From: Gammaproteobacteria bacterium
GTDB lineage: Bacteria; Pseudomonadota; Gammaproteobacteria; Steroidobacterales; Foliamicaceae
NCBI GenBank assembly: GCA_028821145.1
Contig: JAPPHC010000074.1
Location: 1 to 37,682 of the forward strand
Direction: 5' to 3'
DNA: 37,682 bases
The translations under genes were made by a program, and so were the position numbers. The notes under the pieces were generated by a model that saw only the letters and a program-made list of their open reading frames with translations, did no database searches and had not been told where the DNA came from. Shown here piece after piece: positions 1 through 37,682 of the stretch. Position 1 is the stretch's first letter; each line of letters opens with the position of its first letter.

Positions 1-79
1 CCAGCACATCGGGATCGATCAGCGCCGCCCACACGTCTTCGCGCGGGTGCGCCAGACTCTGTTCTCCCCTGATCTCCAT
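1..79 (-). CDS. CoxG/SRPBCC-family protein, 5' end only
   Basis: Reading leftwards from the ATG complementary to 77-79 gives 26 codons, beginning MEIRGEQSLAHPREDVWAAL and continuing IDPDVL, before the window ends. The pattern of a short beta strand, then a proline-basic-acidic turn and a VWxAL(x)DPxVL helix, is the classic N-terminus of the CoxG (carbon monoxide dehydrogenase subunit G) branch of the SRPBCC ligand-binding superfamily. Members of that branch are often found with molybdenum hydroxylases. No strong Shine-Dalgarno sequence is visible upstream. The gene is divergent from the DeoR regulator and shares a ~190-bp intergenic region with it. The family call rests on only 26 residues. 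Any link with the two molybdopterin genes further right is inference. Confidence 0.6.
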   Translation of the reverse strand, partial: MEIRGEQSLAHPREDVWAALIDPDVL

Positions 80-199
80 CGCTGCGGACCGGAAACGGTT
101 TCGGGCGCTATCGTAACCGCAAGCATGGCCGTGGGCGCGCCGACCCGCCAAGCCCGCGCGCCGCGCGCCTTGAGGCCAGGCGTTTGGCGCCCGCGCCGG

Positions 200-228
200 T
201 TGTGAAAATCAATGCAAGTGATTAGGAT
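200..228 (+). promoter_or_regulatory. Candidate sigma70 promoter for the DeoR gene
   Basis: TTGTGA at 200-205 and TAGGAT at 223-228 are separated by 17 bp, each matching four of six consensus positions. The segment is AT-richer than its surroundings and lies about 45 bp before the ATG at 273. The rest of the 80-272 region shows no other clear element apart from the duplicated start region. Confidence 0.33.
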
Positions 229-238
229 TTCGCATCAA

Positions 239-280
239 CCGGGGGGAATTCACATTGAGCCGGGGGGAATTCATGTTGAG
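239..280 (+). repeat. 21-bp tandem duplication spanning the start of the DeoR gene
   Basis: Bases 239-259 and 260-280 are adjacent copies of one 21-bp unit differing at two positions. Each has six G residues followed by AATTCA and then TTGAG. The second copy carries the ATG at 273. The first carries CACATTGAG, so it has an in-frame TTG at 255 but no ATG. The G-run probably serves as the ribosome binding site in each copy. Confidence 0.75.
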
Positions 281-1052
281 CCTGATCGAAAGGCGCTCCG
301 AAATCGTGCGTCAGACTGAGTCCAAGGGCAAGGTAGGGGTGGAGGAACTGGCCCGGATGCTCAACGTTTCGCAAGTCACCATCCGCAATGATCTGAACGC
401 GCTGAACAGCAAGGGGCTGGTCGTGCGCGCCCGCGGCGGCGCCGTCGCTAGCAACCGTCTGACCCGCGAGCTTTCCCTGCAGGAGCGGCACAAGGACAAC
501 CTGTCCGTCAAGCGGCGCCTGGGGCGGGCCGTTGCGGATCTGATCGGCAACGAAGTCCGCACCATAGCGCTGGACTCCGGCACGACGACCGAGGAGGTGG
601 CCCTCTGCCTGCTGGACCATCGGGACCTCACGGTCGTCACCAACGGCCTGAACGTGGCGGCGGCGCTGGCCCGGGCCCGGCACATTGAAATCCTGGTCAC
701 GGGCGGAATACTGCGCACCCGGTCGCTGAGCTTCTTCGGCAAGCATGCCGAGGATGGCCTGCGCCACATACATTTCGACAAGCTGGTACTCGGCGCCGAC
801 GGAATCGATACCGGAGTCGGAGTAACCTCTCACTTCGCGCAGGAGGCCAGCCTGAGCCGCCGGATGTGCAACATGGCCAGCGAGATCATCCTGGTGGCGG
901 ACTCGTCGAAATTCGGCAGGCGCTGCTCGCACATCATCTGCAGGTTCGACCGGATCGACACGCTGGTAACGGACGCGGGCATCCCCCGGGACATCGTTCG
1001 GCAACTGGCCCACGAGGGCGTCAACCTGCACATCGTCGACGAAACCGACTGA
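273..1052 (+). CDS. DeoR-family transcriptional regulator
   Basis: A 259-residue protein with the standard DeoR layout. An N-terminal winged helix-turn-helix (about residues 1-60) contains VEELARMLNVSQVTIRNDL followed by LVVRARGGA, the family's DNA-recognition signature. The C-terminal DeoRC sugar-phosphate-sensing fold (about 75-235) contains DSGTTTEEVA, VVTNGLNVA, VTGGILR and ADSSKFGRR. Such proteins usually repress catabolic genes and are released by a phosphorylated metabolite. The ATG at 273 is preferred over the in-frame TTG at 255 because it follows the second copy of a duplicated G-rich ribosome binding site. It is divergent from the CoxG-like gene and 77 bp upstream of the amidase, so either could be its target. 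The effector cannot be read from sequence. Confidence 0.9.
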   Translation: MLSLIERRSEIVRQTESKGKVGVEELARMLNVSQVTIRNDLNALNSKGLVVRARGGAVASNRLTRELSLQERHKDNLSVKRRLGRAVADLIGNEVRTIALDSGTTTEEVALCLLDHRDLTVVTNGLNVAAALARARHIEILVTGGILRTRSLSFFGKHAEDGLRHIHFDKLVLGADGIDTGVGVTSHFAQEASLSRRMCNMASEIILVADSSKFGRRCSHIICRFDRIDTLVTDAGIPRDIVRQLAHEGVNLHIVDETD

Positions 1053-1129
1053 GGGCGGCCCGCCGCTTGGGTAGCGGCCATAATGATCGGCGTCAAGGCG
1101 TCGGACCCCGCTATGGCCGGACCACATCC

Positions 1130-2431
1130 ATGAAGCGCAATCCGGACTTCGGCTTCCAATCGCAGGGGTTGTGGGCGAGGCTGGCGCGCGGCGAGGTCTC
1201 GAGCGAACAGGCGGTCGAACATTGCATTGCGCGCTACGAGGACCGCGAGCAGGACGTGCAGGCGTTCGCGGCCTTCGACGCGGAGCGGGCGCTGGGCGAA
1301 GCGCGGGCCCGGGACCGCGAGCGCGAACTGCGCGGGCCGCGCGGCCCGCTGCACGGCCTGCCGTTCGCGGTCAAGGACGTGATCGACACGGTGGACCTGC
1401 CCACGCAACGCGGTTCGCCGCGTTACGAGGGCCGGCGCGCCGAGCAGGACGCGGCCTGCGTGCGCCTGCTGCGCCAGGCCGGCTGCGTGCTGCTGGGCAA
1501 GGCGGACACGGTCGAATTTGCCGGCATCGGCCGCGACCCGCCCACCGCCAACCCGCACGATCCCAAGCGCACCCCCGGCGGCTCGTCGGCGGGTTCGGGC
1601 GCTGCCGTGGCCACCGGCATGGCGCCCATGGCGCTGGGAACGCAGACCGGCGGTTCGGTGATCCGGCCGTCCTCGTTCTGCGGCGTGGCGGGCTTCAAGC
1701 CCACGTACGGCCGGGTTCCGGTGCAGGGACTGTGGCTGCATGCGCCCAGCCTCGATACGGTGGGCTGGATGGCCGAGGACGTGGAACTGCTGGCGCGCAC
1801 CGGGGAAACCCTGAACCTGGGCGAATGGCAGGCGCCCGAAGCAGGCCGGAGCCTGCGGATCGGGCTTTACCGCACGCCCTACTGGCCGGACGCCGAACCG
1901 GCCAGCCGGTCGGCCGTGGAGACCGCGGCGGACAGGCTTGCGGCCTCCGGCCATGGCGTCGAGGAGGTGGAGGAAATCCCGGGCGCGGAGAACCTCAACG
2001 AGTGGCAGGACGTGATCATGCACGGCGAGGCGCGGATCTCGCTTATGGCCGAGTACGGCGCCGGCAAGCAGGGCCTGCACGAGGACATCGTCGAGGAGGT
2101 CGAGGTCAACCGCGGGATCACGCCGCGGGCGATGGCCGGGGCCTACGACGGGATCGGCGTCCTGCGCCCGGCGTTCGACCAGCGCCTGGCCGATTACGAC
2201 GCCTGGCTGACGGCCTCGGTGCCGGGTGAAGCGATCCCGCGCAGGGACGGAAACGGCGAGGCCACGTTCAACCGGCTGTTCACGGCGCTGCAGCTGCCGT
2301 GCGTGACGGTCCCGGGCCTTACGGGTCCGGCGGGACTACCGGTGGGCGTGCAGTTCGTAGGCGCGCGGTTCGCCGACATGCGGGTTCTGGCCGCCGGCGC
2401 CATGCTGGAAAAATTACTGGTTGGCGATTGA
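1130..2431 (+). CDS. Amidase signature-family enzyme
   Basis: A 433-residue amidase-signature hydrolase, probably cleaving a small amide or carbamoyl compound in the cytoplasm. The Ser-cisSer-Lys triad is intact: Lys82 in PFAVKD, cis-Ser152 in GGSSAGSG and nucleophile Ser176 in TQTGGSVIRPSSFCG. The 24-residue spacing between the two serines matches GatA and relatives. The open frame extends upstream to 866, but that part overlaps the DeoR gene in another frame and has no amidase character; the ATG at 1130 begins the homologous part. It is unlikely to be GatA itself, because no gatB/gatC is nearby and the C-terminal part is short (GatA is about 480 residues). The hydantoinase locus nearby suggests a role in amide or ureide catabolism. 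This is contextual inference. Confidence 0.88.
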   Translation: MKRNPDFGFQSQGLWARLARGEVSSEQAVEHCIARYEDREQDVQAFAAFDAERALGEARARDRERELRGPRGPLHGLPFAVKDVIDTVDLPTQRGSPRYEGRRAEQDAACVRLLRQAGCVLLGKADTVEFAGIGRDPPTANPHDPKRTPGGSSAGSGAAVATGMAPMALGTQTGGSVIRPSSFCGVAGFKPTYGRVPVQGLWLHAPSLDTVGWMAEDVELLARTGETLNLGEWQAPEAGRSLRIGLYRTPYWPDAEPASRSAVETAADRLAASGHGVEEVEEIPGAENLNEWQDVIMHGEARISLMAEYGAGKQGLHEDIVEEVEVNRGITPRAMAGAYDGIGVLRPAFDQRLADYDAWLTASVPGEAIPRRDGNGEATFNRLFTALQLPCVTVPGLTGPAGLPVGVQFVGARFADMRVLAAGAMLEKLLVGD

Positions 2432-2446
2432 ACTAAAATCTAAAAT

Positions 2447-2482
2447 ATAAGTGAGATATACTTAATATCATACTGATATATT
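2447..2482. terminator. AT-rich hairpins between convergent genes
   Basis: The 36-bp gap between the amidase and MmgE/PrpD stop codons is extremely AT-rich for this genome. TAAGT (2448-2452) pairs with ACTTA (2460-2464), and ATATCA (2465-2470) pairs with TGATAT (2474-2479). The second hairpin reaches into the last codons of the minus-strand gene. The stems lack GC, so this would be a weak bidirectional terminator at best. Confidence 0.35.
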
Positions 2483-3853
2483 AGGTAATTCAGTAAGTTC
2501 ACCGACGCCGTCCAGTTCCTCCAGGCGCGACAGACGCTCGAACAGATCGGCAGCCACATCCTCGGGCACTGCGCCGGTAACCGTCGCGCAATCCATGAAC
2601 TTGGCGCGCAGCTCGTCCGGGGTAAGCGGGTTCTGCCCATGCCCCCGGTAGCGATGGACCGGCGCGCTTTCCAGCGCGGTTCCGTCGTCAAGCGCGACGC
2701 CGACCGTGTCATGGCGCGCCCCCACCGGGTAGATCGGATCGTCGTCCGGGCCTTCCTCCCGCTCCACCTTCCGCATCAGCGCCTGCACGTCGTCGCGCCG
2801 CACGCAATCGTCGCGCATCTCCGCAAATCCCAGGCGCCCGAAGATCAGCGGCGCCGCGACCGCGAACTCGAGACTGAACTTGGCCTGCATGGCATCGGCG
2901 GGCAGCCGGAACTGCATGACGGAAGAGTGCGCCTCGCTGATGCGGGCGGTCACGCGCCGGATCGCCGCAGGTTCCGGACCGTGGTCGGTGCGCAGTTGCA
3001 GGGCCGCATCCACGCAGCGCTGGGCCGCGCCCACGATCGGGTAGCGCTTGATGTTCAGCCCGTGTTCGGCCATGTACCAGTCCCGCCCGAGATCCGATGC
3101 GGCTGAGGCGCGGTCCACTCGGCCCGACGGCGAGATTACCTTCAGGAAGCCCCCTGCCCCATCCAGCGCATCCGGTCCCGCGTCCAGGCCGGCCAGGGCC
3201 CGCCGCACCGCGGTGACGCCGGCTTCGGCCGCGCGCGCGGCCTGGTAGGGCTTGGCCTGGGTCCCGAAGTTGTCCATCACGCCGCCGCCGGCGGCTGCGG
3301 CCAGGCCCAGCGCGTTGCGGGTCTCGCGCCTGGACAGGCCGCGCAGCCGGGTGAGCGCGGCTGCCGCTCCCACCGGGCCATAGACGCCGGTCGGGTGCCA
3401 GCCCGCCCCCTGCATGTAGTCCCGCTCACGCCGCGCGAAGACGCTCCAGACCTCAAATCCAGCCAGGTAGGCTTCAACCATGCGCGCGCCGGAAACCTGA
3501 ACGACTTCGGCTTCCGCGAGGATGGGCGGCGCCAGCACCGCGCTGGTGTGGTTGGCGAACGCGTAGTCGTCGAGATCAAGCGCGTGGGCGGCGGCGGATC
3601 CGATCAGCGCCGCGGCCGAGGCCGGCATGCGCTGGCCGCTCAGCAGCAGCCGCGCCTCCGGGTCGCCCCCGCCGTCGGATTTCAGCAGGTTGCGCACCAC
3701 CGGCTGGTCCACCCCCGCCAGGGCCACGCCGATACAGTCGATGAACCCGGTCACCGCAATACGCCGGGCGCTTGCCGGCGCGCGTGCGGGCAGCTCGCCG
3801 CAAAGGAAGTCGAGAACGGATTCGGTCAGCGCACCCATGGCCGCACGAACCAT
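2468..3853 (-). CDS. MmgE/PrpD-family protein
   Basis: About 461 residues, the usual length for the MmgE/PrpD family, which includes 2-methylcitrate dehydratase and cis-aconitate decarboxylase. Visible family marks are the N-terminal helical bundle with FIDCIGVALAG, AAAHALDLDDYAFANHTS, the WHPTGVYGPVGAAAA stretch, and IKRYPIVGAAQRCVDA before the C-terminal lid domain. The chosen ATG lies at 3851-3853; an equally plausible ATG is at 3838. The longer frame to 3913 adds an arginine-rich stretch unlike the family. It is divergent from hyuA across about 60 bp, and a paralogue lies at the end of the hyu operon, so the two may handle related hydroxy-acid or lactone-like substrates. The last codons are AT-rich, unlike the rest of the gene. 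Confidence 0.88.
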   Translation of the reverse strand: MVRAAMGALTESVLDFLCGELPARAPASARRIAVTGFIDCIGVALAGVDQPVVRNLLKSDGGGDPEARLLLSGQRMPASAAALIGSAAAHALDLDDYAFANHTSAVLAPPILAEAEVVQVSGARMVEAYLAGFEVWSVFARRERDYMQGAGWHPTGVYGPVGAAAALTRLRGLSRRETRNALGLAAAAGGGVMDNFGTQAKPYQAARAAEAGVTAVRRALAGLDAGPDALDGAGGFLKVISPSGRVDRASAASDLGRDWYMAEHGLNIKRYPIVGAAQRCVDAALQLRTDHGPEPAAIRRVTARISEAHSSVMQFRLPADAMQAKFSLEFAVAAPLIFGRLGFAEMRDDCVRRDDVQALMRKVEREEGPDDDPIYPVGARHDTVGVALDDGTALESAPVHRYRGHGQNPLTPDELRAKFMDCATVTGAVPEDVAADLFERLSRLEELDGVGELTELPNISV

Positions 3854-3915
3854 ACACGACCCACGGTGTGCGAAAATCGCCGTCTTTCTGGGCGCGCGAA
3901 GAGGCGCGGGCAACT

Positions 3916-5997
3916 TTGGCGCGTATCGGCATCGACATCGGCGGAACGTTCACCGACCTCATCGCCGCCGGCCGCGACGGACAGGTGCTGGCCACCCACA
4001 AACTCGCCTCCACCCCCGACGACCCGTCCCGCGCCGCCATGCAGGGCGCGGAAGAACTGCTGCGCAAGGCCGGCCTCGATTTCGCCGACGTCGAGTTCTG
4101 CTGTCACGGCACGACCGTGGCCACCAATGCGCTGCTGGAACGCAAGGGCGCCAGGACCGGGCTGATCACGACCCGCGGTTTTCGCGACGTACTGCACATC
4201 GGGCGCAAGGACCGCCCGTACAACTTCTCGCACTACCAGGAGATCGCCCGCCAGAGCCGCCCGCTGGCGCCGCGCCGCTGGCGGATGACGGTGCGCGAAC
4301 GGATCCGCGCGCCCGACGGCGAGGTCGAAGCGCCGCTCAACGAGGACGACGTACTCAAAGCCGTCGCGCTTCTCAGGGAACAGGGCATCGAATCCGTCGC
4401 GGTCTGCTGCCTTTTCTCCTTCCTCAACCCGGAACACGAGCGGCGCATCGCGGACATCGCGCGGCGCGAGTTCCCCGAGGCCTTCGTCACCGCCAGCCAC
4501 GAGATCGCGCCGCTGGTGCGCGAATACGAGCGCTTCTCCACCACCGCGATGAACGCCTACGTGGGCCCGGTGACCGGCCGCTACGTGCGCCGCTTCGCCG
4601 CCGCGCTCGAGGAGGCGGGCGTGCCGGCGCAACTGCGCCTGATGACGTCCAGCGGCGGCATGGTCGCCCCCGCCGAGGCCTGGCGGCGGCCGGTCAACCT
4701 ATTGCTTTCCGGGCCGGTGGGCGCACTGATCGCGGGCATCGAGGCCGGCGCCGAAATCGGGCGCAGGAACGTGATCACGCTGGACGTGGGCGGGACCTCC
4801 GCGGACATCGGCGTGGCGCCGGACGGCGAAATGCGCATGCGCAGCCTGCTCGATACCCGCGTCGGCGACTACGACGTGATGACGCCGATGGTCGATATCG
4901 CGACGCTGGGCGCCGGCGGCGGCTCGATCGCCTGGCTGGACCCCGAGGGCATGTTCCGCGTGGGCCCGCAAAGCGCCGGCGCCGATCCGGGACCGGCCTG
5001 CTACGGCAAGGGCGGCGACCGGCCCACCGTTACCGACGCGCTTCTGGTCAGCGGCTGGTACCGCGCCGACCACCTCGCGGACGCCGTCCCCACGCTGACG
5101 CCGGACCGGGCCCGCGACGCCATCCGCCGGCAGGTCGCTAAGCCGCTCGGCCTGACGCTGGAGGACGCCGCCGGGGGGATCTTCGATATCGCGGTCAACA
5201 ACATGGTCGAGGCAATGCGCCTGGCCAGCGTGTCCAAGGGCTTTGACCCGCGCGAATTCACGCTGGTAGCCTATGGCGGCGCGGGCGGGGCCTTCGCCGC
5301 GCCGGTGGCCGAAGCGCTGGCCATCGGCGAAGTGCTGATTCCGCCGCACCCCGGCGTTGGCGCGGCCGGCGGGCTCCTGTGCGCGCAGGTGCGCTATGAA
5401 TTCAAGGCAACGCTTTGGGGCGATCTGGAAGACCTGGATTACGCGGCCGTGTCCGGCCGGTTCGATGAGATGACGCAAGAAGCCACCCAGCGGCTGGCCG
5501 GCGACGGGTTCGGCGCGGACGAAGTGCGCCTGAAACTCTGGGCCGAGTGCCGCTATGCCGGCCAGGGCAACGAGCTGGCGGTGGATACGCCGCCCGGCGA
5601 CATCGATGCGAAGTGGGCCGCGGCGCTGCGCGAGCGTTTCGACGCCGAGCATGAGCGCGCCTATCTGCGCGCCTACCCGGACATGCCGGTGCGGGTCATC
5701 AACCTCGGCGTGTCCGCGTACGTGCCCGGCACGCCGCTCGTGTCCGCCCAGGCTGAGGAGGAGGCCTCCGGCGACGCCGAACCGCTGCTGACCGCGCCCT
5801 GCCGCTTCCCCGGCGCCGGCGATGCGCTGGCCACGTCGTTCTACCTCCGCTCCGCTCTCAGGCCGGGCCACCGCATCGAAGGTCCCGCGATCGTCGAGCA
5901 GTCCGACACCACCACCGCGATCCCACCGGGCTGGCAGGCTCGCGTGGACCGCTATTCGAACCTCCGCCTGACCCCCGGGAGCGAGGACAGTCCATGA
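3916..5997 (+). CDS. hyuA: Hydantoinase/oxoprolinase family protein, HyuA-type subunit
   Basis: A 693-residue ATP-dependent cyclic-amide hydrolase or acetophenone-carboxylase-like large subunit. The Hydantoinase_A N-terminal domain starts with GIDIGGTFTDL (about residues 5-15) and contains CHGTTVATNALLERKG (about 63). The central actin-like ATPase domain has LDVGGTSADIGV (about 289) and GAGGGSIA, then SAGADPGPACYGKGG. The C-terminal part has YGGAGGAFAAPVA (about 453) and PPHPGVGAAGG. I chose the TTG at 3916, giving MARIGIDIGG as in most homologues; a GTG at 3868 is in frame but adds a non-homologous leader. Its stop overlaps the next gene's start as ATGA, so the A and B subunits are probably made together. 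The substrate (hydantoin, 5-oxoproline, ketone) cannot be decided from sequence alone. Confidence 0.92.
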   Translation: MARIGIDIGGTFTDLIAAGRDGQVLATHKLASTPDDPSRAAMQGAEELLRKAGLDFADVEFCCHGTTVATNALLERKGARTGLITTRGFRDVLHIGRKDRPYNFSHYQEIARQSRPLAPRRWRMTVRERIRAPDGEVEAPLNEDDVLKAVALLREQGIESVAVCCLFSFLNPEHERRIADIARREFPEAFVTASHEIAPLVREYERFSTTAMNAYVGPVTGRYVRRFAAALEEAGVPAQLRLMTSSGGMVAPAEAWRRPVNLLLSGPVGALIAGIEAGAEIGRRNVITLDVGGTSADIGVAPDGEMRMRSLLDTRVGDYDVMTPMVDIATLGAGGGSIAWLDPEGMFRVGPQSAGADPGPACYGKGGDRPTVTDALLVSGWYRADHLADAVPTLTPDRARDAIRRQVAKPLGLTLEDAAGGIFDIAVNNMVEAMRLASVSKGFDPREFTLVAYGGAGGAFAAPVAEALAIGEVLIPPHPGVGAAGGLLCAQVRYEFKATLWGDLEDLDYAAVSGRFDEMTQEATQRLAGDGFGADEVRLKLWAECRYAGQGNELAVDTPPGDIDAKWAAALRERFDAEHERAYLRAYPDMPVRVINLGVSAYVPGTPLVSAQAEEEASGDAEPLLTAPCRFPGAGDALATSFYLRSALRPGHRIEGPAIVEQSDTTTAIPPGWQARVDRYSNLRLTPGSEDSP

Positions 5998-7826
5998 ACG
6001 CCGCCGAACTCTGGCCCGGACTCGACCAGGCGCGCAGCACCGGACTGGGCGCGCACGCCGAGCGCCGCTGGAACCGCGTCGAGGTGGACCCCGTTTCGCT
6101 GCAGGTGATCGGCGGCGCCCTGCACTCCATCGCCCACGAGATGGCCGAACTGCTCGTGCGCATGGCCTATTCCAGCGTCATGCGCGAGTCGCGCGACATC
6201 GGCGCGGCGCTGCTGGACTTCGACGGGCGGCAGTTGTGCGAGAGCGACTCCACGCCCATGCACTGCGGCTCCCTGCCCGCCTACGTGCGCGGCATCGACC
6301 GCAAGCACCGCGGGCGCTACCGGCCCGGCGACGTCTATCTGCACAACCACCCGTACCACGGCGCATCGCACAGTCCCGACTACGGCGTGCTGCTGCCGCT
6401 GTTCGTGGGCGGCGTGCACGTCGGCTTCGCCGGCTGCACCGGCCACATGGTGGACATCGGCGCCGCCGACCCGGGATTCTCCGTGGACGTGCCGGACTTC
6501 TTCGCCGAGGGCCAGATCCTCGATGCGGTGAAACTGCACGCTGCCGGCGAACGGAGCGAGGGCCTCTGGTCGCTGATCATGGACAACGTGCGCACGCCCG
6601 AGGCCAACGCCGGCGATCTCGAGGCGATGATCGCCTGCTGCCGGCTGGGCGAGGAGCGTTTCGCGGGACTTGTCGCGCAGCACGGCCTGGACCGCGTGAT
6701 GAGCGCGGCCGAGGAGTGGATGAACTACGCCGAGCGGCGGATGCGCGCGCGGATCGAGGAACTGCCCGACGGCGAGTACCCGGCGCCGGACGCCTGGCTG
6801 GAGGACGACGGCAAGCACTTCGGCAAGCCGCTGAAGATCGCGACGCGCGTTCTGGTGCGCGGCGGCGACATCTGCGTGGACCTGACCGGCTCCACGCCGC
6901 AGACCTCTACCGGCTTCAACTGCCCCTTCGAGGGCAGCGTGCTGCCGGCCGTGAACTTCGCGGTGCGGGCCCTGCTGCTGGACGAAACCGCCGAGGGCGC
7001 GGGCGTGCCGCAGAACGACGGCGTTTTCCGCCCCGTTTACGCCCACGCCCCGAAAGGCAGCATCTTCAACCCGATCTACCCGCGCGGCTGCGAGGCGCGC
7101 TTCACCCAGATCAACCGCATCCCCGACCAGGTCCTGGCGGCGCTGAGCGGGGCGCTGCCGGAGCGCGTCACCGGGGGCAACTCCGCCAATGTTTCGTGCT
7201 TCGTTTATTCGTTCGAGTCGTACCGGGGCAAATACCAGATCAACGTCGAGATCAACGAGGGCTCGTACGGCGGCCGTCACGGCCGCGACGGCCTCGACAC
7301 CGTGGACACGCTGATGGCCAATACCCGCAACAATCCGCTGGAGGAGATGGAGCTGTCGGCGCCGATGCTGTGCGAGCGCTACGAGCTGCGCGACGAAGCC
7401 CCGGCCCCCGGACGCTGGCGCGGCGGCATGGGCGCGGTCAAGACCTGGCGCTTTCTCGAGGGCGCGGCGGTCAGTTCCACCGGCGACAACCGCTCCGGCG
7501 ATCCACCGCGCGGCATCTTCGGCGGCGCCGACGGACTGCCCGGCCAGGTGAAGGTCAATCCGGGCACTCCCGACGAGCAGGAACTGCCGGCCAAGGTGTC
7601 GCACGCCCGTTTCGAGGCCGGCGACCGGCTGGAGATCACGCTGGTGTCCGGCGGCGGCTACGGCGACCCGCTTGAGCGCGATCCCGCGAGCGTGGCCGAC
7701 AACGTGCTCGACGGGCTGCTCTCGAGCGATGAGGCGCGCGAGCAGTACGGCGTCGTGATCGACCCGGAAACCGGCGCGCCGGACCTGCCCGCCACCGAAG
7801 CCCTGCGCTCCCGGGAGCAATCATGA
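5994..7826 (+). CDS. hyuB: Hydantoinase B/oxoprolinase family protein, HyuB-type subunit
   Basis: A 610-residue partner subunit of HyuA. After a short variable leader (residues 1-28) comes VDPVSLQVIGGALHSIAHEM, then RESRDIGAALLD, HNHPYHGASHSPDYGV and GHMVDIGAADPG, all at the positions expected in Hydantoinase_B proteins. The conserved C-terminal GGGYGDPLERDP lies near residue 552. Many relatives have NDPYHGGTH where this one has HNHPYHGASH, a small deviation near the expected active-site region. Translation is coupled to hyuA by an ATGA overlap, and the same overlap links it to the downstream MmgE/PrpD gene. This argues that all three act in one pathway. The A and B proteins normally form a heteromeric cytoplasmic enzyme. 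Confidence 0.92.
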   Translation: MNAAELWPGLDQARSTGLGAHAERRWNRVEVDPVSLQVIGGALHSIAHEMAELLVRMAYSSVMRESRDIGAALLDFDGRQLCESDSTPMHCGSLPAYVRGIDRKHRGRYRPGDVYLHNHPYHGASHSPDYGVLLPLFVGGVHVGFAGCTGHMVDIGAADPGFSVDVPDFFAEGQILDAVKLHAAGERSEGLWSLIMDNVRTPEANAGDLEAMIACCRLGEERFAGLVAQHGLDRVMSAAEEWMNYAERRMRARIEELPDGEYPAPDAWLEDDGKHFGKPLKIATRVLVRGGDICVDLTGSTPQTSTGFNCPFEGSVLPAVNFAVRALLLDETAEGAGVPQNDGVFRPVYAHAPKGSIFNPIYPRGCEARFTQINRIPDQVLAALSGALPERVTGGNSANVSCFVYSFESYRGKYQINVEINEGSYGGRHGRDGLDTVDTLMANTRNNPLEEMELSAPMLCERYELRDEAPAPGRWRGGMGAVKTWRFLEGAAVSSTGDNRSGDPPRGIFGGADGLPGQVKVNPGTPDEQELPAKVSHARFEAGDRLEITLVSGGGYGDPLERDPASVADNVLDGLLSSDEAREQYGVVIDPETGAPDLPATEALRSREQS

Positions 7827-9199
7827 GCGTGGCCGAGAACGGGCGCAGCCTGGCGCTGGCCGAGGAACTGCTGGCGGTGGGCGACGCCTCCCTGGCCGAG
7901 CGCGACCTCAAGCAGGTCCGGAACCTGGTCCTCGACCACCTCGGCTGCTGCTACGCCGGTTCGCTGCTGGCCTGGGGCCGGCGCATGCACGAGTGGGCCG
8001 CGCCGCACGCGGACTCGGGCAACGCGCCGCTTTTGGCTTCGCAAACGCGCCTGGCGCCCGGCCTTGCGGCGTTCGTCAACGCCACCGCCGCCCACGGCCT
8101 GGAACTGGACGACACCCACGACGAGTCGGTCAGCCATCCGGGCGCGGCCGTCATCGCCTCCAGCCTGGCGCTGGCGGCCCACCACGGCTTGAGCGGCGAA
8201 CGGCTGGCCGCCGCGATCCATGCCGGCTACGAGGCGGTCGGCCGCGTGGGCGCGGCCACCAACGCGGCCGAGACCATCGAACTGGGCTTTCATCCCACCA
8301 GCCTGTTCGTCGGCTTCGGCGCGGCCGCCGCGGCGGCCGTGCTGCTGAACCTGTCGCCGAGGGAACTGGCGCGCGGCTGGGGGCTTGTGCTGTCCATGGC
8401 CGGCGGCTCGATGCAGTTCAGCCAGGAGCCGGAAGGCACGACCGTCAAGCGCCTGCACGGCGGCTACGCGGCGCTGCACGGCGTAATGGCCGCGGAACAC
8501 GCCGGGCTCGGCATCGCCGGACCCGAGCAGGCGCTGGAGGGCCGCTACGGCCTGATCAGCAACTTCGGCGCCGATTCCGATCCCGAGCGTCTCAACCGCC
8601 CACACCCCGACGGCCCGGAGATCCACCGCATCAGCTACAAGCCCTATCCCTGCTGCCGCCTGTTCCACTCCACCCTCGACGCCCTTGCAGAGGTCACGGA
8701 CGATTTCAGCCTGGATCCGCAGGAAATCGAATCGATCGTCGTGGGCGGGCCCGACATCATGGTCACCCAGCACATGCTGCGCCGGCCGACCTCGGAGATG
8801 GCCGCGCAATACAGCCTGCCGTTCACGCTGGGCGCGGCGCTCTACTACGGGCCGGCTTCGGTGGCCGGCTTCATGGGCGACGCGCTCGAGGACCGGCGCA
8901 CGCTGGCGATCGCCGATCGCGTCGACGCGGTGGCGGACCCGGACATGCAGGCGGCCTTCCCGGCGCACTTCGGAAGCTGGCTGGAACTCAAGGACCGCAA
9001 TGGCGAAACCCGCCGCTCGGACGTGCTCGACAGCCTCGGCACGCCCGCCAACCCGATGCGCCGCGACGACCTCGTCGCGAAGTTCGATTCTCTGACCGCC
9101 GGCGACAACGGCATTGACGGCGCCGATATTGCCGCCAAGCTCGAAGAACTGCACCAAATGCGTCTAATTGACGCTCTTCTTGCACCCTTCTGCAAGTAA
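7823..9199 (+). CDS. MmgE/PrpD-family protein, second copy
   Basis: A 458-residue MmgE/PrpD homologue. The family's LDHLGCCYAG near the start, AAHGLELDDTHDESVSHPG (about residue 92), FHPTSLFVGFGAAAAAAV and ISYKPYPCCRLFHSTLDAL are all present in the usual order. It starts with an ATG overlapping the hyuB stop, so it is part of the same transcript. This copy clearly differs from the divergent one at 2468-3853 but has the same architecture. Family members dehydrate, decarboxylate or isomerise tricarboxylic and related acids. Co-transcription with hyuAB suggests it acts on the acid released by ring opening, which is inference. The end of the gene carries a short non-conserved alpha-helical tail. 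Confidence 0.9.
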   Translation: MSVAENGRSLALAEELLAVGDASLAERDLKQVRNLVLDHLGCCYAGSLLAWGRRMHEWAAPHADSGNAPLLASQTRLAPGLAAFVNATAAHGLELDDTHDESVSHPGAAVIASSLALAAHHGLSGERLAAAIHAGYEAVGRVGAATNAAETIELGFHPTSLFVGFGAAAAAAVLLNLSPRELARGWGLVLSMAGGSMQFSQEPEGTTVKRLHGGYAALHGVMAAEHAGLGIAGPEQALEGRYGLISNFGADSDPERLNRPHPDGPEIHRISYKPYPCCRLFHSTLDALAEVTDDFSLDPQEIESIVVGGPDIMVTQHMLRRPTSEMAAQYSLPFTLGAALYYGPASVAGFMGDALEDRRTLAIADRVDAVADPDMQAAFPAHFGSWLELKDRNGETRRSDVLDSLGTPANPMRRDDLVAKFDSLTAGDNGIDGADIAAKLEELHQMRLIDALLAPFCK

Positions 9200-9228
9200 A
9201 TTCGCTCATAAGGAAGACTTCAACGCCT

Positions 9229-9933
9229 ATGTCCAACGAACGCACGACCGCCGACCCGGTCCCGCAGGAGCAGTTGCAGGCCGACGTGGCCCTGCTGCTC
9301 GACACCATCGCCGCCGGCGAAGTGGCGATCGCGCCACTGGACGTCGCCTACGCGATCAACGCCTGCACCGAGCCGGGCATCCGGCGCATCTACGCCGCCA
9401 AGAAGCGCAGCTACGAGAAACCGGGCGGGCTGTTCGCCAACACCACGATGAGCCGCGCGATCCACGTCATGGACGACTGGAAGCACGACCTGGCCGAGAC
9501 CATCGTGCGCGAGGAGGACATCCCCTTCTCGATCGTCGCGCCGTTTCGCGTCGGGCACGAGTTCTTCTCCCGCGTCGATCCCTTCGTGATGCGATCCTCC
9601 ACCAAGGCCGAGACCATGGACATGCTGCTCAACGCCGGGCAGTTTCACAACGAGATCGCGCGCCAGTCCTGGGAGCGCGGCATGCCGGTGTTCGGCTCGT
9701 CGGCCAACACCTCGCTGCAGGGCTCGAAATACCGCTACGAGGACATCGAGGCGCCGGTTCGCGAGGCGGCCAGCGTGCATTTCGACTACGGGCTGTCGAA
9801 ATACGCCAATCCGCACGGCCACTCCAGCACGATCGTCGACTTCCGCGATTTCAGCGTGATCCGCGTGGGCGTCGTGTTCGACCAGGTCGCGGCCGCCTTC
9901 CTCAGGCACGGCAACGTCACCCTCAAGACCTGA
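9229..9933 (+). CDS. Sua5/YciO/YrdC-domain protein, divergent
   Basis: A 234-residue single-domain YrdC-like protein. The KxR motif is present as Lys58-Lys59-Arg60 in AAKKRSYEKPGG, and the ATP-pocket motif as SSANTS (about 157-162), followed by STIVDF. In TsaC/Sua5, which make threonylcarbamoyl-AMP for tRNA t6A, the N-terminal motif is usually PTDTVYGL; here it reads APLDVAYAI, so the presumed threonine/bicarbonate pocket is changed. A good AAGGAAG ribosome binding site precedes the ATG, 29 bp after the MmgE/PrpD stop, so it probably belongs to the hyu operon. It may be a carbamoylation or nucleotide-dependent ligation enzyme specialised for this pathway rather than the housekeeping t6A enzyme. 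This is inference from motif divergence and context. Confidence 0.75.
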   Translation: MSNERTTADPVPQEQLQADVALLLDTIAAGEVAIAPLDVAYAINACTEPGIRRIYAAKKRSYEKPGGLFANTTMSRAIHVMDDWKHDLAETIVREEDIPFSIVAPFRVGHEFFSRVDPFVMRSSTKAETMDMLLNAGQFHNEIARQSWERGMPVFGSSANTSLQGSKYRYEDIEAPVREAASVHFDYGLSKYANPHGHSSTIVDFRDFSVIRVGVVFDQVAAAFLRHGNVTLKT

Positions 9934-9975
9934 CCCGGGTAAAGAGCACGTCCCGCTCACGCTCCCGGATTAGGT

Positions 9976-10032
9976 ATTGCGCACGCAATCCGTTATCATT
10001 TCTGGCCCCCGGCGGCTGAATGAGCCTCCGGG
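9976..10032 (+). promoter_or_regulatory. Structured leader upstream of the first TonB receptor
   Basis: Two inverted repeats lie in the 132-bp gap before the receptor. ATTGCG (9976-9981) and CGCAAT (9984-9989) form a near-perfect palindrome. CCCGG-C-GGCT (10008-10017) pairs with AGCC-T-CCGGG (10023-10032) across a five-base loop. TATCAT at 9994-9999 may be a -10 element, but no convincing -35 is spaced correctly. The first palindrome could be an operator and the second a leader hairpin or a terminator of the upstream operon. Confidence 0.35.
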
Positions 10033-10065
10033 TTCCCCGGAAAACATCCAACAGGAGAAGTTCGC

Positions 10066-12237
10066 ATGAATAATCGTTTACTGCGGCTATCGCTGGCCGC
10101 ACTTACCGGCGGCTGCATGATGGTTGCGGCAAACGTGACGGCCCAGGAGAACGTCCTCGAAGAGATCATCGTTACCGCGGAGAAACGCGAGGCGACGATC
10201 CAGGACACGGCCCTGGCCATCACCGCCGTCAGCGGCGACTTGCTTGAGAATGGCGGCCTGGACGAAATCGAGGACCTGAGCCTCGACGTGCCGTCGCTGG
10301 TGTTCAGCCGCGCCGGCGGCGAAGCGCAGCTCTACATCCGCGGCGTGGGCACCAACCTGTTCGGCATCGGCCAGGATTCGTCCGTGGCCGTGCACCAGGA
10401 CGGCGTCTATCAGGGCCGCGCCCAGATGGGCCTGACCCAGTTCCTCGACGTGGAACGCGTAGAGGTGCTGCGCGGACCGCAGGGCACGCTCTACGGCCGT
10501 AACGCCACCGCCGGCGTGATCAACATCATCCACCGCGCGCCCGGCGACGAGCCCGAAGGCTATGTGAACCTCAAGCTGGGCAACTTCAACCGTTACGACG
10601 GCGAGGCGGCCTACGGCGGCCCGATCGGCGACAACGCCGGCTTCCGCCTGGCGGTGCGCTACGGCAGCGACGGCGGCTTCACCGAGGACCTGGATCCCAG
10701 GGGCGGCGACGAGGTGGACGGCGGCGAGACCATGGCCGCCCGCGCGACAGTTACTTTCGCGGTTTCCGACACGGTCAATGCCAAGATCATCGGCGACTAC
10801 ACCGACTTCGACGGCGACAACCGCACCATCCGCCCGCGCGGCGACCTGCATCGCTCGGCGGCGGAAGGCGCCCAGCCGCTGCCGGACTTCGACCAGACCC
10901 GCAACGAAGTGGACAGCTTCCAGAAGTGGACCATCAGCGGCATAACGGCCGAAGTGACTGCCGATCTCGGCGCCGGCTTGACCCTCACCTCCATTACCGG
11001 CTACCGCCAGTTCGAGGACAGCTTCCGGTTCAACACCGACGGCACCGAAATCTTCGTCACGCAGACTCACTTCGAGCGCGATACGGACCAGTTCTCCGAG
11101 GAGATACGCCTGGCCTGCGACTGCCCCGACTATGAGTGGATCGCCGGCCTCTACTACTTCACCGAGGACAAGGAAGAGGCACTCGGCCTGCCGGCCATCA
11201 ACTTCGGCGGCGCATTCAATATCTTCGCCACCAACAAGACCGACGCCTGGGCCGGCTTCGGCGAGTTGACCTGGCACTTCAGCGACCGCCTCGACGGCAT
11301 CGTGGGCGTGCGCTACAGCAACGAGGAGAAGGAAGACTGGAACCTTCGCGGCCTCACCGGCGGCAACTTCGACGGCCTGTTCGGCGCCAGCGATCCGCGC
11401 GCTTATACGTTCGCCTTCGGACCGCGCAATACCACCGACGACTGGAACGCCTTCACGCCCAAGCTGGGGCTGAAGTACGACTACAGCGAGGACATCATGC
11501 TCTACGGCACGCTCACGCGCGGGTTCAAGTCCGGCGGCACCAACTCCCTGAGCGGCGACCCGGCCTTCGATCCCGAGTATCTGTGGAGCCTGGAGGTGGG
11601 CAGCAAGTCCACGCTGGCCGACGGCAGGGCGATCGCCAACGCTTCGGCCTTCTACTACGACTACACCGACCTGCAGGTCTCGACCTTCGCGGAAGGAACG
11701 GTCAGGGTGAGAAACGCCGCGGAGGCCACGGTGTTGGGCATTGAACTGGACGTTTCCGCCGTGCTGTCCGACCAGTTCACCTGGGAGTCGTCCGCGATGC
11801 TGCTGAACGCCGAATACGACAAGTTCGTGACGCGCTACGGCACCCAGGTGCTCGACGTGGCAGGCAACATCATGGTCAACGCGCCGGAAGTCTCGCTCAC
11901 GTCCACGTTGAGCTACAGCGCCGACGTCGGCCCCGGAACGTTCACGGCCCTGGCCCAGATCGCCTACCGGTCTGAGGTTTTCCACAGCCAGTTCAACGAG
12001 GCCGAGGTCGGGCAGGACAGCGTCACGCTGGCCAACGTTCGCGCCGGGATCACGTTCCTGAACGGCGTGGAAGTCTCGTTCGTCGTGCGTAACCTGCTGG
12101 ACGAGGAGTATTACCAGAATTCGGTGCGATTCACGTCGCTGAACGACCGCAGCAAGGACCTCACCGGCATCGGCGCGGCCCTGGGCTATCCCGGCGAAGG
12201 CCGCTCGATGGCGCTGCAACTGCACATGGGCTTTTGA
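10066..12237 (+). CDS. TonB-dependent outer-membrane receptor
   Basis: A 723-residue receptor. The signal peptide ends near residue 26 (VTA-QEN) and is followed by the TonB box EEIIVTAEK (32-40). The plug domain contains LYIRGVGTN and VEVLRGPQGTLYGRNATAG (about 130-148), with INIIHRAP after it. The rest is a run of amphipathic beta strands ending in MALQLHMGF, with the C-terminal aromatic residue required for barrel insertion. It has a good AGGAG ribosome binding site. It belongs to the broad FyuA/siderophore-like class typical of scavenging marine and soil Pseudomonadota, many of which import non-siderophore organics. It lies between the hyu operon and two MFS carriers, so it may bring the pathway substrate across the outer membrane. 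The ligand is not deducible. Confidence 0.95.
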   Translation: MNNRLLRLSLAALTGGCMMVAANVTAQENVLEEIIVTAEKREATIQDTALAITAVSGDLLENGGLDEIEDLSLDVPSLVFSRAGGEAQLYIRGVGTNLFGIGQDSSVAVHQDGVYQGRAQMGLTQFLDVERVEVLRGPQGTLYGRNATAGVINIIHRAPGDEPEGYVNLKLGNFNRYDGEAAYGGPIGDNAGFRLAVRYGSDGGFTEDLDPRGGDEVDGGETMAARATVTFAVSDTVNAKIIGDYTDFDGDNRTIRPRGDLHRSAAEGAQPLPDFDQTRNEVDSFQKWTISGITAEVTADLGAGLTLTSITGYRQFEDSFRFNTDGTEIFVTQTHFERDTDQFSEEIRLACDCPDYEWIAGLYYFTEDKEEALGLPAINFGGAFNIFATNKTDAWAGFGELTWHFSDRLDGIVGVRYSNEEKEDWNLRGLTGGNFDGLFGASDPRAYTFAFGPRNTTDDWNAFTPKLGLKYDYSEDIMLYGTLTRGFKSGGTNSLSGDPAFDPEYLWSLEVGSKSTLADGRAIANASAFYYDYTDLQVSTFAEGTVRVRNAAEATVLGIELDVSAVLSDQFTWESSAMLLNAEYDKFVTRYGTQVLDVAGNIMVNAPEVSLTSTLSYSADVGPGTFTALAQIAYRSEVFHSQFNEAEVGQDSVTLANVRAGITFLNGVEVSFVVRNLLDEEYYQNSVRFTSLNDRSKDLTGIGAALGYPGEGRSMALQLHMGF

Positions 12238-12263
12238 GTAACGAGAACTCCAAGCGCTCGTTA

Positions 12264-12288
12264 CAGGCGCCCTGAGTGAGGGCGCCTG
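12264..12288 (+). terminator. Strong hairpin after the TonB receptor gene
   Basis: A perfect 10-bp stem, 12264-12273 with 12279-12288, closes a GAGTG loop 26 bp after the receptor stop codon. It is very GC-rich, but no T-tract follows. It may terminate transcription, protect the 3' end, or be half of a REP-like element with the hairpin just downstream. Confidence 0.5.
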
Positions 12289-12296
12289 CCCCGGGA

Positions 12297-12317
12297 GGGA
12301 GGGCATGTCGCCCTCCC
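12297..12317 (+). promoter_or_regulatory. Hairpin enclosing the MFS start codon
   Basis: GGGAGGGC (12297-12304) pairs perfectly with GCCCTCCC (12310-12317), leaving the loop ATGTC, which contains the proposed start codon. The left arm also contains the only purine-rich ribosome binding site. The element resembles the palindrome at 24995-25011, so it could be a REP-like unit. Confidence 0.5.
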
Positions 12318-13627
12318 CCCTCCAACCCATGAGCCGCAGGAGTTGGTACGTCGTCGGCGTCCTCACGGTCGCCTACATCTGCTCGTTCATCGACCGCTCG
12401 GTGCTGGGCCTGATGGTGGGCCCGATCCGCGCCGAACTGGGCATCAGCGACACCCAGTTCAGCCTGCTGCACGGCTTCGCCTTCGCGATCTTCTACACGC
12501 TGCTGGGCATTCCCATCGCCTGGCTGGCCGACCGCGCCAGCCGGCGCAACATCATCGCCGCCGGCATCGCCGTGTGGAGCCTGATGACCGCGCTGTGCGG
12601 CCTGGCGCGCACCTTTGGCGCGATGTTCATGGCCCGCGTGGGCGTGGGCGTGGGAGAAGCGGCGCTGTCGCCGGCCGCCTACTCGATGATCGCCGACCTG
12701 TTCCCGCGCGAGAAGCTCGGCCGCGCGCTGGGCATCTACTCGTCCGGCGTGTTCATCGGCATCGGCCTGAGCTTTATCCTGGTGGCCGAACTGATCGGCG
12801 CCCTGGACACGGTGACCCTGCCGGTGGTGGGCGAACTGACGCCCTGGCGGCTCACGCTCATCGTGCTGGGCGTTCCCGGCCTGGCGATCGCGGCGCTGTG
12901 CTTTACGTTTCGCGAACCGGCCCGCCTCGGGGCCGCGAAAGGCGGCGTCCCGCTGGGCGAAGTCGGCCGCTTCTTCGGGCAGAACTTCAGCCTCTACGCG
13001 CTGCATTTCATCGCCTTTTCCATGCTCACGCTGTTGTTCAACGCGGTGATGGCCTGGTTCGCCGAGTACCTGATCCGGATCCACGACATGGACCGGGGCG
13101 ACGCCGGCTGGTACATCGGCCTGATCGTGACCTTCTTCGGCGGCGGCGGCATCATTTGCGGCGGGCTGCACGGCGACTATCTCAAGCGCCGCGGCGACAA
13201 TGGCGGCGCGATCCGCTCGGCGCTGCTGGCGGCCTGCCTGCTGCTCCCCTTCGGCGCCGCCGCCACGCTGATGCCGAACGCCGGGCTCTCCCTGCTGCTG
13301 TGCGCGCCGCTATTGTTCTTCTCGAGCTGGGTGTTCGCGCCGGCCACCGCCGCGTTGCAACTGTTCTCTCCGCCGGCTATGCGCGCGCAGTTCTCCGCCG
13401 TCTATCTGTTCGTCGTCAATCTCACCGGGATCGGATTCGGCGGCACCGCTGTGGCGCTGATTACCGACTTCGTGTTCCGCGACGACGGCATGCTGCACTA
13501 CTCGATCGCCATCGCGGCCGCCTTGAGCGGCGCCGTAAGCGTCATCCTGCTGTGGCGGCTGCTCGGCATCTACCGGCGCGGCATGGACGATCGTGAACGG
13601 CAACTCGCCGCCGAGGCCGCGTCTTGA
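12305..13627 (+). CDS. MFS transporter, Spinster-like
   Basis: A 440-residue inner-membrane carrier with about twelve hydrophobic segments. The major facilitator loop signature is clear: LADRASRRN between helices 2 and 3, and ARVGVGVGEAALSPAAYS in helix 4, as in Spinster-type and organic-acid/aromatic carriers. The ATG at 12305 has a GGGAGGGAGGG ribosome binding site but sits in a hairpin loop. The ATG at 12329 gives MSRRSWYVVGV, which aligns better with the paralogue downstream, so the start is uncertain by eight residues. Its stop overlaps the next gene as TTGA. A close paralogue lies just beyond the VOC gene. Probably a proton-coupled importer or exporter of a small organic compound used by the neighbouring enzymes; the substrate is unknown. 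Confidence 0.9.
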   Translation: MSPSPLQPMSRRSWYVVGVLTVAYICSFIDRSVLGLMVGPIRAELGISDTQFSLLHGFAFAIFYTLLGIPIAWLADRASRRNIIAAGIAVWSLMTALCGLARTFGAMFMARVGVGVGEAALSPAAYSMIADLFPREKLGRALGIYSSGVFIGIGLSFILVAELIGALDTVTLPVVGELTPWRLTLIVLGVPGLAIAALCFTFREPARLGAAKGGVPLGEVGRFFGQNFSLYALHFIAFSMLTLLFNAVMAWFAEYLIRIHDMDRGDAGWYIGLIVTFFGGGGIICGGLHGDYLKRRGDNGGAIRSALLAACLLLPFGAAATLMPNAGLSLLLCAPLLFFSSWVFAPATAALQLFSPPAMRAQFSAVYLFVVNLTGIGFGGTAVALITDFVFRDDGMLHYSIAIAAALSGAVSVILLWRLLGIYRRGMDDRERQLAAEAAS

Positions 13628-14400
13628 GCCGGATCGTGCTGGACATCGACCACGTCGGCCTGGTGGGGCCGGACATCCTGCACACCGTGGCCGAGTTCCG
13701 GGCGCTGGGCTTTCGGGTCACCGATCCCGTCGAGCTGATGGGCACCGGACCCGACGGAAAGGAGAAAAGCCTGGATCAGCAAAGCGCGCATTTCATCTTC
13801 GGCTCGACCTACGTGGAAATCAGCGAGGTCACGCGCCCCGGACCGGACCACCACCTTGGCGCCTGGCTGGGCGACGAGCCGGCCATCCGCATCTTGATCC
13901 TTCGCGCCGCGGACATCGACGCCGTCCGTGAGCACGCATTGGAATCCGGACAGGATCCCACGCCCGTGGGCGAGGCCAGCCGCGCGCTGCACTACGCCGA
14001 AGGCGCGGTGGCGCGCTTCAAATGGCTGGCGCTGCCGCCGGAGACCTTCCCCGAAGCGCTGTGCTGCTACGTTCAGCACCTGACCCCGGAACTGGTGTTC
14101 TGGCAGGAGATGAACGCGCATCCCAACGGCGCGGTCGAACTGACCGGCATGACGCTGCACGCCGCGGACACGGGCGATGCCGAGCGCCGTTTCGCGCTGC
14201 TGGGCCGCGCGGGTGCGCCGGAACAGATCGACATCCGCCCGGCTGAAGATGGCCGAAGCGGCTTTACCGCCCTGCACCTGCGCACGCGCAGCCTGGACCG
14301 GACCGGCGACGTGCTGGCCGCCGCCGGCAAGCCCTTCAAGCGCGACGCGGCCAGTCTCACTGTCGCCGCCCCAGGCGTCCTCCTCGAGTTTCACGAATAA
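13624..14400 (+). CDS. VOC-superfamily (glyoxalase-like) protein
   Basis: A 258-residue protein beginning at a TTG that overlaps the MFS stop. It has two vicinal-oxygen-chelate modules. The first opens with LDIDHVGLVGPDI and contains FIFGSTYVEISEV; the second includes CYVQHLTPELVFWQE, GAVELTGMTLHA and LLEFHE at the C-terminus. The early His in DHVGLV and the glutamates in VEISE and LEFHE are plausible metal ligands. The length and the YVQHLTPE segment resemble the glyoxalase-like PF13468 group rather than true glyoxalase I. It may be an isomerase, dioxygenase or binding protein. Being sandwiched between two MFS paralogues suggests action on the transported compound. The exact reaction cannot be assigned. 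Confidence 0.78.
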   Translation: MSRIVLDIDHVGLVGPDILHTVAEFRALGFRVTDPVELMGTGPDGKEKSLDQQSAHFIFGSTYVEISEVTRPGPDHHLGAWLGDEPAIRILILRAADIDAVREHALESGQDPTPVGEASRALHYAEGAVARFKWLALPPETFPEALCCYVQHLTPELVFWQEMNAHPNGAVELTGMTLHAADTGDAERRFALLGRAGAPEQIDIRPAEDGRSGFTALHLRTRSLDRTGDVLAAAGKPFKRDAASLTVAAPGVLLEFHE

Positions 14401-14468
14401 TCCCTTCCATCGCGTAAGCTACGCCGCGGAGCTTCAGGAGGGCGAAGCCAATCGACAGGCTGAAGAAA

Positions 14469-15749
14469 TTGGGGGCGTGGTACGCGGTGGCGCTGCTCAC
14501 GGTCGCGTACACCTTCGCGCTGATCGACCGCTGGATCATCGGCCTGATGGTGGGGCCGATCAAGGCCGACCTCGGCCTCAACGACACGCAATTCAGCCTC
14601 CTGCAGGGCATCGCCTTCGCCCTGTTTTACTGCACCGTGGGCATCCCCATCGCCCGGCTGGCCGACCGCTCCAGCCGGCGCAACATCGTCGCGGCCGGAA
14701 TCGCGTTATGGAGCCTGATGACCGCGCTGTGCGGGCTGGCCCGCAATTTCGGACAGCTCTTCCTGGCAAGGGTGGGCGTGGGCGTGGGCGAGGCCGCGCT
14801 GGCGCCGGCGGCCTTTTCGCTGATCACCGACCTGTTTCCCCGCAAACAGGTCGGCCGCGCGATAGGCGCCTATCAGATGGGCCTGTTCCTGGGCTACGGG
14901 CTGAGCGTGATACTCGGGGGCTGGCTGGTCGGCACGCTGGAGCAGCGCCCGCCGCTGGAATTTCCGTTGCTAGGCGAACTGTCGGCATGGCGGGCGACGC
15001 TGGTCATCGTCGGCCTGCCCGGCCTGGTGGTTGCCCTGCTTTGCCTGACGTTTCGCGAGCCGGCACGGCACGGCGCCGTGGAAGGCGGCGTTCCGGTCCC
15101 GGAACTGATCGACTTTCTGAAGAAAAATATCGCGGTTTACGGCAACCTGGTGGCCGCCTTCTGCATGATCTCGCTGCTGTTCAACGCGGTCCTCGTGTGG
15201 GGTGCGGAGTACTTCATCCGGATCCACGAAATGCCCCGCGCCACCGTGGGACTCAGGCTGGGCCTGATCGTCGGGTCATTCGGCTGCGTCGGCTCCGTCG
15301 TCGGAGGCCTGTACGCCGATTACCTCCACCGCCAGGGCGACCGCGGGGGCACCGTCCGCTCTTCCATCGTCGCCACCCTTGCGCTGGTGCCGTTAGCCGC
15401 GGTGACTTCGCTCATACCCGATCCGAACTACTCATTGCTCATGTATGCGCCGCTGCTGCTTTTCGGGAGCTGGGTATTCCCTCCCGCCGTGATGACGCTG
15501 CAACTGTTCACGCCCCCTTCCATGCGCGCCCAGACCAGCGCGATATACCTGTTCATCGTGTCCCTGGTCAGCATGGGCTTCGGCAGCACGTCGGTGGCGC
15601 TGATCACCGACTTCGTGTTCGCCAACGACATGAAGCTGCATTACTCGATGGCGATCGTGGGCACGATCAGTGGCCTGCTGGGGCTGTTCTTCCTTTGGCG
15701 ACTGCTGCCGATCTACCGCAAGGCCATGGCGGCCCGCAATCTGCCCTGA
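14469..15749 (+). CDS. MFS transporter, paralogue of the upstream carrier
   Basis: About 426 residues. It is clearly homologous along its whole length to the carrier at 12305-13627: LMVGPIKADLGLNDTQFSLL against LMVGPIRAELGISDTQFSLL, LADRSSRRN, and ARVGVGVGEAALAPAAFS. The twelve-helix pattern is conserved. The first canonical start is TTG at 14469, but it is 26 bp from the strong AGGAGGG ribosome binding site at 14436-14442. That site is spaced ideally (8 nt) from an in-frame ATC at 14451, which would add six residues (IDRLKK). A CTG at 14460 is also in frame. The gene ends three bases before moeA. The pair probably arose by tandem duplication around the VOC gene. Confidence 0.88.
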   Translation: MGAWYAVALLTVAYTFALIDRWIIGLMVGPIKADLGLNDTQFSLLQGIAFALFYCTVGIPIARLADRSSRRNIVAAGIALWSLMTALCGLARNFGQLFLARVGVGVGEAALAPAAFSLITDLFPRKQVGRAIGAYQMGLFLGYGLSVILGGWLVGTLEQRPPLEFPLLGELSAWRATLVIVGLPGLVVALLCLTFREPARHGAVEGGVPVPELIDFLKKNIAVYGNLVAAFCMISLLFNAVLVWGAEYFIRIHEMPRATVGLRLGLIVGSFGCVGSVVGGLYADYLHRQGDRGGTVRSSIVATLALVPLAAVTSLIPDPNYSLLMYAPLLLFGSWVFPPAVMTLQLFTPPSMRAQTSAIYLFIVSLVSMGFGSTSVALITDFVFANDMKLHYSMAIVGTISGLLGLFFLWRLLPIYRKAMAARNLP

Positions 15750-15752
15750 CCA

Positions 15753-16964
15753 ATGCAGACCGAGCTCACCGTCGCGCAGGCCGACCGACTGATCCGGGAA
15801 ACGGTTGCGGCCTGGCCTGCCGAAACGGTCGCGCTGGACGCCGCGGCCGGCCGCGTCCTTCGCCAGAACGTGCTGGCGGAACGCGACCTGCCCCCCTACG
15901 ACCGCGCCACGATGGACGGAATCGCCATGCGCTGGCGTGCCTGGTCGGCCGGGCAGAGGGAATTTCCGCTCGAAGGAATGCAAAGCGCCGGCCAGGCTCC
16001 CGGCGCGCTGTCGAACGCAGGCGCCGCATGGCGTATCGCCACCGGCGCACCGCTTCCGCAGGACGCCGACACGGTCGTGCCTGTCGAGAGACTCAGCGAA
16101 ACGAACGGCGGGGTCCGCATCGATGACGACTATCGTCCGAAACGCGGCCAGTTCATCCACAGACAGGGGTCGGACCGCCGGGCCGGCGCCCTGCTCCTCA
16201 AGGAGGGCCAGCGCATCGGCGGCGTGGAAATGGCGCTGCTGAGCGCCAACGGCGTGGCGCGACCGCGCGTCGGCCCCGATCCCCGCATTGCACTCGTGTC
16301 CACCGGCGACGAACTGGTCGGCCTGGACTCGCGCCCGGAAAGCTGGCAGGTGCGCTCCAGCAACGGCCCGGCGATGTCGGCTCTGCTCAGGCGCCACGGT
16401 TTCGGCAAGGTCGCCGCCACGCATGCGCCCGACGATCCGGATGTGCTCGCGGAACGCATCCGCACGGCCCTTTCCGACAGCGACGCGATGATCCTGAGCG
16501 GCGGCGTCTCGAAGGGCGCGAAGGACTACGTTCCCGGCGTTCTGACCGAACTCGGCGCAAGGCCGGTATTCCACCGCATTCGCCAACGCCCCGGCTTCCC
16601 CCTTTGGTTCGGCATGCACGCCGGAAAACCCGTCTTCGGCCTGCCCGGCAACCCCGTCTCAAGCCTCGTGTGCCTGCGCCGCTACGTCATCCCCGCGCTC
16701 AACATGGCGCAGGGCGCACAGGCCCCCGCCCCTGAACACGCGGCGCTTTCCGATGAAGTCAGCTTCAGGCCCAGCCTGACCTGGTTCCTCCCCGTTCGCC
16801 TGTCCACCGACCGGGACGGCCGGTTTCTCGCCCACCCTCGCCAGACCAACACCTCCGGCGATTTCGCCTCGCTCGCCCGGACCGACGGCTTCGCCCAACT
16901 CCCCGCCAACCGCACCCGCTTCCCGGCCGGCCACATCGCCCGCATCTTCCGCTGGCACAATTGA
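15753..16964 (+). CDS. moeA: Molybdopterin molybdenumtransferase MoeA
   Basis: A 403-residue MoeA, the usual length. MoeA inserts molybdate into adenylylated molybdopterin to give active cofactor in the cytoplasm. Family marks in order are RDLPPYDRATMDGIA, ATGAPLPQDADTVVPVE, LVSTGDELVG, LSGGVSKGAKDYVP, RPGFPLWFG and GLPGNPVSS, followed by the small C-terminal beta-barrel domain IV. In the first motif Ile replaces the usual Tyr of MDGYA. The start lies three bases after the MFS stop, so it is probably co-transcribed. The presence of a moeA here, a MoaB-type gene at 21367 and a CoxG-like gene at the left edge hints at a molybdoenzyme in the wider neighbourhood, but none is encoded in this window. 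Confidence 0.93.
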   Translation: MQTELTVAQADRLIRETVAAWPAETVALDAAAGRVLRQNVLAERDLPPYDRATMDGIAMRWRAWSAGQREFPLEGMQSAGQAPGALSNAGAAWRIATGAPLPQDADTVVPVERLSETNGGVRIDDDYRPKRGQFIHRQGSDRRAGALLLKEGQRIGGVEMALLSANGVARPRVGPDPRIALVSTGDELVGLDSRPESWQVRSSNGPAMSALLRRHGFGKVAATHAPDDPDVLAERIRTALSDSDAMILSGGVSKGAKDYVPGVLTELGARPVFHRIRQRPGFPLWFGMHAGKPVFGLPGNPVSSLVCLRRYVIPALNMAQGAQAPAPEHAALSDEVSFRPSLTWFLPVRLSTDRDGRFLAHPRQTNTSGDFASLARTDGFAQLPANRTRFPAGHIARIFRWHN

Positions 16965-16993
16965 TCTCCCGGCTGGGACGAAGGAGGAGAAAC

Positions 16994-18943
16994 ATGAGAA
17001 GCACGGCGATTGCAGGGCTGTGCCTGCTGCTGATTCTTGGCTGTTCCGGAGAGCCTTCCGGTCCCGGTGCGCCTCCTTCCTCCGGAGACGACGGCCTCGG
17101 CCGGTTGTCCGGCAAGGTGGAGGGAACCGCCGAAGGCTTGCTCCCGGTGGTTTACGCGTACAACACCGACAGGGACCTGGCCTACACCGTCTTCGTCGTG
17201 GACGGCGAGTACCGGGCGGTGAAGATGATCCCGGGGCGCTACGACGTGACGATACGGCCGGCGGTCGATCAGCTCGAAGGGTTCGACAGCCAGACGGTGA
17301 GCATCGAAATCGGGCCGGGCGATGCGGCCGAAATCGACTTCACGCTGACCGGAATCGGCCCCGTGGTGGATTACGCGGGCGGCATGAACTACCCGGGCGC
17401 TGAAATCCTGCCCTACGACGAGGTTTACCCGCCGGGGCCGGGACGCGACATCCTCGAACGCGCCTGCCACGGCTGCCACACCACGCAGTTCATCCCCTAC
17501 AACGACTTCTCGCGCGCCTATCCGGGCGGCCGGGCGCCCAAGGACCGGCAGGCCTGGGCAGTCACCGTGGACCGGATGTACCAGGGCCCGGCCTTCGGAC
17601 GTCCCGGCAAGGCTTCGTACTTCGACCCGAAATACCTGCCGCCGGAGGACCGCGACATCCTGGTGGACTACCTGGCCGAGCACTTTCCCGCGGACCGGGC
17701 GCCGGTCGTGGCGCAGCTCACCCGTGAACCCGAACTCGACTACGAAGCGCTGAAGAAGGCCATGTTCATCGAGTACGTCTATCGCGAGTCGGACGAATAC
17801 GAGGTCTGGCCGTGGCCGCACCAGGTGGACTTCGATCTGGACGGCAACGTGTGGCTCGCCTACCGGGCGTGCTGCATCGTGAGGTTCGATCCGCGCACCG
17901 GCGAACAGGAGGCTTTCGAAGGCAACGGCGGAGGCCACGGCATCGTGGTGGACCAGACCGACGGCACGGTGTGGTTTTCGGGCGACGTGGTGCGACGTCT
18001 CGATCCCAAGACCGGCAAGGTGGACAACTGGGTGATCGACAACCCGCTGCTGCGCAGCAACACCCAGATATTCGACTCGAAGGGTGATCTCTGGCTTTCG
18101 CTGCTGCCCGGCGGCGCGCTGGCCAAATGGGACCGGGAGACGGATTCCATCGTCTATTGGGAGGTCCCGGTCATGCGCAGCCGCCCCTACGGGATCATCG
18201 TCGATCACGAGGACAAGGTGTGGTTCTCCGACTACCACAACGGCGGCGTGTCGCGTTTCGATCCCGAGACCGAGGAGTTCCGCCACTATCCCCTGGTCGC
18301 CGATGACGCCACCTCGTCGATCCGCCGGCTGGGCGTCGATTCCAGGGGCATGGTCTGGACCGCCACCTGGGGCAACCGCGCTTTCGACAACGCCACGCTG
18401 TACCGGGTGGACCCGGACACGGGCGAAGTGTTCCGGCGCAGGATCGACGTTCCGTACGCGGCCTCTTACAACGCCGAGGCCGACGTCGACGACAACATCT
18501 GGGTCGCCAACGACAACTACCTGACGAAGTACGACCAGGTCGTCGACGCCTTCACCCACTATCCCATCCCGGCGCGGTCCGATTCCCTGAAGACGACGAT
18601 CACGCGCGACGGCGGCGTGTGGTTCATCTACCGCAACGCGGGCCGCTTCGCCGGATACGGCGGCGCCGCGGCCGTGCTGTATCCCGACAAGGACAACATC
18701 CCCACCCTGGGCGCGTATCACGCCGAGGACAGCGCCGGCTACCAGCTAAGCGGCTTCGACGGCCCGCCCGCGCCTCCGGTGCTGGGCGAGGACCGCCACG
18801 TGCCGCTGGGGGCCTTGAATGTCGACGAATACGTCGATTTCGCGCTGGCCAGCGGCATTGTCAACGAAGAGGTAGCTGAAGCCCTGAGAGCGAACGAACC
18901 ACGACCGGAAGTCGATGAAGCGCGCATAGAACGCGCCGACTAG
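16994..18943 (+). CDS. Lipoprotein with one-haem cytochrome c and Vgb-like beta-propeller domains
   Basis: A 649-residue exported lipoprotein. The signal peptide ends in a lipobox with Cys17 (LLILGC). Residues about 35-120 resemble a carboxypeptidase-regulatory-like beta sandwich (GRLSGKVEGTAEG, IPGRYDVTIRP). A c-type haem site CHGCH is at 158-162 within an alpha-helical cytochrome segment (about 140-230). From about 270 there are roughly seven propeller blades with repeated DxxGxVWF/W and RFDPxTGE motifs, as in streptogramin lyase (Vgb) and NHL-type proteins. The ATG at 16994 follows AAGGAGGAG and is preferred to an in-frame TTG at 16961. It is probably a periplasmic, membrane-anchored redox or binding protein. 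True Vgb lyase activity is unlikely. The stop overlaps that of the convergent aminotransferase. Confidence 0.88.
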   Translation: MRSTAIAGLCLLLILGCSGEPSGPGAPPSSGDDGLGRLSGKVEGTAEGLLPVVYAYNTDRDLAYTVFVVDGEYRAVKMIPGRYDVTIRPAVDQLEGFDSQTVSIEIGPGDAAEIDFTLTGIGPVVDYAGGMNYPGAEILPYDEVYPPGPGRDILERACHGCHTTQFIPYNDFSRAYPGGRAPKDRQAWAVTVDRMYQGPAFGRPGKASYFDPKYLPPEDRDILVDYLAEHFPADRAPVVAQLTREPELDYEALKKAMFIEYVYRESDEYEVWPWPHQVDFDLDGNVWLAYRACCIVRFDPRTGEQEAFEGNGGGHGIVVDQTDGTVWFSGDVVRRLDPKTGKVDNWVIDNPLLRSNTQIFDSKGDLWLSLLPGGALAKWDRETDSIVYWEVPVMRSRPYGIIVDHEDKVWFSDYHNGGVSRFDPETEEFRHYPLVADDATSSIRRLGVDSRGMVWTATWGNRAFDNATLYRVDPDTGEVFRRRIDVPYAASYNAEADVDDNIWVANDNYLTKYDQVVDAFTHYPIPARSDSLKTTITRDGGVWFIYRNAGRFAGYGGAAAVLYPDKDNIPTLGAYHAEDSAGYQLSGFDGPPAPPVLGEDRHVPLGALNVDEYVDFALASGIVNEEVAEALRANEPRPEVDEARIERAD

Positions 18944-20274
18944 GACAGCGAGTCGAGGACCCGGGCGAGTTTCTCCACGAGTTCGGCGATGTGCGACTCG
19001 TCCGCGATCAGCGCGGGGCACAGCGCGATGGTGTCGCCGGTGGTGCGCACCAGAAGACCGTTGTCGAAGCACAGCCGGAACGCTTCCTGCGCGCGCGCCG
19101 TAGGCTTGTCCGGCACCGGCTCCAGTTCCACCGCGCCCAGCATCCCGAAGTCGCGGATGTCGATGACGTAGGGCTTGCCCTTCAACTCCTGAAGCGCGTC
19201 GCCCAGCAGCTTGCCGGTTTCCCTGCCGCGCTCGAACAGGCCCTGGTCCTGGTACACGTCCAGCGCCGCATGCGCTGCCGCCACTGCCAGCGGATGGCCC
19301 GAATAGGTGTAGCCGTGGGCGAACTCGATGAGCTGCTCGGGGCCGTGCATGAAGCCGTCGTAGATGTCGCGACGCACCAGCACCGCGCCCATCGGCACCG
19401 AACCGCTGGTCAGGCCCTTGGCCAGCGTGATGATGTCGGGCGTCACGCCGAAGGTCTGCGAAGCGAAGGACTCGCCGGTGCGCCCGAACCCCGTGATGAC
19501 CTCGTCGAAGATCAGCAGCAGCCCGTGCTCGTCGCAGATCTCGCGAATCCGTTCCAGGTAGCCCTTCGGTGGGATCAGCACGCCGCCCGAACATGCGATC
19601 GGCTCAATGATCACCGCGGCGATGGTCGAGGCATCGTGCAGCGCGATGATCTCCTCCAGCTCGTCGGCCAGGTGGGCGCCCCACTCCGGCTGCCCGCGGC
19701 TGAAGGCCTGGTGCTCGAGGTCCTGCGTATGCCCGAGGTGGTCCGTGCCCGCCAGCAGCGCCCCGAACAGCTTGCGGTTCGACGAGATGCCGCCCACCGA
19801 AATCCCCCCGAAGCCCACGCCGTGGTAGCCCTTTTGGCGCCCGATCAACCGCACCCGCTGCCCTTCGCCGCGCACCCGGTGCCAGGCGAGCGCGATCTTC
19901 AGCGCCGTATCGACCGACTCCGAACCGGAATTGGTGAAGAACACGCTGGTCAGGCCCTCCGGCGCCATCTCGGCCAGCCGGTTGGCCAGTTCGAAGGTGC
20001 GCGGATAGCCCATCTGGAACGCCGTGTAATAGTCCAGCTTCGCCGCCTGCTCCTGGATCGCGGCCACGATATGCGGATGGCAATGCCCCGCGGCGCAGCA
20101 CCAGAGCCCGGAAACGCCGTCGAGCAACTGCTCCCCGTCGTGCGACGTGTAGTACATGCCCTGCGCGTCCACCACGAAACGCGGGTCGCGCTTGAACTGC
20201 CGGTTGGCCGTAAACGGCATCCAGTACGCCTGCAAATCCGGCAGATCCGTCATCACACTCTTGCTCGTATCCAT
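18940..20274 (-). CDS. Class III aminotransferase (omega-amino acid:pyruvate type)
   Basis: A 444-residue PLP enzyme of fold type I, class III. FFTNSGSESVDTALKIA binds the cofactor phosphate, and QKGYHGVGFGGISVGG, LLIFDEVITGFGRTG and TLAKGLTSGSVPMGAV follow in the usual order. Lys286 in LAKG is the expected Schiff-base lysine. The N-terminal LQAYWMPFTANRQFKRDPR is typical of beta-alanine/omega-amino acid:pyruvate transaminases. The ATG at 20274 (MDTSKS) or 20253 (MTDLPD) is the likely start; the open frame extends to 20553 but that part is not homologous. It transfers an amino group from an omega-amino acid or amine to pyruvate. Amino acids released by hydantoin or amide opening would be plausible substrates, though this is inference. 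The gene is convergent with the lipoprotein gene, sharing CTAG. Confidence 0.92.
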   Translation of the reverse strand: MDTSKSVMTDLPDLQAYWMPFTANRQFKRDPRFVVDAQGMYYTSHDGEQLLDGVSGLWCCAAGHCHPHIVAAIQEQAAKLDYYTAFQMGYPRTFELANRLAEMAPEGLTSVFFTNSGSESVDTALKIALAWHRVRGEGQRVRLIGRQKGYHGVGFGGISVGGISSNRKLFGALLAGTDHLGHTQDLEHQAFSRGQPEWGAHLADELEEIIALHDASTIAAVIIEPIACSGGVLIPPKGYLERIREICDEHGLLLIFDEVITGFGRTGESFASQTFGVTPDIITLAKGLTSGSVPMGAVLVRRDIYDGFMHGPEQLIEFAHGYTYSGHPLAVAAAHAALDVYQDQGLFERGRETGKLLGDALQELKGKPYVIDIRDFGMLGAVELEPVPDKPTARAQEAFRLCFDNGLLVRTTGDTIALCPALIADESHIAELVEKLARVLDSLS

Positions 20275-20361
20275 GCCCCGGTACCCTACCAGCGTAAGCT
20301 CCCCGCGCCCACCCCTATAACGAAGGCGAAAGTCTGAACTAACACGGACAGCGAAAAACTC

Positions 20362-20390
20362 TTGATGTGTGTACCGTGACGCGGTACACT
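20362..20390 (+). promoter_or_regulatory. Promoter with embedded palindromic operator, hig locus
   Basis: TTGATG (20362-20367) and TACACT (20385-20390) are spaced by exactly 17 bp. An 8-bp perfect inverted repeat, GTGTACCG (20369-20376) and CGGTACAC (20382-20389), lies over the spacer and -10. This is the layout of autorepressed higBA promoters. Transcription would start around 20396-20397, right at the GTG of the residual toxin reading frame, so the message may be leaderless. Confidence 0.7.
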
Positions 20391-20395
20391 CAAGC

Positions 20396-20419
20396 GTGAT
20401 TCGCCGATTCAAACGATGA
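20396..20419 (+). pseudogene. Seven-codon remnant of a higB toxin gene
   Basis: GTG at 20396 reads VIRRFKR and then TGA. MIRxFK/R is how HigB/RelE-type toxins of higBA operons typically begin, and it sits exactly where higB is expected, between the palindromic promoter and higA. The TGA overlaps the higA ATG as ATGA. The rest of the toxin (about 85 codons) is absent, which is best explained by an in-place deletion that kept translational coupling to the antitoxin. Seven residues are too few for certainty; position and promoter are the stronger evidence. Confidence 0.5.
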
Positions 20420-20712
20420 CTATGAAGAATCCACCCCACCCTGGCCTTAGCATCAAGAAGAATTGCCTTGAGCCGCTGGGCGTGAACGTAAGCGAAGCCG
20501 CGAGGATATTGGGAGTAGCGCGCCATACCCTCTCGCGCGTGCTTCACGGCCACGCGTCCATCTCGCCGGAAATGGCCGTACGCCTCGAAAAGGCGGGTTG
20601 GTCAAACGCAGAGTTCTGGCTGCAGCGTCAGACAAACTATGATCTCGCACTAGTGCGACGGAGAGAGGACCAAATCAAGGTTGAGCGGTGTCTGGCTCAG
20701 CCAACAACGTGA
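20416..20712 (+). CDS. higA: HigA-family antitoxin, apparently without its toxin
   Basis: A 98-residue XRE-type DNA-binding antitoxin. It begins [20 protein letters not shown], then [20 protein letters not shown] (helix-turn-helix), then [20 protein letters not shown] and [13 protein letters not shown]. This is the HigA/VapI consensus at full length. HigA normally binds the palindrome upstream of its operon and neutralises HigB ribonuclease. Here the upstream reading frame is reduced to seven codons, so the protein may act only as an autorepressor or as an antidote to other HigB toxins. No ribosome binding site of its own is visible; initiation probably relies on the ATGA overlap with the upstream mini-ORF. 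DUF488 follows after six bases and is probably co-transcribed. Confidence 0.9.
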
Positions 20713-20718
20713 TTTGGT

Positions 20719-21333
20719 ATGACATCGTCACCTGAGCGGCGCGATATCTTTACGGTAGGTCATTCGGCGCATGAAGTGGCGCGGTTCTTGGACCTGCTTG
20801 CGCGGCACCGCGTAGAGGCCGTGGCGGATGTGCGGTCGATGCCCTACAGTCGGCGGCACCCGCAATTCAATCGGGAAACGTTGAAGGAGTCGTTGAAGGC
20901 AAGCGGAATAGCCTATGTGTTTCTTGGCCAGGAACTGGGCGCAAGGAGTAACGATCCGGACTGCTATGAGAATGGGCGCGTTCAGTTTCGGAAACTGGCC
21001 GCGACCAGCCTGTTTCAGTCCGGCATCAAGCGCGTTGTGGACGGAAGCGAGCATATGCGCATTGCGCTGATGTGCGCGGAAAAGGACCCTCTCAATTGCC
21101 ATCGAACCATATTGGTCACGCGCGAACTGGTTGCACTGGGCAGCAAAGTCAATCACATTCTGGCCGACGGAGAAATCGAGACGCACGAGGCGGCGATGGA
21201 CCGGTTATGCAGACAACTGAACATCGGCGAAGACCTCCTGCGCACTCCCGAGGAACTGGAGATTGACGCCTACGCCGCGCGGGAAGCGAAGATGACCTAC
21301 ATCAAACCAGAACACGCACCCCCCTCCGACTGA
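20719..21333 (+). CDS. DUF488-family protein
   Basis: A 204-residue cytoplasmic protein with the DUF488 signatures. These are TVGHSAHEVARFLDLLARH, VADVRSMPYSRRHPQFNRE, GIAYVFLGQELGAR and, further on, LMCAEKDPLNCHRTILVTRE with its CxE-x4-CHR motif. The conserved Asp-Arg and Cys/His positions suggest an enzyme with a nucleotide or metal site, but the family's function is not established. It lies six bases after higA, under the same autoregulated promoter, so HigA probably controls it. Homologues occur in varied accessory regions. A C-terminal extension (about 175-204) is charged and not obviously conserved. The family call is secure, the function unknown. Confidence 0.88.
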   Translation: MTSSPERRDIFTVGHSAHEVARFLDLLARHRVEAVADVRSMPYSRRHPQFNRETLKESLKASGIAYVFLGQELGARSNDPDCYENGRVQFRKLAATSLFQSGIKRVVDGSEHMRIALMCAEKDPLNCHRTILVTRELVALGSKVNHILADGEIETHEAAMDRLCRQLNIGEDLLRTPEELEIDAYAAREAKMTYIKPEHAPPSD

Positions 21334-21366
21334 TCTAAAATCTCCGTACCTCCGGAGGGCGCAAAC

Positions 21367-21891
21367 TTGGGTGAGAAGTCGGACACATTTCTGTCGTTGA
21401 GCATTGCGGTGCTGACCGTTTCGGACAGCCGGACGCTGGAGACGGACGACTCGGGCGCGCTGCTGGCGGAGCGCATCGCCGGCTCAGGCCACAAGTTGCA
21501 CGAGCGGCTTCTCGAACCGGACCATCGGTACCGAATCCGGGCGGTCGTGTCGCAGTGGATCGCGGATGAAGATGTGGACGCCGTCATCACTACCGGCGGG
21601 ACGGGGCTGACCGGGCGCGACGGCACGCCCGAGGCGGTCGAGCCGTTGCTGGACAAGCAGATCGAGGGCTTCGGCGAGATGTTCCGGGTGCTGTCGTACG
21701 AGGACATCGGCACCTCCACGCTGCAGTCACGCTGCCTGGCGGGGCTGGCCAACGGCACTTTCGTGTTCTGCCTGCCCGGCTCGCGCAACGCCGTGGCCAC
21801 AGGCTGGGACAAGCTCATCGAAGCGCAGCTCGACACCCGCACCCGCCCCTGCAACCTAGCCGAACTCAAACCCCGGCTGCGCGAAACCTAG
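21367..21891 (+). CDS. moaB: MoaB/Mog-type molybdopterin cofactor protein
   Basis: A 174-residue MPT-binding protein. It has SIAVLTVSDSRT near the start, DDSGALLAERI, DAVITTGGTGLTGRDGTPEA (the molybdopterin-binding loop), MFRVLSYEDIGTSTLQSRC and LPGSRNAVATGWDKL, which is the MoaB layout. MoaB/MogA proteins adenylylate molybdopterin before metal insertion by MoeA, and a moeA lies 4.4 kb upstream on the same strand. The start is a TTG at 21367 preceded by GGAGGGC at good distance; a 10-bp palindrome (21349-21358) overlaps that ribosome binding site. MogA and MoaB are hard to separate by eye; the SDSRT and SYEDIGTS forms favour MoaB. Eight bases separate it from the first SDR. Confidence 0.92.
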   Translation: MGEKSDTFLSLSIAVLTVSDSRTLETDDSGALLAERIAGSGHKLHERLLEPDHRYRIRAVVSQWIADEDVDAVITTGGTGLTGRDGTPEAVEPLLDKQIEGFGEMFRVLSYEDIGTSTLQSRCLAGLANGTFVFCLPGSRNAVATGWDKLIEAQLDTRTRPCNLAELKPRLRET

Positions 21892-21898
21892 CCTGCCG

Positions 21899-22663
21899 GT
21901 GGAAGAATTCTCGAAAAGAGTTGCTGTCGTTACGGGAGCGGCGCGGGGTCTGGGAGCCGCCTACGCACGCGCTTTGGCCGAACAGGGCGCCGCCGTGGCG
22001 GTGCTGGACGTGTTGGCCGATCAGGCTGAAGGCGTGGCGGAAGACATCGTATCGAAGGGCGGACGAGCACTGGCCGTGGAAACGGACGTCTCGGACCGCA
22101 ACGCGTTCGGCGCGGCCGTGGACGCGACCATCAGGGAGTTCGGACACGTCGACATCCTGATCAACAACGCCGGGTTCGGCACCACCGAGCAGACCCATGG
22201 CGTGCCATGGTACGAGTGGCCACAAGAGGCATGGGACAAGGTCGTGGCCGTCAACATGCGCGGGTCCTTCTTCGGCGCCCAGGCGGTCGCGCCTCACATG
22301 ATGGAGCGCGGTTGGGGACGGATCGTCAACGTGTCGTCGGCCACCTTCTGGAGCCCCGTGGCCGAAGCCGCACACTACGTGGCCGCGAAGGGAGGCGTCA
22401 TCGGTCTCACCCGGGCGCTGGCCAAGGGACTGGGCAATCACGGGGTCACGGTCAACACCCTGGTGCCGGGGCTGACCCGGACCGAGCAGATGGACGGCCT
22501 GTACCCGCCCGAAGTTTTCGAACAGTACGCCAGGATGCGTTCCATTCAACGGGATGCGGTGCCCCAGGACGTGGTCGGGACGGCCCTGTACCTGTGTTCA
22601 ACCGCCAGCGACTTCGTAACCGGCCAGGCGTTCATCGTGGACGGGGGACATATCTTTGACTGA
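21899..22663 (+). CDS. Short-chain dehydrogenase/reductase (SDR), first of a tandem pair
   Basis: A 254-residue classical SDR. The cofactor motif TGAARGLG (residues 12-19), ETDVSD, NNAG, and the catalytic Ser of VNVSSATFW with the YVAAK motif are all intact. PGLTRTEQ and VDGGHIFD close the Rossmann fold. It reduces or oxidises a hydroxyl/keto group with NAD(P)(H) in the cytoplasm. The start is GTG at 21899, with no strong ribosome binding site, eight bases after moaB. Its end overlaps the next SDR by eight bases. The two SDRs are related to each other and share the same C-terminal VDGGH(I/V)FD, consistent with duplication. Substrate cannot be predicted beyond a small alcohol, ketone or acyl derivative. 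Confidence 0.9.
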   Translation: MEEFSKRVAVVTGAARGLGAAYARALAEQGAAVAVLDVLADQAEGVAEDIVSKGGRALAVETDVSDRNAFGAAVDATIREFGHVDILINNAGFGTTEQTHGVPWYEWPQEAWDKVVAVNMRGSFFGAQAVAPHMMERGWGRIVNVSSATFWSPVAEAAHYVAAKGGVIGLTRALAKGLGNHGVTVNTLVPGLTRTEQMDGLYPPEVFEQYARMRSIQRDAVPQDVVGTALYLCSTASDFVTGQAFIVDGGHIFD

Positions 22664-23453
22664 AGGCGCGAAAACGGCGCCCAATGCGTCCAGCGTATTG
22701 GACGCCGGCGACCTCGACGGAAAAGTCGCGGTGATCACCGGGGGCGGGGGAGATATCGCCCGCCACTACGCCGGGGCCCTGGCGGAAGCAGGCGCGGCCA
22801 TCGCTCTCATCGACATCAGGCCGGACAAGGTGGCCGATGCCGCCGACGCGTTGACGAAGGCGGGACACAAGGCCCTGGGCCTGACGGCCGACGTGGGCAA
22901 TAAGAAACAGCTTCGAAAGGCCGTGGACAGGATCATCGACGGCTTCGGCGGCATCGACATTCTGGTCAACAACGCCGGCTATGCCACCACCATCGACTTT
23001 GTGGAAATTCCGGAGGAAGAGTTCGACAAGGTCCTCGATGCAAACCTCAAGGGCGCATTTCTGTTGAGCCAGTTGGCGGTTCCCTCGATGAAACGGCGCG
23101 GCGGCGGAAAGATCGTCAATCTCACTTCCACCGTGTCCAAGTCAGGACCGGGAGACCTGGTCCATTACGTGGCGACCAAGAGTGGGATTATCGGCATGAC
23201 CCGGGCCCTGGCCCGGGCCCTGGGGCCTTTCAACATCAACGTAAACGCCCTTGCTCCCGGCATGGTCGCAACCGAACCCATAATCGCGTTGTATCCCGGG
23301 GAAGTCCTCGACCGGTCCGCCGCGGGCAGAGCCATCCAGCGTTGGGAATACGCGGAGGACCTGGTGGGGACACTGACGTTTCTCTGTTCCCCGGCCAGCG
23401 ACTTCATGACCGGCCAGACCATCTTCGTCGATGGCGGCCATGTGTTCGATTGA
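22656..23453 (+). CDS. SDR oxidoreductase, second of the tandem pair, atypical glycine motif
   Basis: A 265-residue SDR starting at TTG 22656 behind a GGGGGA ribosome binding site inside the preceding gene. NNAG, the catalytic Ser in LTSTVSKSG, YVATK and VDGGHVFD are present. The cofactor loop reads ITGGGGDIARHYA where the classical pattern is TGxxxGxG: the second and third glycines are Asp and Ala. That may alter cofactor preference or affinity. It is translationally coupled to the upstream SDR and followed six bases later by an alpha/beta hydrolase. A dehydrogenase pair plus hydrolase suggests successive oxidation and ester or ring opening steps, but no pathway can be named. Confidence 0.88.
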   Translation: MTEGAKTAPNASSVLDAGDLDGKVAVITGGGGDIARHYAGALAEAGAAIALIDIRPDKVADAADALTKAGHKALGLTADVGNKKQLRKAVDRIIDGFGGIDILVNNAGYATTIDFVEIPEEEFDKVLDANLKGAFLLSQLAVPSMKRRGGGKIVNLTSTVSKSGPGDLVHYVATKSGIIGMTRALARALGPFNINVNALAPGMVATEPIIALYPGEVLDRSAAGRAIQRWEYAEDLVGTLTFLCSPASDFMTGQTIFVDGGHVFD

Positions 23454-23459
23454 CCGGCC

Positions 23460-24212
23460 ATGCCCCACGTCACCAACGATGCCCTGAAGTTGCACTATGA
23501 GACCGATGGCGCCGGACCGCCGGTCCTGTTCATGCACGGCTACACGTCCACCATCGCCCTTTGGCAGGACCAGGTTCCCGTTTTCAGCCCCGACTACCGG
23601 CTGATCCGCATGGACCTCAGGGGTCATGGCGAAAGCGAGGGGACCGGCATGGACGGCTATACCTTTGCCGCCCTGGCCGGGGACGCCCTGGCCGTCCTCG
23701 ATCAGGAGGGCGTGGAACGGGCCACGATCGTCGGTCATTCCATGGGCGGCATGGTTGCGCAGGAACTCCTCGCCCGCCACGGCGACCGTGTCGGCGCCGC
23801 CGTTTTCAGCAGCACCACCTGCAAGGCGCCCGCGCGGGAGTACTTTCAGCCGGTTGTGGAGTGGGCCGTAAAGCTGGGCGATATCCCCGCCAGGGAACGC
23901 GCCGCCGATCCGCTGACGCGCAGTTGCAAGCCCGTTTCCGAGGCCACCGCCCGGGGCTGCGGCGAAATGCACATGAACATGGAGAACTTCGCCGACTCGT
24001 TGAAAGGCAGCGCCACGCCATGTCTTGTCATCCGGGGCAGCGAAGAATCGGCCACCATCCTCAGCGGCTCGTCCATGCTTCTCGATGCGCTGCCCAATGC
24101 GCAGGAGGCGGTCATCGAAGGGGCCGGCCACGTGCCCCAGATCACCCATCCCGCCGCATACAACGACGTTCTGGCCGGTTTTTTGCGCCAACTGCATAAT
24201 AGGGTCGAATAA
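23460..24212 (+). CDS. Alpha/beta hydrolase
   Basis: A 250-residue cytoplasmic alpha/beta-fold hydrolase. The oxyanion region is FMHGYTST, followed by MDLRGHGES, and the nucleophile elbow is GHSMGG (Ser94). His224 in EGAGHVPQITHP completes the charge relay. The usual catalytic Asp after strand 6 is replaced by IRGSEES (Glu195/Glu196), so glutamate may serve as the acid. The cap region between strand 6 and the C-terminal part is short. It resembles 3-oxoadipate enol-lactonase and related carboxylesterases, but no specific substrate can be read. It lies six bases after the second SDR and directly abuts gloB with no spacer, so all belong to one transcript. Confidence 0.88.
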   Translation: MPHVTNDALKLHYETDGAGPPVLFMHGYTSTIALWQDQVPVFSPDYRLIRMDLRGHGESEGTGMDGYTFAALAGDALAVLDQEGVERATIVGHSMGGMVAQELLARHGDRVGAAVFSSTTCKAPAREYFQPVVEWAVKLGDIPARERAADPLTRSCKPVSEATARGCGEMHMNMENFADSLKGSATPCLVIRGSEESATILSGSSMLLDALPNAQEAVIEGAGHVPQITHPAAYNDVLAGFLRQLHNRVE

Positions 24213-24983
24213 ATGGCGCTGCTCCAGATCCACCAGTTCCCCTGCCTGTCGGACAACTACGGGTTCCTGATTCACGAGCGCCTGTCCGGCCTGACCGCGA
24301 CCATCGATACACCCGATCCGCGCGCCATCAACCGCGAGCTCAAGCGCAGGGGCTGGCGGCTCACTCACATCCTCAATACCCACCACCACCCCGACCACGC
24401 CGGCGGCAACCTTTGGCTCAAGGAACGGACCGGCTGCATCATCGTCGGCCCCAGCGCCGATGCCGCGCGCATCCCCGGTATCGACCTGCAGGTGAGCGAC
24501 GGCGAAACGCTGGAATTCGGCAACACCGAGGCCCTCGTTTACGACACCCCCGGCCACACCAGCGGCCACATCGTCTATTACTTCGCCGGCGAGGACGCCG
24601 CCTTCGTGGGCGACACCCTGTTCGTCATGGGCTGCGGCCGCCTGTTCGAGGGCTCGCCGGAACAGATGTGGGACTCGCTGCAGAAACTCATGAACTGGCC
24701 GGGCCGCACGCGGATCTACTGCGCGCACGAATACACGCGCACCAACGGGCGGTTCGCACTCACCGTGGAACCGGACAACGAGGCGCTGATCCAGCGCATG
24801 GAGAAAGTGGAACGGCTGCGCACCGAGGGACGCCCGACCGTCCCAACCACGATGTACCAGGAGAAGCGCACCAACCCCTTCCTGCGCCCGGACAGCGAAG
24901 GCATCCGCGTGCAGCTCGGCATGGAAGACGCCGACGACGTTGACGTGTTCGCCGAAGTCAGGCGCCGCAAGGACCGCTTCTAG
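24213..24983 (+). CDS. gloB: Hydroxyacylglutathione hydrolase (glyoxalase II)
   Basis: A 256-residue metallo-beta-lactamase-fold enzyme that hydrolyses S-lactoylglutathione to lactate and glutathione. The binuclear metal motif THHHPDH lies at residues 56-62. TPGHTSGHIVYY, VGDTLFVMGCGRLFEGSPEQM and CAHEYT supply the other ligands. The C-terminal glutathione-binding domain ends in EKRTNPFLRPDSEGIR, which marks true GloB rather than a generic MBL protein. Its ATG follows the upstream stop codon with no gap. Glyoxalase II here may detoxify 2-oxoaldehydes made by the SDR/hydrolase pathway or simply be housekeeping. It is the last gene of the run beginning at 21367, and is followed by a palindromic repeat. 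Confidence 0.95.
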   Translation: MALLQIHQFPCLSDNYGFLIHERLSGLTATIDTPDPRAINRELKRRGWRLTHILNTHHHPDHAGGNLWLKERTGCIIVGPSADAARIPGIDLQVSDGETLEFGNTEALVYDTPGHTSGHIVYYFAGEDAAFVGDTLFVMGCGRLFEGSPEQMWDSLQKLMNWPGRTRIYCAHEYTRTNGRFALTVEPDNEALIQRMEKVERLRTEGRPTVPTTMYQEKRTNPFLRPDSEGIRVQLGMEDADDVDVFAEVRRRKDRF

Positions 24984-24993
24984 TCCCTGGGGG

Positions 24994-25046
24994 CGAGGGC
25001 GTCCCGCCCTCACCGAAGGCGAGACGCCTCGAGGGACGTGCCCTCG
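24994..25046. repeat. REP-like palindromic element
   Basis: A compact set of nested inverted repeats follows gloB. GAGGGCG (24995-25001) pairs with CGCCCTC (25005-25011). GGCG (25018-25021) pairs with CGCC (25025-25028). The outer arms at 24994-25005 and 25033-25046 are complementary apart from a 2-nt bulge. This is the organisation of extragenic palindromic (REP/BIME-like) elements and could also stop transcription after gloB. A related palindrome lies at 12297-12317. Confidence 0.65.
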
Positions 25047-25064
25047 CTCCCGGAGATGGCCGCT

Positions 25065-25138
25065 GAATCGGATGGAATCGGGTGGAATCGGATGGAATCG
25101 GATGGAATCGGATGGATAAGCGGATGGATAAGCGGACG
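25065..25138 (+). repeat. 10-bp tandem repeat with 12-bp variant units
   Basis: Five consecutive copies of GAATCGGATG fill 25065-25114, one with an A-to-G change. Two 12-bp units related to GATAAGCGGATG follow (25115-25126 and 25127-25138). The array ends 50 bp before the next start codon. The 10-bp period is close to one DNA helical turn. No coding function is evident. Confidence 0.9.
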
Positions 25139-25188
25139 GGATTATTTCTGGTGCTACATTGTTGCCGGCTAACTCGTGAGGGAAATTC

Positions 25189-26343
25189 ATGCACCGGATA
25201 ACACGCAGGCAATTGGTACAGGGGATCGGTGCGGCCGGCGTTGTGCTGCCGGGAAGCTGGCCGGGGGCATGGGCACAGGCTGCAACGACTTCCGATCCCG
25301 GGCTGATCCTCGGCAAGGGTCCGCCCGGCTGGTGCGACGAAGCCAAGAACGGCGGCGCGACGGTTCGCTGGAACGAGGACGACCAGGCCTGGTGGATGTG
25401 GTACTACGCGCGCGACAACAACTATCCCGAGGGCGTGGCGCCTGCGTTCGGCACCGGCCGCATCGCACTCGCCAAGTCGGCGGACGGCATCTCATGGGAA
25501 CGCTACAAGGGCCATCTGACGGGCGGCGCGATCATGGACTGGAGCAGCAACCCGGACGACTTCGATTCCACGCACATCGGCAGCGGCGACATCCTGCGGC
25601 ACAACGACGAGTGGCTGCTCTGGTACTTCGGCGGCGACAGCACCACGCCGACGGAACTGGGCGGATACCCGGTGTCGGAGGGCTACCAGTTCAAAGGCTA
25701 TCGGTGTCGGCCGGGCGTAGCGCGCAGCAGGGATGGCATCCACTGGACGCGGATTCGAGGCGCCGCGACCGGCGGGGCCTCGGTGGACATCGGCGACAAC
25801 ATCTACGGCGCCTTCCCCAACGGGATACACGACGGCGACCGCTTCCTGATGTACTACACGACGCTGTCGCCCCGCATCGTTTACTGGGAAACGAAGGTCG
25901 CCGAGTCAACCGACCTCGTGAACTGGCGGGTGCTCGGGAATATTCAGTGGAGCGCCGACCCGGCCCGCTGGGAACTGGGCGGATCGAACACGCGCCACAT
26001 CCTGCCGAACCCCGATCCTGACGGGCGACGCTGGCTGATGCTCTACACCGCGCTCGACGCGCGCCTGCCGCGCTATCCGCGCGTGATCGGCGCCGCGGAA
26101 TCGGACGACGGACTGCTCTGGCACCGCAAGTACGACGATCCCATTCTGCACATGGGCCCGATCAACAATTTCGACAGCGGCGGCGTCGCCTACCCTCAGC
26201 TCGTGCCGCACGACGACGGCCGCCTGTTCCTCTACTACTACGGCTTCGCGCACATCCTGAACACGATCGAGCCGACCCGCGGGATCGGCCTCGCGATCAG
26301 CGAGACCGGCAAGCTGACCGACTTCCGGCGCGTGCGAACCTAG
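25189..26343 (+). CDS. Tat-exported five-bladed beta-propeller protein (GH43/GH32-like fold)
   Basis: A 384-residue protein. The N-terminus has a Tat-type signal, TRRQLVQGIGAAGVVLPG, with cleavage likely after AWA near residue 29. The mature part has five repeats of a Ser-x-Asp-Gly-x-x-Trp pattern: KSADGISWERYK, RSRDGIHWTRIRG, ESTDLVNWRV, ESDDGLLWHRK and a degenerate last one. These are separated by WxxWYxGGD and FLMYYT strands, as in five-bladed propellers of arabinanases, levansucrases and phosphorylases. Several acidic residues sit where such glycosidases have catalytic groups, but the residues cannot be assigned by eye. It has a good GAGGG ribosome binding site. It could be a periplasmic glycoside hydrolase or binding protein. 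The stop overlaps the convergent hydrolase gene by CTAG. Confidence 0.72.
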   Translation: MHRITRRQLVQGIGAAGVVLPGSWPGAWAQAATTSDPGLILGKGPPGWCDEAKNGGATVRWNEDDQAWWMWYYARDNNYPEGVAPAFGTGRIALAKSADGISWERYKGHLTGGAIMDWSSNPDDFDSTHIGSGDILRHNDEWLLWYFGGDSTTPTELGGYPVSEGYQFKGYRCRPGVARSRDGIHWTRIRGAATGGASVDIGDNIYGAFPNGIHDGDRFLMYYTTLSPRIVYWETKVAESTDLVNWRVLGNIQWSADPARWELGGSNTRHILPNPDPDGRRWLMLYTALDARLPRYPRVIGAAESDDGLLWHRKYDDPILHMGPINNFDSGGVAYPQLVPHDDGRLFLYYYGFAHILNTIEPTRGIGLAISETGKLTDFRRVRT

Positions 26344-27245
26344 CGGCCGTTCAGCGACTTCGCGAACTCCGCGATGCGCCGGTTGAACTTCCCGGCGTCG
26401 AACCAGAACGGCATGTTGCCGGAGTCGGCGAAGACGGACACTTCAGCCCGCGGCAGGCGGGCCGCGATCGACTCGATCTGCTCGCGGTTCGCGAGGATGT
26501 CCTGGCCGCCGATGACGAACAGCACCGGCACGTCCACCGCTTCGAACAGGTCGCTGTTGTCCGAGCGGTGCTCGCGATTGAAAACGCGCACGTAGTGGGG
26601 CGTCATCATCGCGGACACCATCAGCATTTGCTTTTCGGCCGGCGGCAGCTCGCCTCCCGCGGTGATCAGGTCCACGTAGCCCTCCGTCCACTCCAGCAGC
26701 GTGGCCGCGTTCGCGGAAGTCGAGCGGGCGATTTGCTGTTCGCGTTCCGGCGTCATCGGCGATTCCGGCCGGGGCACGAACCCGGCGTTGCCGCTCACGA
26801 ACACGATGCCGCCGATCGCATCCGTCCCGTAGTAGCGCACGTAATCGAGCACGAAATGCCCGCCGTACGACCAGGCGACCAGCAGCGGCTTGCCGGCGCC
26901 GGCGCCTGAGCCGCCGGCCTCCATCGCCGCCTTGATGTCATCGGCCCAGAGCTGCATGTCCAGGTAATGCTCCGCCTGCCACGGCTTGGCCGAGGCGCCG
27001 TGGCCGCGCATGTCCAGCGCGGTCAGGTGAAACTCGTCGGCGAGCTCCGATTCCAGTTGCTTCTTCCAATTGAGCGTGCTGCCCAGAAAGCCGTGCACGA
27101 ACACGATCCGCGGCGCATCGGTGGAACCGTTGTGCGTGACCGCGATCGGCAGTCCGCCGCCGCCCTCGACCGTCCCGGTCCGCAGCGCGTCCGCGTGTGT
27201 GCCGACCGAAATCAGCACCAGAAAAAATCCCAGCAGGTAACGCAT
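26340..27245 (-). CDS. Exported alpha/beta hydrolase lacking the expected catalytic histidine
   Basis: A 301-residue alpha/beta-fold protein with an N-terminal signal peptide (about residues 1-19). The oxyanion hole HGFLGS (51-56), the MRGHG stretch and the nucleophile elbow WSYGG (Ser126) are intact, and Asp249 in GGQD is the expected acid. The usual C-terminal GH(M/A)P motif reads SGNMPFWFD, so the catalytic His is replaced by Asn277, a change one base away from His. The protein is therefore either inactive, uses another base, or has gained a binding role. It is divergent from the first DUF1838 gene across about 120 bp and convergent with the propeller gene. Otherwise it looks like a periplasmic esterase or lactonase. 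Confidence 0.88.
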   Translation of the reverse strand: MRYLLGFFLVLISVGTHADALRTGTVEGGGGLPIAVTHNGSTDAPRIVFVHGFLGSTLNWKKQLESELADEFHLTALDMRGHGASAKPWQAEHYLDMQLWADDIKAAMEAGGSGAGAGKPLLVAWSYGGHFVLDYVRYYGTDAIGGIVFVSGNAGFVPRPESPMTPEREQQIARSTSANAATLLEWTEGYVDLITAGGELPPAEKQMLMVSAMMTPHYVRVFNREHRSDNSDLFEAVDVPVLFVIGGQDILANREQIESIAARLPRAEVSVFADSGNMPFWFDAGKFNRRIAEFAKSLNGR

Positions 27246-27366
27246 GGCGTCCTCCAGCCTTCAGCAGACCTTCATTGTCGGCGAACACGGCGTGGCCCTC
27301 AAAATGCCGAATCGACATTCCCCGATAAGCAGGTTTTATGCGACAGGATTACCGTGCCACGATACG

Positions 27367-28338
27367 ATGGAGGTCCACCGCACACGCGAGCATGCAAAAG
27401 CAGGACCCGTGACCCACCTGGCGACCAGCGAGATCAGCCGACGCACCCTGCTCGTCGCGATCAGCGGATTGCTGAGCGGCGCCGCGTTCGCCCGCAGCGA
27501 GGGGGAAGATCCGCAGCCAGGCACTTCCGAGGCCTATACACCGGCGGGATTTCAGCACGCATTGCCCGCGGAGGCGCTTGATGAGCCGCTGGCCACACTC
27601 GAGCAACCCGGTGCGCTGGACCTCGACGATCCCGAGGGCCTGAGACTGGCCCGCATGAAGACCATGTTCAGCCTGAACGGCGACTACGCGTACAGCGCCT
27701 ACATGACCCGGCACTTCGTCATGCCTCCGGACGCGACGCCCTACCCGCTCGTCAACGAACTGGAACTGAACGTGTCCTTCCTCACGACCGGCGGCCCGGA
27801 GTTCCGCGAAGAATACGAGCAAGGCAAACTGATGCTGCACGGCTCGTACACGCGGGTCTTCCTCGATGCCGCCACGCTGCAGACCGTGGACGCGATCGAC
27901 GTGCCGGCCATGAACCGGCAGCTCACGCTCGCGCCCACGCAGTTCGCGCTCAGCATCCCGATGGACCTCGCCCCGATCCCGCACGACCCCACGCTCTCCG
28001 AAGAACTCCGCTGGTACCGCTTCGGCGACGACGTGCACTTCACCAACATCGCCCTTTTCGAACCCAGCGAATCGCGCCCGCCCCGCATGGACACGTCCGT
28101 GTGGCGTGTGAAGCACGCGGACCTGATGGACCCCGCGCATCGGCGGCTCAAGGCCGACTACTCGTTCACCGCGTCGTCCTACGCGGCGCTTTATGCCTGG
28201 ACCGGGCTGGGCGTCGACGACCCCACCCGGGTCGTCACCAGCAAGGCCGGCATCAAGGTGCACACGATCGACGCATTGCCCGCTCTGGTGCGGGAAAGGA
28301 TTCTCGAAAAGCACCCCGAGCGCGTACCCCGCAAATGA
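27367..28338 (+). CDS. DUF1838-family protein, Tat-exported (copy A)
   Basis: About 323 residues. ISRRTLLVAISGLLSGAAFA is a Tat signal peptide, implying folding in the cytoplasm before export to the periplasm. The mature protein shares with copies B and D a beta-rich body, a VWRVKHADLMDP segment, a YSFTA(S) segment and the C-terminal GIKVHTIDALP followed by HPERVP. This matches DUF1838, a family without known function. The ATG at 27367 is used here; GTG at 27409 (twin Arg then at positions 10-11) is also reasonable. A longer frame from 27244 would run through the divergent promoter region. It is followed 22 bp later by copy B. A structural or lipid/steroid-binding role is possible but not supported by any visible motif. 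Confidence 0.75.
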   Translation: MEVHRTREHAKAGPVTHLATSEISRRTLLVAISGLLSGAAFARSEGEDPQPGTSEAYTPAGFQHALPAEALDEPLATLEQPGALDLDDPEGLRLARMKTMFSLNGDYAYSAYMTRHFVMPPDATPYPLVNELELNVSFLTTGGPEFREEYEQGKLMLHGSYTRVFLDAATLQTVDAIDVPAMNRQLTLAPTQFALSIPMDLAPIPHDPTLSEELRWYRFGDDVHFTNIALFEPSESRPPRMDTSVWRVKHADLMDPAHRRLKADYSFTASSYAALYAWTGLGVDDPTRVVTSKAGIKVHTIDALPALVRERILEKHPERVPRK

Positions 28339-28360
28339 CACTCGCAATGAGGACCTTCCC

Positions 28361-29308
28361 ATGAGTGACCACGACGACAACCTCGAAATCAACGAACAGC
28401 GGCGCGACGTCGTGCGTTCGCTCAGCGCCATCGCCGGCATGACCGCCCTGGCCGGCCTGGTCCGCACGGAGATGGCGCTGGCCCAGGACGACGAGAGCGA
28501 CCTGCTCCCCAACGGCCTGCCGAGGTCGTCCCTGTCCGCCGAGCCCGCCGTCGTCGAGTTCGACCGCCCGCTGGACCTCACCGACCCGAGCGACGCCTGG
28601 TACGCGAAGATCAAGGCCACCAACAATCTGGCCGGCGTGAAGACCTACGTGCCGATGTTTTCGCGCGCCTATATCTGCCCGCAGGGCCAGCCGGCGCACC
28701 CGGTGTTCGGCCATTGCGGGATCTGGACCTGGCAGTTGCAGAAGGCGACCACCGACGAATTCGAGGACGCCCGCGAAGGCTCGATGATCCAGCGCGCGCT
28801 ATATACCGGAACGATCCTGGACCCCTACACCTTCGAACCGGTCGAGACGCTCGAAAACCCCTACACCGGCGAGACCATCACGGTGGAGGATTCGATCTTC
28901 GCGATGAACTACCTGCTGCATCCGATGGGCGGCGGCCGCGACATCGACATCGCCGAGTTCTACAACCCCGAGGAGAAGCCGGACACGCCGTACGTGCGGT
29001 TCGGCGACGAGGTCGCGTTCGTGCTGGCCGGCCTGTTCCAGGGCGAAGGCGACTACCAGCCACGGGCCGATTCCTCATGGTGGACCACGAATTACGCGCA
29101 GCTCATCGATCCCGATCAGCCGCTGGTGGAAACGCGCTACAACTTCACCGGACTCATGCGCGCCTGGGAGCGCCCGTGGCTGGGCGTCGAAAAGCCCGAC
29201 CAGACCCAGTTGCTCTGGGCCGTCGAGGGCCGCAAGGTCCACTCCATAGACCGCATCCCCGACCTCCTCCACAAGCACGTCCTCAGCAAGTACGACGACC
29301 GCGTCTGA
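28361..29308 (+). CDS. DUF1838-family protein, Tat-exported (copy B)
   Basis: A 315-residue protein starting at ATG 28361 behind an AGGA ribosome binding site. The N-terminus has a twin-arginine segment (NEQRRDVVRSLSAIAGM) and a hydrophobic stretch ending in MALAQ, so Tat export is likely. NNLAGVKTYVPM, FTWQLQ-like WTWQLQ, GSMIQRALYTGTILDP and ENPYTG align well with copy D at 34428-35432. NYAQLIDP, YNFTGLMRAWERPW and GRKVHSIDRIPD near the end align equally well. Copy A is more distant. The conserved aromatic and acidic residues suggest a binding pocket, but no catalytic motif is known. The gene ends five bases from the convergent fourth DUF1838 gene. Confidence 0.83.
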   Translation: MSDHDDNLEINEQRRDVVRSLSAIAGMTALAGLVRTEMALAQDDESDLLPNGLPRSSLSAEPAVVEFDRPLDLTDPSDAWYAKIKATNNLAGVKTYVPMFSRAYICPQGQPAHPVFGHCGIWTWQLQKATTDEFEDAREGSMIQRALYTGTILDPYTFEPVETLENPYTGETITVEDSIFAMNYLLHPMGGGRDIDIAEFYNPEEKPDTPYVRFGDEVAFVLAGLFQGEGDYQPRADSSWWTTNYAQLIDPDQPLVETRYNFTGLMRAWERPWLGVEKPDQTQLLWAVEGRKVHSIDRIPDLLHKHVLSKYDDRV

Positions 29309-29313
29309 TTGCG

Positions 29314-30105
29314 TCAATACCCGAACGGATCCTCCGCGATTGCCGGGAAGTGCCGCTTGAGCAACTGACGGGAGGATACCGGCAGGTCGTCGAGTGTATA
29401 GAGCTTGGTTCCCTTTGCGCGGGTGTAAAGGCCGCCGGAGCGCCCGCCCATTTCCATCCACGGCAACCAATCCGACACGATCTCGAGCTGAAGCGTGGCC
29501 GCAACGCGAGGCGCTCCCGAGCGAAGATCCGTGGTCCGTCCCCGGTAATCAATAAATTCGATTGAACTGAACGCCGGCGCCTCCGCCGGGTCAGGCGTAA
29601 CCGCCACGCGCTTCTCGACCTGCACCCAGGTGTCGCCTCCGATCGTGCGCGGCGGCTCAATCGACTCGGCGATGCGGATACCGCCCGGTGCCGTGCGTTC
29701 CGACGGCCCGACCTCGGCGTGATACGACGTCACCGCGACGGGCGCGGGCACGATGGCCTCGACCTCCCGCGCAGTGAAAGGGTTGAGCCAGGAATCGAGA
29801 CGTTCGCCGCTCAAGAGGTCGGTGTAGAACACGACTTCCAGCGCATCCACCCGATAGCCGCCCTGCTCCGGATATCGGATCCGCGAGAACCCGATCGTGT
29901 TGGTATTCCACAACGGAGTGAGCGAATTGCCCTCGCGTCCGTACTTGACCCCCAGGATCGACCAGATGACCTCGTCGTCCACCCCCGAATACACCAGCCG
30001 CCGGTACCAGCCCTGCTCTTCCTCCGACAGCCCAACGGAAGCTGCGGCAACACTGCCACCCAAAAGCCCCATCCCAATTATCCAAAGCAAGCGCCGCCGC
30101 GACAT
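29314..30105 (-). CDS. DUF1838-family protein (copy C)
   Basis: A 263-residue member from the MSRRR start, the most typical DUF1838 sequence of the four. Marks are YTDLLSGERLDSWLNPFT, TWVQVEKRVAV, SDWLPWMEMGGRSGGLYTRA and GTKLYTLDDLP. The start SRRRLLWIIGMGLLGGSVAA is a Tat-like or membrane-anchoring signal. An upstream ATG at 30144 would add 13 residues. I prefer 30105 because a palindromic LysR-type site (30143-30157) overlaps that upstream ATG. The gene is divergent from the LysR regulator, the classical arrangement for a LysR target. Function is unknown; the repeated presence of the family around it suggests paralogues acting on related compounds. Confidence 0.82.
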   Translation of the reverse strand: MSRRRLLWIIGMGLLGGSVAAASVGLSEEEQGWYRRLVYSGVDDEVIWSILGVKYGREGNSLTPLWNTNTIGFSRIRYPEQGGYRVDALEVVFYTDLLSGERLDSWLNPFTAREVEAIVPAPVAVTSYHAEVGPSERTAPGGIRIAESIEPPRTIGGDTWVQVEKRVAVTPDPAEAPAFSSIEFIDYRGRTTDLRSGAPRVAATLQLEIVSDWLPWMEMGGRSGGLYTRAKGTKLYTLDDLPVSSRQLLKRHFPAIAEDPFGY

Positions 30106-30142
30106 TGCGCCATAAATTTCGAGATGCGACTTTGACCCAGCC

Positions 30143-30157
30143 ATAATTTCAAATTAT
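30143..30157. promoter_or_regulatory. LysR-type operator (T-N11-A palindrome) with overlapping -10
   Basis: ATAATTT-C-AAATTAT is a perfect 7-bp inverted repeat around a single base and contains TAATTTCAAATTA, the T-N11-A core typical of LysR binding. It lies between lysR and the divergent DUF1838 gene. Read on the minus strand, TATAAT at 30158-30153 could be the -10 of the DUF1838 promoter, so the bound regulator would control it directly. Confidence 0.65.
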
Positions 30158-30179
30158 ATTGATGCGCTCGTTCCCACGT

Positions 30180-31094
30180 ATGAAATTCGATCTCAAGCAA
30201 CTACGGCACTTCGTCTGTGTGGTGGACACGGGAAACATCACGCGCGCGGCCGAACTGCAGTACATCACGCAGCCCGCGCTCACGCGCAGCATCAAGAAGA
30301 TGGAGGAGCGCATCGGCGCGAAACTGCTCGACCGCACGCCCCGCAAGATCACGCCTACCGAGGCCGGACGAGTCCTGTACCGCTACGCCAAGATCATCAT
30401 CAACCAGGCGGAACGCGCACTGCTGGACGTCACAGCCGTTTCCCAGGGCGAGCAGGGCCACGTGCACATCGGCATCGCCGCGCTGTTCTCCCCGACGCTG
30501 ATCAGCCATCTCATCCCTCACTTGTCGACCCGGTTTCCGGGGCTTCACGTGCGCATCACGGAAGGCTTCTTCGAGGACCTCGTAGCCGGGCTGGTCGAAG
30601 GCGAAATCGACGTGCTCCTGTCCAACTTCCCGCCGGGCGTCGTGCCGCCGGACGTGGTGCTCAAACCGCTGTTCGAGATCCGCACGGAGTTCGTGGTGGG
30701 CGCTTCCCATCCCCTTGCATCAAAGGAAAACGTCACGGCAAAGGACCTGAGAGAAGCTCAATGGGCTATCATAAAACAGCCCCATATAGTTGATTTTCTT
30801 GATAAGTTCTTTGCCGAAGAATCGCTGCCCCCGGTCTCGGTGGCGATCGAGGCAACCTCGCTCAACACGCTGAAGTCGCTGGTCCTGCTCGGCCAGTACG
30901 TCGCCATGCTGCCGCGCCGCTGGATTGAGGAAGAGCTGGCGTCCGGCGAAATCAGGACCATCCGCAAGGACGGATCGGCGCTGGTGCGCGAGGCCGGCCT
31001 CATCCTGCGCCAGACCGAAACCCGGCGGCCCACCGTCGAGAACATCATCCCGGTGATCGAGGAGTCCTGCCGCGAGTGGCAGATCGACCGCTGA
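30180..31094 (+). CDS. LysR-family transcriptional regulator
   Basis: A 304-residue LysR regulator. The N-terminal winged helix reads LKQLRHFVCVVDTGNITRAA, then YITQPALTRSIKKMEERIGA and LLDRTPRKITPTEAG, followed by the linker helix. The C-terminal effector domain (about residues 85-300) has the two-lobe periplasmic-binding fold, with HVHIGIAALFSP and FVVGASHPLA in it. ATG 30180 gives the usual MKFDLKQLRHFV; ATG 30162 is an alternative. It faces a DUF1838 gene across a palindromic T-N11-A site and precedes the NmrA-like gene by 25 bp. It probably senses the substrate or an intermediate of the neighbouring pathway. The segment around 30720-30810 is noticeably less GC-rich than the rest. Confidence 0.93.
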   Translation: MKFDLKQLRHFVCVVDTGNITRAAELQYITQPALTRSIKKMEERIGAKLLDRTPRKITPTEAGRVLYRYAKIIINQAERALLDVTAVSQGEQGHVHIGIAALFSPTLISHLIPHLSTRFPGLHVRITEGFFEDLVAGLVEGEIDVLLSNFPPGVVPPDVVLKPLFEIRTEFVVGASHPLASKENVTAKDLREAQWAIIKQPHIVDFLDKFFAEESLPPVSVAIEATSLNTLKSLVLLGQYVAMLPRRWIEEELASGEIRTIRKDGSALVREAGLILRQTETRRPTVENIIPVIEESCREWQIDR

Positions 31095-31119
31095 CACCAG
31101 AAAAAGGAACCACAGAACC

Positions 31120-31974
31120 ATGACCACACTGCTGACCGCCGCCAACGGCAAAACCGGCCGCGCGGTACTCAAGGCGCTCGCAAATCGCGGCGCAGACGTG
31201 AAGGTGTTCCTGCGCAACGAGGCGCAATGGCCCGCTCTGAACGAACTGGGCGCAAGCTCATTCGCCGTCGGCGACATGGAGGACGCATCCACGATCGACG
31301 CCGCGATCAAGTCCTGCGACGGGATCGTCCACATCGGCCCGCCCATGCACCCCAACGAGGTCGAGATCACGCGCCGCTTCATCGACGCGGCGAAGTCCCA
31401 CGGCCTGTCGCGCTTCGTCTATTACTCGGTCATGCACCCGCTCAGGCGCGCGGTGCGCCATCACCGTCTCAAACTCGATGCGGAAGAGGAGCTGATCGAG
31501 TCCGGCCTGCCCTACACGATCGTGCAGCCGATACGCTACATGCAGCACCTGGCGATGATCTGGAAAAAGGTGCTGGACACGGGCGTGCACAACATGCCCT
31601 TCAACGTCGACGTCAAGTTCAACGTCGCCGACCTGCGCGATCTCGCCGAAGCCACGGCCATCGTGGCCACGGAGCCGGGCCACCTCTACATCACCTACGA
31701 GCTGGCGGGTCCGGAAGCCCTGAGCCAGCGCGACATGGCCGCCGTGATCAGCCGCGTGCTGGGCCGGGTAATCCGCGCCGAAGCGCTGAGCCTGGAGCAG
31801 GTCGAGAAGAACGCCCGCAAGGCCGGTGCGAGCGACGACCGGGTTGAGCAGATGCTCATCATGAACGGGCATTACGACCGGTACGGCTTCCGCGGCAACC
31901 CCAACGTGCTGCGCTGGATCCTGGGCCGCGAACCCAACACCTACGAGAACTACGTAAAACGCCTCGCCGGATAA
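31120..31974 (+). CDS. NmrA-like NAD(P)-binding protein
   Basis: A 284-residue atypical extended-SDR protein. The nucleotide-binding loop TAANGKTGRAVLKAL is at the N-terminus. VKVFLRN follows, as in NmrA/YwnB proteins that bind NAD(P)(H). SRFVYYSVMHPLRRA contains a Tyr-Ser-Val stretch, but the classical YxxxK active site is not obvious. LPYTIVQPIRYMQH and ADLRDLAEATAIV complete the NmrA signature. Such proteins either reduce substrates or serve as redox-sensing regulators. It follows the LysR gene and precedes the second TonB receptor. The C-terminus (about 250-284) contains RGNPNVLRWILGREPNTYENYV, resembling isoflavone-reductase-like proteins. Reductase and sensor roles cannot be separated here. 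Confidence 0.87.
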   Translation: MTTLLTAANGKTGRAVLKALANRGADVKVFLRNEAQWPALNELGASSFAVGDMEDASTIDAAIKSCDGIVHIGPPMHPNEVEITRRFIDAAKSHGLSRFVYYSVMHPLRRAVRHHRLKLDAEEELIESGLPYTIVQPIRYMQHLAMIWKKVLDTGVHNMPFNVDVKFNVADLRDLAEATAIVATEPGHLYITYELAGPEALSQRDMAAVISRVLGRVIRAEALSLEQVEKNARKAGASDDRVEQMLIMNGHYDRYGFRGNPNVLRWILGREPNTYENYVKRLAG

Positions 31975-31998
31975 CCCCGGGAGCGCTTCCAGGACATC

Positions 31999-32047
31999 AG
32001 TTCGGCGTATGTCCTTATGCCTATTTCGCATCAGAACGCGCCGAACT
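31999..32047 (+). promoter_or_regulatory. Long-arm inverted repeat before the second TonB receptor
   Basis: AGTTCGGCG (31999-32007) and CGCCGAACT (32039-32047) are perfectly complementary across a 31-nt loop, 25 bp after the NmrA stop and 42 bp before the receptor start. The arms could be an operator for a dimeric regulator or a leader stem. No clear -10/-35 pair is visible. The rest of 31975-32089 shows only the ribosome binding site. Confidence 0.4.
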
Positions 32048-32089
32048 ATGAATTACACTTTGGGTGCGGTTTGCTCGGGAGGATTCAAG

Positions 32090-34423
32090 ATGGCCAATCA
32101 TGCAATTCGGACTCGCATAGAGAGCCTTGCAGAAACTCGGACGCGTCTGGTCTTGCCCTCCCTGATGGCGGTCGCCGCCCTCCTCGCGGGCGACCTTGCA
32201 CTGGCGCAGGACGACGGCCAGCTCGAAGAAATCGTCGTCACCGCGCGCAAGCGCACCGAGAACCTCCAGGACGTCCCGCTGTCGATCACCGCGATATCCG
32301 GCGTCGACCTGGAACGCGCTTCGGTTTATGCGCTCGATGACCTGGCCGAAATTACGCCCGGCCTGACCTATCAGAACATCGGCGCGTTCAACACCCCCAC
32401 CATTCGCGGCCTGTCGCAAACCAGCCAGATCGGCCTGCAGGGCAACGTGGGCGTGTTCATCGACGGCGTGTTCCTCAACAACCGTTCGTCGCTGGAGTTC
32501 GGCGTGCTGGACCTGGAGCGGATCGAGGTGGTCAAGGGGCCGCAGGGCGCGCTCTACGGGCGCAACACCTTCGCCGGCGCCATCAACTACGTCACCCGCA
32601 GCCCTTCGACGGACGACATCGGCGGCAGGCTGTCCGCTGAAATCGGCAACGAGGGCCGCTGGGAGATCGGCGGTTCCGTCAACTTCCCGCTGGGCGAGAA
32701 CGCCGCGGTGCGCGTGTTCGCCGCAACCAGCGAGTTCGACGGCACGGTCACCAACGCACGCGGGGGCGACAAGCTCGGCGGCTACGACGAGCGGACCTCG
32801 TACGGCCTGTCGGCCATTTTTGACCCTTCCGAGAACCTGAGCGTGAAACTGTTCGCCGCGCGCACCGAAGTCGACGAGGACCAGCCGCCGCTGATCCTCG
32901 TGCCGGTAGCGCGCAATGACTGCGGCGCTACCTACAACCTGCCCGACGGCCGCGTATTCAATTCGCTCTACTGCAGCGGACTGCAGGCAGGCGACGCGCC
33001 CAACCTCAACGCGCTGGGCAAGGGCCAGGTCGGCGATTTCACGCTGGCCTACCTCAACGTCGAATACGACCTCGGATTCGCCACGTTGACGGTCAACATC
33101 TCGGACTCCGAATCGGAATACTCCACGCTGGTCGACAACGTGTCCAACCCGGTTGCCGAGACGCTTCCGCTGGGACCGCTGGGCTTTTCGGCGCAGTTCT
33201 TCACCAATTCCGCCGGCGACGTGGCCGAACAGCAGTCCTACGAAGTCCGGCTGGCTTCGAACGACGACGGCCCGCTGGGCTGGCTGATCGGCGGTTCCGT
33301 GTTCAATACGCTCACCGGCAGCGTGCTGTCCAGCGTCTCCACGCTGCTCGCCAACCCCACCGAACTGGGCCGGATTTCGTTCGTGCCGAACCGGCTGGAT
33401 ACCGACGTAAACGCCGTCTTCGGCTCGGTTTCCTACGCCTTTGACGACAGGAACAGGCTGAGCGCGGAGATCCGCTACACCGAGGAAGACCAGTTCCTGG
33501 AGCGCACGGTGATGATCTTCTTCATCCCGAATTTCCCGACCTCCGTGACCTCGGCGGCCTCGGAGTTCAGCTACACGACGCCCCGCGTCACCTACGAGTA
33601 CGCCTGGAACGACGACACGCTGCTCTACGCCTCGGCGGCCCGCGGCGTCAAGTCCGGCGGCACCAACGGCGCGGCGTTTGCCGACACGCCGTATGCGGAC
33701 TACCTGGAGGAATCGAACTGGACCTACGAGGTCGGCATCAAGACGTCGATCCTGGACGGCCGCGGCGTCTTGAACGCCACCGTCTATTCGGTCGACTGGA
33801 CCGACCTGCAGATCCCGGCCCCGCCCGACCTGCAGATCGGCACCGCGATCGTGAACGCCGCCGGAGCGACATCCACCGGCGTCGAGATCGACACCACGAT
33901 CAACCTGACCGACAACTTCACCGTCCGCGCCGCCGCCACCTGGCTGAATCCGGAATTCGACAGCGGCACGGTGGACGCCGCCATTTCACCGCTGTGCGGC
34001 GACCGCGCCGTGATTCCGCCCACCGTGGCGTGCAGCACCGAAGTGGGCGGCCAGCAACTCCCGCGCACCTCCGATTTCCAGATCTATGTGGGCGCCACCT
34101 ACACCTGGCCGCGCGTCATCGGCGATTTCGACGCCTACGTGCGGGTGGACACCAGTCACCAGGCCGGCAAGTACTCGCTGAGCCTCAACCAGCAGGACCA
34201 GGGCGACATCAACCTGACCAACCTGCGGATCGGGCTTGAGTCGGAGCGCTACGAGATCGCGCTCTGGGCGGAAAACGTGTTCGACGAGGAATACAACGAC
34301 CGCGTGACCGTCACGACCGACCCGGCCGCCGGCTTTGCCTGCGCCGGCTGCGGCATCACCGTGGCGCGCTTCTACCCGGGCAACACGCGCACCTTCGGGC
34401 TGCGCGGCACCTGGCGGTTCTGA
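32090..34423 (+). CDS. TonB-dependent outer-membrane receptor, second copy
   Basis: A 777-residue receptor. Start at ATG 32090, seven bases after GGAGG; longer in-frame starts add a leader without signal-peptide character. The signal peptide ends near residue 39 (ALA-QDD) and the TonB box is EEIVVTARK (46-54). The plug has TIRGLSQTSQ and IEVVKGPQGALYGRNTFAG with INYVTRSP. The barrel ends in FGLRGTWRF. It differs strongly from the receptor at 10066-12237 outside the plug, so the ligands probably differ. Four bases later the DUF1838 copy D gene starts, so the two are co-transcribed and perhaps linked in function: import across the outer membrane, then periplasmic handling. Several paired cysteines in the outer loops are unusual for such a receptor. 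Confidence 0.95.
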   Translation: MANHAIRTRIESLAETRTRLVLPSLMAVAALLAGDLALAQDDGQLEEIVVTARKRTENLQDVPLSITAISGVDLERASVYALDDLAEITPGLTYQNIGAFNTPTIRGLSQTSQIGLQGNVGVFIDGVFLNNRSSLEFGVLDLERIEVVKGPQGALYGRNTFAGAINYVTRSPSTDDIGGRLSAEIGNEGRWEIGGSVNFPLGENAAVRVFAATSEFDGTVTNARGGDKLGGYDERTSYGLSAIFDPSENLSVKLFAARTEVDEDQPPLILVPVARNDCGATYNLPDGRVFNSLYCSGLQAGDAPNLNALGKGQVGDFTLAYLNVEYDLGFATLTVNISDSESEYSTLVDNVSNPVAETLPLGPLGFSAQFFTNSAGDVAEQQSYEVRLASNDDGPLGWLIGGSVFNTLTGSVLSSVSTLLANPTELGRISFVPNRLDTDVNAVFGSVSYAFDDRNRLSAEIRYTEEDQFLERTVMIFFIPNFPTSVTSAASEFSYTTPRVTYEYAWNDDTLLYASAARGVKSGGTNGAAFADTPYADYLEESNWTYEVGIKTSILDGRGVLNATVYSVDWTDLQIPAPPDLQIGTAIVNAAGATSTGVEIDTTINLTDNFTVRAAATWLNPEFDSGTVDAAISPLCGDRAVIPPTVACSTEVGGQQLPRTSDFQIYVGATYTWPRVIGDFDAYVRVDTSHQAGKYSLSLNQQDQGDINLTNLRIGLESERYEIALWAENVFDEEYNDRVTVTTDPAAGFACAGCGITVARFYPGNTRTFGLRGTWRF

Positions 34424-34427
34424 CAAC

Positions 34428-35432
34428 GTGGCCGATGAAGCCCGGGCCGCCGCCGCCGTGGCCCCGGACCATCACGATCCCGTAAGACGGAGCATGCTCG
34501 CCGCGATCGGCGGCACACTCGGGGTCCTGACCGCCGGGTCCGCCATCAACTCCCTCTCCGCGCAGGAGGGGGAAAAGGACTCCGAGGGCGTTTACCGGGA
34601 CGGCGTATTCAGTTCCTACTACCGCCCCAAGCGGTTCGAGAACAACGAAATGGACCGGCAGCCCTGGACCGCCGACATAACGGGCAACTTCGACACCAAC
34701 CACCCGTACCACAATCGCCTCGCCCGGATGAAGATGTCCAACAACCTGTCCGGCAAACGCACCTACGTGCCGATGCTGATCCGGAAGGTCCTCGCCCGGC
34801 CCGACATTCCCGGCGGCGTGCTGCTGGGATCCGCCGCGATGTTCACCTGGCAGCTACAGGTTCCGGACCCGGACGAGTTTCCCGATGCGCCGGAGGGCTC
34901 CATGGTGATGCGCACGGTGTATACGGCGCTCTATCTCGACCCGGAGACCATGGAGCCGGTGGAGCGTATCGTGAATCCCTTCAACGGCGTCGCGATGGAA
35001 CTCGAGGACTACCTGTCCATCGAGACCTTTCTGCTGTTTCCGACCGGCGGCTCACGCCTGGTGCAGGAACCGGAATTCATGGACGACGATCCGGACGCCC
35101 CGAAGCTGACCCTGATCAAGCAATGGGGGGATGACGCCGTTCTATTCATGGGCGGCACCTACAGCGAGCCCGGCTTACACCAGCCCCGGTTCACCGAACT
35201 CCAGTGGCGCTGCTCCTACGCCGACCTGATGGACCCTGAAAAGGACCCGATCGAGTCGTATTACAGCTTCACCGGCATCAGCAAGGCCTACGAGAAACCA
35301 TGGACCGGCTACGGCTACGAAGACGGCGAGATGCTGGTCGATTCCGCCATCGGCAAGAAGGTCCATAGCGTCGACGACATCCCCGACTACCACAAACGCG
35401 TCCTCGTAGAAAAATACCCCGACCGCATCTAA
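34428..35432 (+). CDS. DUF1838-family protein, Tat-exported (copy D)
   Basis: A 334-residue protein beginning at GTG 34428, four bases after the receptor stop. The N-terminus has the twin arginine DPVRRSMLAAIGGTLGVLTA with cleavage near LSA. It aligns clearly with copy B: NNLSGKRTYVPM, FTWQLQV, GSMVMRTVYTALYLDP, VNPFNG, CSYADLMDPEKDP, YYSFTGISKAYEKPW, GKKVHSVDDIPD and a final YPDRI. These are the DUF1838 signatures. Tight coupling to the receptor is the best clue to its role, suggesting that the family processes or binds the imported compound in the periplasm. No known catalytic motif is visible. A weak hairpin follows the stop. Confidence 0.82.
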   Translation: MADEARAAAAVAPDHHDPVRRSMLAAIGGTLGVLTAGSAINSLSAQEGEKDSEGVYRDGVFSSYYRPKRFENNEMDRQPWTADITGNFDTNHPYHNRLARMKMSNNLSGKRTYVPMLIRKVLARPDIPGGVLLGSAAMFTWQLQVPDPDEFPDAPEGSMVMRTVYTALYLDPETMEPVERIVNPFNGVAMELEDYLSIETFLLFPTGGSRLVQEPEFMDDDPDAPKLTLIKQWGDDAVLFMGGTYSEPGLHQPRFTELQWRCSYADLMDPEKDPIESYYSFTGISKAYEKPWTGYGYEDGEMLVDSAIGKKVHSVDDIPDYHKRVLVEKYPDRI

Positions 35433-35435
35433 CTT

Positions 35436-35451
35436 TGCCAAGATTGCAGCC
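35436..35451. repeat. Left copy of an imperfect 16-nt direct repeat
   Basis: TGCCAAGATTGCAGCC here matches TGCCAAAATTGCAGCC at 36076-36091 with one difference. The repeats bracket a 624-bp, less GC-rich segment holding two tiny membrane ORFs. The spacing and similarity suggest an insertion or recombination boundary, but no transposase or integrase is present. Confidence 0.45.
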
Positions 35452-35464
35452 CTAAAGTGCCAAA

Positions 35465-35484
35465 AAGCGCATACTTTTGCGCTT
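35465..35484 (+). terminator. Weak hairpin after DUF1838 copy D
   Basis: AAGCGC (35465-35470) pairs with GCGCTT (35479-35484) across an eight-base loop, about 33 bp after the stop. A T-run lies further on (35512-35517) rather than directly after the stem, so it is not a typical intrinsic terminator. Confidence 0.3.
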
Positions 35485-35544
35485 GATATCCGGCAGAAGT
35501 ACGAAATAGCCTTTTTTCACTCAAATCTGATTGAACTCTTCAGG

Positions 35545-35694
35545 TTGTCCAAACGCGCAACCACCATCTTGGAGTTTCTCGTTTTTTTGTCACTGGGCGT
35601 AGTCGCCGGGATCGCAATAGTTCAGCCAGTTAATGCACCGCAAGCAATTGCTGCTGGATTGGGTTGGACCGGCCTATTCACAAGAGACGTCTAG
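35545..35694 (+). CDS. Possible 49-residue membrane protein
   Basis: An open frame from TTG 35545 to TAG 35694 gives a basic N-terminus (SKRATTILEF), then one hydrophobic segment, LVFLSLGVVAGIAIV, and a tail ending GLGWTGLFTRDV. The pattern is that of a single-pass membrane protein. The same frame is open upstream to about 35430 without ATG or GTG, so it could also be the remains of a longer gene. No clear ribosome binding site is present. I do not recognise the family. Confidence 0.35.
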   Translation: MSKRATTILEFLVFLSLGVVAGIAIVQPVNAPQAIAAGLGWTGLFTRDV

Positions 35695-35760
35695 CGCCTT
35701 GCAGCAACAGAAATGTACCTTTCCGCCGAGTTTGGTATGATGATCATCGAGGTTTTTTCA

Positions 35761-35937
35761 ATGGACAGAAAAACATATAACCGCGCCACAAGGATTTGTT
35801 TGTTCTGCGGGGTGGGCGCCGCCATCCTTTACGAGTCAGCTGGTGAGCTTCAATGGATAGCCTTAGCGATGGCGGGACTGGCTGGCGCGGTGGCGTCCTC
35901 AGTTTATTTCTATTGCCACTTGAAGCGTCCCACCTAG
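35761..35937 (+). CDS. Small hypothetical membrane protein
   Basis: A 58-residue protein from ATG 35761, with GAGG about nine bases upstream. MDRKTYNRATRICLFC is a basic, cysteine-containing N-terminus. ICLFCGVGAAILYES and IALAMAGLAGAVASSVYFYC are two hydrophobic segments, and the C-terminus is HLKRPT. This resembles a two-helix hairpin in the inner membrane. The in-frame ATG at 35713 would add 16 residues without hydrophobic character. It lies in the less GC-rich segment between two imperfect direct repeats. I cannot assign a family or function. Confidence 0.5.
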   Translation: MDRKTYNRATRICLFCGVGAAILYESAGELQWIALAMAGLAGAVASSVYFYCHLKRPT

Positions 35938-36049
35938 ACGGATTCCTCCTAGCGGGCCATCAGGCAATCATCAGGCGCTCGCCCTTTGGTGTTGCGGACA
36001 AATAGAAGTCTCATCGGGCTTCCGTATAGCACATCAGTTCAGAGTTGAT

Positions 36050-36070
36050 ATGATAGGAGTTCTATCTCAT
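36050..36070 (+). promoter_or_regulatory. Candidate ParD operator
   Basis: GATAG (36052-36056) and CTATC (36062-36066) form an inverted repeat around a five-base centre, extended by ATGA/TCAT with a 2-nt bulge. It lies about 40 bp before parD. ParD antitoxins usually repress their own operon through such short palindromes. TATGAT at 36048-36053 could be an overlapping -10. Confidence 0.4.
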
Positions 36071-36075
36071 CCAAC

Positions 36076-36091
36076 TGCCAAAATTGCAGCC
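36076..36091. repeat. Right copy of the imperfect 16-nt direct repeat
   Basis: The partner of 35436-35451, ending 20 bp before the parD start. Between the copies, outside the two small ORFs, 35938-36049 contains a short direct repeat (CATCAGGC twice, 3 nt apart, near 35959-35977) and nothing else I recognise. Confidence 0.45.
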
Positions 36092-36111
36092 TTCATTGGA
36101 GGATAGCGGAC

Positions 36112-36366
36112 ATGGCAAAACGCGCAAGCCTGTTGATCAGCGAACCCAACGAGAAGTGGATTCAAGCGCAGATCGGCAGCAAGGAATTTTCCAGCCGTAG
36201 CGAGGTGCTGAACGACCTGATCCGTCAGGCGCGGGAGACCGAGGCGATCCGCGAGCGGCTCAAGTTGGCGGAAACGTCGACTAAAGAGCGTGGTTGGGTG
36301 ACAACAACGCCGGATGAAATGCTGGACGGCTTCAAGGAAAGCGCCCGTCGAGATGGCGAAATATAG
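36112..36366 (+). CDS. parD: ParD-family antitoxin
   Basis: An 84-residue ribbon-helix-helix antitoxin. The N-terminal strand ASLLISEPNEKWIQ, the helix QIGSKEFSSRSEVLNDLIRQ and the RQARETEA continuation match type II ParD/CopG-like proteins. The C-terminal half (TTTPDEMLDGFKESARRD) is the flexible toxin-binding region. GGAGG lies nine bases before the ATG. It overlaps the toxin gene by 14 bp, the usual coupling in which antitoxin is made first. An inverted repeat upstream is a plausible self-repression site. It would neutralise ParE, a gyrase-directed toxin, and stabilise this region during replication. Confidence 0.88.
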   Translation: MAKRASLLISEPNEKWIQAQIGSKEFSSRSEVLNDLIRQARETEAIRERLKLAETSTKERGWVTTTPDEMLDGFKESARRDGEI

Positions 36367-36640
36367 ACTCGCTCCCGAAGCGGAAGCCGACTTATATCGT
36401 ATTTGGCTCTACGGCGCGCGGCAGTGGGGAATCGCCGCTGCCGACAACCATTACAGGGCATTTCACGAACGTTTCGAAGCGATCGCGGCCAACCCACTGC
36501 AATATCCGGCCGTGGACCATATTCGCGAGGGTTACCGCCGCAGTGTGCTCGGCAGGGACAGCATCTATTTTCGGGTTGACGGCGAGACATCGGAGATCAT
36601 GGCGATCATCGGACAGCAGAACCTCGATGAATGGCTTTAG
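36353..36640 (+). CDS. parE: ParE-family toxin
   Basis: A 95-residue RelE/ParE-superfamily protein. It starts MAKYRLAPEAEADLYRIWLY and continues QWGIAAADNHYRAFHERFEAI, NPLQYPAVDHIREGYRRSV and GRDSIYFRVD, matching ParE in order and length. ParE toxins inhibit DNA gyrase; RelE-type ribonuclease residues are not evident, so ParE is the better call. The ATG lies inside parD, 14 bp before its stop. Intact length and motifs suggest a functional pair. Its location next to a segment with direct repeats and tiny ORFs suggests recent acquisition, an inference. Confidence 0.88.
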   Translation: MAKYRLAPEAEADLYRIWLYGARQWGIAAADNHYRAFHERFEAIAANPLQYPAVDHIREGYRRSVLGRDSIYFRVDGETSEIMAIIGQQNLDEWL

Positions 36641-36661
36641 TCGTCCACCGATCGCCTCACA

Positions 36662-37682
36662 ATGAGAACTACTCTGAAGTTCGCTGCGCTTGCAACGGTG
36701 TTTATGCCGGTTGCTGGCGCACTGGCGGCTGGCTCCGGGGTGTTTGATCTGGAGATTGGGGATTCGGAGCGGAAGGGGCGGCACGCTCCGTTGGTGCTTG
36801 ATGGCATTACCGACGCCGCTACCGGTGATCTCCTGAACCCGCGGGAACTGGCGGAGCGGCTGGCCGATACGCGCATACTCTTTATTGGTGAGGACCACAC
36901 CGACATGGACTTTCACCGGGTGCAGGCGAGAATCCTGGAAGAGCTGCACCGCGCCGGTCGCGAGGTGATGATCGGGCTGGAAATGTATCCGTATACGCGC
37001 CAGGCAAGCCTCAACGACTGGAGCGCCGGCTCGCTGACCGAGGAAGAGTTTGTCGAATCGTCCGACTGGTACGAGAACTGGGGTTATCGCTGGGACTACT
37101 ACCGGCGCATCTTTCTGTTCGCCAGGGACAACGGCATCCCGATGTTCGGCGTGAACGTTCCGCGCAACTATGTAAGAACGGTGCGCACGGAGGGCTTCGA
37201 GGGATTGAGCGCCGAGCAGGCTGCGTATATGCCGGAGTCCGTGAACACAAACAGCGACGAGCACCGGCAGTTGTTCCGCGCCTATTTCGCGGAAGACGAC
37301 GCACTGCACGCGGCCATCAGCGAAGAGCAGTGGGAAGGCATGTTCCGGGCGCAGTGCACCTGGGACGCGGCGATGGGCTGGAATGCGCAAATGGCGCTCG
37401 AACAGCACGGTGGCGAGGACGCCATCATGGTGGTGCTGATCGGAGCGGGCCACGTCACCTACGGCCTGGGCGCCGAACGTCAAATCACCGATGCGTTCGA
37501 CGGCCGGATCACTTCCCTGGTGCCGGTACCGATACGCGACGGCGACAACGAACCGGTGCACGAGGTAAGGGCTTCGTACGCCGACTTCATCTGGGGCGTG
37601 CCGCCCGAAACCGAACCCGCGTATCCCAGCCTGGGCGTTTCGCTGATGGGCGCCGTGGGCTCGTCCCCGACCAGCGTCATTC
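36662..37682 (+). CDS. ChaN-like haem-binding uptake protein, 3' end beyond the window
   Basis: The open frame from ATG 36662 runs past the right edge (340 codons visible). A signal peptide is present at residues 1-20 (FAALATVFMPVAGALA) with no lipobox. The ChaN/Tiki-superfamily domain follows: ILFIGEDHTDMDFHRVQ, LEMYPYTRQASLNDWSAG, and WGYRWDYYRRIFLFARDNG with IPMFGVNVPR. Further on, VVLIGAGHVTYGLG supplies a conserved His near the presumed haem site. The final visible part, about residue 300 on, has SLGVSLMGAVGSSPTSV, possibly the start of a PDZ-like extension seen in some relatives. Members bind haem or act as metal-dependent proteases at the cell surface. No ribosome binding site is visible. 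Confidence 0.85.
   Translation, partial: MRTTLKFAALATVFMPVAGALAAGSGVFDLEIGDSERKGRHAPLVLDGITDAATGDLLNPRELAERLADTRILFIGEDHTDMDFHRVQARILEELHRAGREVMIGLEMYPYTRQASLNDWSAGSLTEEEFVESSDWYENWGYRWDYYRRIFLFARDNGIPMFGVNVPRNYVRTVRTEGFEGLSAEQAAYMPESVNTNSDEHRQLFRAYFAEDDALHAAISEEQWEGMFRAQCTWDAAMGWNAQMALEQHGGEDAIMVVLIGAGHVTYGLGAERQITDAFDGRITSLVPVPIRDGDNEPVHEVRASYADFIWGVPPETEPAYPSLGVSLMGAVGSSPTSVI

What the first reader, a model, noticed from the sequence alone, without database searches (positions are those of the whole stretch)
27367..35432. Four DUF1838 genes with LysR, NmrA-like and TonB-receptor partners: candidate undescribed uptake/conversion locus
Within 8 kb there are four members of one unknown-function family. 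Three have Tat signals, and copy C has a Tat-like or anchoring N-terminus. One member is four bases behind a TonB receptor gene and another is divergent from a LysR regulator. Copies B and D align over most of their length, and all four share a C-terminal Gly-x-Lys / (S/T)-(I/V/L)-D-x-(L/I)-P signature. Family amplification next to a receptor suggests periplasmic handling of an imported compound.
Basis: partly seen in the sequence, partly recalled or inferred. Interest (0 to 1): 0.78.

Follow-up and report, generated by a model that had tools for sequence, protein, structure and literature searches.

The report
Conserved DUF1838 uptake and processing cassette
A bacterium carries a conserved gene set that pairs an outer-membrane import receptor and one regulator with several exported proteins of an unstudied family, probably to take in and process a large organic molecule.

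Summary
All four proteins are DUF1838 relatives. Only C passes the Pfam cut-off, but a profile built without them finds A, B, C and D at E 1.8e-14 to 1.4e-38.

They belong to a far larger expansion: 29 DUF1838 genes in this 66%-complete genome, and 13-39 matches per genome in the genus. TonB receptors are so numerous (79 in complete relative G004) that DUF1838 clusters in general lie no nearer to them than chance.

This locus is different. A, B and D form one old subfamily, and each has its own orthologue in another bacterial family (B weakly supported). There the receptor, LysR, NmrA, an exported hydrolase and a GH43-like protein recur with them. In three genomes, the four closest homologues of the window's receptor all sit beside A/B/D-type genes. 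LysR is the only one found in G004. A LysR-type box, ATAA-N7-TTAT, occurs exactly twice in the window, at both divergent promoters, and at the same places in three relatives.

Best reading: a LysR-controlled, TonB-dependent uptake and periplasmic-processing cassette in which DUF1838 beta-barrel-like proteins bind or convert the ligand. Substrate and biochemical role are unknown. C is not part of the wider conserved core.

The parts
25189..26343 (+). GH43-like protein with a Tat-like signal; upstream member of the cassette
   Evidence: PF04616 25.2 bits, below the cut-off of 32.2; orthologues 92-97% in G004, G005, G006 and 51% in G048 C133, in each case near the A-type gene; RR signal
26340..27245 (-). 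exported alpha/beta hydrolase (Sec-type signal, by eye), divergent from A
   Evidence: PF00561 1.3e-21; closest solved chains are hydrolases, haloperoxidase-type proteins and esterases; orthologue 39% in G048 next to the A-type gene
27325..27339 (.). LysR-type box ATAAGCAGGTTTTAT in the hydrolase/A divergent promoter region
   Evidence: ATAA-N7-TTAT occurs 2 times in the window against 0.02 expected; same place in G004, G005, G006
27367..28338 (+). DUF1838 copy A, Tat-like signal
   Evidence: held-out profile E 7.6e-19; A-type orthologue in G048, support 99/91
28361..29308 (+). DUF1838 copy B, Tat-like signal, 22 bp behind A
   Evidence: held-out profile E 3.3e-19; B-type orthologue in G048, support 95/49, weak
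29314..30105 (-). DUF1838 copy C, Tat-like signal, from another DUF1838 branch; divergent from LysR
   Evidence: PF08894 65.6 bits; present in G004, G005, G006 at the same place; separate branch, no G048 orthologue seen
30143..30157 (.). perfect palindrome ATAATTTCAAATTAT (T-N11-A), candidate LysR operator between C and LysR
   Evidence: identical in G005 and G006; in G004 ATAATTCATAATTAT, still palindromic
30180..31094 (+). LysR-family regulator
   Evidence: PF03466 5.8e-37 and PF00126 1.1e-21; its G004 orthologue is the only LysR substrate-domain match at E <= 0.001 in that 3.11-Mb genome
31120..31974 (+). NmrA-like NAD(P)-binding protein, no export signal seen by eye
   Evidence: PF05368 2.4e-24; solved relatives include, not as the best match, polyketide ketoreductase SimC7 and triphenylmethane reductase
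32165..34423 (+). TonB-dependent receptor whose closest homologues in three genomes lie beside A/B/D-type DUF1838 genes
   Evidence: PF00593 1.8e-23, PF07715 1.2e-16; bit scores drop from 539 to 275 after the four nearest homologues
34428..35432 (+). DUF1838 copy D, Tat-like signal, GTG start 4 bases behind the receptor
   Evidence: held-out profile E 1.8e-14; D-type orthologue in G048, support 100/100; structure model mean pLDDT 80, 192 of 334 residues at 90 or more

Best explanation
This is a dedicated uptake and periplasmic-processing cassette of about 10 kb (25189-35432). The TonB receptor imports a bulky organic ligand. Exported proteins act on it in the periplasm: the alpha/beta hydrolase and the GH43-like protein probably cut ester or glycosidic bonds, and the Tat-exported DUF1838 proteins A, B and D bind, shield or convert the (probably hydrophobic) ligand or its fragments, each with its own specificity. 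The NmrA-like protein reduces or isomerises a product in the cytoplasm. The LysR regulator senses a pathway compound and switches both divergent transcription units through two ATAA-N7-TTAT boxes.

Shown: gene families, export signals by sequence, conserved co-occurrence, receptor subfamily specificity in three genomes, old paralogue sets, box conservation within the genus, purifying selection. Inferred: transport of an organic ligand, what each enzyme cuts, ligand binding or conversion by DUF1838, and regulation by LysR at the boxes.
For: Same gene set in another family, in shuffled order (G048 C133). A, B and D orthologues there. Receptor: the four homologues over 500 bits (G004 1545, G048 665, G004 604, G048 539) all lie beside A/B/D-type genes, and the next scores 275. 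Six soluble proteins with export signals plus a receptor in one locus. Only one LysR match in G004, and a LysR-type box at both divergent promoters in 4 of 4 cassettes of the genus. dN/dS 0.05-0.23 for all nine genes in two genome pairs. In G048 the surrounding genes include two FAD aromatic hydroxylases, a PhyH dioxygenase, a succinate-semialdehyde dehydrogenase and a thiolase, as in a degradation pathway, though the last two may be mere flank. NmrA lies within 2 kb of 3 of 20 DUF1838 clusters in G004 against 0.32 expected, p = 0.003. DUF1838 models as a mostly beta, barrel-like domain with high confidence.
Against: No substrate is known. Foldseek against the PDB gives no match at E <= 0.001 for either model (best E 2.5e-3 and 1.3e-3), so neither binding nor catalysis follows from the fold. 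Receptors of this kind also serve iron uptake; the best solved and NCBIfam relatives are siderophore and colicin receptors. In G002 and G007 an NmrA gene stands at the same site without the rest, so NmrA may not belong functionally. In G005 the receptor is cut short and no D is seen, yet A, B and C remain. G004 also holds a decayed B-type remnant (near 166935-167365, pieces in several frames) with no receptor in the 14-kb stretch around it. The boxes are absent from the G048 stretches. The box pattern was chosen after seeing the two sites.
Confidence: 0.6

Rival explanations
1. A, B and D are periplasmic enzymes (for example isomerases, cyclases or hydrolases with a lipocalin-like barrel), not carriers; the cassette is a degradation pathway that begins in the periplasm. 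This is the enzyme half of the best explanation, which leaves the choice open.
For: Three divergent paralogues kept side by side fit successive steps; family-wide charged positions D93 (35/39 rows) and K230 (35/39) in L031 numbering could be catalytic; of ten proteins near DUF1838 genes elsewhere in the genome that I scanned, two are FAD_binding_2, two nitrilase-like and two NmrA-like.
Against: Most family-wide conserved residues look structural (Pro, Gly, Trp, an N-P-x-T-G turn); no conserved triad or metal site was seen by eye.
Confidence: 0.4
2. The cassette belongs to a biosynthetic or detoxifying system: a secondary metabolite is tailored, exported and re-imported, siderophore-like.
For: G048 has two methyltransferases and two FAD hydroxylases within the cassette contig; the one held paper that names DUF1838 lists it in the aurantimycin gene cluster; NmrA matches a polyketide ketoreductase among others; the nearest solved receptors are siderophore and colicin receptors.
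Against: No polyketide or peptide synthase among the Pfam-scanned genes of the window or of G048 C133 (not every gene was scanned); most cassette proteins carry export signals.
Confidence: 0.2
3. Chance: both families are so abundant in these genomes that a receptor with DUF1838 neighbours is expected.
For: 79 plug-domain matches and 29 DUF1838 genes in 3.11 Mb; generic proximity is not above chance.
Against: Orthologous cassette in a second family, receptor-subfamily specificity and the shared box are not explained by abundance.
Confidence: 0.05

Closest known systems
DUF1838 (Pfam PF08894)
   Same: C is a plain member; A, B and D match a held-out profile of 23 relatives, share the C-terminal Gly-x-Lys signature and the Tat-like signal seen in 24 of 29 own-genome paralogues.
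   Different: A, B and D fall below the Pfam cut-off and form their own subfamily tied to one receptor subfamily. No function was found for the family in the papers searched.
TonB-dependent uptake of non-iron organic compounds, such as DdvT of Sphingobium SYK-6 (PMC6874591; title and start of abstract seen in the search listing)
   Same: A TonB-dependent receptor used for a small organic molecule that is then degraded.
   Different: Here the receptor is linked to several exported DUF1838 proteins, a hydrolase and a GH43-like protein; substrate unknown; no sequence comparison with DdvT was made.
Polysaccharide utilisation loci with SusC/SusD pairs (recalled, no call)
   Same: Receptor plus dedicated exported partners and a local regulator.
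   Different: No SusD-like protein among the nine cassette proteins; DUF1838 proteins carry Tat-like signals and are probably periplasmic. The GH43-like protein is below the Pfam cut-off.
LysR-regulated divergent catabolic operons (recalled, no call)
   Same: Divergent LysR, T-N11-A palindrome in the shared promoter.
   Different: Two boxes serve two divergent promoter regions 2.8 kb apart; binding untested.

Membership tests
DUF1838 (PF08894) | Score over the curated Pfam cut-off of 25 bits | tested here: inconclusive
   Met by C (65.6 bits); not met by A, B, D (12.8, 18.4, 21.9). They are therefore called a divergent subfamily, not plain members.
DUF1838 (PF08894) | Homology to other members by an independent profile | tested here: met
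   Profile of 23 own-genome paralogues without the window copies: E 7.6e-19, 3.3e-19, 1.4e-38, 1.8e-14 for A-D; best of 800 shuffles 1.9
TonB-dependent receptor | Plug and beta-barrel domains | tested here: met
   PF07715 1.2e-16, PF00593 1.8e-23
TonB-dependent catabolic uptake locus | Receptor transports the compound that the neighbouring enzymes degrade | not testable with these tools
   needs transport and growth assays
TonB-dependent catabolic uptake locus | Conserved linkage of one receptor subfamily with the processing genes | tested here: met
   The four homologues over 500 bits in G000, G004, G048 lie beside A/B/D-type genes; next best 275 bits. Exceptions to strict linkage: cut receptor in G005, decayed B-type remnant in G004
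LysR-type regulator with adjacent operator | HTH_1 and LysR_substrate domains, T-N11-A palindrome in the divergent promoter | tested here: met
   binding itself not tested
SusC/SusD polysaccharide utilisation locus | SusD-like surface lipoprotein next to the receptor | tested here: not met
   None among the nine cassette proteins (Pfam)
Glycoside hydrolase family 43 | PF04616 over its cut-off | tested here: not met
   25.2 bits against 32.2 for 25189-26343; called GH43-like only

The most novel reading that the evidence does not exclude
DUF1838 is a class of Tat-exported beta-barrel proteins that take over or process hydrophobic ligands delivered across the outer membrane. A, B and D are the dedicated partners of one receptor subfamily: a third kind of receptor partner beside SusD-type lipoproteins and periplasmic siderophore-binding proteins, in a family expanded to about 30 copies per genome in one bacterial lineage.
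Probability: 0.2. Interest if true: 0.78.

Novelty: new variant of a known kind. Interest (0 to 1): 0.55.

Why it matters
A family with no function found in print here is present in 13-39 matches per genome in one genus, mostly with export signals. This cassette gives a foothold for its function: it ties a defined DUF1838 subfamily to one receptor subfamily, one regulator and two operator candidates, which can be tested with purified proteins. If the receptor's ligand is found, the role of the whole family becomes testable.

Tried and rejected
Generic DUF1838-TonB association: tested in complete genome G004 and rejected.

Recent tandem amplification of four copies: rejected by the tree, although DUF1838 genes do cluster in G004 (7 gaps under 2 kb against 0.5 expected).

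Fold assignment: Foldseek with the D model (PDB and viral) and with the L031 model (PDB) gave no coherent match. PDB: nothing at E <= 0.001; weak hits include LolA, microsomal triglyceride transfer protein, AttH, LmcA, PsbO, ApoB and DynF. Viral: one entry at 5.2e-4 with TM-score 0.10, taken as meaningless. The PDB profile hit on tyrosinase partner MelC (8e-5) covers the Tat signal and the start of the domain only; taken as signal-peptide similarity.

A/B/D-type genes elsewhere: in the order, 23 of 246 genomes match the A/B/D profile at E <= 1e-8, but only five (G000, G004, G005, G006, G048) score over 130 bits; the rest lie at 34-64 bits, as expected of other DUF1838. In the class sample, 1 of 369, the own genome. 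In G048's family, 1 of 5, G048 itself. The genome-contig scan gave 2 loci, which are G004 and G005. D has no match in the plasmid collection. In one search at most 8 candidates per genome were scored and at most 5, so absences are not absolute.

Habitat: the two named relatives (VYBN01000046.1, OX639965.1) are recalled as likely sponge-associated; two searches for the bin names did not confirm it, nor did passages of PMC9531527.

Literature: DUF1838 is named in one held paper, of which I saw one passage, and PF08894 in none.
Full report
WHAT IS THERE. The window (G000:C24, 37,682 bases, 66% G+C) lies in a 2.22-Mb genome in 83 contigs, 66% complete. Upstream lie an exported alpha/beta hydrolase (26340-27245, minus strand) and a GH43-like protein with a Tat-like signal (25189-26343), and both recur with the cassette.

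ARE ALL FOUR DUF1838? Pfam accepts only C; A, B and D are below the cut-off. NCBIfam has no match for any. A profile from 23 other paralogues of the same genome, window copies held out, finds all four, far above 800 shuffles; unrelated neighbours reach 0.012 at best. All four have twin-arginine N-termini and the Gly-x-Lys signature. So the family claim holds, with A, B and D as a divergent subfamily.

GENOME-WIDE PICTURE. The own genome holds 29 DUF1838 genes (28 gene calls, one of them a wrong-strand call replaced by two plus-strand genes). By eye 24 of 29 have a twin-arginine N-terminus and 5 a Sec-type one; the rough regular expression counted 21 of 28 gene calls. Nine genomes of the genus have 13-39 matches; 24 of 58 genomes, own included, have any (matches are places, and some genes give two). 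In complete relative G004 (same length as OX639965.1, 3,114,442 bases) I count 29 genes in 20 clusters: 25 from the Pfam search after merging split matches, plus A, B, D and one more A/B/D-type gene. G004 has 79 receptor plug domains, 11 NmrA and 1 LysR. With random placement of the clusters, receptors within 5 kb: 6 of 20 observed, 5.0 expected, p = 0.38 (within 2 and 3 kb: 1 of 20 each, 2.4 and 3.3 expected; within 8 kb: 9, 7.3 expected). NmrA within 2 kb: 3 of 20, 0.32 expected, p = 0.003 (0.01, 0.03 and 0.09 at 3, 5 and 8 kb); this count includes the present locus. So the general receptor link fails, and a modest NmrA link holds.

THE CASSETTE IS CONSERVED IN PART OF THE GENUS. G004 and G006 have the whole set, 78-98% identical per protein. 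G005 has it up to a receptor cut to 297 residues, with an IS1595-type transposase gene nearby and no D. In G004, D is inverted and lies before the receptor. dN/dS is 0.05-0.23 for nine genes against G004 and G006. At the same chromosomal site G002 and G007 have NmrA (86-88%) but not the rest, and G003 has other genes. The A/B/D profile gives only weak single matches in G001, G002 and G007 and none in G003 and G008. For G001 and G008 the site was not found, and G008 has a 91% piece of the GH43-like gene on a 3.1-kb contig, so its state is undecided.

SECOND FAMILY. G048 (same order, other family) carries on contig C133: receptor (44%), an A/B/D-type DUF1838 and a further one, receptor (44%), FAD hydroxylase, NmrA (58%), FAD hydroxylase, two methyltransferases, LysR (40%) divergent from B (45%), two hydrolases (one 39% to the window's), A (36%), GH43-like (52%), MFS_2, beta-lactamase-like, PhyH, D (58%), aldehyde dehydrogenase, amino acid carrier, thiolase. 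In the tree of 46 proteins A, B, D and relatives form one side of a branch (99/97 with the long-branched G48_n3; 90/67 without), with G048 orthologues for A (99/91), B (95/49, weak) and D (100/100); C is on another branch. The three-paralogue set is thus older than the split of the two copies of the cassette, whether that was by descent or by transfer.

RECEPTOR SPECIFICITY. Searched with the window receptor, G000, G004 and G048 give 51, 61 and 58 match places (some receptors give two). Apart from the window itself, four score over 500 bits: G004 at the orthologous cassette (1545), G048 C133 twice (665, 539; the second cut by the contig end), and G004:2433597 (604), which lies 3 kb from a further A/B/D-type gene with an IS110-type transposase between. 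The next scores 275. Neighbours of the lower-scoring receptors were not all examined. Intact A/B/D-type genes were found only at the places named. One exception to strict linkage: a decayed B-type remnant in G004 near 166935-167365, pieces of B in several frames, with no receptor match in the 14 kb around it.

REGULATION. In G004 the LysR of this locus is the only LysR substrate-domain match. ATAA-N7-TTAT (a T-N11-A box; LysR rule recalled) occurs twice in the window against 0.02 expected, at 27325 and 30143, in the two divergent promoter regions. The cassette stretches of G004, G005 and G006 (L065, L066, L067) hold it at the same two places and nowhere else. The inner bases vary in G004 while the ends stay. 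The pattern was picked after inspection of these sites, so 0.02 is not a clean probability; conservation with changed inner bases is the better evidence. Single matches also occur in five other fetched loci, two of them elsewhere in G004 (L033, L050, L069, L074, L079). The G048 stretches have none.

STRUCTURE. The D model has mean pLDDT 80, with 192 of 334 residues at 90 or more; the canonical member L031 has pLDDT 91 and pTM 0.87. Both are mostly long strands with C-terminal helices, read as a barrel from the order of strands, not from coordinates. Foldseek against the PDB shows nothing at E <= 0.001. Family-wide conservation is mainly of structural residues, with one Asp and one Lys.

JUDGEMENT. 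A real, conserved, receptor-coupled cassette with a family of unknown function at its centre. Uptake and periplasmic processing of a bulky organic compound is the most economical reading; DUF1838 as binder or as enzyme is open. The general idea (TonB-dependent uptake for organic compounds) is known; this composition was not found in the papers searched.

Noticed in passing
G004 (OX639965.1), whole genome: 79 TonB plug domains and 29 DUF1838 genes but a single LysR match in 3.11 Mb: strong expansion of receptors with very few LysR regulators.
   Followed up: partly
L040:7813-8604 (-), L046:8738-9529 (-), and in G004 L078:8152-8943 (-), L079:6930-7724 (+): NmrA-like NAD(P)-binding proteins with what look like export signals lie directly beside DUF1838 genes at two further loci, in both genomes.
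   Followed up: partly
L033:8741-9862 (+), L035:3571-4725 (-): Nitrilase-like (CN_hydrolase) proteins with Tat-like signals near DUF1838 genes at two separate loci.
   Followed up: no
L075 (G048 C175), L077 (G009 C32): Further clusters with a GH43-like protein, receptor, LysR and methyltransferases with a small partner protein, but no DUF1838 in the stretch: perhaps a wider class of receptor-linked islands.
   Followed up: partly
L069:6935-7365 (G004 near 166935-167365): Decayed remnant of a B-type DUF1838 gene, pieces in several frames, with no receptor match in the stretch.
   Followed up: partly
window 3916-14400: A second receptor (10117-12237) with hydantoinase A/B, MmgE/PrpD, two transporter-like genes and a glyoxalase-like protein: another possible uptake and degradation island.
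   Followed up: no
L066 about 10390-10505, L065 about 12940-13030, L067 near 6450-6500: Repeated GGAGGGCGGGACGCC-type elements lie between genes of the cassette in relatives, in G005 and G006 close to the conserved LysR box.
   Followed up: no
window 36112-36640: Two small ORFs that look like a ParD/ParE-type pair (by eye; the first is 89% conserved in G004), followed by a ChaN-like haem-binding protein (36704-37682).
   Followed up: no
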